Source of the DNA: Pseudomonadota bacterium
Lineage (GTDB): Bacteria > Pseudomonadota > Gammaproteobacteria > Burkholderiales > Rhodocyclaceae
NCBI GenBank assembly: GCA_021849505.1
Contig: JAJZSW010000009.1
Span: 1-52,806, forward strand
DNA: 52,806 nucleotides
Reading direction: 5' to 3'
Both the position numbers and the translations under genes were made by a program. The notes beneath the pieces were generated by a model. It saw only the letters and a list, made by a program, of their open reading frames with translations, did not search any database and was not told the origin of the DNA. The first letter of the stretch is position 1, and every line of letters begins with the position of its first letter. Below are positions 1 to 52,806 of the stretch, piece after piece.

Positions 1-56
1 TGACCTGCCCCCGTCTTTAGTGCCAAGTCGTGGTTAGCAAAGTCCGAGTTGTGAAT

Positions 57-941
57 CTATCCGATTTCCGTCTCCGATGCGCTGTCGGGCAAGCTTGCCC
101 GACAGCGCGCCGCGAACTCCGCCGGGGTCAAATCGTCGAGCGAACTGTGCGGCCGCCACTCGTTGTACTCCCGTCGCCAGATGCCGATGCGCACCCGCGC
201 CTCGGCCAGGCTGGTGAACCAATGCTCGTTCAGGCATTCGTCGCGGAACTTGCCGTTGAACGACTCGACGTAGCCGTTCTGCATCGGTTTGCCCGGCTGA
301 ATCAGCTTGAGCTCGACGCCGTTGCGATACGCCCATTGGTCAAGTGCCTTGCCGGTGAATTCCGGCCCCTGGTCGGTGCGGATCGCTGTCGGCAGACCAC
401 GGAAGATCGCCGCCTGCTCCAGAACCCGCACGACGTAGTCGCCGGTGATGCTGTGATCGACCACGATATCTACGGCCTCCTTGGTGCAGTCGTCAACGAT
501 GTTCAGGCATTTCAGCCGACGGCCATTCGACAGAGCGTCCATCACGAAATCCATCGACCAGACCTGGTTCGGGGTCTCCGGCAGCGTCAAGGGATGGCGT
601 TCCACGGCAATGCCACGCCGCCGCTTGCGCTTGGGGACCGCCAGCTTGGCGTCCTGATAAAGCCGAAACACGCGCTTGTGGTTGGCTTGGTGCCCTTCCC
701 GACGCAGCAGAACATGAATGCGCCGATAGCCGAAGCGGCGCCGCTCGGCTGCCAGTTCGATCATCCTCGCCTGGATCGCTTCGTTGGCCGGATTGGCCGT
801 CGGTGCGTAGGCCAGCACCGTGCGCGATATCCCCACAAGCCGGCAGGCACGACGCTGAGAGATCCCGGTCTTCTCTTGCATCGCCGTCACTGCCTCGCGC
901 TTCGCCTGCGGGGTCAGGGCTTTCGGCCCAGGGCGACCTTG
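57..941 (-). CDS. IS3-family transposase OrfB (DDE integrase domain)
   Basis: This is the catalytic part of the transposase, about 294 residues counted from where the frame becomes protein-like. The open frame continues up to about 1061 without resembling a protein. An HTH_21 region (GISQRRACRLVGISR) is followed by an rve integrase core. The DDE residues are visible in VWSMDFVMDAL (first Asp), IRTDQGPEF (second Asp) and NGYVESFNGKFRDECL (Glu). It is probably made as an OrfAB fusion by frameshifting near 914-945. A GTG at 890 could start OrfB alone. No internal stop or missing catalytic residue is seen. Confidence 0.9.
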   Translation of the reverse strand, partial: QGRPGPKALTPQAKREAVTAMQEKTGISQRRACRLVGISRTVLAYAPTANPANEAIQARMIELAAERRRFGYRRIHVLLRREGHQANHKRVFRLYQDAKLAVPKRKRRRGIAVERHPLTLPETPNQVWSMDFVMDALSNGRRLKCLNIVDDCTKEAVDIVVDHSITGDYVVRVLEQAAIFRGLPTAIRTDQGPEFTGKALDQWAYRNGVELKLIQPGKPMQNGYVESFNGKFRDECLNEHWFTSLAEARVRIGIWRREYNEWRPHSSLDDLTPAEFAARCRASLPDSASETEIG

Positions 942-1177
942 AGCGCGTCGTTGTCCAGCAGGGATTCGGCCAGGAGTTTCTTGAGCTTGCTGTTCTCCGC
1001 TTCCAACGCCTTCAGCCGTTTGGCGTCGGCAACCTCCATGCCGCCGAACTTCTTGCGCCACGTATAGAACGCCGCGTCGCTAAAGCCATGCTTCCTGCAC
1101 AGATCCTTGATCGCAATACCGCCCTCGGCTTGCTTGAGGAACCCAATGATCTGCTCGTCCGTAAATCGCTTCTTCAT
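914..1177 (-). CDS. IS3-family transposase OrfA
   Basis: An 87-residue protein beginning MKKRFTDEQIIGFLK. Residues 1-50 are a helix-turn-helix of the transposase_8/IS3 OrfA type (LCRKHGFSDAAFYTWRKKFGG), which binds the terminal inverted repeats. Residues 50-87 form a leucine-rich coiled coil (AKRLKALEAENSKLKKLL) used for multimerisation. The stop lies about 25 bp beyond the point where the orfB frame becomes protein-like, as expected when a programmed -1 frameshift makes an OrfAB fusion. Length and sequence are typical of the IS407 group. Confidence 0.92.
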   Translation of the reverse strand: MKKRFTDEQIIGFLKQAEGGIAIKDLCRKHGFSDAAFYTWRKKFGGMEVADAKRLKALEAENSKLKKLLAESLLDNDALKVALGRKP

Positions 1178-1300
1178 GCCCGCTTCTCCCTTCGAAAGCG
1201 GACTTTACTAACTTCATGCCGGCACTGAAATCGGGGGGCAGGTCAAACCAGCCCTACTGGTTTAGCTCAATTGCATCAGCGACATAATGGCGGAACCGCC

Positions 1301-1330
1301 AAAAAAAAGCCCAGACCTGAGGTCTGGGCT
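1301..1330 (-). terminator. Rho-independent terminator of the phasin gene
   Basis: AGCCCAGACC (1308-1317) and GGTCTGGGCT (1321-1330) form a perfect 10-bp stem with a 3-base loop. A run of eight A on the plus strand (1301-1308) gives the U tract on the minus-strand transcript. It lies about 70 bp beyond the phasin stop. The 55 bp between it and the IS element hold nothing I recognise. Confidence 0.9.
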
Positions 1331-1397
1331 GAAACGGTTCCTTTGCGGAACCGGAGGAGGAGACGTTGAAACTATTTACGGCTCGTCAGGCGGCGAA

Positions 1398-1955
1398 TTA
1401 AGCCGCCTTCTTGGCCTTGGCGGCGGTGGCGCCGACAGCCTTGACGGTCGCGGTGGTCGCGGCGGCAACGTTCGCTTCGGCCATCTCGGCAACCTGCTTG
1501 GCGGCCTTGTTCATGGTCTCGTAGGCGGAGTTGGCGGCGGCGATCGCGGACTTCACGGCGGCGACGGCGACATCCGAACCGGCGGGGGCGTTCTTGACGG
1601 CCTTGTCCAGGACGGAGGTGACGTTCTTGTTCATCTCGACGTACTGGCTGTCGAAGATCTTGGAGAACTCTTCCTGGGTCTGGCTGGCGATTTCATACAC
1701 GCTGCGCGAGTAGGCGACGGCCTTCTCGAAAGCGGGCTGGGCCAGGGCGGCTTGCGTGCTCACCAGTTCCTGCACATCCTTGACGCCCAGCAGAACCTTG
1801 GCGTTATTGACGCTGTCTTCCAGCAGGATGCGGGCGGTATTCAGGTTGAGGGCGGCAAGGCGCTCGGCGCTGGCAAACGCGGTGTTGGCGAAAGTCAGCA
1901 GGGTTTCGACGTTGGCCTTGTTGGCGCCGGCGAGTTGTTCGGGGGTCGTGTACAT
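1398..1955 (-). CDS. phaP: Phasin (polyhydroxyalkanoate granule-associated protein)
   Basis: A 185-residue protein starting MYTTPEQLAGANKANVETLL, a classic betaproteobacterial phasin N-terminus. It is helical and rich in Ala, Lys, Val and Asn, without a signal peptide. The C-terminus is a low-complexity Ala/Lys/Thr tail (KAVGATAAKAKKAA). Phasins coat cytoplasmic PHA granules and control their number and size. The start is supported by AGGAG eight bases upstream. The gene is monocistronic, with its own promoter and a strong terminator. Regulation by a PhaR-type repressor is suggested by the palindrome upstream. No phaC or phaR is in the window. Confidence 0.92.
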   Translation of the reverse strand: MYTTPEQLAGANKANVETLLTFANTAFASAERLAALNLNTARILLEDSVNNAKVLLGVKDVQELVSTQAALAQPAFEKAVAYSRSVYEIASQTQEEFSKIFDSQYVEMNKNVTSVLDKAVKNAPAGSDVAVAAVKSAIAAANSAYETMNKAAKQVAEMAEANVAAATTATVKAVGATAAKAKKAA

Positions 1956-1966
1956 GGCGATCTCCT

Positions 1967-1994
1967 AAAAATGAAAGTTCAAAAATGAAGGTTC
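1967..1994. repeat. 14-bp tandem duplication in the phaP leader
   Basis: Two adjacent copies (1967-1980 and 1981-1994), AAAAATGAAAGTTC-like, differ at a single base. A third partial copy (AAAAAT) follows. They sit directly upstream of the phaP ribosome-binding site, so copy number sets leader length. Confidence 0.6.
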
Positions 1995-2049
1995 AAAAAT
2001 CGTGGTGCAAGCAGGCTGAAACGACATATTGCAGTGCAGCATGGATTTC

Positions 2050-2077
2050 ATTATAGGGATGGGTTTTCCGAAGTCAA
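2050..2077 (-). promoter_or_regulatory. Sigma-70 promoter of the phasin gene
   Basis: On the minus strand TTGACT (2077-2072) is followed after 16 bases by a perfect TATAAT (2055-2050). This puts the transcription start near 2043 and leaves a leader of about 88 nt before the phaP start at 1955. It is the best consensus promoter in the window, in keeping with the abundance of phasins. Confidence 0.75.
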
Positions 2078-2110
2078 GCATTTTTTGTGCATTGCAACAA
2101 ATAATGCTTG
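2075..2110. promoter_or_regulatory. 36-bp nested palindrome, candidate PhaR-type operator of phaP
   Basis: Outer arms CAAGCATT (2075-2082) and AATGCTTG (2103-2110) are perfect, and inner arms TTGT (2085-2088) and ACAA (2097-2100) share the same centre. Most remaining positions are also symmetric. The site overlaps the upstream edge of the phaP -35 box. Known PhaR regulators bind TGC/GCA-containing sites upstream of phasin genes. Assignment to PhaR is inference; the palindrome itself is plain. Confidence 0.5.
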
Positions 2111-2200
2111 AAAAGACTTATCTGTTCAATGTAATCATGTAGTTATGATAGAAAACGAGGCGGCATAAAACGGCAAGGGCTGACAAAACAATACCCTTCG

Positions 2201-2221
2201 GGCAGGGCTTGTTGCCCTGCC
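2201..2221 (-). terminator. Weak terminator candidate after lptA
   Basis: GGCAGGGC (2201-2208) and GCCCTGCC (2214-2221) form an 8-bp stem with loop TTGTT, 26 bp downstream of the lptA stop. On the minus strand it is followed by a T-rich but interrupted tract containing TTGTTTTG. It may end the kdsD-lptA operon. Confidence 0.4.
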
Positions 2222-2246
2222 GCACCAGCGGCATGATGAAAAAAAG

Positions 2247-2792
2247 TCAGCGTGCCGGAGCGGGAGCCGCCGGTTTGGCGTTCTTGGGCTGGATGATCGC
2301 GGTGACGCGGCCATCCTTGCTGCCCGGCCCGGCACCCGGCGTCGCGGTCACGAGATACTGCTCGGTGCGGCCGTCGTAGGAGATGTAGTGGCCGCGGACT
2401 TCGTCGGCACCGCTCCTGACGAAAGCCCGCGTGAAGAACTCGGCCTTCTCGCCGCGCGAGTCGTACTCGATGCGCTCGGCCTCGCCCTCGATGTATTCGT
2501 CCTTGCCTTCGCGCTTCTGGCGGAAGCGCGCCAACCCGCCCTCGCCGCCGGTGGCCACGCCCTTCTGGAACCCTTCTGCATCCTGCGTCACGACCAGCTT
2601 GGCGGTGCGGATCACCAGGGTCCCCTGCGAAAGCACGACGTTGCCTTCGAAGACATGCGTGCGCTTGACGTCATCCACGGTGACGCGCGCGGCTTCGAGG
2701 TGGACCGGCTTGTCGCGGTCGGCTCGTTCGGCGCAGGCGGAACCGGAAACGAAGAGCAGAACTGCAAGCAGGGGCGGAAGAGTGGTTTTCAT
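2247..2792 (-). CDS. lptA: LptA, periplasmic LPS-transport bridge protein
   Basis: The protein is 181 residues from the ATG at 2792 (MKTTLPPLLAVLLF). An upstream in-frame ATG at 2825 lies inside lptC and would spoil the signal peptide. Residues 1-20 are a secretion signal. The OstA-type beta-jellyroll follows, with repeated short strands (VHLEAARVTVDD, HVFEGNVVLSQGTLVIRTAKLVV, YIEGEAERIEYD). LptA oligomers carry LPS across the periplasm between LptC and LptD. It starts 1 bp after the lptC stop, so the two are translationally coupled. The usual next genes, lptB and rpoN, are not found downstream. Confidence 0.93.
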   Translation of the reverse strand: MKTTLPPLLAVLLFVSGSACAERADRDKPVHLEAARVTVDDVKRTHVFEGNVVLSQGTLVIRTAKLVVTQDAEGFQKGVATGGEGGLARFRQKREGKDEYIEGEAERIEYDSRGEKAEFFTRAFVRSGADEVRGHYISYDGRTEQYLVTATPGAGPGSKDGRVTAIIQPKNAKPAAPAPAR

Positions 2793-2793
2793 G

Positions 2794-3507
2794 TCAGCGG
2801 GTGGTATTGGGTTTCTTGGCGGCATTCAGGCGGTTCGGCGGCTTCTTGCCGGATTTGGATTGGGGCTTCGCAGGAGATGTCTTGGCGGCTTTCACGACAG
2901 CGGGCGGGGTTACCGGAACGGCTGTCGCGGCATTTGCCTTGCGGAAGAATACGCCCTTGACTGGCCCTTCGAGGATATAGACCGATGTCTTGTTGTCGAC
3001 GCTCAGTCCGCTGCCCTGGACCTTGGTCTGGCCCTGGGCGATCGTCACGGGGACGTTCGACTTGGCGGTTTCCTCTTCGGGCCAGGCATCGAGAAGCGCG
3101 GTGGTCAGCACCGTGTCGGGCTTGTCGCGCACGCCGCCGCGGGTGACGCGTACGTCGTCGATCAGCCGGACATGCTCGCCCTTGCTGCTGACATGGGCCT
3201 CGCGGGCTTGAATGAAGGTCGGCGGATCGCGGTGGTAGGTGATGCGCGGTGCGAGCACTACCGTGCTGTCGTCGTCCGGATAGTGGCGCATCAGGTCGGC
3301 GACGACCGTGTGCTGCAGGTTGCCCTGCGGGTCGAAGCGGCGGACCTCGAAGTTTTTGATGATGTAGTCGGGATCGTGGCGCGACCTGCCGTCGTTCGCC
3401 CCCTCCGGGGCGCGGCTCGCCAGTTCGAGCCAGTAGCTCATTCCGGCCAGGAGGCCGACCAGCAGCAGCGGGAAGAGCGTGGCAGCGGGATTGGCCCGAA
3501 TGGACAT
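2794..3507 (-). CDS. lptC: LptC, inner-membrane LPS export protein
   Basis: 237 residues. One N-terminal membrane anchor (about residues 10-26, LFPLLLVGLLAGMSYWL) is followed by a periplasmic LptC jellyroll containing YIIKNFEVRRFDPQGNLQHTV. It receives LPS from LptBFG and passes it to LptA. Compared with the family (about 190-210 residues) there is an extra C-terminal tail rich in Pro, Lys and Ala from about residue 195, which is probably disordered. The gene lies between kdsC and lptA, the standard order in Betaproteobacteria. Confidence 0.92.
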   Translation of the reverse strand: MSIRANPAATLFPLLLVGLLAGMSYWLELASRAPEGANDGRSRHDPDYIIKNFEVRRFDPQGNLQHTVVADLMRHYPDDDSTVVLAPRITYHRDPPTFIQAREAHVSSKGEHVRLIDDVRVTRGGVRDKPDTVLTTALLDAWPEEETAKSNVPVTIAQGQTKVQGSGLSVDNKTSVYILEGPVKGVFFRKANAATAVPVTPPAVVKAAKTSPAKPQSKSGKKPPNRLNAAKKPNTTR

Positions 3508-3516
3508 GAAGCTGGA

Positions 3517-4038
3517 TCAGGCGAGGTAGGGGGCCATCACGCGGTCCCAGGTGCCTTGCGCACGCAGGATGAGTTCGCAGGCTTCGCGCACCGCGCCTGC
3601 GCCGGCGGGCGCGCGGGTGACGTAGCAGACGTGGCGCCGTACCATCTCGTGACCATCCGGCACAGTGACGGAAAATCCGCAGGTCTTCAGCAGGGGGAGG
3701 TCGATCATGTCGTCGCCCATGTACCCGCATTGGTCGAAAGACAGGTTTTCGCGCGCCAGCAGCGAGGCCATGGCGGCGCGCTTGTCCTCGATGCCCTGAA
3801 GGACGAGTCCGATGCCGAGATTGGCGGCCCGCTGGGTGACGATGGTCGAGTCGCGGCCGGTGATGATCGCGAGCTTGACGCCCGATTTCGCCAGCAGCTT
3901 GAGGCCGAGCCCATCGCGGCTGAAGAAGGCCTTGCAGAAATCGCCCTCGGGACCGAAGTAGAGCCGGCCGTCGGTCATCACGCCATCGATGTCGAAGCCC
4001 ATAAGCCGGACTTTGGATGCTTGTGCGTAACAGTCCAT
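3517..4038 (-). CDS. kdsC: 3-deoxy-D-manno-octulosonate 8-phosphate phosphatase KdsC
   Basis: A 173-residue HAD-superfamily hydrolase. Motif I is FDIDGVMTDG (nucleophile and acid/base Asp), motif II is IITGRDS and motif IV is YMGDDMIDLP. No cap domain is present, as in KdsC, which works as a tetramer. It removes phosphate from Kdo-8-phosphate in the cytoplasm. The start overlaps the kdsD stop by one base (TGATG), indicating translational coupling. Confidence 0.95.
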   Translation of the reverse strand: MDCYAQASKVRLMGFDIDGVMTDGRLYFGPEGDFCKAFFSRDGLGLKLLAKSGVKLAIITGRDSTIVTQRAANLGIGLVLQGIEDKRAAMASLLARENLSFDQCGYMGDDMIDLPLLKTCGFSVTVPDGHEMVRRHVCYVTRAPAGAGAVREACELILRAQGTWDRVMAPYLA

Positions 4039-5021
4039 CAGACCACCTTGGCGCGGAAGAGATCGTGCATGTTGAGGGCGCCGGCCAGCCGGCCGGCGGA
4101 GTCGATGACGAGCAGCTGGTTCACCTTGTGGCGTTCCATCATCTCGACGGCCTCGACGGCCAGCCGCTCCGGGCCGATGGTACGCGGGTTGCGGCTCATG
4201 ATGTCGCCAACCGCGACGGGGCGCAGATCGCCGAGCCGTTCGAGCGCGCGGCGCAGGTCGCCATCGGTGAAGATGCCGGCGAGCTTGCCGGCGCCGTCGA
4301 TAACGGCGACCATGCCCATGCCGCCGTGCGACATTGCCGCCAGCACCGCAGGAATTGCCGTATCCGTGCCGACGCTGGCCACCCGCTCTGCGGGTTGCAT
4401 GACGTCGCGGACATGGGTGAGCAGCTTGCGGCCCAGCGCGCCACCCGGATGCGAGCGGGCGAAATCCTCGGCGCCGAAGCCGCGTGCGTCGAGCAGGGCG
4501 ACCGCCAGGGCATCGCCGAGCGCGAGCGCAACCGTCGTGCTGGCGGTGGGCGCGAGGTTGAGCGGGCAGGCTTCCTCGTCAACGCGGGCGTCAAGATGGA
4601 CGTCGGCTTCCCTGGCCAGCGAAGATGCCGGGTTGCCGGTGATGGCGATCAGCTTGCCGCCCTGGCGCTTCACCAGCGGAACGATGGTGAGCAATTCGTC
4701 GTTCTCGCCCGAATTCGAGAGGGCGATCAGCACGTCGTCGCGGGCGATCATGCCGAGGTCGCCGTGCACCGCCTCGGCGGCGTGGACGAAATAGGCCGGT
4801 GTCCCGGTGCTGGCCATGGTCGCGGCGATCTTGCGCGCGATGTGGCCGGACTTGCCGATGCCGCTGACGATCACGCGGCCATGGCAGGCGAGGATCAGGC
4901 CGACGGCCTGGGCAAACGATGCATCCAGGCGTGCGGCGATTTTCGCCACGGCATCGGCTTCGATGGCAAGGACGCGGCGTGCCAGTGCGAGGAGGTGTTC
5001 CGCTGCGGGGATCGGTGGCAT
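4038..5021 (-). CDS. kdsD: Arabinose-5-phosphate isomerase KdsD
   Basis: 327 residues. An N-terminal SIS domain (about 40-170; GRVIVSGIGKSGHIARKIAATMAS, ALSNSGENDELL) is followed by two CBS domains (about 205-327; DVMQPAERVASVGTDTAIPAVLAAM, DIMSRNPRTIGPERLAVEAVEMM). It converts ribulose 5-phosphate to arabinose 5-phosphate, the first step of Kdo synthesis. It is the first gene of the kdsD-kdsC-lptC-lptA operon and is divergent from the antiporter gene, with 98 bp between them. Confidence 0.95.
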   Translation of the reverse strand: MPPIPAAEHLLALARRVLAIEADAVAKIAARLDASFAQAVGLILACHGRVIVSGIGKSGHIARKIAATMASTGTPAYFVHAAEAVHGDLGMIARDDVLIALSNSGENDELLTIVPLVKRQGGKLIAITGNPASSLAREADVHLDARVDEEACPLNLAPTASTTVALALGDALAVALLDARGFGAEDFARSHPGGALGRKLLTHVRDVMQPAERVASVGTDTAIPAVLAAMSHGGMGMVAVIDGAGKLAGIFTDGDLRRALERLGDLRPVAVGDIMSRNPRTIGPERLAVEAVEMMERHKVNQLLVIDSAGRLAGALNMHDLFRAKVV

Positions 5022-5037
5022 GTGCTGGGGAAGAGGT

Positions 5038-5056
5038 CGCGGACGGCAGGTCCGCG
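5038..5056. promoter_or_regulatory. Dyad in the kdsD/antiporter divergent region
   Basis: CGCGGAC (5038-5044) and GTCCGCG (5050-5056) form a perfect 7-bp dyad with 5-base spacing. It sits 16 bp upstream of the kdsD start and 63 bp upstream of the antiporter start. It could be an operator or a leader hairpin. No known binding protein is recognised. Confidence 0.3.
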
Positions 5057-5119
5057 AAGGCGGTTATGATTGCGGCAAATTATAACGACCCCGCCAGACG
5101 AGACCAAGAAGGACGCCAC

Positions 5120-7084
5120 GTGACTCTGCACCTGATCCTGCTGTTGCTGGCCGCCGCCGTGCTCGCCGTGGTGGCCTGCCGCAGCCTGGGACTGCCGCCG
5201 ATCCTCGGCTACCTGCTGGTCGGCGCGCTGGCCGGGCCGCATGCGCTGGGCGTCCTGCCCGATACCGAGAGCGCACACCGCCTGGCGGAGTTCGGTGTCG
5301 TTTTCCTGATGTTCACCATCGGCCTCGAGTTCTCGCTGCCGCGCCTCTTCGCGATGAAGCGCATCGTCTTCGGGCTGGGACTGGCGCAGGTGCTGCTGAC
5401 CATGCTGGTGGTCGGTGCGGGAGCGATGGCCTGGGGCGTGTCATGGCAGGCCAGCGTGGCGCTCGGCGGTGCGCTCGCGATGTCGTCCACCGCGATCCTG
5501 TCGAAGCTGCTGGCCGACCGGCGCGAGCTCGATGCCCCCCATGGCCGCGAAGTGATGGGCGTGCTGCTGTTCCAGGACCTCGCGGTGGTGCCCTTGCTGG
5601 TGCTGATCCCGGCCCTGTCGCAGCCGGTCGAACTGCTGGCCGGCGAGGTCGGCTGGGCATTGCTGAAGGCCGCGGTACTGCTGGCGCTGGTGCTCTTCGT
5701 CGGCCAGCGGCTGATGCATGCCTGGTTCGGCCTGGTGGCGCGCCGCAAGTCGAGCGAATTGTTCATGCTCAACGTGCTGCTGGTGACTCTTGGCTTCGCG
5801 ACGCTGACGGAAGTTGCCGGCCTGTCGCCGGCACTCGGTGCCTTCGTCGCCGGCATGCTGATCTCCGAAACCGAATACCGCTACCAGGTCGAGGAGGACA
5901 TCAAGCCCTTCCGCGACGTACTGCTGGGGTTGTTCTTCGTCTCGACCGGCATGATGCTCGACCCGGTGGCGATCTGGAACGATGCCCTGCGGCTGGCGGT
6001 GCTCGTGTTCCTGCTGCTGGCCGTCAAGTTGCTGGTCGCGGCGGCGTTGTCGCGGTTCCTCGGCAGCAGCCCGGGCACCGCGCTGCGGTCCGGACTTTGG
6101 CTGTGCGCAGCCGGCGAGTTCGGTTTCGTGCTGGTGGTGCGCGCCACGGATACGGCACTCGTCGATCCCGTGCTGATCCAGCCGGTGCTGGCCGCGATGG
6201 TGCTGTCGATGATCATTGCCCCCCTGATCGTGCACTTCTCGGATCGCGTCGTGCTGCGCTTCGTCGCCTCGGAATGGCTGACGCGTTCGATGCAATTGAC
6301 GCAGATCGCCGCGCGCACCGTGGCGACCGAGAAACATGCCCTGCTGTGCGGCTACGGCAAGACCGGCCAGCATCTGGCGCGCTTCCTGGAAACCGAAAAG
6401 ATCGGCTTCATGGCGCTCGACCTCGATCCCGAGCGGGTGCGCGAGGCCGCCGCCGCCGGCGAGCCGGTCGCCTGGGGCGACTGCACGCGGCGCGAGAATC
6501 TTCTGGCGGCGGGCATCGCGCGCGCCAGCGTGCTGGTGGTGACCTTCGCCGACATCGAGACCACGCTCAAGCTGGTCCAGCGCGTGCGCGAACTGCGGCC
6601 CGACCTGCCGGTCGTCGCGCGCTCGCGCGAGGAGGAGGATGCCGAAAAGCTGTTCGAGGCCGGCGTGGCCGAGGTGGTGCCCGAGGCGCTGGAATCGTCG
6701 GTGATGCTCGCCACGCACGCGCTGGCGCTGACCGGCGTGCCGATGCATCGGGTCATCCGCCGCCTGCGCGAATTGCGCGAACAGCATTACGCGCTGCTGC
6801 GGGGCTTTTTCCACGGCGCCACCGATGCCGGCGCAGGCGTTTCCGATGTCGATCAGCCGCGCCTGCATGCCGTGACCCTCGATGCCGACGCCTGGGCGGT
6901 GGGACACAGCATCGCCGCGCTGGGCCTCGAGAAAGTCGGCGCCGGCGTGACGGCAATCCGGCGCCGAACCCAGCCGGTCGTTGCTCTTGGCAGCGAGACG
7001 ACCCTGCAGACCGGTGATGTCGTGGTGATTCGCGGCGGCGCCGCTGCCGTGGCGGCGGGCGAAGAGCGGCTGCTCAGGGGCTAG
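5120..7084 (+). CDS. CPA2-family monovalent cation:proton antiporter (KefB-like) with TrkA-N/TrkA-C domains
   Basis: 654 residues from GTG at 5120, preceded by AAGAAGGA. Longer frames have no ribosome-binding site and run through the kdsD region. Residues 1-385 are about 12 membrane segments of the Na+/H+ exchanger fold (LGLPPILGYLLVGALAGPHALGVL; VALGGALAMSSTAILSKLL). Around 415-540 is a Rossmann TrkA-N domain (HALLCGYGKTGQHLARFLETEK). A TrkA-C domain ends the protein near 570-650. It probably exchanges K+ or Na+ for H+ across the inner membrane under nucleotide control. KefB and KefC cannot be told apart, so no symbol is given. Confidence 0.9.
   Translation: MTLHLILLLLAAAVLAVVACRSLGLPPILGYLLVGALAGPHALGVLPDTESAHRLAEFGVVFLMFTIGLEFSLPRLFAMKRIVFGLGLAQVLLTMLVVGAGAMAWGVSWQASVALGGALAMSSTAILSKLLADRRELDAPHGREVMGVLLFQDLAVVPLLVLIPALSQPVELLAGEVGWALLKAAVLLALVLFVGQRLMHAWFGLVARRKSSELFMLNVLLVTLGFATLTEVAGLSPALGAFVAGMLISETEYRYQVEEDIKPFRDVLLGLFFVSTGMMLDPVAIWNDALRLAVLVFLLLAVKLLVAAALSRFLGSSPGTALRSGLWLCAAGEFGFVLVVRATDTALVDPVLIQPVLAAMVLSMIIAPLIVHFSDRVVLRFVASEWLTRSMQLTQIAARTVATEKHALLCGYGKTGQHLARFLETEKIGFMALDLDPERVREAAAAGEPVAWGDCTRRENLLAAGIARASVLVVTFADIETTLKLVQRVRELRPDLPVVARSREEEDAEKLFEAGVAEVVPEALESSVMLATHALALTGVPMHRVIRRLRELREQHYALLRGFFHGATDAGAGVSDVDQPRLHAVTLDADAWAVGHSIAALGLEKVGAGVTAIRRRTQPVVALGSETTLQTGDVVVIRGGAAAVAAGEERLLRG
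6932..6956 (-). repeat. Possible dispersed-repeat copy inside the antiporter gene
   Basis: The reverse complement matches the 25-bp repeat closely (TTGCCGTC...GCGCCGACTTT) and encodes KVGAGVTA. TrkA-C domains of relatives naturally read similarly here (GVEVTAIRRR), so the match may be chance. Confidence 0.35.
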
Positions 7085-7091
7085 AAAAGAC

Positions 7092-7113
7092 AAAGCCCGC
7101 CGTGGCGGGCTTT
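7092..7113. terminator. Bidirectional terminator between the antiporter and pilin-like genes
   Basis: AAAGCCCGCC (7092-7101) and GGCGGGCTTT (7104-7113) form a perfect 10-bp stem. The plus side continues TTTATTG and the minus side TTTGTCTTTT, so it can serve both convergent genes. Confidence 0.85.
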
Positions 7114-7132
7114 ATTGTCAGGCGGGAGAGAT

Positions 7133-7780
7133 TCAGAAGGAAGAGCAGACTGTAAAAAGAGTCGCGTCGTCTGCCGTCGTAAGGGCTCGCGGATAGCCTG
7201 ATGCAGCAGTTGCGACTGTCCCCTCTCCAATTACCCGAACATTACCTGTATTGGCAACGCCGTCGTCAATTGTTGTGTCAAGTTGCCTGGCAAAACGTCC
7301 TTGGATGCCCGCTGAGCAGACAAAGAAATTGCCTGCCCAACCTGTCACAAGCGTGTCCCCCGTGATTCCAAGCGGCGCACCTTCAGCGTTGGTTGGTTGA
7401 TACCCGGCACCCAAGGTCGTGGTGCCCGCTGCGAGGTTTGCAAGGCGAACATGTAACCAGAAGCGGCAGGACTCAGTCGAACATGCTCCAGAAGCTGGAG
7501 CTGAATTCCATGCGCCTTCTATCCGACCATCACCGTCACCCACTTCAGTGGCAGGGGCACCAACATTGGAGTCTGCAGTGGGGTCGTCACCGGGTAATCG
7601 TTTGTATTTGTCTTGATATGCATAGACAAACGTTGGAATAGAGCGGAAATCGTTTGCAAGGTTTTTCACCTTCGCGCTGTTGATCAGCTCCTGTCCCTTC
7701 AAAACGCCGCCGAGCAGCAGACCGATGATGACCAGCACGATGGCGATCTCGACGAGCGTGAAACCGGATTGCTTTTTCAT
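7133..7780 (-). CDS. Type IV pilin-like protein (prepilin N-terminal methylation signal)
   Basis: 215 residues. MKKQSG^FTLVEIAIVLVIIGLLLGGVLKGQELI is a short leader ending in Gly, then Phe and the conserved Glu at mature position 5, within a hydrophobic helix that PilD would process. The region after about residue 50 contains KYKRLPGDDP, common in large pseudopilin-like proteins, plus five Cys residues. No other pilus genes are adjacent, so it is an orphan minor pilin or surface protein. Its base composition looks lower in GC than its neighbours, which hints at a different origin. The specific function is unknown. Confidence 0.8.
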   Translation of the reverse strand: MKKQSGFTLVEIAIVLVIIGLLLGGVLKGQELINSAKVKNLANDFRSIPTFVYAYQDKYKRLPGDDPTADSNVGAPATEVGDGDGRIEGAWNSAPASGACSTESCRFWLHVRLANLAAGTTTLGAGYQPTNAEGAPLGITGDTLVTGWAGNFFVCSAGIQGRFARQLDTTIDDGVANTGNVRVIGEGTVATAASGYPRALTTADDATLFTVCSSF

Positions 7781-7919
7781 TCTTTTACTCCACCAAAGTG
7801 ATAGTGATTTTTTGTATGCATGATTTGTGCCATAGCGCTAACCAGAATGATATGAGATTGGTTTGCCTTGAAAAAAGCGAATAAGCGCATTCTTGGGGCT
7901 CCGTTCGAAGCCTTCGACC

Positions 7920-7935
7920 TGTCGAATAATCGACA
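7920..7935. promoter_or_regulatory. TGTCGA dyad upstream of the sensor kinase
   Basis: TGTCGA (7920-7925) and TCGACA (7930-7935) flank AATA. A third TGTCGA lies at about 7938-7944 and a related CTTCGAC just upstream. The cluster sits in the roughly 250-bp gap between the divergent pilin-like and sensor kinase genes. It may be a binding site for an unknown regulator. Nothing else is recognised in that gap. Confidence 0.3.
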
Positions 7936-8032
7936 GATTGTCGAAAGCTTGGCAAGTCGACGGGGTGTCTCAAAGGCGGCAAGCTAGAATCCGGCGGTCC
8001 CGGATGCCTTGGGGTACCCCCCAACAGTTCGC

Positions 8033-9730
8033 ATGTCCTCTGTCCATTCCACTGCCAGTCGTCGCCGGATATTCCTGCTCCTCCTGGCCGCGCTGCATCT
8101 GGTATTCATCCTCGGTCCGGAGAATGTCGTCGGACGCTGGCTGTTCCTGTCCCATATCGGCCTGGGCCTGCTCTGGCAACCTTTCGTTCAACCGCGGCGA
8201 CGCCTCGGGCCGGCAGGGATACTGGTCGTCGTCGTCGTGACGGCTTTGCTGGCCTACTTTCTGAACTGGGCCATGTTGCTGGTCTGGACCATTCTGCTGG
8301 CGGGTGTGGTCGGCGGCAAGGTCTTCATGTTCCCGGACCGCTGGGAACGCATTTTCCATCTCGCCGCGCTCGGCTATCTGGTTCTGGCGGTGCTGATGCT
8401 GATCCTGCCTTCTGCGGTGAAGCCGCTCGATCTGGCGGAACCCGTGCTGGTCAGCCTGGTGCTCTATGTTGCACCGCTGGTTCTCATGTTCATGGCAGTC
8501 CTGCCGGCAAAGCAGGGATTTGCCGAGGAACGCGCCGAAATCGTCGATTTCATCTACGGCGTTTTCGTGGTGCTGCTGCTCGCGGTGATCGTGCTCGGCA
8601 GCCTGAGTTATGCGCTGATCTTCAAGGCGAGCTACTACGAGGCGCAGCTGGTCACGCTCGGCGTCGTCGCGGGCGTGTTGTTGCTGCTCGGTTTCATCTG
8701 GAACCCGCGTGCCGGCTTTGCCGGCCTGGGCACTGCCGTGGCGCAGCACGTGATGTCGCTGGGCCTGCCGGTCGAGGAGTGGCTGCAGTCGCTCGCGGAA
8801 CTCGGCAAGCATGAAGAGGACCCCGACCGGTTTCTCGCCCTGGCTTGTGCCGAGTTGCCGCTGCGTCTGCCTGGCGTGCTGGGCGGCCGCTGGGAAGCGA
8901 TCGGTGCACAAGGCCACTTCGGCGCGCAGCAGGGATGCCGCACCGGCTTCGCGCATGGAGGCCTGAAGCTGGAGCTGGTGACGCGGGTCGAACCGAGCCC
9001 GGCGCTGCGCTGGCATCATGACCTGGTGGTGCGCCTGCTTTCCGAGTTCTATCTCGGGAAATGGCGCGCCCAGGAACTCAAGCGCCTGTCCTACATCCAG
9101 GCGATCCACGAAACCGGGGCACGCCTGACCCACGACGTGAAAAACCTGCTGCAATCGCTCGATACCCTGTGTGCGGCCGCGAACGAGGCGGGCGCCACGG
9201 CCTCGCCGCGCTTTGGCGAATTGTTGCGCCGCCAGTTGCCGGAGATTTCGTCGCGCTTGCGGCAGACCCTGGACAAGCTAGTGAAACCCGGCCAATCTGC
9301 ACTGGCCGGACCGCTGCCGGCCGCCGACTGGCTGGCCGCTCTGGAAAGCCGCTGCGCGGATGCAAATACGACCCTGATGGCCGAGGGCGACCTGGCTGAC
9401 TGCCGGGTGGGCGATCCGGCGCTGTTTTCCAGCGTTGCGGAAAACCTGCTGCAGAACATCGCTGCGAAGCGCCGCCGGCAGCCGGGACTCCAGGCGACCG
9501 TGCGTCTGGCCTGCGTCGATGGCGATGCAGAACTGGAAATCACCGACAACGGCACTGCCATAGCGCAGGACCTGGCGGGCCGCCTGCTGAGGGAACGCGT
9601 GCCATCGGAGGACGGTCTCGGGATCGGCCTCTACCAGTGCGCACGGCAGGCGGCGCAGGCGGACTATTATTTCGAGCTCGCGCGGAATGTCGACGGCTGC
9701 GTGTGCTTCCGGCTGGCGCGCATGGCGTGA
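8033..9730 (+). CDS. Membrane-bound orphan sensor histidine kinase
   Basis: 565 residues from ATG at 8033. A TTG at 8009 is the only upstream alternative, and neither has a clear ribosome-binding site. Residues 8-215 contain about six or seven membrane helices. A cytoplasmic region follows, then an H box with LTHDVKNLLQSL (His367). A HATPase_c domain ends the protein, with N box ENLLQN, G1 ITDNGTAI and G2 GLGIGLYQC. The H box resembles PrsK-type kinases (HDLKNL), though no PEP-CTERM genes are near. No response regulator is adjacent, so partner and signal are unknown. It converges with the cyclase gene. Confidence 0.82.
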   Translation: MSSVHSTASRRRIFLLLLAALHLVFILGPENVVGRWLFLSHIGLGLLWQPFVQPRRRLGPAGILVVVVVTALLAYFLNWAMLLVWTILLAGVVGGKVFMFPDRWERIFHLAALGYLVLAVLMLILPSAVKPLDLAEPVLVSLVLYVAPLVLMFMAVLPAKQGFAEERAEIVDFIYGVFVVLLLAVIVLGSLSYALIFKASYYEAQLVTLGVVAGVLLLLGFIWNPRAGFAGLGTAVAQHVMSLGLPVEEWLQSLAELGKHEEDPDRFLALACAELPLRLPGVLGGRWEAIGAQGHFGAQQGCRTGFAHGGLKLELVTRVEPSPALRWHHDLVVRLLSEFYLGKWRAQELKRLSYIQAIHETGARLTHDVKNLLQSLDTLCAAANEAGATASPRFGELLRRQLPEISSRLRQTLDKLVKPGQSALAGPLPAADWLAALESRCADANTTLMAEGDLADCRVGDPALFSSVAENLLQNIAAKRRRQPGLQATVRLACVDGDAELEITDNGTAIAQDLAGRLLRERVPSEDGLGIGLYQCARQAAQADYYFELARNVDGCVCFRLARMA

Positions 9731-9742
9731 ATTCGGCCGGGA

Positions 9743-11038
9743 TCAGCCGCCGGACTTGCGTCCTAGCAGGCGATGGACGCTCACCTCGCCCTTGCCCTTG
9801 CCCTTGAGCTGGATGTGCTGGGGTGCGGCAAAGTCGAAGCTTGCGGCGAGACGTTGCTGCGTCGCCGCGTCGCAGTGGATCGTTCCCGGCATGCCTTCGC
9901 CGGTGATGCGGCTGGCCAGGTTCACCGTGTCGCCCCAGATGTCGTAGATGAACTTGTGCTTGCCGACCACGCCGGCGACGATCGGGCCGGTGCTGATGCC
10001 GATGCGCAGTTCCATGTGTGCGGCGTTGATCTGGTAGTCGCGTTGCAGGACGGCCTGCAGCGCCAGCGCGAAATCGGCGATGGCGACCGCGGGGTCGCTG
10101 GAAGCGCTGTTGATGCCGCCGGCCGCCATGTAGGCATCGCCGATGGTCTTGATCTTTTCGAGCCCATGATGCTCGCAGAGGTCGTCGAAGGCCGAGAAGA
10201 TGCTATTGAGCATGCCGAACACCTGCTCTGGCGTCATGCGCGCCGCGACCCGGGTGAAGTTGACCAGATCGGCAAACATCACCGTGGCTGCCGGAAAGCC
10301 ATCGGCGACCGTCTGTCCGGAATGCTTCAGACGTTCCGCCACGGGGGCGGGCAGAATGTTGAGCAGCAGCTTCTCCGAGCGGTGCTGTTCGTAGAGCAGT
10401 TGCCGGTGGGCTTCCTCGAGCCGTTCCTGGATCTTGCGTTTTTCCTGGATCGAGTAGCGCAGCAGCACGTAGATGATCGTGGCGACCGCGATGAAGTTGA
10501 GCGCGAAGAACACCATGCTCGTGTGCAGCGGGATCGCGAGCTTCTGGGCGGCATGGGCGTCGGCGAGCAGGTAGTCGAACACGCCGGTCAGCGCCGTGAA
10601 GAACACCCAGGCGAAGAACCAGGCGACGGATTCGCGCACCCCGTAGAACAGGATCGCCCCGAAAGGCGCCAGCAGGCCCCAGAGGATGATGCCGCTGCCG
10701 GTGATGAAGTTGCCGATGCTCCATTGCATCACGAAGGGCGCGAACAGGAACAGCGCCAGCTGGGAGAGGCGGAAGAAGTCGAAGTTTCGCCACTGGACAT
10801 AGACCAGCAGATTGCCGGCGAGCACGAGCTGGAAGGCATAGGGCAGCGTCGCCGAGAATTGCGGCCCGATCGCCCAGTAGATCGCCAGCCAGAGCATCGA
10901 GGCCGCGCTGACCAGGCCGGTGGCGAAGAACAGCAACTGCTTGTTGAGCCTGAGCTCCTCGCTGTCGCCCGGCTCGACGCCGGCATTGCGCAGTCGTTCG
11001 AGAAATCCCGGCGGGGCAGGTTGTAGGCTCTCGGTCAT
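9743..11038 (-). CDS. Membrane-bound class III adenylate cyclase
   Basis: 431 residues. Six predicted membrane helices (about 33-195) precede a coiled linker (KRKIQERLEEAHRQLLYEQHR) and a class III cyclase domain (about 245-425). Metal-binding Asp257 (MFADLVNFT) and Asp301 (KTIGDAYM) are present. So are the adenine-selecting Lys297 and Asp366 (YDIWGDTVN), the transition-state Asn373 and Arg377. This set predicts ATP rather than GTP as substrate. It lies divergent from thiS and convergent with the sensor kinase. The input signal to the membrane domain is unknown. Confidence 0.9.
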   Translation of the reverse strand: MTESLQPAPPGFLERLRNAGVEPGDSEELRLNKQLLFFATGLVSAASMLWLAIYWAIGPQFSATLPYAFQLVLAGNLLVYVQWRNFDFFRLSQLALFLFAPFVMQWSIGNFITGSGIILWGLLAPFGAILFYGVRESVAWFFAWVFFTALTGVFDYLLADAHAAQKLAIPLHTSMVFFALNFIAVATIIYVLLRYSIQEKRKIQERLEEAHRQLLYEQHRSEKLLLNILPAPVAERLKHSGQTVADGFPAATVMFADLVNFTRVAARMTPEQVFGMLNSIFSAFDDLCEHHGLEKIKTIGDAYMAAGGINSASSDPAVAIADFALALQAVLQRDYQINAAHMELRIGISTGPIVAGVVGKHKFIYDIWGDTVNLASRITGEGMPGTIHCDAATQQRLAASFDFAAPQHIQLKGKGKGEVSVHRLLGRKSGG

Positions 11039-11097
11039 GCAAACATGATAATCGATGCCTGCTTCGGCAAGGTATCCGGCAAGGTAAAATCGCGCCC

Positions 11098-11301
11098 ATG
11101 ATCGAAATCGTCCTCAATGGCGCGCCGCGCCAGTTCGATGCCGTCTTGACCGTCGCCGGCCTGCTCGAGCGCGAGGGCCTGCTCGGCAAGCGCGTCGCCG
11201 TGGAAAAAAACGGCGAAATCGTGCCGAAAAGCCTGCACGCGACCACGCCGGTGGCGGCCGGCGACCAGTTGGAAATCGTCGTCGCCGTCGGTGGGGGCTG
11301 A
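11098..11301 (+). CDS. thiS: Sulfur carrier protein ThiS
   Basis: 67 residues with ubiquitin-like fold features and the required C-terminal Gly-Gly (IVVAVGGG) that is thiocarboxylated. It donates sulfur to ThiG for the thiazole ring of thiamine. A direct repeat of CGGCAAGGTA (11065-11074, 11077-11086) lies just upstream. No TPP riboswitch features are seen in the 59-bp upstream gap. It is followed 12 bp later by thiG. Confidence 0.95.
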   Translation: MIEIVLNGAPRQFDAVLTVAGLLEREGLLGKRVAVEKNGEIVPKSLHATTPVAAGDQLEIVVAVGGG

Positions 11302-11313
11302 AGAAAGGAAGTC

Positions 11314-12102
11314 ATGGAAGACCTATTGAGTATTGCCGGGAAAAACTATCGTTCGCGCCTGCTCGTCGGCACGGGCAAGTACAAGGATTTCGACGAGACG
11401 CGCCGGGCCGTCGAGGCGAGCGGCGCCGAAATCGTCACGGTCGCGATCCGCCGCACCAACATCGGCCAGGACCCCAAGCAGCCCTCGCTGCTCGACGCCC
11501 TGCCGCCGTCTCGGTTCACCTACCTGCCGAACACCGCCGGCTGCTACTCCGCCGACGAGGCGGTGCGCACGCTGCGCCTCGCCCGCGAGCTGCTCGACGG
11601 CCACAGCCTCGTCAAGCTCGAGGTGCTCGGCGATCCGCAGACGCTGTTCCCGAACATGCCCGAGACGCTGAAAGCCGCCGAGACGCTGGTCAAGGAGGGC
11701 TTCCAGGTCATGGTCTATTGCTCGGACGACCCGATCCAGGCGAAGCTGCTCGAAGGCATCGGCTGCGTCGCGGTGATGCCGCTCGCCTCGCTGATCGGTT
11801 CGGGCATGGGCATCCTCAATCCCTGGAACCTTGCGCTGATCATCGAGAAGGCCACCGTCCCGGTGCTCGTCGATGCCGGCGTTGGCACGGCGTCGGACGC
11901 GGCCATCGCGATGGAACTCGGCTGCGACGGCGTGCTGATGAACACCGCGATCGCGGGCGCGCGGGATCCGGTGCTGATGGCCGGCGCCATGAAAAAAGCC
12001 GTCGAGGCTGGCCGCGAAGCCTTCCTGGCCGGCCGCATGCCGAAGAAGCTGTATTCCGCGAGCCCCAGCTCGCCGACCACGGGCCTGATCGGCGGCAAGT
12101 GA
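11314..12102 (+). CDS. thiG: Thiazole synthase ThiG
   Basis: A 262-residue TIM-barrel enzyme. It condenses 1-deoxy-xylulose 5-phosphate, dehydroglycine and ThiS-thiocarboxylate to the thiazole phosphate. Typical motifs are [47 protein letters not shown], and the phosphate-binding [34 protein letters not shown]. The length matches the family. It is coupled to the next gene by a GTGA overlap. Confidence 0.97.
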
Positions 12103-12593
12103 AGCTTCCGTTGTGCGCGTTGCTGGCATGCCTGCTGCTGGCAGGCGGCAGCGTTCGGGCAGAGGAAGCCGTTTCTTCCGCTGAAGCGGCGCCGCCGCGC
12201 TCTGCCGGTTACGCTTTCGAGCGCCCCGATGTGCTGCTGCGGCAACGCATCTTCGGGCTGGCGCATGGCGTGCATCTGCTCCTTTCCGGCTGCCTCGACA
12301 AGGACGCGAATGTTGAAGGCGTCCAACAGGCCTACGATGCCTGGCATGCGGTACAGCACGCCGCAATCGAAGGAGTGCGCGTCATGCTGGCCGAACATTA
12401 TTTCGGTGCACGGGCGGCAGAGGCCCACTGGCAGGACATTGCCCGTGCGCTGGGCCTGAAGGAAACCATTTACCCCTCGCTCGGCACGGTGCCCCTGCAG
12501 GAAGCCTGCGCCACGCTGCCGCAGGCGTTGACGCAGCCGCGCTACGACTTTGCGACGCAACTCGAGATGAACGATGAATCCGCCAAACCATGA
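12099..12593 (+). CDS. Predicted secreted protein of unknown function, coupled to thiG and trmB
   Basis: 164 residues from a GTG that overlaps the thiG stop (GTGA). Residues 1-21 ([21 protein letters not shown]) are a good signal peptide with cleavage after Ala-X-Ala-like VRA. The mature part is mostly helical, with two Cys residues (SGCLDKD and QEACATL) that could form a disulfide. No family is recognised. Its 3' end overlaps the trmB start by 20 bp, so it lies in a thiS-thiG-X-trmB transcription unit. Codon use resembles the neighbours, supporting a real gene. Confidence 0.72.
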
Positions 12594-13269
12594 TGCCGCA
12601 AGCCGGCATGACCACATCCGCAGTTTCGTGCTGCGGCAGGGCCGCGTGTCGAATGCGCAGCAGCGCTACTACGACGAGGGCATGCCGTGCTGGGGCATCC
12701 CCTATGCCGCCGTGCCGCTCGATTTCGCCGTCGTCTTCGGGCGTTCCGCGCCGGTCGTCCTCGAGATCGGCTGCGGCATGGGCGAGACGACGGCGACCAT
12801 CGCCGCCGCCCATCCCGGGAACAACTATCTCGGCATCGAGGTACATGCGCCCGGCGTCGGCAGCCTGCTCAAGGAAATCGCCACGCGCGAACTGAACAAC
12901 CTGCGGGTGATCCGGCACGATGCGGTCGAGGTGCTGCGCGACATGATTCCCGCGGGGTCGCTCGCCGGCATCCACGTCTATTTCCCCGACCCCTGGCCGA
13001 AGAAGCGCCATCACAAGCGGCGCCTGATCCAGCCGCCCTTCGTCCATGAGCTGGCCTTGCGGCTCGCGCCCGGCGGCTACCTGCACTGCGCGACCGACTG
13101 GGAGGAATACGCCCGGCAGATGCTGGAAGTGCTGAGCGCCGAACCCCTGCTGAGAAATACGGCGGAAGGCTTTGCGCCACGGCCTGAGTGGCGGCCGCAG
13201 ACCAAGTTCGAAACGCGCGGCCTGCGCCTCGGCCACGGCGTCTGGGACGTGCTGTTTCGACGCAACTAA
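12574..13269 (+). CDS. trmB: tRNA (guanine-N7-)-methyltransferase TrmB
   Basis: 231 residues. It methylates G46 of tRNA using S-adenosylmethionine. The SAM site [33 protein letters not shown] and the signature [22 protein letters not shown] are present. It follows thiG-X, with its ATG inside the end of the preceding gene, and converges with hemW (4-bp overlap of the two 3' ends, 13266-13269). Confidence 0.96.
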
Positions 13270-14423
13270 GCGTCGAGAAACAGCCCGATAAGCCGGTTGA
13301 GAAAGCGCCGGCCCAGCGCGGTCGGCCGCAGGGTGCCGTCGATCACTTCCAGCAGCCCCTGCTGCCGTCCCGCCAGCGCCGACTTTTCGATGGCCGAAAG
13401 CGGCAATCCGGTGCGTTCGCCGAAAAGTTCCAGCGGCACGCCCCCGGTCAGGCGCAGCGCGTTCATCATGAACTCGCCCGGCAGGTCTTGCCTGTTGACA
13501 GCTAGCCAGTTCCGCGACACAGGGTCGGCGAGATAGTCCTTCGGATGGCGCGGCCGCGCCTCGCGGCGGATGCCGGCGTGATCGGACAGCTTCGAGTGCG
13601 CGCCGGCGCCGATGCCGAGGTAGTCGCCGAAGCTCCAGTAATTAAGGTTGTGCGTGCAGTGCTGGCCGGGCTGCGCGAAGGCCGAGGTTTCGTAATGATC
13701 GAAGCCGGCGGCGGCAAGGCTGTCCTCGACCATCTCCTGCATGTCGGCAGAGAGGTCGTCGTCCGGCAGCGGCGGCGGCGCGTGATGGAAAGCGGTGTTC
13801 GGCTCCAGCGTCAGGTGATAGGCGCTGAGGTGCGTCACGCCCGTCGCGATGGCGGTGCCGATATCCTGCCGCGCCTCGGCCAGGGTCTGTTCGGGCAGCG
13901 CGTACATCAGATCGAGATTGATACGCTCGAAATGCCGCTGGGCGAGTTCGATGGCGTGGCGCGCTTCGTCCCCGGAGTGGATGCGGCCGAGCGCGGCAAG
14001 CTTGCGGTCGTCGAAGCTCTGGATGCCCAGCGAGAGCCGGTTTACACCGGCTTCCGCGTAGGCCTTGAAACGTTCCGCCTCGGCCGTGCCCGGATTGGCT
14101 TCGAGCGTGATCTCGGCGCCGGGCAGCAGCGGCAGGCGCATGCGCAGCGCCGCCAGCAGCGCATCGACCGTCGCACCGGACATCAGGCTCGGCGTGCCGC
14201 CGCCAATGAAGACCGAGACGATGGACCGGCCCCAGATCGACGGCAGCGCGGCTTCGAGATCGGTGATCAGCGCGGCCAGGTAGGCCGCTTCCTGCGGCAC
14301 GCTTTCATGCGAGTTGAAATCGCAGTAAGGGCACTTGCGCACGCACCACGGCCAATGGACGTAGAGCGCGAGCGGCACCGACAGGAAAGTCGGCGCGGGC
14401 GAGACGGCATGGATGGGTATCAA
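13266..14423 (-). CDS. hemW: HemW, radical SAM haem chaperone (coproporphyrinogen oxidase-like)
   Basis: 385 residues if started at TTG 14423, which overlaps the rdgB stop (TTGA). This gives [20 protein letters not shown], in line with the MIPI-type N-termini of relatives. GTG at 14378 is a shorter alternative. Motifs are the radical-SAM cluster [20 protein letters not shown] and the HemW C-terminal domain ([17 protein letters not shown]). HemW binds haem and was long mis-called as an oxygen-independent coproporphyrinogen oxidase. Codons 6-13 (AVSPAPTF) are a copy of the dispersed 25-bp repeat. Confidence 0.92.
14386..14410 (-). repeat. Dispersed 25-bp repeat in the hemW start region
   Basis: A minus-strand copy reading ATGCCGTC...GCGCCGACTTT. 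It encodes AVSPAPTF just after the hemW start. Confidence 0.65.
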
Positions 14424-15010
14424 GCGTCCAGCTTTAGCCGTTCGATCAGCAGCCGCAGCGCCTTGCCGCGATGCGAGCGCGTGTTCTTCTCCTCGGCGGA
14501 GATTTCGGCGGCGGTCTGGTTCAGGTCGGGCACGAGGAAGTAGGGATCGTAGCCGAAGCCGCCCGCGCCACGCGGCGCGTCGATGATCTCGCCATGCCAT
14601 TCGCCTTCGCAGATGATCGGCTGCGGGTCGTCGGCGTGATGGACGAACACCAGCACCGCGACGTAATGCGCGCGGCGGTCCGCCTTGCCCTGCAGGTCGG
14701 CGATCAACTTCTGGTTGTTGCGCTCATCCGATTTGGGTTCGCCCGCGAAACGCGCGGAAAACACGCCGGGCGCGCCGCCCAGGGCGCTGACGCAGATGCC
14801 CGAATCGTCGGCCAGCGCCGGCAGGCCGGTCAGCTTCGCCGCGTGGCGCGCCTTGGCGAGCGCGTTCTCGACGAAGGTGACGTGCGGCTCCTCGGCCTCG
14901 GGGATGTTGAACTGCACCTGCGGCAGGACTTCGATGTCGATGCTGGCGAGCAGCTGGCCGAATTCGCGCAGCTTGCCGGCGTTGTTGGAAGCGAGGACGA
15001 TCTTTCTCAT
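14420..15010 (-). CDS. rdgB: RdgB/HAM1 XTP/dITP diphosphatase
   Basis: 196 residues starting [17 protein letters not shown], the classic HAM1 start. Other motifs are [24 protein letters not shown] and [36 protein letters not shown]. It hydrolyses deaminated purine nucleoside triphosphates to keep them out of DNA. The ATG overlaps the rph stop (ATGA) and the stop overlaps the hemW start, giving a tightly coupled operon. Confidence 0.96.
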
Positions 15011-15732
15011 TTCAGCTCCAGTGCGGCCTTTTGCGCCGCGACGATGTCGTGGATACCTTTTTCGGCCAGCGCGAGCAGCGCGTCGAGTTCGGCGCGCGTG
15101 AAGGGCGTGCCCTCGGCCGTGCCCTGGATCTCGCACATGCCGCCGGCGCCCGTCATGACGACGTTCATGTCGGTGTCGCAGTCCGAATCCTCGTCGTAGT
15201 TGAGGTCGAGCACGGGTGCGCCCTTGACGATGCCTACCGAGACGGCGGCGACGAAGTCGCGCATCGGATGACTACCTAATTTGCCGGCGGCGACGAGGCC
15301 GGTGAGCGCGTCGTGGAGGGCGACGCAGGCGCCGGTGATGGCGGCGCAGCGCGTGCCGCCGTCGGCCTGCAGCACGTCGCAGTCGAGCGTGATCTGCCGC
15401 TCGCCGAGCGCGGTGAGGTCGGTGACGGCGCGCAGCGAGCGGCCGATCAGGCGCTGGATCTCCTGGGTGCGCCCGGACTGCTTGCCCTTGGCGGCCTCGC
15501 GGTCGGTACGGGTATGCGTCGAGCGCGGCAACATGCCGTATTCGGCGGTGACCCAGCCCTGTCCCCTGCCCTTGAGGAAGGGGGGCACGCGCTCCTCGAC
15601 GCTCGCGGTGCAGAGGACTTTCGTGTGGCCGAATTCGACCAGCACGCTGCCTTCGGCGTGGCGCGTGTAGTGGCGGGTGATGGTCAGCGGGCGCAGCGCA
15701 GCGGCGGCGCGGCCGTCGGGTCTCGTGGTCAT
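15007..15732 (-). CDS. rph: Ribonuclease PH
   Basis: 241 residues from ATG at 15732 ([35 protein letters not shown]). The longer open frame lies over the kinase gene. Motifs are [69 protein letters not shown] and [20 protein letters not shown]. It trims tRNA 3' ends by phosphorolysis. The ATG overlaps the kinase stop (ATGA). Confidence 0.96.
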
Positions 15733-16637
15733 TGCGGCTCCTGTAGGGGCGGGGTGTAGGGGGCGGCCAGCATGCGCTGCAGGGAAAAGCCGCTTTGCGG
15801 CCGGGCCAGCGGATCGAGACGCAGACACTGGTCGATGGTGTCGAGCAGTTGCGGCGAGTATTTGTCCGCCCAGCGGCGGCTGGCCGGCACCAGCTTGTCC
15901 TCCGCGGCGCGCAGGTCGGCGGGCTGGGGCGCGGCGGCGGCGAGACAGGCGTACATGCTCGCGCCGACCGCATAGACGTCGGTCCAGGGGCCCTGGTCGC
16001 CGCCTCTGCCGTACTGTTCCGGGGCGGCATAGCCGGGCGTATAGACGGGGCGCAGCTCGGGACCGCTCTGTTGCAGGGATTGCCGTGCCGCGCCGAAGTC
16101 GATCAGCACCGGGTTGCCGTCGACGCGCAGCCAGATGTTGGAGGGCTTGATGTCGAGGTGCAGCAGCTTGTTGGCATGCACTTCGCGCAGGCCGGAGAGC
16201 AGGCGCATGAACACGCCGCGCATGAAGTTTTCCGAGAAGCCGCCGGGGTGCCTGCGGATGTGCTCGTGCAGCGTGCGGCCGCGCTCGTAGAGCATCACCA
16301 GATAGACGGTGTCGTGGGCGCGCAGGAAGTTGATGACGCGCACGACGTTCGGATGCTTGAGGCGCGCCAGCGCGATGCCCTCCTCGTAGAAGGCCATCAT
16401 GCCGTTCTGGTAGGCTTGGCGGTACTCGGGCTTGACCTGCGGGACGAAGCCGACCGTGCGATTCGCGAGCGACTGCGGCAGGTATTCCTTGATCGCCACC
16501 GCCACTCCCTGGGGATCATGGGCCAGATAGACGATCGAGAAGCCGCCCAGCGAGATCTGGCGCTCGAAGCGGAAGCCGTCGATCAGATGACCTTGCGGCA
16601 GGGGGATGCTGGTTTGGGGCGGCGGCATGGAGGGCAT
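15729..16637 (-). CDS. Serine/threonine protein kinase, soluble
   Basis: 302 residues forming one eukaryote-like kinase domain (about 18-290). It has the glycine loop [11 protein letters not shown], Lys in VAIKEYLP, catalytic loop [11 protein letters not shown] (LIDFGAAR) and activation-loop end [11 protein letters not shown]. No membrane segment or sensor domain follows, so it is probably a cytoplasmic kinase. It is the first gene of a unit with rph-rdgB-hemW, with a start-stop overlap to rph. In some relatives a PP2C phosphatase sits next to this kinase; none is here. The substrate is unknown. Confidence 0.9.
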
Positions 16638-16682
16638 TGTAAAGCTGGTAAGCTCGCAACCCTATCGTCAGGAACCACTGCA

Positions 16683-17552
16683 ATGACCATCCACAGCATG
16701 ACCGGCTATGCCGCGCTCGACCGCGACCTCGGGACGGTTCGTCTCGCGCTCGAACTCAAGAGCGTCAACGGCCGTTTCCTCGACCTGAATTTCCGCTGCG
16801 CGGAGGAGCTGCGCTTCCTCGAAATGCCGCTGCGCGAGAAGCTGGCGGTCGCCATCGGCCGCGGCAAGGTCGATTGCCGCCTCTATCTGCAGCCCAATGC
16901 CGCGGCGACGCCGCAACTGGCGCCCAATTTCGCGCTGGTGCAGCAGCTTGCCACGCTCGAAGGGCAGGTGCGTGAAGTACTGGGCTCAGCCGCGCCGCTG
17001 TCGGTCGCTGAGGTGCTGCGCTGGCCTGGCGTGCTGGCCAGCGAGGCGATCAGCCCCGAACGCCTGCAGACGGAATGTTTGGCGTTGCTCGACACCGTGC
17101 TGGCGGAATTTCTCGCCAGCCGCGCGCGCGAAGGCGCCCGCCTCGCCGAGGTGTTGCGCGAACGGGCCGCGCGCATGCGCGCAGGAGTGGCGCAGGTCGA
17201 GCCGCTGGTGCCGGCCGCCATCGCCGACTACACCGAGCGTCTCGCGACCAAGCTGCGCGAGGCGGTCGCCGCGCTCGACGAGGAGCGCATCCGGCAGGAA
17301 GTCGGCGTGTTCGCCGCGAAGATCGATGTCGCCGAGGAACTTGCGCGCCTCGTCACCCATCTCAACGAGGTGGAGCGCGTGCTCGCCAAGGGCGGTGCGG
17401 TTGGCAAGCGGCTCGATTTCCTGATGCAGGAACTCAACCGCGAGGCCAACACGCTCGCGTCGAAATCCGTTTCCGCCGCCGTCACCGCGATCGCGCTCGA
17501 ACTCAAGCTGCTCATCGAACAGATGCGCGAACAGGTGCAAAATCTCGAATGA
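16683..17552 (+). CDS. yicC: YicC family endoribonuclease/stress protein
   Basis: 289 residues starting MTIHSMTGYAALDRDLG, with the N-terminal YicC signature (SMTGYA, LELKSVNGRFLDLNFRCAEELR). The C-terminal DUF1732 part includes EVGVFAAKIDVAEELARLVTHLNEVERVL and GKRLDFLMQELNREANTLASKS. E. coli YicC is reported as a ribonuclease and is often encoded near gmk. The stop codon overlaps the first base of a copy of the dispersed repeat. It is divergent from the kinase operon. Confidence 0.93.
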   Translation: MTIHSMTGYAALDRDLGTVRLALELKSVNGRFLDLNFRCAEELRFLEMPLREKLAVAIGRGKVDCRLYLQPNAAATPQLAPNFALVQQLATLEGQVREVLGSAAPLSVAEVLRWPGVLASEAISPERLQTECLALLDTVLAEFLASRAREGARLAEVLRERAARMRAGVAQVEPLVPAAIADYTERLATKLREAVAALDEERIRQEVGVFAAKIDVAEELARLVTHLNEVERVLAKGGAVGKRLDFLMQELNREANTLASKSVSAAVTAIALELKLLIEQMREQVQNLE

Positions 17553-17576
17553 TGCCGTCCCGCCGGCGCCGACTTT
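17552..17576 (+). repeat. Dispersed 25-bp repeat between yicC and gmk
   Basis: A near-perfect copy (only the first base differs). It overlaps the last base of the yicC stop codon and ends 16 bp before the gmk start. Confidence 0.85.
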
Positions 17577-17592
17577 TGAACTTGACCCGACC

Positions 17593-18246
17593 ATGACCCT
17601 GATGCCCGCACCGCATGCCGAACACGAAGCCACCGCCGGCACGCTATTCATCGTCTCCGCGCCTTCCGGCGCCGGCAAGACGACGCTCGTCCGGCAGTTG
17701 ATGGAACACGATCCGGCGATCCGCCATTCGGTGTCCTACACCACGCGCCAGCCCCGTCCGGCGGAGCGCGACGGCCATGACTACCACTTCATCGACATCC
17801 AGACCTTCCTGGCGATGCGCGAGCGCGGCGATTTCCTCGAATGGGCCGAGGTGCATGGCAACTTCTACGGCACCTCGAAGAGCTGGCTGCTCGCCGAGAT
17901 GCGCGCCGGGCGCGACACGCTGCTCGAGATCGACTGGCAGGGCGCCCAGCAGGTGCGCGCGCTGATGCCGGACGCGGTGAGCATCTTCATCGCGCCGCCG
18001 TCGATTCCCGAGCTGGAACGCCGGCTGCGCACACGCGGACAGGACAGCGAGGAGGTGATCCAGCGCCGTGTCGCCGCCGCGCTGGGCGAAATGCGGCATG
18101 TCGACGAGTTCGATTTTGTTATAATCAACAATGACTTGCAGGAAGCATTGACGGACCTGGCCGCGGCAGTGAGAGCCTCGCGCCTCAGTTTCGCGCATCA
18201 GCGCGTGCGTCACCCGGATGTTTTCCGCTATCTTTCATCGTCTTGA
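17593..18246 (+). CDS. gmk: Guanylate kinase
   Basis: 217 residues. The P loop is [14 protein letters not shown]. Other guanylate kinase motifs are [35 protein letters not shown] and [15 protein letters not shown]. It phosphorylates GMP to GDP with ATP. The start at 17593 leaves a short extra N-terminus; the internal Met4 is an alternative. It begins the gmk-rpoZ-spoT unit, the usual order in Proteobacteria. Confidence 0.96.
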
Positions 18247-18278
18247 GTTTCATCATTCTGAATTGCAAAGGATTCCAC

Positions 18279-18485
18279 ATGGCCCGCGTCACCGTCGAAG
18301 ATTGCCTGAAGTACATTCCCAACCGTTTCGAGATGACGCTGGCCGCGACCTATCGCGCCCGCCAGATCGCCATGGGCAGCACGCCGCAGGTCGAGGTGGA
18401 CAGGGACAAGCCCACCGTCCTCGCGCTGCGCGAACTGGCCGAAGGCAAGTACGGCGCGGAAATCCTGCACCGCAGCCAGACCTGA
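18279..18485 (+). CDS. rpoZ: RNA polymerase omega subunit
   Basis: 68 residues starting [30 protein letters not shown], the standard omega N-terminus. The protein promotes RNA polymerase assembly and forms part of ppGpp site 1. It lies between gmk and spoT as in most Proteobacteria. An upstream in-frame ATG at 18243 would add residues not found in the family. Confidence 0.97.
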
Positions 18486-18507
18486 CCACATGTAAGCGGG
18501 GACACGC

Positions 18508-20742
18508 ATGCCGGCGGCCTTGTTGTCCCAAGCAGCTGCACCCTTCTCTGCCCCGGTGGCGGTGGAGCTGCCGGCGATCATCCCCCTCGACATGCATCCG
18601 CCGGTCGACTTGGCGGAAGACCTCAACCATTTTCTCGCCCAGCTGGCGAGCTACCTGAAGCCCGAAGACGTCGACCAGGTCGCGGCGGCCTACCATTTTT
18701 CCGCCAACGCGCATCGCGGCCAGTTCCGCACCAGCGGCGACCCCTATATCTCCCATCCGCTTGCCGTCGCCGAGACGCTCGCGCACTGGCGGCTCGACCC
18801 GCAGGCGCTGACCGCCGCGCTGCTGCACGACGTGATGGAGGACACCGCCATCACCAAGGCGCAGATCGCGCAGGATTTCGGCAAGGTCACCGCCGAACTG
18901 GTCGATGGCGTCTCCAAGCTCGACCGCATCGAGCACCAGTCCTACGAAGAAGCCCAGGCGGAGAACTTCCGCAAGATGCTGCTGGCGATGGCGCAGGACG
19001 TGCGCGTGATCCTCATCAAGCTTGCCGACCGGCTGCACAACATGCGCACGCTCGACGCCGTGCGGCCCGAGAAGCGCCGGCGCGTCGCGCGCGAGACGCT
19101 CGACATCTACGCGCCGATCGCCAACCGGCTCGGCCTCAACATGCTCTACCGCGAGCTGCAGGAACTGGCGTTCCGCAACATCAATCCCATGCGCTACCGC
19201 GTGCTGGCCAAGGCGGTGCGCGCGGCGCGCGGCAACCGGCGCGAGGTGGTCGAGAAGATCCTCGCCGCGCTCAAGCAGCGGCTGGCCGGCGCGCATATCG
19301 ACGCCGAGGTGATGGGCCGCGAAAAGCATCTCTACGGCATCTACCGCAAGATGCGCGAGAAGCACCTGACGTTCTCGCAGGTGCAGGACATCTACGGCTT
19401 TCGCGTCGTGGTCGCCGACGTGCCGACCTGCTATCTCGTGCTGGGCGCGCTGCATGGCCTCTACAAGCCGGTGCCGGGCAAGTTCAAGGACTATATCGCG
19501 ATCCCCAAGGCCAACGGCTACCAGTCGCTGCACACCACGCTGATCGGCCCCTATGGCATGCCGGTCGAGATGCAAATCCGCACGCGCGACATGCACCACG
19601 TCGCCGAGTCGGGCGTGGCCTCCCACTGGCTTTACAAGGATGCCGAGACACTTTCCGAACTGCAGCGCACCACGCACCAGTGGCTGCAGTCGCTGCTCGA
19701 CCTGCAGACCGCGACCGTCGATTCCGCCGAGTTCCTCGAGCACGTCAAGGTCGACCTGTTCCCCGGCGAGGTCTATGTCTTCACGCCGGCCGGCAAGATC
19801 CTCTCGCTGCCGCGCGGCACGACTGCGGTCGACTTCGCCTATGCCGTGCATACCGACATCGGCAACCGCTGCGTGGCCTGCAAGATCAACCACGAACATC
19901 TGCCGCTGCGCACCGAGCTGCGCAACGGCGATCGCGTCGAGATCATCACCGCGACCAATGCCGCGCCGAACCCGAACTGGCTGGCCTTCGTCAAGACCGG
20001 CAAGGCGCGCGCGCAGATCCGCCATTTCCTCAAGACGAGGCAGAACGAGGAATCCGCCGCGCTCGGCGAGCATCTGCTGGCTCAGGCTATGCACAACCTG
20101 GGTCACCGGCTCGAAGAACTGGGAACGGCCGCCTGGCAGCGCTTCCTGCGCACCTTCTCCGGCAAGTCGCAGCGCGAGGTGCTCACCGATATCGGCCTCG
20201 GCAAGCGCCTGCCGGCGATCGTCGCGCGGCGGCTGATCGACGGTCGCGCCTCGGGCGGGCCGGCCGCACAGAACAGCGGTGCCATCCGCATCACGGGCAG
20301 CCAGGGCATGGCGATGCAGCTGGCGCGCTGCTGCCGGCCGATTCCCGGCGACCCGATCGTCGGCGTGATCCGCGCCGGCCAGGGTCTGGTCGTGCATACC
20401 CACGATTGTCCGGCCCTGCGCGGCCACAAGGCGGGGCGCGGGCCGGGCGGCACAAAGGAGTGGGTGGATGTCGAGTGGGGTGCCGACGCAAGGGGGCCGT
20501 TCGAGGTGCTCATCAAGGTGGTCGCGCAGAACACCCCGGGAGTGCTGGCGCGGCTCGCGGCCACCATCGCCGAGCACGACACCAACATCAACAATGTGCG
20601 CATGGATGCCGACGAAGGCAGCACCACGGCGCTGTATTTCACGCTGCAAGTCACCGGGCGCATGCATTTGGCGCGTATCCTGCGCAGCTTGCGGCACCTG
20701 CCGATGGTCACGCGCATCAGCCGGCTCAAGGAAGATCACTGA
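18508..20742 (+). CDS. spoT: Bifunctional (p)ppGpp synthetase/hydrolase SpoT
   Basis: 744 residues. The HD hydrolase domain (about 60-200) carries HPLAVAETL and LLHDVMEDT. The synthetase domain (about 260-375) carries YGFRVVVADVPTCYLVLGALH, KFKDYIAIPKANGYQSLHTT and EMQIRT. A TGS domain (about 410-470, VFTPAGKILSLPRGTTAVDFAY) and a C-terminal ACT domain (about 665-740) follow. The basic KFKD motif fits the bifunctional SpoT/Rel type rather than the EFDD of RelA. It sets alarmone levels in starvation. It follows rpoZ by 22 bp. Confidence 0.96.
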   Translation: MPAALLSQAAAPFSAPVAVELPAIIPLDMHPPVDLAEDLNHFLAQLASYLKPEDVDQVAAAYHFSANAHRGQFRTSGDPYISHPLAVAETLAHWRLDPQALTAALLHDVMEDTAITKAQIAQDFGKVTAELVDGVSKLDRIEHQSYEEAQAENFRKMLLAMAQDVRVILIKLADRLHNMRTLDAVRPEKRRRVARETLDIYAPIANRLGLNMLYRELQELAFRNINPMRYRVLAKAVRAARGNRREVVEKILAALKQRLAGAHIDAEVMGREKHLYGIYRKMREKHLTFSQVQDIYGFRVVVADVPTCYLVLGALHGLYKPVPGKFKDYIAIPKANGYQSLHTTLIGPYGMPVEMQIRTRDMHHVAESGVASHWLYKDAETLSELQRTTHQWLQSLLDLQTATVDSAEFLEHVKVDLFPGEVYVFTPAGKILSLPRGTTAVDFAYAVHTDIGNRCVACKINHEHLPLRTELRNGDRVEIITATNAAPNPNWLAFVKTGKARAQIRHFLKTRQNEESAALGEHLLAQAMHNLGHRLEELGTAAWQRFLRTFSGKSQREVLTDIGLGKRLPAIVARRLIDGRASGGPAAQNSGAIRITGSQGMAMQLARCCRPIPGDPIVGVIRAGQGLVVHTHDCPALRGHKAGRGPGGTKEWVDVEWGADARGPFEVLIKVVAQNTPGVLARLAATIAEHDTNINNVRMDADEGSTTALYFTLQVTGRMHLARILRSLRHLPMVTRISRLKEDH

Positions 20743-20762
20743 AAGAAAGCAAGGAGATAGCG

Positions 20763-20954
20763 ATGCTCAAGGGTTACGAATCCGATCACACTAAATTCAT
20801 GCGCGAATGGTTGCAGCAGCATCCCGAAGAGCTCAAGGAACAGCAGCAGGGACGCGATCTGTGGTGGGATCGCGGCCTTCGCGACCTCGATGAGCAGGCG
20901 CGCCTCGCCGCTGCCCGGGTGCCGCAGAAACCCTATTACTATGACGCGAACTGA
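20763..20954 (+). CDS. DUF3460 family small protein
   Basis: 63 residues: charged, hydrophilic and without a membrane segment. The pattern FMREWLQQHPEELKEQQQGRDLWWDR, then VPQKPYYYD at the end, is that of DUF3460, a family common in Betaproteobacteria and of unknown function. AAGGAG precedes the ATG by a suitable distance. It lies 20 bp after spoT and probably shares its transcript. One copy of the dispersed repeat follows 18 bp after the stop. Confidence 0.85.
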   Translation: MLKGYESDHTKFMREWLQQHPEELKEQQQGRDLWWDRGLRDLDEQARLAAARVPQKPYYYDAN

Positions 20955-20972
20955 GTAGATCCGGTCGCTTGG

Positions 20973-20997
20973 GTGCCGTCCCGCCGGCGCCGACTTC
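20973..20997 (+). repeat. Dispersed 25-bp repeat upstream of nap
   Basis: A copy identical to the consensus except for the last base, 18 bp after the DUF3460 gene stop. Confidence 0.88.
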
Positions 20998-21130
20998 GGG
21001 TTGTGCATCATCTGGGCGTGCTTTGCCATCGCCGCCCGCGGCGCGTGCTGGCCGGGCGGAGCGCGTCTCCTCTACCTCTTTCGGTGGATATCCCCCTCAT
21101 CCCAATGAACCGACGGGGTTTGGCTTTTCC

Positions 21131-21172
21131 TTGATTATTGTCAATTCAAGAAAAAATCCGCAGTCCTAGCAT
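21131..21172 (+). promoter_or_regulatory. FNR/Anr-type site and class II promoter of the nap operon
   Basis: TTGATTATTGTCAA (21131-21144) differs from the FNR consensus TTGAT-N4-ATCAA at one base. A -10-like TAGCAT at 21167-21172 puts the FNR centre at -41.5 relative to a start near 21179. That is exactly the spacing of FNR-activated class II promoters. The napD start is about 50 bp further on. Anaerobic activation of nap by FNR is known in other bacteria. The rest of the 274-bp gap (20955-21228) contains only the dispersed repeat. Confidence 0.6.
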
Positions 21173-21228
21173 GGTCATGTTCGAACGAGTGGTTCGCCAT
21201 GATTCATGGGCCGAAGGGATTGCAAGAC

Positions 21229-21489
21229 ATGAACATTTCCAGCGTTATCGTCATTCCGCATCCGGAGCGCATCGAAGCGGTGCGCAGCCAGCTCGCGAAA
21301 CTCGCGGGCGTCGAGGTTGCGGCCGTTTCGCCTGAAGGCAAGATCATCGTCACCCTTGAAAGCGAGGGTGATCGCGAAACGATCCAGATGTACGAATCGA
21401 TCAGCTTGATGGACGGCGTGATGTCGGCGTCCATGGTCTATCACCAGAAAGAAGACGAACCCGAAGTTGAAATTTCATTGGCGGCTTAG
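21229..21489 (+). CDS. napD: NapD, chaperone for periplasmic nitrate reductase
   Basis: 86 residues from ATG 21229 (MNISSVIVIPHPERIEAV), preceded by AAGGGAT. An ATG at 21199 adds ten residues not typical of the family. The ferredoxin-like NapD fold is indicated by alternating strands and helices. NapD binds the Tat signal of NapA and delays export until the cofactor is inserted. It is the first gene of the nap operon, 36 bp before napA. Confidence 0.9.
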   Translation: MNISSVIVIPHPERIEAVRSQLAKLAGVEVAAVSPEGKIIVTLESEGDRETIQMYESISLMDGVMSASMVYHQKEDEPEVEISLAA

Positions 21490-21525
21490 CTTCATTGCGA
21501 CACCGCGCTGACAAGGAGGCCTGAC

Positions 21526-24081
21526 ATGACTGAAGTGAAAATGACGCGACGCGATTTCATCAAGACCAATGCCGTGGCTGCGGCGGCGGCTACGGCCGGC
21601 ATGAGCGTGCCCGGCGTGGCGCTCGCCCAGGCGCGCGGCGGCGACGGCGTGCGCTGGGACAAGGGCGTGTGCCGTTACTGCGGCACCGGCTGCGGGGTGC
21701 TGGTCGGAACCAAGGAAGGCAAGATCGTCGCCACCCAGGGCGACCCGGACTGCCCGGTGAATAGCGGCCTGAACTGCGTCAAGGGCTATTTCCTCGCCAA
21801 GATCCAGTATGGCCAGGACCGCCTGACCAGGCCGCTGCTGCGCATGAAGGACGGCAAGTTCGACAAGAACGGCGAATTCACGCCGATCAGTTGGGATCAG
21901 GCCTTCGACATCATGGCCGAGAAGGTCAAGGCGACCATGAAGAACCCCGACCAGGGTCCCTTCGGCGTCTCGATGTTCGGCTCCGGCCAATGGACGATCT
22001 GGGAAGGCTATGCCGCCAACAAGCTGATGAAGGCCGGCTTCCGCTCCAACAGCATCGACCCGAATGCCCGCCACTGCATGGCCTCCGCCGTGTTCGCCTT
22101 CATCCGCACCTTCGGCGCCGACGAGCCGATGGGCGTCTATGACGACATCGAGCATGCCGACGCCTTCGCGCTGTGGGGCTCGAACATGGCCGAGATGCAT
22201 CCGATCCTCTGGTCGCGCATCACCAACCGTCGGCTGACCGCCAAGCACGTCAAGATCCACGTCCTCTCGACCTTCGGCCACCGCTCCTGCGAACTGGCCG
22301 ACAACGAGCTGATCTTCAACCCGCAGTCCGATCTGGCGATCGCCAACTACATCTGCAACTACATCATCCAGACCGGTGCGGTGAACAAGGACTTCGTCGC
22401 CAAGAACGTCACTTTCCACAAGGGCGTGACCGACATCGGCTACGGCCTGCGGCCGAACCATCCGCTCGAGCAGGCGGCGGGCAACAACGGCTATCCGGGC
22501 GCCGATGGCAAGCCCAAGGGCAATCCCAATGCCTTCTCGCCGACCACGTACGACGAGTTCGCCAAGTTCGTTTCCGAATACACGCTCGACAAGGCGCACC
22601 AGATTTCCGGCGTGCCGAAGGACAAGCTCGAAGCGCTGGCGAAGATCTACGCCGATCCGAAGATCAAGGTGATGTCGACCTGGACCATGGGCATGAACCA
22701 GCATACCCGCGGCACCTGGATCAACAACATGCTGTACAACATCCACCTGCTGGTCGGCAAGATTTCCGAGCCGGGCAACAGCCCCTTCTCGCTGACCGGC
22801 CAGCCCTCCGCCTGCGGTACCGCGCGCGAAGTCGGCACCTTTGCCCACCGCCTGCCGGCCGACATGGTCATCATGAACCCGGCGCACCGCGAGGCCGCCG
22901 AGAAGATCTGGAAGGTGCCCGCCGGCACGATTTCCGATCGCATCGGCTACCACGCTGTGCAGCAGTCGCGCATGCTCAAGGACGGCAAGATCGGCTTCTA
23001 CTGGACCTCGACCACCAACAACATGCAGGCCGGCCCGAACGTCAACCAGGAAATCTATCCTGGCTGGCGCAACCCGAAGGCTTTCGTCGTCGTCTCAGAT
23101 GTCTATCCGACGGTCTCCGCGATGTCGGCCGACCTGATCCTGCCCTGCGCGATGTGGATGGAGAAGGAGGGCGCCTTCGGCAATGCCGAGCGCCGTGGCC
23201 AATTCTGGCGCCAGCAGGTCAAGGCGCCGGGCGAGTGCCGCTCCGACCTGTGGCAGTACATTGAATTCTCGAAGCGCTTCAAGACCGACGAAGTCTGGCC
23301 GGCCGAACTGCTCGACAAGAACCCGCAGTACAAGGGCAAGACGCTCTACGAAGTCCTCTACGCCAACGGCCAGGTCAACATGTTCCCGAAGGAGGAGGCG
23401 GCCAAGGTCAATGCCCATGCCTGGGCGGGCTATACCAACGAAGAAACGGAAGCTTTCGGCTACTACGTGCAGAAGGGGCTGTTCGAGGAATACCGCCGCT
23501 TCGGCACCGGCAAGGCCAAGGATCTCGGCGAGTTCGACCACTATCACCGCGTGCGCGGCCTGCGCTGGCCGGTGGTGAATGGCAAGGAAACGCTGTGGCG
23601 CTACCGCGAAGGCTACGATCCCTATGTCAAGGCCGGCGAAGGCATCAAGTTCTATGGCAACCCGGACGGCAAGGCGCGCATCTTCGCGCTGCCCTATCAG
23701 GATCCGCCCGAGAAGCCCGACAACGAGTACAACCTCTGGTTGTGCACCGGTCGCGTGCTGGAGCACTGGCACAGCGGCTCGATGACGCGGCGCGTGCCCG
23801 AGCTCTACAAGTCCTTCCCGGATGCCGTCATCTGGATCCACCCGAAGGATGCGGAAAAGCGCGGCATCAAGCGCAACGACATCGTCAAGGTGGCCACCCG
23901 GCGCGGCGAGATCGAGCTGCGCGCCGAGACCAAGGGCCGCAACAAGATGCCTGAAGGCCTCGTCTTCGTGCCGTTCTTCGACGAGCATCGCCTGGTCAAC
24001 AAGTTGATCCTCGATGCCACCTGCCCGATTTCGAAAGAAACGGACTACAAGAAGAACGCCTGCAAGGTGTGGAAGGCCTGA
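21526..24081 (+). CDS. napA: Periplasmic nitrate reductase catalytic subunit NapA
   Basis: 851 residues with a strong AAGGAGG site. A Tat signal [21 protein letters not shown] precedes a [4Fe-4S] site of Cys49, Cys52, Cys56 and Cys84 (CRYCGTGCG...CVKG). The molybdenum ligand is Cys184 in [11 protein letters not shown]. The molybdopterin and C-terminal dinucleotide-binding domains ([22 protein letters not shown]) are complete. It reduces nitrate to nitrite in the periplasm with a bis-MGD cofactor, taking electrons from NapB and NapC. Length and motifs are those of classical NapA. Confidence 0.98.
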
Positions 24082-24142
24082 GGTTTCATTAACGTGAACA
24101 GCGGGGAATGCATGCAGGGGGCGCGTTTCCCGCTTCGTCAAC

Positions 24143-25000
24143 ATGAACAGCGAAACCAAACCCAAAGGGTCCGCCCGTCGCCAGTTTCTGGCCGATACCG
24201 CGCGCATGGCATGCGGTGTCGGTTTGCTGGGGCTGGGTGTCGGCCTGTATGCGCGGAACGCGACCGCGCTGCCCCCTGCCGCCCTGCGTCCGCCGGGCGC
24301 CCTGCCGGAAGCGGAATTTTCCGCCGCCTGCATCCGCTGCGGCATGTGCGTGCGCGACTGTCCCTTCGACATGCTGATGCTGGCCAAGCCGGAAGATCCG
24401 ATGGCGACGGGCACGCCTTACTTCGTCGCCCGTCAGGCGCCCTGCGAGATGTGCGAGCACATTCCCTGCGTGAAGGCCTGTCCGACCAGCGCGCTGGATC
24501 ACTCGCTCACCGACATCACCAAGGCCAGGATGGGCCTGGCGGTGCTGGTCGATCAGGAAACCTGCCTCAACTATCTCGGCCTGCGCTGCGATATCTGTTA
24601 TCGCGTCTGTCCGTTGCTCGACAAGGCGATCACGCTCGATCCACAAACCAACACACGTACCGGAACGCACACGCTGTTCATTCCGGTAGTGCATTCCAAT
24701 GCCTGCACGGGCTGCGGACTGTGCGAAAAGGCGTGCCCGACGGAAATTGCCGCCATCAAGGTCTTTCCGCTCTACATGGCTCGAGGCCAGCTGTCCGCGC
24801 ACTATCGGCTCGGTTGGGTCGAGAAGGAAAAGGCGGGCGGCAGCCTGGTCACGCCGGATGTCGAACACCAGTACCACATGCCGGAGGGCATGAAGTACGA
24901 GTACGGCAAGGGACTGTCCGTGGTTCCGCCGGGCGAAGCGGCACCGGGTGCCGTACCGCCAGTACCGACTTTCAAGGCGTTGCAGGGAGATAAGTTATGA
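24143..25000 (+). CDS. napG: Ferredoxin-type protein NapG
   Basis: 285 residues. A Tat-type signal (SARRQFLADTARMACGVGLLGLGVGL) is followed by four [4Fe-4S] motifs: CIRCGMCVRDCP, CEMCEHIPCVKACP, CDICYRVCP and CTGCGLCEKACP. With NapH it forms a route for quinol electrons to periplasmic NapA. The last codons (GAVPPVPTFKALQGDKL) contain a copy of the dispersed 25-bp repeat (24948-24972), giving an unusual C-terminal tail. The stop overlaps the napH start by 4 bp. Confidence 0.95.
   Translation: MNSETKPKGSARRQFLADTARMACGVGLLGLGVGLYARNATALPPAALRPPGALPEAEFSAACIRCGMCVRDCPFDMLMLAKPEDPMATGTPYFVARQAPCEMCEHIPCVKACPTSALDHSLTDITKARMGLAVLVDQETCLNYLGLRCDICYRVCPLLDKAITLDPQTNTRTGTHTLFIPVVHSNACTGCGLCEKACPTEIAAIKVFPLYMARGQLSAHYRLGWVEKEKAGGSLVTPDVEHQYHMPEGMKYEYGKGLSVVPPGEAAPGAVPPVPTFKALQGDKL
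24948..24972 (+). repeat. Dispersed 25-bp repeat in the napG 3' end
   Basis: GTGCCGTACCGCC then AGTACCGACTTT. It encodes GAVPPVPTF. A 12-base core (CGCCAGTACCGA) recurs at the end of napH (25877-25888). Confidence 0.75.
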
Positions 25001-25893
25001 GCGCTCTCCCTCACAAAGTCGGCGCCGAGGCGATTGCCGAGAAAGGCTGGCTGGTTGCCCACAAGTGGCTGATCCTGCGGCGTGCCAGCCAGATCGGCAT
25101 CCTGCTGCTGTTCATGGTCGGGCCGTGGTTCGGCTGGTGGATCGTCAAGGGCAACCTGAACTACAGCTATACCCTGGGCGTGCTGCCGCTGACCGATCCC
25201 TACCTGCTCGCGCAGATGCTGGCGGCGGGGCAGACCCCCGAGCAACTGGCCTGGGTCGGCGTGGCCATCGTCGTGATCTTCTACCTGCTGGTCGGCGGGC
25301 GCAGCTACTGCTCCTGGGTTTGCCCCGTGAACCTGGTGACCGACCTCGCCAACTGGCTGCGTACGCGACTGGGGCTGAAGGGCGGCGCGCACCTGGCGCG
25401 CAGGACGCGCTACTGGATCCTCGGCATGACCCTGGTTGTGGCGGCCATCACCGGCACGATCGCCTGGGAAATGCTCAATCCGGTCTCGATGCTGCATCGC
25501 GGCCTGTTCTTCGGCATCGGCTTCGCCTGGGCTGTGATTCTCGCGGTGTTCCTGTTCGACCTGTTCGTGATGCGCCAGGGCTGGTGCGGCCACTTGTGTC
25601 CCGTGGGCGCCTTCTATGGCCTGATCGGCAAGGCTTCGCTGTTGCGCATCAAGCTGCCGCAGCGGGCAGCTTGCAACGATTGCATGGACTGCTTCGCGGT
25701 CTGCCCGGAGCAGCAGGTGATCCGGCCGGCGCTCAAGGGCATCAATGGCGCGGCCCCGATCATTCTGGAAGCCCAGTGCACCAATTGCGGACGTTGCATC
25801 GATGTCTGCTCCAAGGATGTTTTCCGCTTCGGCATCCGCTTCGGCGCGCCGGTTCCCGGCGTGTCGGGCACGGTGTCGCCAGTACCGAAATGA
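24997..25893 (+). CDS. napH: Membrane quinol dehydrogenase component NapH
   Basis: 298 residues. Four or five membrane helices (around 35-55, 85-105, 140-160, 170-195) carry CSWVCPVN and CGHLCPVGAFYGL motifs. Two cytoplasmic [4Fe-4S] motifs follow: CNDCMDCFAVCP and CTNCGRCIDVCSKDVF. NapH oxidises quinol and passes electrons to NapG. The C-terminus, PVPGVSGTVSPVPK, is encoded partly by CGCCAGTACCGA (25877-25888), a core also found in the napG repeat copy. Confidence 0.95.
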   Translation: MSALPHKVGAEAIAEKGWLVAHKWLILRRASQIGILLLFMVGPWFGWWIVKGNLNYSYTLGVLPLTDPYLLAQMLAAGQTPEQLAWVGVAIVVIFYLLVGGRSYCSWVCPVNLVTDLANWLRTRLGLKGGAHLARRTRYWILGMTLVVAAITGTIAWEMLNPVSMLHRGLFFGIGFAWAVILAVFLFDLFVMRQGWCGHLCPVGAFYGLIGKASLLRIKLPQRAACNDCMDCFAVCPEQQVIRPALKGINGAAPIILEAQCTNCGRCIDVCSKDVFRFGIRFGAPVPGVSGTVSPVPK

Positions 25894-25926
25894 ACCATCT
25901 TGTTTCCCTCTAGGAGGAATTCGATC

Positions 25927-26382
25927 ATGAAAAAGACTGCAAGCCTCGCCCTCGCGACCCTCATCGCCTCGATCATCGGCTGTGCATCGACTACCGGCCC
26001 GGCCCCGATGCGTGGCGCCGACGTGTCGGCGCCCGACCGCGCGCCCGAGGTCAAGGTCTATGCGGCCAAGGTGCCGGGTGTCGGCCAGCCGCAACTGATC
26101 GCGCGTACCTTCATCGGCCAGCCGCCGATGGTGCCGCACACGATCGACCAGTATGTGCCTCTGACGATCGAAGAGAACGCCTGCCTCGAATGCCACATCA
26201 CCGACGAATTGCGCGGCCAGAAGGTGCCGAAACTCGGCGAGAGCCACCTCTCCAAGACGATCAAGAAGAAGGATGGCTCCCCCGCCGTGGAAATGAGCCG
26301 CTTCCAGTGCGACTCCTGCCATGTGCCGCAGGTCGATGCCAAACCCCTCGTCGACAGCAAGTTCGTCGGCGTGACCAAATGA
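25927..26382 (+). CDS. napB: NapB, dihaem cytochrome c subunit of nitrate reductase
   Basis: 151 residues from ATG 25927, preceded by TAGGAGGAA. Two CXXCH sites are present, CLECH (86-90) and CDSCH (128-132), with NapB-type surroundings (PPMVPHTIDQYVPLTIEENACLECH). It passes electrons from NapC or NapGH to NapA. The signal peptide ends ASIIGC^AS, a plausible lipobox with Cys19, so this NapB may be membrane-anchored; most NapB are soluble. It lies between napH and an extra cytochrome gene. Confidence 0.94.
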   Translation: MKKTASLALATLIASIIGCASTTGPAPMRGADVSAPDRAPEVKVYAAKVPGVGQPQLIARTFIGQPPMVPHTIDQYVPLTIEENACLECHITDELRGQKVPKLGESHLSKTIKKKDGSPAVEMSRFQCDSCHVPQVDAKPLVDSKFVGVTK

Positions 26383-26414
26383 TTATTCCCAACCCATCAT
26401 CGGAGTAGATAACC

Positions 26415-26771
26415 ATGAAGCAACTGACTTTCGCAGCCGCCGTCGCGGCGATTTCCCTGACCGGCTTTGCCGCTCCCGCACTGGCGCTTGACGTCGAAGC
26501 CGCCAAGGGCCTGGCCGAGCAGAACAACTGCATGCAATGCCACGGCCTGCGCAAGGACAAGGACGGCCCGGCCTTTTTGACCACCGCGGACAAGTATCGC
26601 GGCAAGGCCAACGCGGTCGACGAGGTCGTCAAGCACATGACTTCCGGCAAGAAGGTCAAGCTCGCCGACGGCACGCAGGAGGAACACAAGATCGCCAAGA
26701 CCATGCCTCCCAACGATGCGAAGCAGTTGAAGAATTTGGCCGAGTACATCCTTTCGATCCAGCCGAAGTGA
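26415..26771 (+). CDS. Class I monohaem cytochrome c in the nap operon
   Basis: 118 residues. The signal peptide MKQLTFAAAVAAISLTGFAAPALA gives a mature protein of about 94 residues. One haem site, CMQCH, lies near the N-terminus, and the Met ligand lies in IAKTMPPN. It resembles small c551/c552 electron carriers. Its place between napB and napC suggests that it feeds or drains the Nap system or links it to another periplasmic partner. The haem is presumably attached by the nearby Ccm system. Confidence 0.88.
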   Translation: MKQLTFAAAVAAISLTGFAAPALALDVEAAKGLAEQNNCMQCHGLRKDKDGPAFLTTADKYRGKANAVDEVVKHMTSGKKVKLADGTQEEHKIAKTMPPNDAKQLKNLAEYILSIQPK

Positions 26772-26784
26772 GCGACTGACGGCC

Positions 26785-27393
26785 ATGACCACACAGGAAT
26801 CGGGCAAGCAAGGTTTGTGGGCGACGCTACGCAAGCCGAGCGCGAAATATTCGCTGCTCGGTCTGCTGGTGGTGGGTTTCTTCAGCGGCATCATCTTCTG
26901 GGGCGGCTTCAACACCGGCATGGAAGCGACCAACACGATGGCGTTCTGTACCGGTTGCCACGAGATGAAGGACAACGTGTATGAGGAGTACAAGTACACC
27001 ATCCACTACAGCAATCGTACCGGCGTGCGCGCTACCTGTTCCGACTGCCATGTGCCGAAGGACTGGACGCACAAGATCATCCGCAAGATCCAGGCAACCA
27101 AGGAGGTCTACGGAAAAATCACCGGCGTGATCGATACCAAGGAGAAATTCGAGGCGCATCGCCTGGCGATGGCGGAACGCGAGTGGGCGCGCATGAAAGC
27201 CACCAACTCGATCGAGTGCCGCAACTGCCACGATTTCGAGGCGATGAGCCCCGAGTTGCAGAAAAAGACGCCTTACAAGAAGCACATGGAGGCGAAGGCC
27301 GCCGGCCAGACCTGCATCGAGTGCCACCAGGGTATCGCGCACCGGTTGCCGAAGGGCTTCAAGAAACCCGGTACCGAAGAGGAAGAGGAGTAA
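26785..27393 (+). CDS. napC: NapC/NirT-family tetrahaem quinol dehydrogenase
   Basis: 202 residues. One N-terminal membrane anchor (about 22-42, SLLGLLVVGFFSGIIFWGGF) precedes four haem motifs: CTGCH (55), CSDCH (85), CRNCH (145) and CIECH (177). NapC oxidises membrane quinol and reduces NapB. The Glu-rich C-terminus (GTEEEEE) is unusual but short. It is the last gene of the nap unit, ending only 4 bp before the end of the facing napF. Confidence 0.95.
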   Translation: MTTQESGKQGLWATLRKPSAKYSLLGLLVVGFFSGIIFWGGFNTGMEATNTMAFCTGCHEMKDNVYEEYKYTIHYSNRTGVRATCSDCHVPKDWTHKIIRKIQATKEVYGKITGVIDTKEKFEAHRLAMAEREWARMKATNSIECRNCHDFEAMSPELQKKTPYKKHMEAKAAGQTCIECHQGIAHRLPKGFKKPGTEEEEE

Positions 27394-27397
27394 TTCC

Positions 27398-27715
27398 TCA
27401 GGGTACCTGGGGCTGAGAGGACTGCCCGGCAGGCGCCAGGGCAATGGCGCCTGCCGGGCAGACCGTGACGCAATCTCCGCATCCGGTACAACGCTCATTG
27501 AGCACGACCGGCAGGGCCGCGCCGCCAAGGCGCGGCGAGAAGCGGACCGCCGCCGCCTCGCAGGCATCGCCGCAGCTGCGGCACACCACGTTTTGCGCAT
27601 AGGCAATGCAGCCGGGACCGATCACGGCGAGTTTCGGCGCGGCGGGATCGTTGGGTGGCGAGTTCTCGGCCGGTGCGGAGAAGCGTCCACGCAGGAACTG
27701 GCGTCGGGAAATCAT
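27398..27715 (-). CDS. napF: NapF-like ferredoxin, short form
   Basis: 105 residues from ATG 27715. The N-terminus MISRRQFLRGRFS is NapF-like. It has two recognisable Cys clusters, CRSCGDAC (CIAYAQNVVCRSCGDACEAAAVRF) and CTGCGDCVTVCPAGAI. NapF is usually about 160 residues with three or four [4Fe-4S] sites, so this is short. It faces the nap operon, whereas E. coli napF leads it. The last codons contain a perfect 16-bp inverted repeat. NapF is thought to help cytoplasmic maturation of NapA. Confidence 0.75.
   Translation of the reverse strand: MISRRQFLRGRFSAPAENSPPNDPAAPKLAVIGPGCIAYAQNVVCRSCGDACEAAAVRFSPRLGGAALPVVLNERCTGCGDCVTVCPAGAIALAPAGQSSQPQVP
27422..27461. repeat. Perfect 16-bp inverted repeat at the napC/napF junction
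   Basis: The left arm 27422-27437 (CTGCCCGGCAGGCGCC) and right arm 27446-27461 are exact reverse complements around an 8-base loop. It lies inside the napF C-terminal codons (encoding PAGAIALAPAGQ) and 28 bp past the napC stop. No T tract follows on either strand. It may protect or end the nap mRNA 3' end. Confidence 0.7.
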
Positions 27716-27744
27716 TGTTCGATGGTAACAGACGCAGCAGACAT

Positions 27745-27778
27745 AAAAAAAGGGCAGCCATGAAACCATGGTGCCCTT
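27745..27778 (-). terminator. Rho-independent terminator downstream of the ccm/hpt operon
   Basis: AAGGGCA (27750-27756) pairs with TGCCCTT (27772-27778) and CCATG (27758-27762) with CATGG (27767-27771), with one bulged base. Seven A on the plus strand (27745-27751) form the U tract of the minus-strand transcript. It lies 160 bp after the hpt stop and only 30 bp before the napF start, so napF needs its own promoter or readthrough. The DNA between the hairpin and hpt holds only a copy of the dispersed repeat (27901-27925). Confidence 0.75.
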
Positions 27779-27900
27779 GAAAATGCTGCTTGCGCAGCAC
27801 TCACTCGTCGCTCATTTCCTGATACTGCCATCGCATTTTGGACGTTGAGTGCGGCAAATGCCTTGATCCAGCTTAAGCCCGGATGCAGATAATTCATCAA

Positions 27901-27925
27901 GTGCCGTCATGCGTGCGCCGACTTT
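27901..27925 (+). repeat. Dispersed 25-bp repeat, diverged copy, downstream of hpt
   Basis: Ends GTGCCGTC and GCGCCGACTTT are exact; four middle bases differ. It lies between the hpt stop and its terminator. Confidence 0.7.
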
Positions 27926-27937
27926 CGTCAATGGTAT

Positions 27938-28498
27938 TCAGCGGCCCTTGACGGCGTAAATCCCCGCGGCATTGCGCCAGTAGCCCTTGTAGTCCATGCC
28001 GCAGCCGTACAGGAAACGGTCCGGCGCATCGAGTCCGGTGAAATCGGCGCGCATGCCCGGCTTGGCCTTGCGCTCATGCACCTTGTGCACGAGGACGGCG
28101 GTCAGCACCTCGGCCGCGCCGGCATCGCGCACGCTCTGGCAGATGGCGTCGAGCGTGTGGCCCTCGTCGAGCACGTCGTCGATGATCAGCACTGTGCGCC
28201 CGGCCAGGTTCTGCGCCGGGCGGATGCGCCAGTCGAGGAAGGTGCCGTTCAATGCGTGGCCGTAGCGCGTCGCGTGCAGGTACGCCAGTTCGAGCGGAAA
28301 GTCGAGTTTCGAGATCAGCCGCCCGGCGACGATCAGCCCGCCGTTCATCACGGTGTAGATCAGCGGGTTGGCGTTCTGCAGGCGCCGGGTGATGTCCTGC
28401 GCCATGCGATCGAAGGCGGCGTCGACTGCGGCGGGTGAGGCGACGCAATCGGCTTCGGCCTGGATGCGGCGCACTTCTTCGAGCAAGGTTTCCTGCAT
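27938..28498 (-). CDS. hpt: Hypoxanthine-guanine phosphoribosyltransferase
   Basis: 186 residues. The PRPP-binding loop VLIIDDVLDEGHTLDAI and the flexible-loop region IYTVMNGGLIVAGRLI are typical of purine phosphoribosyltransferases. The C-terminal FLYGCGMDYKGYWRN fits the HGPRT group. It salvages hypoxanthine and/or guanine to IMP/GMP. It follows ccmI by 37 bp on the same strand and is probably the last gene of the ccm transcript. Substrate preference cannot be read from the sequence. Confidence 0.9.
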   Translation of the reverse strand: MQETLLEEVRRIQAEADCVASPAAVDAAFDRMAQDITRRLQNANPLIYTVMNGGLIVAGRLISKLDFPLELAYLHATRYGHALNGTFLDWRIRPAQNLAGRTVLIIDDVLDEGHTLDAICQSVRDAGAAEVLTAVLVHKVHERKAKPGMRADFTGLDAPDRFLYGCGMDYKGYWRNAAGIYAVKGR

Positions 28499-28535
28499 GT
28501 CAGAACCCCATCCCGCCGGCGTTCCTGCAGCTTGC

Positions 28536-29780
28536 CTACTGTCTGACCTGGTCGATCTTGAGGCGGACGTTGCGGGCGCCGAGCTTGACGGTCTGCGGCG
28601 CGCCGTAGAGATCGCCGGGTTCCGGCATGGCCTGGCCGCTGCGCGACAGGCGGGCCTCGACCAGCAACTCCTTGTGCTTCGAGATCAGGTTGTCGGGGCT
28701 CATGGCCATGCTGTCGTCGAGCGTGAAGTCGGCCGGCAGGCCGCCCTTGGCCATGAATACGCCGATGGGCATGCGCGAGCCGTCGGCCGGGCGGGCGATG
28801 ACCATCAGCGTGGCGCCCGTCGGCACCTTGTCGGCGAGGTTCGCGGCGACTTCGACGCGGCCCGTGACCGAGGCCTGCACCGCTGGTGCCGCTGCAGTAG
28901 CCGCTGCCGTCTTGTCGGCGCTGACTTTCTTGCCGGATTTGCCGAGAAGTTCGCGCGCCTCGGCAATGTTGGCGGTGACGACGCGTTCCTCTTCGGTGCC
29001 GGGCGGCAAGCCCTTGAGCAACAATTCCCAGTCGACGATCGCCTTGTCGTAGCGCCCCTCTTCGTAGAACGCGGTGCCGCGCAGCCAGAGGCCCTGCAGG
29101 TTGGTCGGCTCCAGTTTGAGCGCCTTGTCGATCAGCGCCAGTACTTCCGGCGTGAATCCCCGCTTCGCCGCGGCCAATGTGTCGGCGTAATCGACCAGGA
29201 GTTCGGCGCTGGTGTCGAGCATCGGGCCGGTGCGCGCGTAGGCGCGCACCGCCTCGGGATAACGGTTCATGAACTTGTAGGAACGCGCCAGCATGGCCCA
29301 GCCCTGGTAGTTCCCGGGCTCCTTCTCGAGCCTGGCCTCCATCTCAGCCACCATGCGTTCGATTTCGGCATCGCCGATATTGTGGCCGTCCTGTACCGGC
29401 GGGTTGATCGCCAGCGGGTTGCCGAGTGCCATGTAGCCGATGGCGCCACCAATGAGCAGGAAGGCGCCGAGCGCGATCGGCAAGGCGCGGCTGACGGACG
29501 CGGGGGCGGCCGGTTCACCCATTTTCCCGGGGGCCGGCTCGCCGGCGGCGTCCTCGAGCATCCGGCGTTGCAGCTCGGCTTTGGCCTGCTCGTAATCCGC
29601 TTGTGACAACGAACCTTCGCTGCGGTCGCGCTCCAGTTCGGCGAACTGGTCGCGATAGATCGCCGTGTTCAGTTGCAGGCGCGAAAAGTCGGCACCCGCG
29701 GAACGGCGCAGGAAGGGCCAGACGACCAGCGCGATGGTGGCGAGCGCGAGGAGGAAGGCGCCGATGAGGAATCCGCTCAT
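28536..29780 (-). CDS. ccmI: Cytochrome c maturation protein CcmI
   Basis: 414 residues. An N-terminal membrane helix (about 4-23) and a linker with the CcmI signature (LNTAIYRDQFAELERDRSEGSLSQADYEQAKAELQRRML) precede a second membrane helix (about 98-115). Periplasmic TPR repeats (about 140-290) are followed by a C-terminal domain. CcmI presents apocytochrome c to the CcmF-CcmH haem lyase. The start overlaps the ccmH stop by 4 bp. Confidence 0.93.
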   Translation of the reverse strand: MSGFLIGAFLLALATIALVVWPFLRRSAGADFSRLQLNTAIYRDQFAELERDRSEGSLSQADYEQAKAELQRRMLEDAAGEPAPGKMGEPAAPASVSRALPIALGAFLLIGGAIGYMALGNPLAINPPVQDGHNIGDAEIERMVAEMEARLEKEPGNYQGWAMLARSYKFMNRYPEAVRAYARTGPMLDTSAELLVDYADTLAAAKRGFTPEVLALIDKALKLEPTNLQGLWLRGTAFYEEGRYDKAIVDWELLLKGLPPGTEEERVVTANIAEARELLGKSGKKVSADKTAAATAAAPAVQASVTGRVEVAANLADKVPTGATLMVIARPADGSRMPIGVFMAKGGLPADFTLDDSMAMSPDNLISKHKELLVEARLSRSGQAMPEPGDLYGAPQTVKLGARNVRLKIDQVRQ

Positions 29781-30250
29781 GACTGGACCTCCTTCAGCAG
29801 GGCCTCGGCGCGTTTCTTTTCCTCATCCGAAAGCGGAGTGTCGACGACCTCCTTGCTGCGCTGCTTCAGGAAGCGGACCAGTGCGAACAAGCCGATGAAC
29901 AGCAGCAGGAAGGGGCCGGCCCACAGCAGGTAGGTGGTGGGCTTGACCTGCGGCCGGTAGAGGACGAAATCGCCGTAGCGGCTGACGAGGAAGTCCTTGA
30001 CCTCGCTGTCGCTCTTGCCTTCCTTGATCAGCCCGCGCACTTCCTCGCGCAGGTCCTTGGCCAGCTCGGCCTGCGAGCCGGCGAGCGATTCGTTCTGGCA
30101 CACCAGGCAGCGCAGTTCTTCGGAAATCTCGATCAGGCGCTTTTCCACCACGGGGTCTTCGGCCAGCGGCGCAGCTTCCCTGGCGTGCAGGGGCAGGGAG
30201 AGAGACAGTGCCGCACAGGCGGCGAGCAGCAACTTCATTGACGCATTCAT
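29777..30250 (-). CDS. ccmH: Cytochrome c maturation protein CcmH
   Basis: 157 residues. A signal peptide (1-23) is followed by the redox motif LRCLVCQNESLAGSQAELAKDLR and a single C-terminal membrane helix (about 104-124, YLLWAGPFLLLFIGLFALVRFL). It reduces the apocytochrome Cys pair before haem ligation. This short form lacks the TPR part, which is the separate CcmI next door. Its start overlaps the ccmG stop by 4 bp. Confidence 0.95.
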   Translation of the reverse strand: MNASMKLLLAACAALSLSLPLHAREAAPLAEDPVVEKRLIEISEELRCLVCQNESLAGSQAELAKDLREEVRGLIKEGKSDSEVKDFLVSRYGDFVLYRPQVKPTTYLLWAGPFLLLFIGLFALVRFLKQRSKEVVDTPLSDEEKKRAEALLKEVQS

Positions 30251-30774
30251 TTACTGAGTTCCTTGACCAGGGGCAGGATTTTTTCTTCCAGCACCTTGGG
30301 GGTGATGGGGCCGATCTGCTTGAAGCGGATCACGCCGGCCTTGTCGATCAGATAGGTTTCGGGCACGCCATACACGCCGTAGTTGATGCCGACGCGGCCA
30401 TCGAGATCGAAGGCCGACAGCACGTACGGGTCGCCGAAGCGCGTCAGCCAGCGCAGGCCATCCTCGCGCTTGTCCTTGTAATTGAGGCCGATGACCGGAA
30501 TCGCGTCGGGGCGTTGGGTGTATTCGACGATGATCGGGTGTTCCTCGCGGCAGGAGACGCACCACGAGGCCCAGACATTGAACAGCCAGACCTTGCCGAG
30601 CATTTCCTTGGGCGAGAAATTCGCGTCCGGGGTGTGCAGCTGCGGGACGCTGAAATCGGGCGCCGGCTTGCCGACCAATGGCGAGGGCACTTCGCGCGGG
30701 TTGAGGTTGAGGCCGACGGCGAGCAGGGCGATCAACGCGATGAACGCGATCAGGGGGAGCGTGAACTTGTTCAT
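30247..30774 (-). CDS. ccmG: Thiol:disulfide interchange protein CcmG (DsbE)
   Basis: 175 residues from ATG 30774, which overlaps the ccmF stop (ATGA). The longer open frame is the shadow of ccmF. An N-terminal anchor (about 5-23) precedes a thioredoxin fold with active site WASWCVSCREEHP and the cis-Pro region YGVYGVPETYLID. It supplies reductant to the apocytochrome or CcmH in the periplasm. Confidence 0.95.
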   Translation of the reverse strand: MNKFTLPLIAFIALIALLAVGLNLNPREVPSPLVGKPAPDFSVPQLHTPDANFSPKEMLGKVWLFNVWASWCVSCREEHPIIVEYTQRPDAIPVIGLNYKDKREDGLRWLTRFGDPYVLSAFDLDGRVGINYGVYGVPETYLIDKAGVIRFKQIGPITPKVLEEKILPLVKELSK

Positions 30775-32732
30775 GCGGCAGCTCCGGCCGCATTGGCAGA
30801 GACGGCAGCGGAAGATTTCGCCCGGATGCGGTAACGGCGATCCGCGGCGGCGAGCAGGCCACCGAGCGACATCAGCAGACAGCCGCCCCAGATCCAGTCG
30901 ACGAAGGGCTTGAAGTACACGCGCACCGCCCACGGGCCGTTTTCCTTGTCGGGCGACAGCGGCTCGGCGAGCGAGACATACACGTCGCGCGTGAAGCCGG
31001 CGTCGATGGCGGCCTCGGTCATCGGCATCTGCGAGCTGTCGTAGTCGCGTTTTTCGGGGTGCAGCAGGCGCAGCAGTTTGCCGTCCTGCGACAGTTCGAA
31101 GGTACCGACATCGGCGGTGTAGTTCGGGCCGCGCGATTCATGCACACCGAGGAACTTGAAGGTATGGCCGCCGACGCTGACGGTCTCGCCCGGCTCCATG
31201 CGCACGTCGCGTTCTTCTTCGTAGGTGCCGACCATCGCCACGCCGACGACAAACACGGCGAGGCCGAAGTGGGCGAGCTGCATGCCCCACCACGAAACGG
31301 TCGGGGAGCCGGCCTTGAGCCGCTCGACGGTCTGCAACACCCACGCGGCGACCATCCAGCCGACCAGCGCCAGTGCCAGGGCGACATAGGCATGCCACTC
31401 GCCGGCGAGCATGGGGAGCACGATCCCGGCGGCCACGGCAGCCACCGCGGCGGGCCACAGCTTCTTCAGCATCGCCGGGAGGTCGGCCTGCTTCCAGCGC
31501 GCCACCGGGCCAAGTGCCACCAGCACCAGCAGCGGCATCATGATCGGGATGAACACGGCGTTGAAGTAGGGCGGGCCGACGGAGATCTTGCCGCCGCCGA
31601 AGGCATCGACGATCAGCGGGTAGAGCGTGCCGAGCAGCACCGCGCCGCAGGCGACCACCAGCAATACGTTATTGACCAGCAGGAAGGTTTCGCGCGAGAC
31701 CAGTTCGAAGCGGCCGCCGAGGCTGACCTTGGGGGCACGTGCGGCAAACAGCAGCAGCGAGGCGCCGACGACGACGGCGAGCAGGATCAGGATGAACAGG
31801 CCGCGCTTCGGGTCGGTGGCGAAGGCATGCACCGAGGTGAGCACGCCGGAGCGCACGAGGAAGGTGCCGAGCAGCGAGAGCGAGAAGGCGGCGATCGCCA
31901 GCAAGACCGTCCAGTTCTTGAAGCTGCCGCGTTTTTCGGTAACGGCCAGCGAGTGGATCAGTGCGGTACAGACCAGCCAGGGCATGAAGGAGGCGTTTTC
32001 CACCGGGTCCCAGAACCACCAGCCGCCCCAGCCGAGTTCATAGTAGGCCCACCACGATCCGAGCGCGATGCCGAGGGTCAGGAACACCCAGGCCACCGTC
32101 GTCCAGGGGCGCGACCAGCGTGCCCAGGCGGCATCGAGCTGGCCGGCCAGCAGGGCGGCCATGGCGAAGGCGTAGGCGACCGCCATGCCGACATAACCCA
32201 TGTAGAGCAGCGGCGGGTGATAGATGAGGCCGGGATCCTGCAGCAGCGGGTTGAGCGAGCGGCCTTCGGCAGGCGGGGAGAGCAGGCGGTCGAAGGGGTT
32301 GGAAGTCAGTATCACGAAGGCGAGCAGGCCGACGGTGACCAGGCCGAGCACGCCCAGCACGCGCGCCACCATGGCAGCGGGCAGCTGGCGCGAGAAGGCG
32401 GCGACAGCCGCCGCCCAACCGACCAGCATGAACACCCAGAGCAGCAGCGAACCTTCGTGGCCGCCCCACACTGCCGACAGGCGATACATGAGCGGCAACT
32501 GGGTGTTGGAGTGACCCGCCACGTACTCGACGGAGAAGTCATTGACGTAGAAGGCCCAGGTCAGGCAGGCGAAGGACACTCCGACCAGCAGGAAGGCGGC
32601 GGCGGTGGCCGGCCGCGCGACAGCGACCCAGTCGGCGCGGTTCTTTTGCGCGCCGACCAGCGGCAGGACGCCTTGTACCAGCGAGACGAAAAAAGCGAGG
32701 ATCAGGGCGAAATGGCCGAGTTCAGGGATCAT
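30771..32732 (-). CDS. ccmF: Haem lyase subunit CcmF
   Basis: 653 residues with about 14-15 membrane helices. The WWD haem-handling motif WGGWWFWDPVENASFMPW is present, as are conserved periplasmic His regions (YHPPLLYMGYVG; GHEGSLLLW). CcmF takes haem from CcmE and, with CcmH/I, ligates it to apocytochromes. Length matches the family. It lies between ccmE and ccmG in canonical order. Confidence 0.97.
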   Translation of the reverse strand: MIPELGHFALILAFFVSLVQGVLPLVGAQKNRADWVAVARPATAAAFLLVGVSFACLTWAFYVNDFSVEYVAGHSNTQLPLMYRLSAVWGGHEGSLLLWVFMLVGWAAAVAAFSRQLPAAMVARVLGVLGLVTVGLLAFVILTSNPFDRLLSPPAEGRSLNPLLQDPGLIYHPPLLYMGYVGMAVAYAFAMAALLAGQLDAAWARWSRPWTTVAWVFLTLGIALGSWWAYYELGWGGWWFWDPVENASFMPWLVCTALIHSLAVTEKRGSFKNWTVLLAIAAFSLSLLGTFLVRSGVLTSVHAFATDPKRGLFILILLAVVVGASLLLFAARAPKVSLGGRFELVSRETFLLVNNVLLVVACGAVLLGTLYPLIVDAFGGGKISVGPPYFNAVFIPIMMPLLVLVALGPVARWKQADLPAMLKKLWPAAVAAVAAGIVLPMLAGEWHAYVALALALVGWMVAAWVLQTVERLKAGSPTVSWWGMQLAHFGLAVFVVGVAMVGTYEEERDVRMEPGETVSVGGHTFKFLGVHESRGPNYTADVGTFELSQDGKLLRLLHPEKRDYDSSQMPMTEAAIDAGFTRDVYVSLAEPLSPDKENGPWAVRVYFKPFVDWIWGGCLLMSLGGLLAAADRRYRIRAKSSAAVSANAAGAAA

Positions 32733-32753
32733 GGGAGGTGACCTGCTGGAGGG

Positions 32754-33194
32754 TTATTGTTTGATCGTCTTCTGGGCTTTTTGCGCCTGGTCGACGGCGT
32801 GCTGCGCTTCCGGTGGCATGTAGTTCTCGTCGTGCTTGGCAAGGACCTCGGTGGCCGAGAAGGTCCCGTCGGGGTTGATGCGCCCCTGGGCGACGGCGCC
32901 CTTGCCCTCCTGGAACAGGTCGGGCAGGATGCCCGTGTAGGTCACCGGAACCTCCCTGGCGGTATCGGTGATGGCGAAATGCACGGTCAGGTTGTCGCGG
33001 CGGATCGAGCCTTCCTTGACCATGCCGCCGATACGGAAGATCTTGCCCTGCGGCGCCTTGCCTTCCACCACTTCGGTGGGTGTGACGAAGAAGGCGATGT
33101 TGCTGTCGAGGGCATTGAGCACCAGGGCGGAAGCGATGCCGATGGCGGCGAGGCCGCCGCCGATCAGGGCGAAGCGTTTATGACGAGGTTTCAA
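32754..33194 (-). CDS. ccmE: Haem chaperone CcmE
   Basis: 146 residues. An N-terminal membrane anchor (about 7-27) is followed by an OB-fold. The haem-binding His lies in [13 protein letters not shown], with the conserved Tyr four residues on. It carries haem from the CcmABCD release complex to CcmF. It lies 21 bp upstream of ccmF. Confidence 0.96.
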
Positions 33195-33204
33195 TTGATT
33201 GCTC

Positions 33205-33387
33205 TCACTGAGTGTCCAGGGTTTCAGCCAATCGCTCGCGGCGCAGGCTGCGCAAAATATCCTTACGACGCCTGTTTGCCATGATTGGTTCCACGATCAT
33301 CAGCAGGGCGCAGACTCCGAAGCTGCCCCAGACGTAAAAACCATAGCCGCCCATGGCGAAGAAGGCGGCGGGAGATTCCCAGTTCAC
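33205..33387 (-). CDS. ccmD: Haem exporter protein CcmD
   Basis: 60 residues from GTG 33387, overlapping the ccmC stop (GTGA). One membrane helix (about 12-34, [24 protein letters not shown]) is followed by a basic cytoplasmic tail ([14 protein letters not shown]), typical of CcmD. It helps release holo-CcmE from CcmABC. It is easily missed because it starts with GTG. Confidence 0.9.
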
Positions 33388-34136
33388 TGTTTTACCTCCG
33401 GCAATTCCTTGACCCATTCGGTATGCGCTTCGCGCTCGAGGATGATGGCCCGAACCCGGGTTAAAGCGACGGCGATGGAATACATCCAGAAGGCCAGCGC
33501 CATGATCAGCATGCCCCACAGCATGGTGGTCGCCATCGACGGGGCCTTGGTCAGCGAAACCGAGGCGCCCTGATGCAGGGTGTTCCACCACTTCACCGAG
33601 AAGTAGATGATCGGCACATTGACGACGCCGACCAGCGCGAGGATCGCGCCGGCCTTGTCGGCGCGCCGGGCGTCGTCGATCGCCGCCTGCAGGGCGATGA
33701 AGCCGATGTAGAGGAAGAACAGGATCAGCGCCGAGGTCAGGCGTGCATCCCATACCCACCAGGCGCCCCACATCGGTTTGCCCCACCAGGCCCCGGTCCA
33801 CAGGCTGAGGAAGGCCATGATCGCGCCGGTGGGCGCCAGTGCCTGCGCCATCATGCTCGACAGCCGGGTGTTGAGTGCCAGCCCCAGCCCGGCCCAGAAG
33901 GCCATGACCAGGTAGATGAACATCGACATCCAGGCGGCCGGCACGTGGATGAAGATGATCCGGTAGCCTTCGCCCTGCTGGAAATCGGTCGGCGCCACGA
34001 AGAAGCTGATGTAGAGGCCGACGACGAAAAAGATGGCCGCCAGCCCCCAGAACCAGGGAATCATCCTGCCGGCGACCGGATAGAAGCTCTGCGGGCTCGC
34101 GTACTTGAACCAGTTGATGATCTTGTTGTTGCTCAC
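33384..34136 (-). CDS. ccmC: Haem exporter/transfer protein CcmC
   Basis: 250 residues from GTG 34136, overlapping the ccmB stop (GTGA). Six membrane helices carry the tryptophan-rich WWD motif WGAWWVWDARLTSALILF and the conserved FIHVPAAWMS. It attaches haem to CcmE. The longer open frame would add 12 residues within ccmB. Confidence 0.95.
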   Translation of the reverse strand: MSNNKIINWFKYASPQSFYPVAGRMIPWFWGLAAIFFVVGLYISFFVAPTDFQQGEGYRIIFIHVPAAWMSMFIYLVMAFWAGLGLALNTRLSSMMAQALAPTGAIMAFLSLWTGAWWGKPMWGAWWVWDARLTSALILFFLYIGFIALQAAIDDARRADKAGAILALVGVVNVPIIYFSVKWWNTLHQGASVSLTKAPSMATTMLWGMLIMALAFWMYSIAVALTRVRAIILEREAHTEWVKELPEVKQ

Positions 34137-34798
34137 TCCAGCGCAATCCTCAAAGCGGCCGTGGTCGCCCACGGCGCGAAAAATACGGCCAGCGCCAGCA
34201 GCGCGGCCAACAAAGACAAGTGCCCGCCGGCGCCCAGCCCGGAAATATGGGCCTCCACCGCGCCGGCACCGAAAATCAGCGCCGGTACGTAGAGCGGCAA
34301 GACCAGCAGCGACAGTAACACACCTCCACCGCGCAAGCCCAGCGTGAGCGCCGCGCCGATCGCGCCGATCAGCGACAGCAGCGGAGTACCGAGCAACAGC
34401 GCGACGACCAGAATGCCCAGTGCACCGGTATCGAGGTCGAACTGGATGCCCAGCACCGGCGCGAGGAGCACCAGCGGCAGCCCCGTCGTGATCCAGTGGG
34501 CGATGATTTTACCTGTGACGAGCAGACCCAGCGGGGCGGGGGCCAGCACCATCTGTTCGAGGGTGCCGTCGGCGTGATCCGGGGCGAACAGGCGCGCCAG
34601 GCCGAGCATGGTGGCGAGCAGCGCCGCCACCCACAGGATGCCGGGCGCGATCTTGCGCAGCAGCGCCGTTTCCGGACCGATGCCGAGGGGGAACAGGCTG
34701 ACGACGATGATGAAGAAGAACAGCGCGGTCAGCACCTCGCTCTTTCTGCGCATGGCCAGCAGCAGGTCGCGGCGGATGATGGCCATCACCGCATTCAT
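34133..34798 (-). CDS. ccmB: Haem exporter membrane protein CcmB
   Basis: 221 residues from ATG 34798, overlapping the ccmA stop (ATGA). Six membrane helices follow the typical start IIRRDLLLAMRRKSEVLTALFFFIIVVSLFPLGIG, and FAPDHADGTLEQMVLAPAPL is the family signature. With CcmA it forms the ABC module that releases holo-CcmE. Confidence 0.95.
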   Translation of the reverse strand: MNAVMAIIRRDLLLAMRRKSEVLTALFFFIIVVSLFPLGIGPETALLRKIAPGILWVAALLATMLGLARLFAPDHADGTLEQMVLAPAPLGLLVTGKIIAHWITTGLPLVLLAPVLGIQFDLDTGALGILVVALLLGTPLLSLIGAIGAALTLGLRGGGVLLSLLVLPLYVPALIFGAGAVEAHISGLGAGGHLSLLAALLALAVFFAPWATTAALRIALE

Positions 34799-35406
34799 GT
34801 GCCGACCTTCAGGACTTTGCCGTTGGGCAGGGGAATCGCCTGGTGGCTGGTGAGGATGGCGATGCCGCCATTTGTCACGTGCTCCACGATCAGCCCGGAG
34901 AGCATCTCGACCGCCTTGACGTCGAGCGCGGTGAAGGGCTCGTCGAGGATCCACAGCGTGGCCTTGCGCACCGCGAGACGGGCGAGCAGCACGCGGCGTT
35001 TCTGGCCGGCGGACAGGAAACGTACGTTCAGGTCCTCGCGCCCCCGCAGGCCGAAACGGGCCAGCGCCTTGAGCGCCGCCATTTCCTCAAGCGCCGTGCC
35101 GTCGAGTTGGGCGGCGAGTGTCAGGTTTTCCAGCGGGGTGAGTTCTTCCTTGACGGCGCCATGGTGGCCGAGGAACAGCAGCTGGCGGCGATAGCCCTCG
35201 GCCAGGACCTTGATCGGCTCTCCCTGCCAGAAGACTTCACCCTCTGCCGCGGGCGACAGGCCGGCGAGAATTCTGAGCAGGCTGGTCTTGCCGGCGCCGT
35301 TCTCGCCCTGCACGTGCAACCATTCGCCCGGACCGACCGCGAGATCGAGTCCGGCAAACAGGCGGCGCTCGCCGCGGACGCAGGAAAGGGCAGTGGCAGT
35401 CAGCAT
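34795..35406 (-). CDS. ccmA: ATP-binding protein CcmA of the haem maturation ABC complex
   Basis: 203 residues from ATG 35406 (MLTATALSCVRGERRLFAGL). Walker A is GENGAGKTSLL, the signature region is LSAGQKRRVLLARL and Walker B is TLWILDEPF. An ATG at 35436 would add ten unlikely residues. No clear ribosome-binding site precedes either start, and the FNR-like site upstream would place the transcription start almost at the ATG. It is the first gene of ccmABCDEFGHI-hpt. Confidence 0.93.
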   Translation of the reverse strand: MLTATALSCVRGERRLFAGLDLAVGPGEWLHVQGENGAGKTSLLRILAGLSPAAEGEVFWQGEPIKVLAEGYRRQLLFLGHHGAVKEELTPLENLTLAAQLDGTALEEMAALKALARFGLRGREDLNVRFLSAGQKRRVLLARLAVRKATLWILDEPFTALDVKAVEMLSGLIVEHVTNGGIAILTSHQAIPLPNGKVLKVGT

Positions 35407-35442
35407 GGGGGGCGAATTTTGCCTGAACGAACGCAAAAAGGC

Positions 35443-35456
35443 TTAATGCGCATCAA
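35443..35456 (-). promoter_or_regulatory. FNR-like site upstream of ccmA
   Basis: On the minus strand TTGATGCGCATTAA differs from the FNR consensus TTGAT-N4-ATCAA at one base. Spacing of -41.5 would give a start near 35408, with CAAAAT at 35421-35416 as a -10-like element. The ccmA mRNA would then be nearly leaderless, in line with the missing ribosome-binding site. This matches the need to induce Ccm together with anaerobic nap. Confidence 0.42.
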
Positions 35457-35464
35457 CTTATCCA

Positions 35465-35489
35465 AAAGTCGGCGCTGGCAGGACGGCAT
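35465..35489 (-). repeat. Dispersed 25-bp repeat in the ccmA-rnfB gap
   Basis: A minus-strand copy with three differences from the consensus, beside the FNR-like site and the alternative hairpins. Confidence 0.8.
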
Positions 35490-35512
35490 CCGTGGCTGCC
35501 CGGATGGCAGCC
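35487..35512 (+). other. Two mutually exclusive hairpins in the ccmA-rnfB gap
   Basis: CATCCG (35487-35492) can pair with CGGATG (35501-35506), while GGCTGCC (35494-35500) can pair with GGCAGCC (35506-35512). The two stems cannot form together as simple hairpins. The segment directly follows a copy of the dispersed repeat. It resembles an attenuator-type switch, but this is inference. Confidence 0.3.
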
Positions 35513-35600
35513 CTGATTTAATAGTGGTTTCTATGGGTCGTATAAAAACCATTGTTTGCTGCGCTGCCGCAACCTTACCTATACTGTTCATCATCACGAA

Positions 35601-35756
35601 CACGCTCGGGGCGCAACCCTGAGCGTGCAAGTCGGAAAAGGCGATACGCCGCCTTTTCGCCCAGTTGGCCGGAAATCCCCTGGCTACGCCGTGATGGTCG
35701 TCGAAGCGCATGCCCGCAAGGCGTGCGTTTCGATGGGCCGCAAAGCTCGCTTTGCG
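35601..35756 (+). other. Strongly structured leader region upstream of rnfB, candidate regulatory RNA
   Basis: Four stems lie in a row. (1) CACGCTCGGG/CCC-t-GAGCGTG (35601-35627). (2) AAAAGGC/GCCTTTT (35636-35657). (3) A 13-bp stem 35702-35714 with 35720-35732, including two G-U pairs and loop CGCAA. (4) Perfect CGCAAAGC/GCTTTGCG (35739-35756). Short open frames cover the region but look unlike proteins. A T run at 35810-35816 lies downstream without a stem. I do not match it to any riboswitch class I can recall. The 454-bp gap also holds an FNR-like site and one dispersed repeat. Confidence 0.4.
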
Positions 35757-35860
35757 TGCAGCTACCGTTCATGAGTAGGTCGGTGTTGTTGCGCGGCGGA
35801 GTTTTTTTAATCACGGCGCGTACATAGCAGTGCGCCATAGCGGGGGGTGGTGCTGTCTTC

Positions 35861-36739
35861 ATGGAATCGGTGTCGAGTCTGGCAGTGGCAGGCGGCTTCA
35901 TGGCCGTGCTGGGCATCGCGCTCGCGGGCCTGCTTGCCTTCGCCAACCGCAAGCTGTTCGTCTATGAGGATCCGCGCATCGGGGCGATCGAGGACCTGCT
36001 GCCGAAGTCGAATTGCGGCGCCTGCGGAGAGCCCGGCTGCCGCGGCTTCGCCGAAAAGGTGGTGACTGGCGACGTCGTACCCGCACAATGCACGGTCAGC
36101 TCTCCGCAGCAGCGCAAGGACATCGCCGACCTGCTGGGCGTCGAGGCCGGCAATATCGAGAAAAAAGTCGCGCGGCTGGCCTGCGCGGGCGGCAAGCATG
36201 TCGCTTTCATCCGGGCGCGCTATGCCGGCCTCAAGACCTGCCGCGCGGCGGCGGTGGTCGGCGGCGGGGGGAAGGAATGCGCCTGGGGCTGCCTCGGGCT
36301 GGGCGATTGCGAGGCGGTCTGCGAGTTCGATGCGCTCCACCTCGACATGCACGGCCTGCCCGTGGTCGATGCCGACAAGTGTGCCGCCTGCAACGATTGC
36401 GTCGAAGTCTGCCCCAAGGGCCTGTTCTCCCTCGAGCCGGTCAGCCGCAAGCTCTGGGTGGCCTGCAAGAACAAGGCGGATGGCGATACGGCGGAAGCCT
36501 CCTGCGAAGTGGCCTGCACCGCCTGCGGGAAGTGCGTGTCCGACGCGCCGCCGGGCCTGATCCGCCTCGACGGCAACCTCGCGACGATCCGTTACGAACT
36601 GAACAACTGGGCGACGCGCGGCCCGATCGAGCGCTGCCCGACCGGCGCCATCGTCTGGTTCGAACAGCCCAACACGGCGGTCAAGGGCGCCGCCGCGAAG
36701 AAGATCCTGCGGCAGGATGCGCTGCCCCAGTTGCACTGA
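35861..36739 (+). CDS. rnfB: Electron transport complex subunit RnfB, long multi-cluster form
   Basis: 292 residues. An N-terminal membrane anchor (about 8-28) is followed by the RnfB cluster motif SNCGACGEPGCRGFAEKVV. Further Cys clusters are CAWGCLGLGDCEAVCEF, CAACNDCVEVCPKGLF and CEVACTACGKCVSDAPPG, with CPTGAI last. E. coli RsxB has about 190 residues and fewer clusters; this form resembles the longer RnfB of clostridia and other anaerobes. RnfB accepts or donates electrons from ferredoxin. It is the first gene of the operon, followed 34 bp later by the oxidoreductase. Confidence 0.93.
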   Translation: MESVSSLAVAGGFMAVLGIALAGLLAFANRKLFVYEDPRIGAIEDLLPKSNCGACGEPGCRGFAEKVVTGDVVPAQCTVSSPQQRKDIADLLGVEAGNIEKKVARLACAGGKHVAFIRARYAGLKTCRAAAVVGGGGKECAWGCLGLGDCEAVCEFDALHLDMHGLPVVDADKCAACNDCVEVCPKGLFSLEPVSRKLWVACKNKADGDTAEASCEVACTACGKCVSDAPPGLIRLDGNLATIRYELNNWATRGPIERCPTGAIVWFEQPNTAVKGAAAKKILRQDALPQLH

Positions 36740-36773
36740 ACGAGCTGCACCGATTTCTGATTAGGAGTTTGTC

Positions 36774-39700
36774 ATGTTGATGAAACTGTTCAAGTCCGCC
36801 AAGAGCGATTCCGGCCAGGCCGCCGACCAGGTCAAGTATCCGGGCGTCCGCGACGCGGTCGACGGCAACACCGCCGTCATCCACGTCGAGCGCGAGTCCT
36901 CCGATGCGGCCGGCGCCTACCCGATCACGCCCTCGACGCAGATGGGCGAGTACTGGGCCGAGGCCGTCGCGCAGGGGCACCTCAACATCTCCGACAAGCC
37001 GCTGATCTTCATCGAGCCGGAATCGGAGCACGCCGCCGCGGGGGTCACCGCCGGGATGGCGATGACCGGCCTGCGCGCCACCAATTTCTCTTCGGCGCAG
37101 GGCGTCGCCTTCATGCACGAATCGCTCTACGGCGCGGTCGGCAAGCGCCTGCCCTACATCCTCAACATGGGCTGCCGCGCGATCACCAAGGCCTCGCTCA
37201 ACGTGCACTGCAGCCACGACGACTACCATTGCGTCGACGACACCGGCTTCATCCAGGTGATGGCGAAGAGCGCCACCGAGGCGGCCGACCTCAACCTGAT
37301 CGGCCGCAAGGTGGCCGAGCTGTCGCTCACTCCCGCGATCATCGGTCAGGACGGCTTCCTGACGACCCACCTGATCGAGTCCTGCGTGCTGCCCGAGCGC
37401 GAGCTGGTCGCTGAGTTTTGCGGCAAGCCGGACGACCTGATCGACACGCCGACCCCGGCGCAGCAGATGCTCTACGGCCCGAAGCGTCGCCGCGTGCCGG
37501 CCATCTGGGATGTCGATGTGCCGCTCGTTTCCGGCACGGTACAGAACCAGGATGCCTACATGCAGGCCGTTGCCGGCCAGCGTCCCTACTTCTTCGACCA
37601 CATTCCCGAAATTACCGACGCCTGCATGGCCGAATACGCCAGCCTGACCGGCCGCCGCTACCAGCGCGTCTCGACTTACAAGATCGAGGATGCCGATTAC
37701 CTGGTCGTCGGGATGGGCAGCATGATCGTGCAGGCGGAAGCCGTTGCGGATTACCTGCGCGCGACGCGCGGCCTCAAGGTCGGCGTCGTCAACGTCACGA
37801 TGTATCGTCCATTCCCGGGCGACCTGCTCGGCGAGATCGTCAAGGGCCGCAAGGGCGTGGCGGTGCTCGAGCGCACCGACCAGCCCCTCGCCGAAGACCT
37901 GCCGCTGATGCGCGAGATGCGCGCGACGGTGACCAAGTGCCTCGAAAACGGGCTGGCGCTGAACGAGGCGAAACCTTATCCCGGCTATGCCAGTTTCGCG
38001 GCCGGCGAGATGCCGCGCCTGTATTCCGGCTGCTTCGGCCTCGGTTCGCGCGACATGCAGCCCGAGGCGCTGATCGGCGCCATCGAGAACATGCTGCCCG
38101 ATGGCCCGAAGCGCAAGTTCTTCTACCTTTCCGTCGATTTCGTGCGCGACCCCTTCAATCCGAAGGACGAGATCCACCAGCAGGACCTCCAGGAAAAATA
38201 TCCGCGCATCCGCGAACTGGCCGTGCGCGGCTCGGAAAATCCCAACCTGCTGCCCAAGGGTGCGATCACCGTGCGCATGCACTCGGTGGGCGGCTGGGGC
38301 GCGATCACCACCGGCAAGAACCTGGCGATGACGCTGTTCGAGCTGCTCGGCTGGGACATCAAGGCCAATCCGAAATACGGCTCGGAGAAGAAGGGCCAGC
38401 CGACCACCTACTACCTCTCGGCCGCGCCGGAACCGATCCGCATCAACTGCGAATACACCTATGTCGACGTCGTGCTCTCGCCCGACCCGGCGGTGTTCGG
38501 CCATTCGAACCCGTTGTCCGGCCTGAAGAAGGGCGGCGTCTTCATCATCCAGTCCAACCTCGGCGACGAGACCTGGGCGAGTTTTCCGCTCTGGGCTCAG
38601 AAGTTCATCGTCGATAACGAGATCCATGTCTTCCATATCGATGCCTTCCAGGTGGCGCGCGAGGAGGCCGGTTCGGCCGACCTGCAACTGCGCATGCAGG
38701 GCATCGCCTTCCAGGGCGCTTTCTTTGCCGCCAGTCCGACCATGGCGAATGCCGGCCTCACCGAAGCCACGCTGTTCACGGCGATCGAGGCGCAGTTGCA
38801 GTCCAAGTTCGGCAGCAAGGGGGCGCGCGTCGTGCAGGACAACCTGCGCGTGGTGAAGCGCGGCTTCACCGAACTCAAGGAGATCACCGACAAGCAGGTC
38901 GGCGTCACCCGCAAGCAGCTGGCCAGGAAGGACGCCGGCCTGCCGGTCATGCTGGGGGAACTGCCCGCCAGCGACGGCAAGGTGGCCGACATCCACCGCT
39001 TCTGGGAGCAGACCGGCAACTTCTACCTGACCGGCAAGGGTTCCGACAACCTCGTCGATCCCTTCATCGGCGCTTCGCTGATGCCGGCCGCCACCGGCGT
39101 GTTCCGCGACATGACCGGCATCCGCTTCGAGCATCCGGTGTGGATCGCCGAGAACTGCACGGCCTGCGGCAACTGCTACGTCGAGTGCCCCGACTCCGCG
39201 ATCCCCGGCCTGGTCAGCACGATCGGCGACGTCTTCAACACCGTGGTCAACCGCATCGAGACGCAGGGGACGCCGACACGTTATCTGCGGCGCGGCGTGC
39301 GCACGCTGGAGAAGAAGCTGCGCGCCCTGGTGGGCGGCGGCGACGGCGTCGCGGTACGGCCGCTGGTCGACAAGGCGATCGAGGAAACCATCGCCGAAGC
39401 GGCCGAGGACGACTGGGAAAAGATGGGCGCCGAGTTCAAGCTGTTCACGAACGAGCTGGGCGACTTCGCCTTTGGCACCACCAAGCCCTACTGGACGCAG
39501 AAGGAAAAGAAGGCCAAGGGCAGCGGCGGCCTGTTCTCGATCACCATCAATCCCTACACCTGCAAGGGCTGCGCGCTGTGCGTGACGGTCTGCGACGACG
39601 ATGCGCTGAAGATGGTGACGCAGAGCGAGGAATCGGTGCAGAAGCTGCGCGACGACTGGAAGCTGTGGCTCGACCTGCCGACCACGCCGAAGGAGTACAG

Positions 39701-41693
39701 CCGCATCGACAGCCTCGACGAGAAGATCGGCGCGCTGGAAACCCTGCTGCTCGACAAGCAGAACTACAACGCGATGAACTGCGGCGACGGCGCCTGCCTG
39801 GGCTGCGGCGAAAAAACCGCGATCCATCTGTTCACCGCGACGGTGACGGCGCTGATGCAGCCGCGCGTCAAGGTTTTCGTGGCGAAGCTCGACGACCTGA
39901 TCGGCAGGCTCGAACAGCACATGCGCATCAAGCTCGCCTCGGCCGTCGACCTCACCGATACCAGCGCCGTGGTGCGCGCGGTGGAGGCCACCGGCCAGCA
40001 CGACCTGACCCTGTCCAACCTCGCCTCCAAGCTCAACGAGAACAAGCCCTCGCAATTGCTCGACCCGGTCTGGGTGAAGAACACCGCCCAACTGATCGAA
40101 AAGCTCAAGGACCTGCGCTGGCGTTATCTCGAAGGCCCGACCAAACGCGGCCGTGCCGACATGGGCATCGTCAACGCCACGGGCTGCACCTCGGTCTGGG
40201 GCGCCACCTGGCCCTACCACCCGTATCCTTTCCCCTGGGCTTCGCACCTGTTCCAGGATGCGCCCTCGGTGGCGATGGGCCTGTTCGAGGGCCACATGGC
40301 GAAGATGACCGAAGGCTTCAAGGCCGTGCGCATCGCCGAGAAGGAACTGGCCAATGACTACCTGCCCGACCGTGACGACGACTTCTTCCGTCGCTTCGGC
40401 TGGCGCCAGTTCTCGGCCGACGAGTGGCTGCTCTGCCCGCCCGTGGTGGCGATGGGGGGCGATGGCGCGATGTACGACATCGGCTTCCAGAACCTCTCGC
40501 GCGCCCTGATGTCGGGCATGCCCGTCAAGGTGTTCGTCGTCGATACGCAGGTGTACTCCAACACCGGCGGCCAGGCCTGCACCTCGGGCTTCATCTCCCA
40601 GGTGTCCGACATGGCACCCTACGGCAAGGCGCAGGGCGGCAAGCAGGAGACGCGCAAGGAGATCTCGCTGATCGGTCTCGCCCATCGCACCTCCTACGTG
40701 ATGCAGGGCTCGATCGCTCACGTCAATCACCTGATCGAAAGCTACATCGACGGCCTCAACAGCCGCCGGCCTGCGCTGTTCAATATCTATACGCCCTGTC
40801 CGCCGGAGCATGGCATCGGCGACGACAAGAGCGTCGACCAGAGCAAGCTCGCGGTCGAGAGCCGCGCCTATCCGCTGTTCCGCTTCGACCCGGACGCCGG
40901 CACCACCTTCCACGAGACCGTCAGCCTCGAAGGCAACCCGGCGCTCGACCAGGACTGGCCGACCTACACGCTCAAGTACAAGGACGACGCCGGCGCCGAG
41001 AAGAGCATGACCCTGCCGCTCACCTTCGCCGACTTCGCCGCGACGGAAGCGCGCTTCCTCAAGCAGTTCAAGAAGGCGCCGCCCGAGACCTGGAACGAGA
41101 ACATGGTGATGCTGGCCGACTTCATCCGGCTCGACGAGGACGAGCGCGAGGGCAAGTTCCCCTATATCTGGGCCGTCGATGCGAAGAACCGCCTGATGCG
41201 CCTGCTGGTCACCGCGGACATGGTGCGCTCGACCGAAGAACGCCTGCAGTTCTGGCGCCAGCTGCGCAACATCGCCGGCCTCGACGCCAGGCCGGCGGCC
41301 GACACCGGCGAGGTCGCCGCGCGCGTGCGCGCCGAGCTGCTGGCCAAGATCACTGCCAGCCTCGGCATGGCGGGCAGCGATTTTGGTGCCGTCCCGCCAG
41401 CGCCGACTTTCGCCGGCGAACCCGGCGGCGCCGCCAGCGGGGAATACGAGCCGGTCTGGGTCGAGACGCCGGAGTGCACGGCCTGTGACGAGTGCATCAA
41501 GCTCGCGCCGAAGACCTTCGCCTACAACGACCAGAAGCTGGCGATCGTCATCGACCCGAAGGGCGACAAGTTCGCCGATATCGTCAAGTCGGCCGAGAAG
41601 TGCACGGCCGGCTGCATCCATCCGGGCACGCCGTCGAACATGAACGAGCCGGGGATCGAGAAGCTGATGGCGCGGGCGGCAAAATACAACTGA
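36774..41693 (+). CDS. Giant 2-oxoacid (pyruvate-type):ferredoxin oxidoreductase fused to a C-terminal ferredoxin domain
   Basis: 1639 residues; usual NifJ/POR has about 1170-1200. The domain order is NifJ-like. An alpha domain (1-420, AYPITPSTQMGEYWAEAVA) and a gamma domain (about 500-720, MHSVGGWGAITTGKNLA) lead. Two [4Fe-4S] sites follow (CTACGNCYVECP near 793, CKGCALCVTVCDDDAL near 930). A TPP domain comes next (GDGACLGCGEKTAIHL near 1003; GGDGAMYDIGFQN near 1229; VYSNTGGQACTSG), with an insertion of roughly 120 residues. A final single-cluster ferredoxin (CTACDECIK...CTAGC, 1568-1610) is joined by an AVPPAPTF linker encoded by a dispersed repeat. It likely interconverts a 2-oxoacid plus CoA with acyl-CoA, CO2 and reduced ferredoxin. 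Lying between rnfB and rnfC, it probably exchanges electrons with Rnf. Confidence 0.88.
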   Translation: MLMKLFKSAKSDSGQAADQVKYPGVRDAVDGNTAVIHVERESSDAAGAYPITPSTQMGEYWAEAVAQGHLNISDKPLIFIEPESEHAAAGVTAGMAMTGLRATNFSSAQGVAFMHESLYGAVGKRLPYILNMGCRAITKASLNVHCSHDDYHCVDDTGFIQVMAKSATEAADLNLIGRKVAELSLTPAIIGQDGFLTTHLIESCVLPERELVAEFCGKPDDLIDTPTPAQQMLYGPKRRRVPAIWDVDVPLVSGTVQNQDAYMQAVAGQRPYFFDHIPEITDACMAEYASLTGRRYQRVSTYKIEDADYLVVGMGSMIVQAEAVADYLRATRGLKVGVVNVTMYRPFPGDLLGEIVKGRKGVAVLERTDQPLAEDLPLMREMRATVTKCLENGLALNEAKPYPGYASFAAGEMPRLYSGCFGLGSRDMQPEALIGAIENMLPDGPKRKFFYLSVDFVRDPFNPKDEIHQQDLQEKYPRIRELAVRGSENPNLLPKGAITVRMHSVGGWGAITTGKNLAMTLFELLGWDIKANPKYGSEKKGQPTTYYLSAAPEPIRINCEYTYVDVVLSPDPAVFGHSNPLSGLKKGGVFIIQSNLGDETWASFPLWAQKFIVDNEIHVFHIDAFQVAREEAGSADLQLRMQGIAFQGAFFAASPTMANAGLTEATLFTAIEAQLQSKFGSKGARVVQDNLRVVKRGFTELKEITDKQVGVTRKQLARKDAGLPVMLGELPASDGKVADIHRFWEQTGNFYLTGKGSDNLVDPFIGASLMPAATGVFRDMTGIRFEHPVWIAENCTACGNCYVECPDSAIPGLVSTIGDVFNTVVNRIETQGTPTRYLRRGVRTLEKKLRALVGGGDGVAVRPLVDKAIEETIAEAAEDDWEKMGAEFKLFTNELGDFAFGTTKPYWTQKEKKAKGSGGLFSITINPYTCKGCALCVTVCDDDALKMVTQSEESVQKLRDDWKLWLDLPTTPKEYSRIDSLDEKIGALETLLLDKQNYNAMNCGDGACLGCGEKTAIHLFTATVTALMQPRVKVFVAKLDDLIGRLEQHMRIKLASAVDLTDTSAVVRAVEATGQHDLTLSNLASKLNENKPSQLLDPVWVKNTAQLIEKLKDLRWRYLEGPTKRGRADMGIVNATGCTSVWGATWPYHPYPFPWASHLFQDAPSVAMGLFEGHMAKMTEGFKAVRIAEKELANDYLPDRDDDFFRRFGWRQFSADEWLLCPPVVAMGGDGAMYDIGFQNLSRALMSGMPVKVFVVDTQVYSNTGGQACTSGFISQVSDMAPYGKAQGGKQETRKEISLIGLAHRTSYVMQGSIAHVNHLIESYIDGLNSRRPALFNIYTPCPPEHGIGDDKSVDQSKLAVESRAYPLFRFDPDAGTTFHETVSLEGNPALDQDWPTYTLKYKDDAGAEKSMTLPLTFADFAATEARFLKQFKKAPPETWNENMVMLADFIRLDEDEREGKFPYIWAVDAKNRLMRLLVTADMVRSTEERLQFWRQLRNIAGLDARPAADTGEVAARVRAELLAKITASLGMAGSDFGAVPPAPTFAGEPGGAASGEYEPVWVETPECTACDECIKLAPKTFAYNDQKLAIVIDPKGDKFADIVKSAEKCTAGCIHPGTPSNMNEPGIEKLMARAAKYN
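41386..41410 (+). repeat. Dispersed 25-bp repeat inside the giant oxidoreductase gene
   Basis: One difference from the consensus. It encodes AVPPAPTF (residues about 1538-1546), precisely in the linker between the TPP part and the C-terminal ferredoxin. Confidence 0.88.
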
Positions 41694-41702
41694 TCCAGTT
41701 CG

Positions 41703-43082
41703 ATGAAACTCCTTTCCTACTTCCGCGGCGAGGCCTTCCAGCGGGGCGTGCATCCGCCGTCCTGCAAGCTGACGGCGGACACGAAGATCCGCCGGTTGCC
41801 GTTCCCGCCGCAGGTGATCGTGCCGCTGTCGCAGCACATCGGCAAGCCGCCGCGCCCCGTCGTCAAGGTGGGGCAGGAAGTGGTCCGTGGCCAACCCATT
41901 GCGCGTACCGATGACTGGCTGTCGGTACCGCACCATGCGCCGGTGACGGGGGTGGTCGAGTTCGTCGGCCTGCGTCCCGGCATGCGCGGGCCGTGGATCG
42001 ACTCGATCGTGATCCGCGCCCATCCGGGCGCGACGCAGGAGGATCTCTGGGGCCAGCCGCAGGACCTGTCCGATACGACCCGCGACGCGCTGCTGCAGGC
42101 AATCTGGGATACCGGCATGGTCGGCCTTGGCGGCGCGGCCTTCCCGACGCACGCCAAGCTGACGGTGCCGAAGCAGGCCAAGGTCCACACGCTGGTGGTA
42201 AATGGCTGCGAGTGCGAGCCCTACCTGACCTGCGACCACCGCGTCATGGTCGAGCAGGCCGACGCCCTGATCGTCGGCATCCGCTACGCGATGCGTGCGA
42301 CCGGCGCGGTGCGCGCCATTGTCGGCATCGAGGACAACAAGCCGGATGCCGCCGCCGCGATCGGTGCGGCGTTGCAGCGCTCCGGACCGGCGCCGGAGGG
42401 GGACATCCACGCCGAACTGGTGCCGACCAAGTATCCGCAGGGATCCGAAAAGATGCTGATCATGGCGCTGTTCGGCGTTGAGATTCCCGCCGGCGGGTTG
42501 CCTGTGTCGATCGGCATGGTGGTCAACAACGTCGGCACGCTCGCCGCGCTGGGCCAGTTGCTGCCCAGGGGACGCGGACTCACCGAACGCGTGGTGACGA
42601 TCACCGGCCCGGGCGTCGCGCGGCCGGGCGACTACATCGTGCCGCTCGGCACGCCGCTGCGCTTCATCCTCGATTATGCGGGCGCCAAGGATGTGGAGGC
42701 GCGCCAGGTGATCCTCGGCGGGCCGATGATGGGCCAGGCCGCCGCCTCGCTCAATGTGCCGGTCACCAAGGGCATCTCCGGCGTGCTGGTGCTGCGCGGC
42801 GACGAGGCGATGCGCCACGAGGACCGCAAGATCTACCCGTGCATCAAGTGCGCCGAGTGCGTCGAATCCTGCCCGATGGGACTCAATCCCTCGACGCTCG
42901 GCATGCTGGCGGCCAAGCGCGAATACGACCTGATGGGCGAGCGGTACCACCTCGGCGAATGCTTCGAATGCGGCTGTTGTTCCTACGTCTGTCCGGCCAA
43001 CATCCCGCTGGTGCAGCAGTTCCGCGTCGCCAAGCAGATCCTGCGCGAGAAGGCCGCTGCCGAGAAAGCGACTGCAAAGTAA
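41703..43082 (+). CDS. rnfC: Electron transport complex subunit RnfC
   Basis: 459 residues. The N-terminal RnfC domain (GVHPPSCKLTAD), the NADH/FMN-binding region (GLGGAAFPTHAKL, VNGCECEPYLTCDHRVM) and an SLBB domain precede two [4Fe-4S] motifs, CIKCAECVESCP and CFECGCCSYVCP. RnfC oxidises or reduces NAD(H) on the cytoplasmic face. Its stop overlaps the rnfD start (TAATG). Confidence 0.96.
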   Translation: MKLLSYFRGEAFQRGVHPPSCKLTADTKIRRLPFPPQVIVPLSQHIGKPPRPVVKVGQEVVRGQPIARTDDWLSVPHHAPVTGVVEFVGLRPGMRGPWIDSIVIRAHPGATQEDLWGQPQDLSDTTRDALLQAIWDTGMVGLGGAAFPTHAKLTVPKQAKVHTLVVNGCECEPYLTCDHRVMVEQADALIVGIRYAMRATGAVRAIVGIEDNKPDAAAAIGAALQRSGPAPEGDIHAELVPTKYPQGSEKMLIMALFGVEIPAGGLPVSIGMVVNNVGTLAALGQLLPRGRGLTERVVTITGPGVARPGDYIVPLGTPLRFILDYAGAKDVEARQVILGGPMMGQAAASLNVPVTKGISGVLVLRGDEAMRHEDRKIYPCIKCAECVESCPMGLNPSTLGMLAAKREYDLMGERYHLGECFECGCCSYVCPANIPLVQQFRVAKQILREKAAAEKATAK

Positions 43083-44242
43083 TGGCCATCGAAATCCGTT
43101 CCGCCCCGCACATCAAGACGCCCGTCAGCGTCGAGACGATCATGCGCCACGTCGTCTGGTCGCTGCTGCCGATCTGCGCCTTCTTCGTCTATCAGTACGG
43201 CCTCTCGGCGCTCGCCTCGATCCTCGTCGTCACCGGCAGCTGCCTCGCCGCCGAGCGCCTGTTCGCCGCCACCGGCACGCAGTCCGGCGACATCCGCGAC
43301 TGGTCGGCCGTGATCACCGGCCTGCTGCTCGCGCTTTCGCTGCCGCCCGCTTTCCCGCTCTGGATGGGTGCCGTGGCCGGCTTCGTGGCGATTGCATTGG
43401 GCAAGGCCCTGTTCGGCGGCATCGGTTTCAACGTCTTCAACCCGGCGCTGGTCGGCCGTGCCTTCGCGCAGGCCGCCTTCCCACAGGCGATCGCGAGCTA
43501 CTCGCCATCCTTCCTGCCCGGCCGCTTCACCGAGTTCGTGCCGACTTCGCTCGCCTGGCCCCTGATGCAGCCGGCCGACCTGATGCTTTGGCTGAAAGAC
43601 AAGCAGCTCGACGCGCTGGCCGCCGCGACGCCGCTGGCGAAGTGGAAGTTCGAGGGCGTGCTCGCCGGCGCCGAGGAACTGGTGACCTCGCTGTCCGGCC
43701 ACATGGCGGTGGGCCCGTCGCCGGCGCTGATCCTCGTCTGCGGCATCTACCTCGCCTTCCGCCGCTTCCTCGACTGGCGCATCCCGGCGGCCATCCTCGG
43801 CAGCGCCGGCCTGACGGCCTGGCTGCTGTTCGCGCTGAGCCCGGATCGCTTCCCGAACCCCTTCTTCATGTTGTTCTCGGGCGGCCTGATCCTCGGTGCG
43901 GTGTACATGGCGACCGACATGGCGACCTCGCCGGTGACGCCCAAGGGCATGTGGCTCTACGGCGGGCTGATCGGCCTGCTGACCGTGATCATCCGCTATT
44001 ACAGCGGCCTGCCCGAGGGCGTGATGTACGCGATCCTGCTCGCCAACGCGGCCACGCCGCTGATCGAGAAGGTGACGCAGCCGACGCCTTTCGGCAAGAG
44101 CGCGCTGGCGCGGCTTGGCCAGGCGAAGCGCGGCGCCTCCTATCCGCTGCACCCGGGCTACATTTCGCGCGAGGATGCCGGTGCCGTAACGCCCAAGAAG
44201 CGCTTCCTGCCCAACAAACCCAAGCATCCGCCCAAGGAATGA
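43082..44242 (+). CDS. rnfD: Electron transport complex subunit RnfD
   Basis: 386 residues from ATG 43082 (MAIEIRSAPHIKTPVSVETIM), with about nine or ten membrane helices. The expected covalent FMN site is Thr183 in LDALAAATPLAKWKF. It keeps the Asp and Ala-Thr of the ApbE recognition pattern (Dxx[ST]GAT) but has Ala-Ala where Ser-Gly is usual. RnfD forms part of the ion-translocating membrane core. Confidence 0.94.
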   Translation: MAIEIRSAPHIKTPVSVETIMRHVVWSLLPICAFFVYQYGLSALASILVVTGSCLAAERLFAATGTQSGDIRDWSAVITGLLLALSLPPAFPLWMGAVAGFVAIALGKALFGGIGFNVFNPALVGRAFAQAAFPQAIASYSPSFLPGRFTEFVPTSLAWPLMQPADLMLWLKDKQLDALAAATPLAKWKFEGVLAGAEELVTSLSGHMAVGPSPALILVCGIYLAFRRFLDWRIPAAILGSAGLTAWLLFALSPDRFPNPFFMLFSGGLILGAVYMATDMATSPVTPKGMWLYGGLIGLLTVIIRYYSGLPEGVMYAILLANAATPLIEKVTQPTPFGKSALARLGQAKRGASYPLHPGYISREDAGAVTPKKRFLPNKPKHPPKE

Positions 44243-44250
44243 GCTGCGGC

Positions 44251-44937
44251 ATGAACAATACCCAGACCCTGCCGCAAATGACGCCCGCCGTGGCGATGAT
44301 CCGCACGCTCGGGCTGATCGCCGCGCTGTGCGGCGTGATCATCGTCGCCGCCTACCAGGGCACCTACGATGCCGTGCAGGAGAACAAGCGCATCGCCGTG
44401 GAGCGCGCGGTGTTCAAGGTGGTGCCCGCCGCCAAGTCGATCGTCGAGTACTTTGCCCTGGCCGACGGCAAGCTTGAAAAAGTCGGCGCTGGCGAGACGG
44501 CACAATCCGGCGCCATCAAGTTCTACGCCGGCTACGACAAGGACGGCAGGCTCGTCGGTATCGCCGCCGAGGGCGCCGCGAAAGGCTATGCCGACACCGT
44601 GCGCATCCTGTTCGCCTGGGAACCCGCGACGCAGCAGGTTCCCGGCTTCGGCGTGGTGTCCTCGCGCGAGACCCCGGGCATCGGCGACAAGATCGTTCTC
44701 GACAAGAATTTTCTCGCCAACTTTCCGCTCGAAGCACGATTGCGGGCGGACGGCCAGGCGCTCGCCCACGAGATCCAGACCGTGAAGCACGGCAGCAAGG
44801 CGAATCCCTGGGAGATCGATGCCATCGCCGGCGCGACGATCACCTCGCGCGCCGTCGGCAAGGCGATCAACGACGCGGCGCAGATCCTGCTGCCGCGCAT
44901 CCGGCCGCATCTGGACACGCTGAAGGAAAAGCCATGA
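44251..44937 (+). CDS. rnfG: Electron transport complex subunit RnfG
   Basis: 228 residues from ATG 44251, with AAGGA 12 bases upstream. An ATG at 44239 overlapping the rnfD stop would add four residues. One membrane helix (about 17-38) is followed by a periplasmic FMN-binding domain. The flavinylation site is Thr in DAIAGATITSRAV. Near the middle, KVGAGETAQ is encoded by a copy of the dispersed repeat (44479-44503). The stop overlaps the rnfE start. Confidence 0.92.
   Translation: MNNTQTLPQMTPAVAMIRTLGLIAALCGVIIVAAYQGTYDAVQENKRIAVERAVFKVVPAAKSIVEYFALADGKLEKVGAGETAQSGAIKFYAGYDKDGRLVGIAAEGAAKGYADTVRILFAWEPATQQVPGFGVVSSRETPGIGDKIVLDKNFLANFPLEARLRADGQALAHEIQTVKHGSKANPWEIDAIAGATITSRAVGKAINDAAQILLPRIRPHLDTLKEKP
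44479..44503 (-). repeat. Dispersed 25-bp repeat inside rnfG
   Basis: A minus-strand copy with two differences. In the rnfG frame it encodes KVGAGETA. Confidence 0.82.
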
Positions 44938-45593
44938 GCATCGTCATGAGTGCCACGACGACCGACCGCTGGGACGAATTCATGGAGGGCGTCTGGCGGC
45001 AGAACCCGCTGTTCGTCATGGTGCTGGGCCTCTGCCCGGCGCTGGCGGTGACCGTCTCGGCGATCAACGCGCTGTCGATGGGGCTGGCCACCGCCTTCGT
45101 GCTGACCTGCTCGGCGCTGCTGGTGTCCCTGTTGCGCAGGATGATCCCGAAGGAGGTGCGCATCGCCACCTACATCGTCATCATCGCCACCTTCGTCACG
45201 GTGGTGGACTACCTGATCCAGGCCATCAGCCTCGCGCTCTACGACGCGCTCGGCGCCTTCATCCAGCTCATCGTCGTCAACTGCATGATCCTCGGCCGCG
45301 CCGAGGCGCATGCTTCGAAGAACCCGCCTGGCATCGCCGTCATCAACGCGCTGGGCATGAGCGCGGGTTTCGCCATCGGCCTGTTCGCACTCGGCGCGGT
45401 GCGCGAGATTCTCGGCGCCGGCACGCTGTTCGGCATTTCGCTGTTCGGCTCCGGTTTCCAGCCCTGGGTGGTGATGGTGCTGCCGCCGGGCGGCTTCTTC
45501 GTGTTGGGGATGTGGCTGCTGGTGTTCGCTGCCTGGGGGCGCTGGCGCCAACGTCGGCAGGCGCGGCAAGCGGAGGCGACGCGACATGCATGA
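44934..45593 (+). CDS. rnfE: Electron transport complex subunit RnfE
   Basis: 219 residues with six membrane helices. Typical motifs are NPLFVMVLGLCPALAVT, IQLIVVNCMILGRAEAHASKN and GAVREILGAGTLFG, each including family-conserved Cys residues that may bind the intramembrane iron-sulfur centre with RnfA. The basic, Arg-rich C-terminal tail overlaps rnfA by 8 bp. Confidence 0.95.
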   Translation: MSIVMSATTTDRWDEFMEGVWRQNPLFVMVLGLCPALAVTVSAINALSMGLATAFVLTCSALLVSLLRRMIPKEVRIATYIVIIATFVTVVDYLIQAISLALYDALGAFIQLIVVNCMILGRAEAHASKNPPGIAVINALGMSAGFAIGLFALGAVREILGAGTLFGISLFGSGFQPWVVMVLPPGGFFVLGMWLLVFAAWGRWRQRRQARQAEATRHA

Positions 45594-46164
45594 GTCCGCC
45601 GCCCAGGTCTTCATCAACGCCTTCCTCGCCAACAACTTCGTGCTGGCGATGTTCCTCGGGCTCTGCCCCTTCATCGGCGTCTCGGGCAAGCTCGAGACCG
45701 CCGCGCCGATGGGCGCCGCCACCACCTTCGTGATGCTGGTCGCGTCGCTGTGCGCCTACGGCCTCAACCTGCTGCTGGCCTATTTCAACCTGGAGTTCCT
45801 GCGCCTGATCGCCTACATCGTCATCATCGCCTCGGCCGTGCAACTCGTCGAGATGGTGCTGAAGAAGTACAGCCCGGGCCTGTTCCGTGCGCTCGGCATC
45901 TACCTGCCGCTGATCACCACCAACTGCGCGGTGCTCGGCGTTGCGCTGTTCCAGACCGCGCGCGAATACGACTTCGTGCAGTCGGTCACTTTCGCGGTCG
46001 GCGCGGGCGCGGGCTTCACGCTGGCGATCATCCTGATGGCCAGCGTGCGCGAGCGCCTGCAGTTGTCCGACGTACCGTCGGTGGCGCAGGGCGCGGCGCT
46101 CTCCTTCATGCTCGCCGGCATTCTTTCGCTCGCCTTCATGGGCTTCGCCGGCCTCGGCGGCTAG
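45586..46164 (+). CDS. rnfA: Electron transport complex subunit RnfA
   Basis: 192 residues with six membrane helices. The signatures are NNFVLAMFLGLCPFIGVS, YLPLITTNCAVLGVALF and SVRERLQLSDVP. It pairs with RnfE in the membrane core that moves ions. Order here is B-(oxidoreductase)-C-D-G-E-A, as in clostridial-type clusters (CDGEAB) with rnfB moved to the front. Confidence 0.95.
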   Translation: MHESAAQVFINAFLANNFVLAMFLGLCPFIGVSGKLETAAPMGAATTFVMLVASLCAYGLNLLLAYFNLEFLRLIAYIVIIASAVQLVEMVLKKYSPGLFRALGIYLPLITTNCAVLGVALFQTAREYDFVQSVTFAVGAGAGFTLAIILMASVRERLQLSDVPSVAQGAALSFMLAGILSLAFMGFAGLGG

Positions 46165-46172
46165 GACGCATT

Positions 46173-46361
46173 GTGGGCACCTATCTCGTCACCATTGGCC
46201 TGATATTCGCGCTTCTGCTCGCCGGCATCGCGGTCGATCGGCTGTATCGGGACTTTGCAGCACGTCATCCCCAGCTCGGGCCGTTCCGCAAGAACGATGG
46301 CGCGTGCGGCTGTTGCGCCGGCAAGTGCGGCGACGGCGATGCCGGCAGCTGCGGTCGTTAG
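46173..46361 (+). CDS. Small Cys-rich single-pass membrane protein at the end of the rnf operon
   Basis: 62 residues from GTG 46173, 8 bp after rnfA. One membrane helix (about 4-22, YLVTIGLIFALLLAGIAVDRL) is followed by a short tail with five Cys (GACGCCAGKCG...GSCGR). Layout and position resemble NqrM (DUF539), the Cys-rich factor needed to insert iron into the related Na+-NQR complex, but sequence identity is not obvious. A role in Rnf metal-centre assembly is inference. Its stop overlaps the end of the convergent sixA by 4 bp. Confidence 0.68.
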   Translation: MGTYLVTIGLIFALLLAGIAVDRLYRDFAARHPQLGPFRKNDGACGCCAGKCGDGDAGSCGR

Positions 46362-46822
46362 CGCAGCATCTCGGGATTCATCACCGCGCGCAGAACCGTC
46401 TGGTCGCGTCCCTCCCGACTGCGCCTGGAGAACCACCAGACAGCACCCTTCTTGACGCTCCAGTCGGCCTCGCTGCCTGCCAGCAACAACGCGGCGAGAC
46501 GGCCGAGCGTCGGTTGATGGCCGACGAGCAGCACCGCGCCGGAATGCTCCGGCCAGCTTGCCGCGGCGATCAGGTCGGCGGTGTCGGCGCCAAAGCCGAT
46601 TTTTGGTTCGACCTCGAAGGGCAGGGCCAGCACATGGGCGGTCTGCTGCGTGCTGCTGGCGGGGCTGACCAGGATGCGCGTCTTCTTCGGCAGGCGCGGC
46701 TTGAGCCATTTCGCCATCTCGTGCGCCTGCTTGTCGCCGCGCGCGGTCAGGCGGCGCTTGGCATCCGGCAGGTTGACGCCGCCTTCCTCGGCTTCGGCAT
46801 GACGCCACAGGATCAGGTCCAT
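46358..46822 (-). CDS. sixA: Phosphohistidine phosphatase SixA
   Basis: 154 residues. The histidine-phosphatase motif LILWRHAEAEEG at the N-terminus and the second catalytic His in LLVGHQPTLGRLAALLL are present. SixA removes phosphate from phosphohistidine proteins (HPt domains, PTS components). It is transcribed after the CYTH-CHAD gene on the same strand with 62 bp between, so they may be co-transcribed. Confidence 0.92.
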   Translation of the reverse strand: MDLILWRHAEAEEGGVNLPDAKRRLTARGDKQAHEMAKWLKPRLPKKTRILVSPASSTQQTAHVLALPFEVEPKIGFGADTADLIAAASWPEHSGAVLLVGHQPTLGRLAALLLAGSEADWSVKKGAVWWFSRRSREGRDQTVLRAVMNPEMLR

Positions 46823-46884
46823 TCCGCTTTCCGTTGTCTTTTATGGGGAGATGCAGCTTATCCCGGCGATGTTACGGGGAGATT

Positions 46885-48420
46885 TCAGGCCCGGAACCGC
46901 GGCAACTTCAGCTTGCCGAGGCGTTTGAGACCGCGCGGCACGGCAGCCAGGAGCTTCTGGTGGCGCGGGCCGTGCCAGCCGCCGATCAGGGTCACCGCCT
47001 CGCGCAGGCGCGGATCATCGCCGGCGCAATCCATCAGCAGCGCGCCGGCGTTGGCGAGATCGTTGATCTGCCCGAGCGCATCCTGCAATTCGGTCAAGTG
47101 TGCAAGCAGGCGCTGCATGGGCTTCTTCGCGGCGAGCGGCGCGAAGAATTCGAGCGCATAGCGCAAGCGCTTGATGCCGATGCGCAAGGCGTGCAAGGTT
47201 TCCGGCGCGTCGACATTGGCTTGTCCCGCGAGTGCAAGCGTCTTCTTGCGCAGCCGGCGCAGCTGGGCTGCCGCGAATTCGAGCAGGGAGGATGGTTCAT
47301 TCGGGGTTTCGGGTGCCGTCCCGCCAGAACCGACTTTGCCTTCGAGTCCGTGCAGCGTCGCGAGCGTTTGCAGCACGACTTCACCGTAATGCGGTGCCGC
47401 CAGCCGCTGCAGGGCATCCCGGCGGATGGCGAAGCGCCGTTCGGTGATGACGCCGACCAGCGCGGCAAGGCGGGGTTCGTCGGGCAGCGCGCGCAGCACG
47501 GGCGCGGCGATTTCCGCGAGCAGGACGTCGTAATCGCGCGCCGCGCCGAGCATCGCCATCAGGTCTTGCAGCGCCGGCAGCAATCGCGCGGCGAATCCTT
47601 CCGGCAGCAGCGGCGCGAACAGGCGCAGGGCCGCGCGCAGCCGCCGCACGGCGACGCGCATCTGGTGGATGTATTCCGGGTCGTCGCTGTTGATCGCACC
47701 GGCATGGTTGCGCTGCAGGTGGTCCAGGCAAGCCAGCGCGATGCTGCGGAAGGCTTCCACCGGCGTAGCGGTGGCGGCCAGCGGAATCGGCACGGCGCGG
47801 AATGGCGTGGCAGGAATCTGGCCGAACAACCGGTAGCCGCGATCGGCTTTCGAGAGCGGCGCCAGTACGAGCGGCGTACGCGCCGCGAGGGCCTGTGCGA
47901 GCGCGAAGAGTTCCGCGGGATCGCCTTCGAGCAGTTCGATTTCGACCTCGGAGATCGCTTCGCGCTGCCCGCCGGCCGCAATCCAGCCGCGGTCGAGCGC
48001 AAGCTCGATGCGCGTGCCGCGCACCAGTTCGAAGGTCCATGCGATGCGCTGGAAATTGGTTTCGAAGACGGGGGCGATGCGATTGACGATCTTGGGGCGT
48101 TCCAGCCATGCGCGCACTGTTTCTTCGTCGATCGCGGCGAAGTCGAAATGGCCGCCGTAGGGGGTTTCCCATTCCGGCCGGGCGGACAGGCCGCCGGCGC
48201 GGTTGCCTGCACACTTGACAGATTGCAGCCAGAATTTGCCCTGCGCCCGCAGGCGCAGGGCGATGCCGCGCTCGCGTAATGCCAACTCGGGGGTGTCGTA
48301 ATACAGGTTGGTCAGGCGGTAGGACTGCTTGTGCGTTGCCTGCCGCAGCAGCGGGTGACGCAGGAAAGCGCGTTGGGCGTCTTCCGGCAGCGCGAGCTTC
48401 AGTTCGATCTCTTCGGCCAT
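46885..48420 (-). CDS. CYTH-CHAD domain protein (polyphosphate-related)
   Basis: 511 residues. The N-terminal CYTH domain (about 1-205) begins MAEEIELKLALP, with the ExExK signature, and is followed by a CHAD helical domain (about 220-500) with conserved His and basic residues (YIHQMRVAVRRLRAALRLF; ALRIGIKRLRYALEFF). Such proteins act as triphosphatases or bind polyphosphate granules. In the middle of CHAD the stretch GKVGSGGTAPETPNEPS is encoded by a copy of the dispersed repeat (47313-47337) and probably adds a loop. Confidence 0.92.
   Translation of the reverse strand: MAEEIELKLALPEDAQRAFLRHPLLRQATHKQSYRLTNLYYDTPELALRERGIALRLRAQGKFWLQSVKCAGNRAGGLSARPEWETPYGGHFDFAAIDEETVRAWLERPKIVNRIAPVFETNFQRIAWTFELVRGTRIELALDRGWIAAGGQREAISEVEIELLEGDPAELFALAQALAARTPLVLAPLSKADRGYRLFGQIPATPFRAVPIPLAATATPVEAFRSIALACLDHLQRNHAGAINSDDPEYIHQMRVAVRRLRAALRLFAPLLPEGFAARLLPALQDLMAMLGAARDYDVLLAEIAAPVLRALPDEPRLAALVGVITERRFAIRRDALQRLAAPHYGEVVLQTLATLHGLEGKVGSGGTAPETPNEPSSLLEFAAAQLRRLRKKTLALAGQANVDAPETLHALRIGIKRLRYALEFFAPLAAKKPMQRLLAHLTELQDALGQINDLANAGALLMDCAGDDPRLREAVTLIGGWHGPRHQKLLAAVPRGLKRLGKLKLPRFRA
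47313..47337 (+). repeat. Dispersed 25-bp repeat inside the CYTH-CHAD gene
   Basis: Three differences from the consensus, antisense to the gene. It encodes KVGSGGTA in the CHAD domain. Confidence 0.82.
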
Positions 48421-48471
48421 GGCGAAACGATTCTAGGCCAGCCGGCGCGCGGAAATGTGACAATTGTCTGA

Positions 48472-49710
48472 CTATTCGTGCCGCAGCGCCTCGATCGGCG
48501 ACATGCGCGCGGCCTGGCGCGCCGGGTAGTAACCGAAGAAGATGCCGATCGCGGCGGCGAAGCTGACGGCCAGCAGGATCGCGGTGACCGACAGTTCGAT
48601 CGGCCAGCCCGCGAGTTGCCCGATCAGCTGCGCCCCGCCGATGCCGAGGGCGACGCCGATCAGGCCGCCGATCAGCGACAGCGTGATCGCTTCGATGAGG
48701 AACTGCTGCAGGATGTCGCGCGCGCGCGCCCCGACCGCACGGCGCAGGCCGATTTCGCGCGTCCGTTCGGTGACCGACACGAGCATGATGTTCATGATGC
48801 CGATGCCGCCGACCAGCAGGGACACGGAGGCCACCGACGCGAGCAGCAGCGCCATCACGCGCGAGGACTCCTCGCGCGTCTGGAGGATCTCGGTCATGTT
48901 GCGCAACATGAAGTCGTCGTCCTGGCCGGGCTGCAGGCGATGGCGCTGGCGCAGCAGCTCGCGTACCCGTTCCTCGGCGGCCTTGCTGTCGGCGCCGTCG
49001 CGCAGCTTGATCTGGATCGATCCCACCGAGCGCGACTTGGCCAGCGCTGTCGCGCCCAGGATGCGATTGCGCGCGGTGGTGATCGGCATCAGCAGCACGT
49101 CGTCGAGGTCGCTGCCGCCAGGGCTCTGGCCCTTCGCGGCGAGCACGCCGATGACGGTGAGCGGCACGGTGCGGATGCGCACCGTCTGGTCGATGGGGCT
49201 TTCGTCACCGAACAGGTTGGTCGCCACCGTGCGGCCGATGATCGCCACCTTGGCCGCGCCGTTGATCTCGGCCGGTTCGAAGAAGCGGCCCTCGGCGAGT
49301 CCCCATTCGCGCACGTCGAAGTAGTCGGGCGTGACGCCGTAGAAGGTGGTCGACCAGTTGCTGTTGCCAGCGACGATCTGGCCGCTGCCGCGCAGCGAAG
49401 GAGCGGCGCTGGCGACGTATTCCGGCAGCTCGCGCGCGATGGCGTAGGCATCATCCTCGCTGATCGTGTGCGTGGCGCCGGCGGCCGCGCGCGCGCCGGT
49501 GAAGGTCGGCGAGGCCGAGAACACCATCATCAGGTTGGCGCCGAGGCTCCTGATCTGCGCCTCCACCTGGGCGCGCGCGCCGCTGCCGACAGCGATCATG
49601 ATGATCACCGCCGCCACGCCGATGATGATGCCGAGCATGGTCAGCGCCGAGCGCAGCTTATTGACGCGCAGGGCCTTGAGGGCGATCAGCAGGGTGGCGA
49701 GGAAATTCAT
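48472..49710 (-). CDS. MacB-type ABC transporter permease
   Basis: 412 residues. Four membrane helices (about 20-45, 285-310, 340-360, 375-398) and a large periplasmic MacB_PCD domain form the FtsX/MacB topology. Signature regions are ALRVNKLRSALTMLGIIIGVAAVI and SVTERTREIGLRRAVGARARDI. Unlike E. coli MacB, the ATPase is a separate gene. The start overlaps the ATPase stop by 4 bp. Substrate is unknown (macrolides, peptides or lipids in relatives). Confidence 0.93.
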   Translation of the reverse strand: MNFLATLLIALKALRVNKLRSALTMLGIIIGVAAVIIMIAVGSGARAQVEAQIRSLGANLMMVFSASPTFTGARAAAGATHTISEDDAYAIARELPEYVASAAPSLRGSGQIVAGNSNWSTTFYGVTPDYFDVREWGLAEGRFFEPAEINGAAKVAIIGRTVATNLFGDESPIDQTVRIRTVPLTVIGVLAAKGQSPGGSDLDDVLLMPITTARNRILGATALAKSRSVGSIQIKLRDGADSKAAEERVRELLRQRHRLQPGQDDDFMLRNMTEILQTREESSRVMALLLASVASVSLLVGGIGIMNIMLVSVTERTREIGLRRAVGARARDILQQFLIEAITLSLIGGLIGVALGIGGAQLIGQLAGWPIELSVTAILLAVSFAAAIGIFFGYYPARQAARMSPIEALRHE

Positions 49711-50438
49711 CGCGCCGCCAATTCAGCCAGATCCGCCTCGGCATCGCGTCGCTCGTTCACCAGATCAGCCACCACCAGGCCGTCGCGGAACTGGATGATG
49801 CGGTCGGTATAGGCAGCGATATCGCGTTCATGGGTGACGACAACGACGGTGAGGCCTTCCCGGTTGAGCTGCTGCAACACGGCCATGATCTCGATGCCGG
49901 TGCGCGAGTCGAGCGCGCCGGTGGGTTCGTCGGCGAGTACCAGCGCCGGATCGCCGACCAGCGCGCGGGCGATGGCGACGCGCTGCTGCTGGCCGCCGGA
50001 CAGCTGCGCCGGGTGGTGATCCATGCGCTCGCCGAGGCCGACCTGGCACAGCCGCTGCGCCGCATGGGCACGCCGCTCGTCCGCCGTCTGGCCACGATAG
50101 AGCAGCGGCAGCGCGACGTTGTCGAGCGCCGAGGTGCGCGGCAGCAGGTTGAAATGCTGGAAGACGAAGCCGATGCGCCGGTTGCGCAGCGCCGCCAGCG
50201 CGTCGTCGGACAGGGACGACACCTCCTCGCCGGCCAGCCAGTAGCGTCCCCCGCTCGGCAGGTCGAGGCAGCCGAGCAGGTTCATGAAGGTCGACTTGCC
50301 CGAACCCGACGGCCCCATGACAGCGACGAAGCTGCCGCGCGCGATCTCCAGCGACACGCCGCGCAGTGCCGGTACATCGGTGTCGCCGAGCTGGTAATGC
50401 TTGGCGAGATTGTCGACACGAATCAGCGGCGCGGTCAT
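49707..50438 (-). CDS. MacB-type ABC transporter ATP-binding protein
   Basis: 243 residues. Walker A is GPSGSGKSTFMNLLG, the signature is LSGGQQQRVAIARAL and Walker B is LVLADEPTGALDSRTG. This is the LolD/MacB class that powers mechanotransmission to a periplasmic adaptor. It lies between the adaptor (6 bp away) and the permease in one operon. Confidence 0.95.
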   Translation of the reverse strand: MTAPLIRVDNLAKHYQLGDTDVPALRGVSLEIARGSFVAVMGPSGSGKSTFMNLLGCLDLPSGGRYWLAGEEVSSLSDDALAALRNRRIGFVFQHFNLLPRTSALDNVALPLLYRGQTADERRAHAAQRLCQVGLGERMDHHPAQLSGGQQQRVAIARALVGDPALVLADEPTGALDSRTGIEIMAVLQQLNREGLTVVVVTHERDIAAYTDRIIQFRDGLVVADLVNERRDAEADLAELAAR

Positions 50439-50444
50439 CGCGGC

Positions 50445-51701
50445 CTAGAACATGCGCGGCTGGGTCGGCTTCTTCTCGGCGACGGCAGTCGTGCCGACGA
50501 TGACTTCGCGGCCTTCGGCCAGCTCGGTGTCGACCAGTTCGGTCTGGTTGCCGTCGTTGATGCCGGTCTTGACCTCGATGGCGGCCGGCTTGCCGTCGCT
50601 GCCGAGCACCCAGAGCTTGCCCGTGCCCCCGCTTGCGCGGCCGCGGCCCATGCCGCCGCTACCCGGCTGCCGTGCCGCCGGCGCCGTCTTTTCATCAGGG
50701 CTTGGCGGGCGGAAACGCAGCGCGGCGTTGGCGACCTTGAGTACCTTGTCCTTCTGGGCGGTGACGATGCGCACGTTCGCGGTCATGCCCGGCAGCAGGA
50801 TCAGGTCGGGATTGCTGGCCGAAACGACGACGGTGTAGCTGACGACGTTCGAGACGACCTGCGCGGCCTTGCGCACCTGCTTGACCTCGCCCTTGAAGCG
50901 TTTGCCGGGGAAAGCGTCGACCGTGAAGCTGGCTTCCTGGCCGACCTGCAGGCGGCCGACGTCGGCCTCGTCGATGGCGGTCTCGACCTGCATGTCGGAC
51001 AGGTTGCGTGCGATGACGAACAGTTCCGGCGCCTGCAGGCTGGCCGCCACGGTCTGGCCGGGTTCGACGCTGCGCTTGATGACGATGCCGTCGACGGGCG
51101 CGCGGATCTCGGTGCGCCCGAGGTCGACGCGCGCCTGCCCAAGCTGCGCCTCGCGCTGGCGCACCAGTGCGGCGCTGTTGCTCGCCTGCGCCTCGACGAC
51201 GCGCATCTGGGCTTTTGCCGCCTCCAGCGTCGTCTGCGCCTTGTCGAGTTCGGCGGGCGAGATGAAGTTCCTGGCGACGAGCGACTGCTTGCGCGCGTGA
51301 TCGCGCTCGGCGTCGGCGAGGTTGACCTTGGCGCGGTAGATCTCGGCCTGCTGTACCGCCATCGTGGCGCGTGCCGCCTCGAGGTCGGCCTCGGCCTGGC
51401 GCACGCGATGCTCGTAGGTTTCGGGCGCGATCTGGGCGATCAGCTGGCCGGCCTTCACGGTACTGTTGAAGTCGACGAAGATTTCGCGGAGCTGCCCCGA
51501 GATCTGCGAGCTGACCTGCACGGACACGACCGGGTTGAGCGTGCCGGTGGCGGATACCGCCGCGGTGATCGGTCCGCTCTCGATGGCGGCGAACTTGTAG
51601 CCCGGCGTACCCGCATCGGCAAGGAAGTAGCGATAGGCCGCAAACCCGCCGCCCAGCACGGCGACGAACAGAATGAAGGCGATCAGGCGACGGGGTTTCA
51701 T
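50445..51701 (-). CDS. MacA-type periplasmic adaptor (membrane fusion protein)
   Basis: 418 residues. One N-terminal anchor (about 6-24) is followed by a lipoyl/barrel-sandwich half, a long coiled-coil hairpin (about 100-195), the second lipoyl half (TEIRAPVDGIVIKRSVEPGQTV) and beta-barrel domains. It couples the ABC pair to a TolC-like outer-membrane channel, which is not in the window. Near residue 340 a Gly/Ala/Pro-rich insert (TAPAARQPGSGGMGRGRASGGTG) overlaps a probable copy of the dispersed repeat (50667-50691). Confidence 0.93.
   Translation of the reverse strand: MKPRRLIAFILFVAVLGGGFAAYRYFLADAGTPGYKFAAIESGPITAAVSATGTLNPVVSVQVSSQISGQLREIFVDFNSTVKAGQLIAQIAPETYEHRVRQAEADLEAARATMAVQQAEIYRAKVNLADAERDHARKQSLVARNFISPAELDKAQTTLEAAKAQMRVVEAQASNSAALVRQREAQLGQARVDLGRTEIRAPVDGIVIKRSVEPGQTVAASLQAPELFVIARNLSDMQVETAIDEADVGRLQVGQEASFTVDAFPGKRFKGEVKQVRKAAQVVSNVVSYTVVVSASNPDLILLPGMTANVRIVTAQKDKVLKVANAALRFRPPSPDEKTAPAARQPGSGGMGRGRASGGTGKLWVLGSDGKPAAIEVKTGINDGNQTELVDTELAEGREVIVGTTAVAEKKPTQPRMF
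50667..50691 (+). repeat. Probable dispersed-repeat copy inside the macA-like gene
   Basis: Three differences from the consensus. It is antisense to the gene, in a Gly/Pro/Ala-rich loop. Confidence 0.55.
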
Positions 51702-51729
51702 GCGGAAATTCTAGCTGAAGCCGTCTGGT

Positions 51730-51754
51730 GTGCCGTCCCGCCGGCGCCGACTTT
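51730..51754 (+). repeat. Dispersed 25-bp repeat between the pilin and macA-like genes
   Basis: An exact consensus copy, GTGCCGTC...GCGCCGACTTT, 29 bp upstream of the macA-like start. Confidence 0.9.
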
Positions 51755-51781
51755 TACAGATCGTTACCACTGAAAAGAAAA

Positions 51782-51803
51782 CGGCCCGGAATTTTCCGGG
51801 CCG
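51782..51803 (-). terminator. Terminator of the MSHA-like pilin gene
   Basis: CGGCCCGGAA (51782-51791) and TTCCGGGCCG (51794-51803) form a perfect 10-bp stem. A-rich plus-strand sequence 51772-51781 provides the U tract of the minus-strand transcript. It lies 26 bp beyond the pilin stop. Confidence 0.88.
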
Positions 51804-51829
51804 CTGCGGTGCGGATTCGGTGCGGATGA

Positions 51830-52258
51830 TCAGCTTGTGCAGATGACGGTGACCGGGAAACCCGCTGCGGTTCTGCCCCGCGCATGGGCGACCATGCATG
51901 CCGTCGTGTTGGTGCCCCCGGCACCTGCGGGGTTGACGCAGGTGATGACATTGGCTGGCGTCACGATGTTGATGTCGGCGGGCATGGCTCCGCCAGTCAG
52001 CAGTGCCGGCAACGCAGCGCAGGTTGTCGTGCCGCTGACGATATTTGTGCCCCGGGCGCCGTTGCTCGCCAGGAACTGGCCATAGTTGAGAGAGACTGCG
52101 GAAGACAGGGCGCCAGCCGTTCCCTGCGCGGCGCCATCACCCGCTTCGCCAGCCATGTCGACGAATCTCGGCAAGGCGACGGCCGCGAGAATGCCGAGGA
52201 TGACGATGACGACGATCAGTTCGATCAGGGTGAAGCCTTGTTGTGCGCGAGTTTTCAT
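51830..52258 (-). CDS. MSHA-like type IV pilin
   Basis: 142 residues. The prepilin leader MKTRAQQG^FTLIELIVVIVILGILAAVALPRFVDM has Glu at mature position 5 and is followed by a GEAGDGAAQGTAGALSSAVSLNYGQF helix. Four Cys residues (TTCAAL, ITCVNP, TACMVA, VICTS) in the globular part are probably paired as disulfides. AGGAG precedes the start. It resembles MshA-type pilins of mannose-sensitive haemagglutinin systems. It is followed by a strong terminator and preceded by a similar pilin gene. Confidence 0.85.
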   Translation of the reverse strand: MKTRAQQGFTLIELIVVIVILGILAAVALPRFVDMAGEAGDGAAQGTAGALSSAVSLNYGQFLASNGARGTNIVSGTTTCAALPALLTGGAMPADINIVTPANVITCVNPAGAGGTNTTACMVAHARGRTAAGFPVTVICTS

Positions 52259-52284
52259 GCTGGTTCTCCTGGAGGGTTGGTAGT

Positions 52285-52806
52285 TTACTGGCAGCCGGCG
52301 GTGTTGATCACCGACACGAGAGGCGCCGCGCCGTTGGCTGCCGCCGAAGTGTAGGTAAAGGAGCAGGTGGCGGGGTTGGAACCGCCAGTCACCTGGAAGG
52401 TGGTGACGTTGCCCGCGACGGTGGCGCCGAAACCTTCGGCGTTCAACTGGGCTAGGGTGGGCGAGAAAGTAGAAACGAGGCCGGCGGCACCGACGATGCC
52501 GGGGATGGCCGCGCCGAGGGCAACCGCTCCGGATGGGTAGCCGTTGACCAGTTGCACCAGGCCGCTTTCCGTGCAGAGCGTGCCGCTGACGGCATTCGTC
52601 GCGGTGCCTCCTCCTCCCGGGCAGGCGGCGCCATCAGCCACCGCACCGCGGGTCAGGAAGGCGGAATGGACGATCGCGGCGGCGGCATTCACCGCGCCGC
52701 GCGCCGCCTGCAGCTTGGCGATGCGCGCGTCGCGCTGCAGCGCAACGAATTTCGGCAGCGCGATCGCGGCGAGGATGCCCAGAATCGTGATGACGATAGA
52801 TCGGAA
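52285..52806 (-). CDS. MSHA-like type IV pilin, 5' end cut by the contig end
   Basis: About 170 residues are visible. The frame continues upstream of the first ATG as IVITILGILAAIALPKFVALQRDARIAKLQAARGAVNAA, which is the MshA-type N-terminal helix, so the true start with its leader peptide is missing. The globular part has four Cys residues (AACPG, TLCTES, ATCSFT, AGCQ). The final nine bases (52798-52806) do not fit the pilin reading and look like sequencing adapter. The gene is probably the major pilin or a paralogue of the gene at 51830-52258. Confidence 0.8.
   Translation of the reverse strand, partial: FRSIVITILGILAAIALPKFVALQRDARIAKLQAARGAVNAAAAIVHSAFLTRGAVADGAACPGGGGTATNAVSGTLCTESGLVQLVNGYPSGAVALGAAIPGIVGAAGLVSTFSPTLAQLNAEGFGATVAGNVTTFQVTGGSNPATCSFTYTSAAANGAAPLVSVINTAGCQ
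52798..52806. other. Probable sequencing-adapter remnant at the contig end
   Basis: The last nine bases, AGATCGGAA, equal the first nine bases of the common Illumina adapter. They interrupt a pilin reading frame at the point where the invariant N-terminal helix should continue. Confidence 0.75.

Follow-up and report, generated by a model that had tools for sequence, protein, structure and literature searches.

We describe an rnf operon in which the gene for a giant 2-oxoacid:ferredoxin oxidoreductase, here called gA, lies between rnfB and rnfC. The window, the whole stretch of DNA that was analyzed, spans 52,806 nucleotides of a contig of the Rhodocyclaceae (JAJZSW010000009.1). From sequence comparison and structure models, we consider it probable (roughly 60%) that this operon specifies an Rnf ion pump together with a built-in, dedicated and probably docked pyruvate:ferredoxin oxidoreductase that would feed RnfB by a tethered ferredoxin.

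The placement of PFOR genes within an rnf cluster is not new. In 2014, the Solemya velum symbiont was reported to carry PFOR genes between rnfB2 and rnfC2 of its rnf2 cluster, with pyruvate suggested by the authors as the electron donor (PMC4287430). Set beside the gA operon by that description, rnf2 is alike in gene placement; it is treated in one sentence, which holds no domain analysis or survey. An earlier note on this DNA had called such a complex poorly described, and in print we indeed found a single sentence on this layout, but the layout had been noticed.

Operon layout and architecture of the giant enzyme

All eight genes, from rnfB through gA and rnfCDGEA to a small ORF, share the + strand, and the gaps between them are, in order, 34, 9, −1, 8, −4, −8 and 8 bp, with a maximum of 34 bp (Table 1). 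ORF coordinates and family assignments thus bear out the order rnfB-(1639-residue NifJ-like protein)-rnfCDGEA, with very short gaps or overlaps, that the earlier note had read from the letters. The six Rnf subunits (A, B, C, D, E and G) are all encoded, five with scores above the TIGRFAM cut-offs and rnfG by virtue of its FMN_bind domain (PF04205, 57.3 bits; cut-off 22). The rnfB product also matches RnfB of PDB entries (9eri_B, 1e-51; 7zc6_B, 9.3e-44). The operon has all the subunits of the usual BCDGEA gene order, but here the enzyme gene separates rnfB from rnfC and an NqrM-like ORF follows rnfA. This small ORF encodes a single hydrophobic stretch and then a Cys-rich tail, and a pattern search at 74 loci found a comparable ORF downstream of rnfA in 62. 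Assignment to NqrM itself (PF04400, cut-off 22 bits) was rejected, since the 62-aa ORF has no Pfam match; the best match of the NqrM profile in the genome (13.9 bits, cut-off 22) lies on a different contig.

Table 1. Features of the rnf-gA operon, in positions of the window (residue numbers refer to gA).
Feature	Position	Strand	Details
rnfB, electron-input subunit of Rnf	35861..36739	+	292 aa; TIGR01944 74.8 bits (cut-off 68.7)
gA, giant 2-oxoacid:ferredoxin oxidoreductase	36774..41693	+	1639 aa; Pfam/NCBIfam, PDB PFORs, Foldseek
YPITPST motif (domain I)	36918..36938	+	residues 49-55
POR (gamma) domain	38289..38867	+	residues 506-698; PF01558 93.4 bits
first CxxCxxCxxxC [4Fe-4S] motif	39156..39188	+	residues 795-805
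insert 1 region, helical, separating two ferredoxin-type clusters	39228..39515	+	residues 819-914
second CxxCxxCxxxC [4Fe-4S] motif	39561..39593	+	residues 930-940
proximal-cluster CxxC (CLGCGE)	39795..39806	+	residues 1008-1011
insert 2, mostly helical, proximal cluster to TPP core	39837..40157	+	residues 1022-1128
TPP-binding motif GDG...YSNTGG	40458..40571	+	residues 1229-1266
C-terminal extension, mixed strands and helices	40962..41309	+	residues 1397-1512
flexible linker	41376..41438	+	residues 1535-1555; pLDDT <50
C-terminal ferredoxin-I-like single-cluster domain	41451..41633	+	residues 1560-1620
rnfC, NAD-side subunit	41703..43082	+	459 aa; TIGR01945 465 bits (cut-off 246)
rnfD	43082..44242	+	386 aa; TIGR01946 273 (cut-off 207)
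rnfG	44251..44937	+	228 aa; TIGR01947 96.6 bits, just under cut-off 102
rnfE	44934..45593	+	219 aa; TIGR01948 216.8 (cut-off 213.4)
rnfA	45586..46164	+	192 aa; TIGR01943 244 (cut-off 229)
small Cys-rich ORF	46173..46361	+	62 aa, GTG start; no Pfam match

The gA protein scores above the Pfam cut-offs for POR_N (149.5 bits), PFOR_II (53.1 bits), POR (gamma; 93.4 bits), TPP_enzyme_C and a C-terminal Fer4_13, and it matches the PFORs of PDB entries 6cin, 1b0p and 7plm with E values of 1.6e-82 to 2.5e-81. Its domains, TPP motif (GDG...N) and proximal-cluster cysteines place it in the 2-oxoacid:ferredoxin oxidoreductase superfamily. Among the 89 full-length proteins retained out of 95 gA, the YPITP motif, the paired CxxCxxCxxxC motifs and the TPP motif are present in all 89, and CxGC[GS]E in 88 (the exception being L163). 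Judged by motif, gA is catalytically competent, with all catalytic and Fe-S motifs kept.

With NifJ/PFOR of D. africanus (1b0p) and M. thermoacetica (6cin), gA shares the domain order, the TPP and three-cluster motifs, YPITPS and, in its modelled parts, the fold; unlike these enzymes, it is ∼430 residues longer, has two helical inserts and a fused ferredoxin, and is encoded within an rnf operon. Alignment with three normal PFORs of relatives (1196–1222 aa) gave an excess of 417–443 aa, so the earlier figure of some 450 residues was roughly right. Residues 819–828 and 847–914, missing in the aligned normal PFORs, form helices in the model. The largest insert (∼1022–1128) sits just ahead of the TPP core and not, as had been proposed, within the TPP domain. 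Most of the remaining excess is a C-terminal extension (∼1400–1554) and the ferredoxin (1558–1639).

That gA has its own C-terminal ferredoxin, as the earlier note had stated, was confirmed both by Pfam (Fer4_13, PF13370, 27.0 bits; cut-off 24.5) and by Foldseek (1fxr, TMt 0.85, rmsd 0.8); the domain resembles D. africanus ferredoxin I. Residues 1397–1496 of the extension were modelled with pLDDT block means of 93–98, and a fold search with the extension returned, at E ≤0.001, the ferredoxin part as its sole match. Conservation, as mean majority share, was lowest among the measured stretches at residues 1530–1556 (0.39), around the linker, which is predicted to be disordered. The model of residues 440–1639 matched 6cin in Foldseek (3.8e-21) and is moderately confident (pLDDT 69, pTM 0.52): its individual domains are usable, but its overall arrangement is not (TM 0.31 to PFOR).

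Linkage of gA with rnf and the sister operon

Among the testable loci of named Beta- and Gammaproteobacteria, 76 of 77 have rnfB next to gA, and rnfC adjoins it in all 68 that could be tested for that gene. The order rnfB-gA-rnfC-D-G-E-A was found in all 58 named loci long enough for testing, which excludes a chance arrangement. Of 61 relatives, 22 genomes carry gA, with rnfC next to it in every one. Carriers of gA that can be cultured include Thiocapsa roseopersicina, Rhodocyclus tenuis and Rhodoferax antarcticus (loci L114, L065 and L056). An evenly drawn sample of the class (369 genomes) contained gA in 21, including the window's own; rnfB adjoins gA in 15 of 16 testable loci of this sample and rnfC in 16 of 17 (L267 added). 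Identity within the gA subfamily ranges from 57 to 87%. Speaking against a built-in role, the gA of locus L085 (73% identical) has no rnf nearby and lacks the ferredoxin. The linkage is near-universal within the gA subfamily and supports the proposal that enzyme and Rnf form one functional unit.

Also counting against a built-in role, relatives at 35–45% identity are encoded apart from rnf: in the 35–44% class (the two-subunit enzyme D and the giant gC), 20 of 20 fetched loci of 8.8–19 kb had no rnf match. Rnf is thus not required for catalysis across the wider family. The earlier note had taken homologues lying mostly away from rnf as a refutation; they do so among these relatives, but not within the gA subfamily. 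gC, outside Rnf, adjoins an Nfn-like NAD(P) protein. D is encoded in one run of genes together with sdhBA, sucCD and the 2-oxoglutarate:ferredoxin oxidoreductase of M. marinus, whose sequence equals PDB 6n2n A/B; since a 2-oxoglutarate enzyme is already encoded in that run, pyruvate is the more likely substrate of D.

In a sister operon with the order korA-korB-[840 aa]-rnfB-gB-(sucCD)-rnfCDGEA, a homologue, gB, fills the slot of gA. We found 33 gB loci, and rnfB adjoins gB in 32 of them. The YPITP, TPP and CxGC[GS]E motifs are absent from all 31 distinct gB sequences (0/31 for each, vs. 89, 89 and 88 of 89 gA), and both 4Fe-4S motifs are kept in 31 of 31. This count leaves out L248, a fragment of 517 aa, and also L203, since it did not pass the 38% identity filter; inspected singly, L203 has no YPITP, TPP or proximal-cluster motif. 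The tree was built without E_L209_14235 (a wrong ORF) and the long row gBs_G546. The KorA and KorB motifs are retained in 9 of 9 long sister operons, and sucC is present in 15 of the 33 gB loci, many of which have little flank.

The retention of a catalytically dead gB next to a live KorAB points to an adaptor role and, as the catalytic motifs are gone, binding and electron relay would be the likeliest reason for its being kept. A search of the open-access literature found no account of the gB form. These data suggest a role for the enzyme as a component built into the pump, given that (i) the gA layout is recurrent; and (ii) the sister layout with a dead copy is recurrent as well.

Alternative readings and the substrate of gA

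The operon might merely co-regulate its genes, with gA acting as a soluble PFOR that reduces a free ferredoxin pool also tapped by Rnf. Rnf draws electrons from cytoplasmic ferredoxins (PMC12174285), gA and rnfC are hundreds of bases apart in some loci (widest hit-to-hit gap, 831), and relatives exist away from rnf. Co-regulation of an enzyme, however, does not explain a gB without catalytic motifs in the same slot; together with the gA slot kept throughout the long named loci and the ferredoxin that gA itself bears, this leads us to regard co-transcription alone as unlikely.

Pyruvate + CoA -> acetyl-CoA + CO2, or the reverse, is the most likely reaction of gA to judge by sequence, as PFORs are its top matches in both profile and fold searches and the related enzyme D, too, is more likely a pyruvate enzyme. 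With the PFOR equivalog TIGR02176 (cut-off 911.35), gA scored 419 bits and two further gA 409 and 407 bits; two normal PFORs of relatives reached 1665 and 1754 bits, above the cut-off. Because gA falls so far under it, family membership does not fix the substrate. Action on another 2-oxoacid, above all 2-oxoglutarate, could be read from the KorAB and SucCD of the sister operon (korAB in every long locus, sucC in nearly half of all). The catalytic motifs there, however, sit in the separate KorAB and not in the gA homologue, the operon of gA itself has no sucCD in its gene list, and the top profile of gA is that of PFOR, although below cut-off. We consider this reading improbable.

All 22 gA genomes among the 61 relatives had a match to PDH E1 (aceE; in G009 and G014 by sub-cut-off fragments only), and isocitrate lyase was above cut-off in 19 of 22. 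Pyruvate oxidation and acetate assimilation are thus not necessarily gA-dependent, and we rejected the proposals that gA is the sole pyruvate dehydrogenase or that this genus needs it for want of a glyoxylate shunt. The same genome also encodes a PorAB-like enzyme with a GltD/PorD-like NAD(P) protein (PRK12771 type); here too a dedicated NAD(P) partner serves a 2-oxoacid oxidoreductase, but that partner has no membrane pump. For a role in PHA metabolism, a paper on the Kentron symbiont offers a precedent that does not involve coupling to Rnf (PMC6593406).

NifJ and Rnf are each associated with nitrogen fixation in other bacteria, and nifH and gA go together to some degree, nifH being above cut-off in 10 of 22 gA genomes vs. 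8 of 39 without gA. In Rhodoferax antarcticus, a PFOR gene beside electron transfer genes has been suggested to play the part of NifJ (PMC5374385). A gA-Rnf that supplies nitrogenase is nevertheless disfavoured by the nifH counts and very improbable: nifH was not above cut-off in 12 of 22 gA genomes (G014 and G019 have fragments), those without it include G017 and G028 (single contig) and G002 (3 contigs), all listed as 100% complete, and 8 genomes have nifH but no gA.

Proposed electron path and its meaning

In the pump with a built-in oxidoreductase, electrons would pass from TPP over three [4Fe-4S] clusters to the C-terminal ferredoxin domain, which, hung on its flexible linker, would swing to RnfB. 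They would then travel through RnfA/E, G and D to RnfC and NAD+, with ions moved meanwhile. Alternatively, Rnf may run backward, so that pyruvate would be made at the expense of NADH and the ion gradient. We infer docking to RnfB or Rnf, pyruvate as the substrate, and the path through gA. The Rnf1 of Azotobacter vinelandii likewise has an extra cytoplasmic subunit, RnfH, described, unlike gA, as having no cofactor and no homologue in other complexes (PMC12174285).

More tentatively, and a little short of even odds in our view, gA would be a true seventh Rnf subunit, making the complex a membrane-docked, ion-pumping pyruvate:NAD+ oxidoreductase (or an ion-driven pyruvate synthase). The gB of sister operons would then be a pure electron-relay adaptor, its active site lost, by which KorAB and succinyl-CoA synthetase are connected to Rnf; the ferredoxin would in this case be borne by the 840-aa protein.

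The organisms concerned are sulfur, iron and purple bacteria and animal symbionts. The purple sulfur bacterium Allochromatium vinosum has three rnf clusters, and the role of Rnf there was called entirely unclear in 2011 (PMC3368242).

Oxidation by the usual pyruvate and 2-oxoglutarate dehydrogenases is not ion-coupled. If enzyme and Rnf form a docked unit, the oxidation of pyruvate and 2-oxoglutarate would become coupling sites or, alternatively, NADH and the ion gradient would drive CO2 fixation onto acyl-CoA. Were gA a seventh subunit and gB its adaptor form, one step of the TCA cycle would be an ion-pumping site, and Rnf a modular platform for 2-oxoacid metabolism.

Operon context and domain make-up of the giant oxidoreductase

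On the plus strand of the window, genes run in the order rnfB, gA (encoding a 1639-aa 2-oxoacid:ferredoxin oxidoreductase), rnfC, rnfD, rnfG, rnfE, rnfA and a 62-aa ORF, with successive intergenic gaps of 34, 9, -1, 8, -4, -8 and 8 bp. The Rnf subunits B, C, D, E and A passed the TIGRFAM cut-offs; RnfG scored 96.6 vs. a cut-off of 102, and its FMN-binding domain was above the Pfam cut-off. ORFs, gaps and profile scores bear out the order rnfB-giant oxidoreductase-rnfCDGEA with short gaps or overlaps, as claimed in an earlier note. The genome (2.75 Mb, 94% complete) has its nearest named relatives in the Rhodocyclaceae. Divergent from rnfB, minus-strand ORFs (29777-35436) resemble, by eye, a cytochrome c maturation (ccm) cluster. 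At the edge of contig C137 (4-108) of this genome, a fragment matches the last part of the rnfC model; since two or three above-cut-off rnfC loci occur in several members of the genus, the contig end may truncate a second Rnf. An ORF like the 62-aa one was detected by pattern search 3′ of rnfA in 62/74 loci. The 62-aa product has an NqrM-like shape, falls outside the NqrM family, and may act in maturation of the RnfA/E iron-sulfur site.

Coordinates of the rnf-gA operon features and of the sister operon carrying gB
Feature	Position	Strand	Basis or remark
rnfB	35861-36739	+	ORF; passes TIGRFAM cut-off
gA, 1639 aa	36774-41693	+	ORF; Pfam domains, PFOR matches
62-aa Cys-rich ORF, one hydrophobic stretch	46173-46361	+	3′ of rnfA
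Sister operon with gB	L202:2902-17862 (genome G783)		
Sister operon, other loci	L203-L205, L210-L214, L223, L224, L244-L266		

The Pfam domains of gA are POR_N (44-272), PFOR_II (307-387), POR gamma (506-698), TPP_enzyme_C (1223-1280) and Fer4_13 (1564-1616), with Fer4 motifs scoring below the cut-offs. Solved PFORs matched it with E values of 1.6e-82 to 2.5e-81. Because gA reached 419 bits against the PFOR equivalog model (cut-off 911), on sequence grounds it is best classed, within the 2-oxoacid:ferredoxin oxidoreductase superfamily, as a divergent member that would work like PFOR rather than as a NifJ equivalog. When aligned with three normal PFORs from relatives (1196-1222 aa), its extra segments of at least 10 residues each totalled 432 residues, mainly an insert (847-914) separating the two CxxCxxCxxxC clusters, a second (~1022-1128) that follows the proximal cluster and precedes the TPP core, and the greater part of 1400-1639. 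YPITP, the TPP motif, both CxxCxxCxxxC and the terminal CxxCxxC were present in 89/89 full-length gA, and the proximal CxGC[GS]E in 88/89.

The model of residues 440-1639 (48 homologues; mean pLDDT 69, pTM 0.52), in which both inserts are mostly helical, had PFOR 6cin as its top Foldseek match (3.8e-21, though with a TM-score of 0.31). The 1377-1639 model was better (pLDDT 83.5), with the extension well predicted and a linker (1535-1555) below pLDDT 50. The ferredoxin that follows fits D. africanus ferredoxin I (1fxr; TM 0.85 on target, rmsd 0.8). Conservation was lowest, among the stretches measured, at 1530-1556 (mean majority share 0.39, vs. 0.83 in the TPP core, 0.79 in the ferredoxin, and 0.63 and 0.67 in the inserts). 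A poorly conserved, low-pLDDT linker before a well-fitting ferredoxin suggests that the latter may be tethered and swinging.

Distribution of Rnf linkage in the family

A scan of genome contigs revealed at least 591 places encoding relatives, and the best 80 were kept, so that this set leans to close relatives. Among the matches listed were Rhodocyclales, Rhodoferax, Thiobacillus, Gallionellales, Sedimenticola, Thiothrix, Thiocapsa, Ectothiorhodospira and Thiodiazotropha. Within these best 80 of at least 591, rnfB lay 5′ of gA in 76/77 testable loci, rnfC 3′ in 68/68, and both in 67/67; the full order B-gA-C-D-G-E-A was observed in 58/58 long loci. The sole rnfB miss, L085 (2247-6644), carries a relative with 73% identity and no rnf match in 15.7 kb, and its 1466-aa ORF stops before the ferredoxin. 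The match at this locus stops at residue 1518, which kept it out of the rnfC counts; including it would give 68/69. Of 369 genomes sampled evenly from the class, 21 had gA, including the window's own. There, with locus L267 added, rnfB adjoined gA in 15/16 and rnfC in 16/17 testable loci, the misses being L161 (rnfB beyond rnfA, seen in L216) and L171 (partial gene). Among 61 relatives, 22 have gA, and rnfC adjoins it in 22/22.

Of 398 genomes drawn evenly across the phylum, 41 matched gA at 1e-100. Three were gA itself; the other 38, from other classes and 35-46% identical to gA, were of a two-subunit form (D, ~680 + 555 aa) or a giant form (gC, ~1680 aa). No rnf match was found near D or gC in 20/20 fetched stretches of 8.8-19 kb each. 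Rnf linkage is therefore a property of the subfamilies of gA and of gB, its homologue in a sister rnf operon, not of the whole family. The earlier note had named homologues lying mostly away from rnf as a refuting observation: this pattern applies to D and gC (0/20 stretches with rnf) but not to gA and gB. At L185, L189 and L201, gC (1677-1678 aa) keeps the catalytic motifs, has no rnf match nearby, and neighbours a 956-982-aa protein whose domains are those of an NfnB-NfnA fusion. In genome G066 (L197, L222; contig of 4719581 bases), D stands in one gene series with an unassigned 263-aa ORF, sdhB, sdhA, sucC, sucD and KorAB, the last having the same sequence as the solved structure 6n2n, the 2-oxoglutarate:ferredoxin oxidoreductase of Magnetococcus marinus. 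Since the series already has a 2-oxoglutarate enzyme, D is more likely its pyruvate enzyme, which by inference supports pyruvate as the gA substrate.

A sister operon with a homologue lacking catalytic motifs

The class has a second Rnf-oxidoreductase operon, korA-korB-[~840 aa]-rnfB-gB-(sucC-sucD)-rnfC-D-G-E-A. The gB product (1464-1603 aa; 1264-1292 aa in two small genomes) is 25-30% identical to gA, homologous nearly end to end, and without its terminal ferredoxin. YPITP, GDG...NTGG and the proximal CxGC[GS]E occurred in 0/31 distinct gB sequences and the two CxxCxxCxxxC motifs in 31/31; all four motifs were present in the 17 rows for gA, gC and normal PFOR in the alignment with gB. The 840-aa protein is similar to gA in its C-terminal half. 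In the nine long loci it lacked the TPP motif (9/9) and ended in a ferredoxin (8/9; a separate ORF in L205), and the KorA and KorB motifs were intact (9/9). Adjacency of rnfB to gB was seen in 32/33 loci (exception, L249); sucC was present in 15/33 and rnfC in 17/33, many loci having just 1.5 kb of flank. At L148:8082-14656 (G025), a shorter relative of the 840-aa protein (722 aa, terminal ferredoxin) adjoins KorA-like and GltD-like proteins; this set may be a soluble version linked to NAD(P).

Of 119 genomes drawn evenly from the order that contains G783, 77 had a match resembling gA or gB, and 25 matched gB with at least 40% identity. Matching coordinates link this order with Thiocapsa, Sedimenticola and Thiodiazotropha genomes. 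Two of 25 named genomes searched carry gB, Ca. Sedimenticola endophacoides (L099) and Sedimenticola thiotaurini HyVt-443 (L090), and both systems occur together in G783, G606 and G657. In the Riftia symbiont, "PFOR-like" and a korAB fall together in expression (excerpt of PMC11636981).

A maximum-likelihood tree of 51 rows, unrooted and built in quick mode with SH-aLRT support only, placed gA, gB, normal PFOR and gC (support of 100 for each) and D (99) each on one side of a branch. Grouping of gA with gB vs. all others (98) is a lead from sequence rather than proof, because the gB branch is long and many rows deviate in composition.

Proposed coupling to Rnf and metabolic role

The gA-rnf system is real and conserved, and it is poorly described, as the earlier note had supposed: the accessible text of the literature yielded one prior statement (PMC4287430), and the portions seen of a 2025 RNF/NQR review held no mention of PFOR in an rnf operon. 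The rnfB-PFOR-rnfC arrangement is thus already known: in the S. velum symbiont, rnfB2 and rnfC2 flank PFOR genes, and pyruvate has been suggested as an electron source for that Rnf (PMC4287430, in part). The sister operon with its active-site-less homologue appears to be new, no account of the gB form being found in the excerpts searched.

The route from ferredoxin through RnfB and, further on, RnfC to NAD+ is established (PMC12174285, in part). Most likely, gA sits docked at RnfB; its tethered ferredoxin would shuttle electrons between the PFOR clusters of gA and the RnfB clusters, and Rnf would couple this transfer to NAD(H) and ions. In either direction gA is not the sole route, because PDH E1 is found in 22/22 and isocitrate lyase in 19/22 of the gA genomes among the 61 relatives. 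The window's own genome also encodes, on contig C18 (L150:2144-6047), a PorAB-like enzyme together with an NAD(P) protein resembling GltD/PorD; an aceE match starts at C18:6864 on the opposite strand. In Kentron symbionts, PFOR was proposed to serve pyruvate synthesis during PHA use without Rnf (PMC6593406, in part). Supply of nitrogenase by gA-Rnf is disfavoured because 12/22 gA genomes are without nifH over the cut-off, although nifH is commoner with gA (10/22) than without it (8/39).

The strongest argument for docking of gA at RnfB is the sister operon, in which gB, lacking catalytic motifs, holds the same slot, keeps the two relay-cluster motifs and adjoins a motif-intact KorAB. The sister operon with gB makes docking directly testable.
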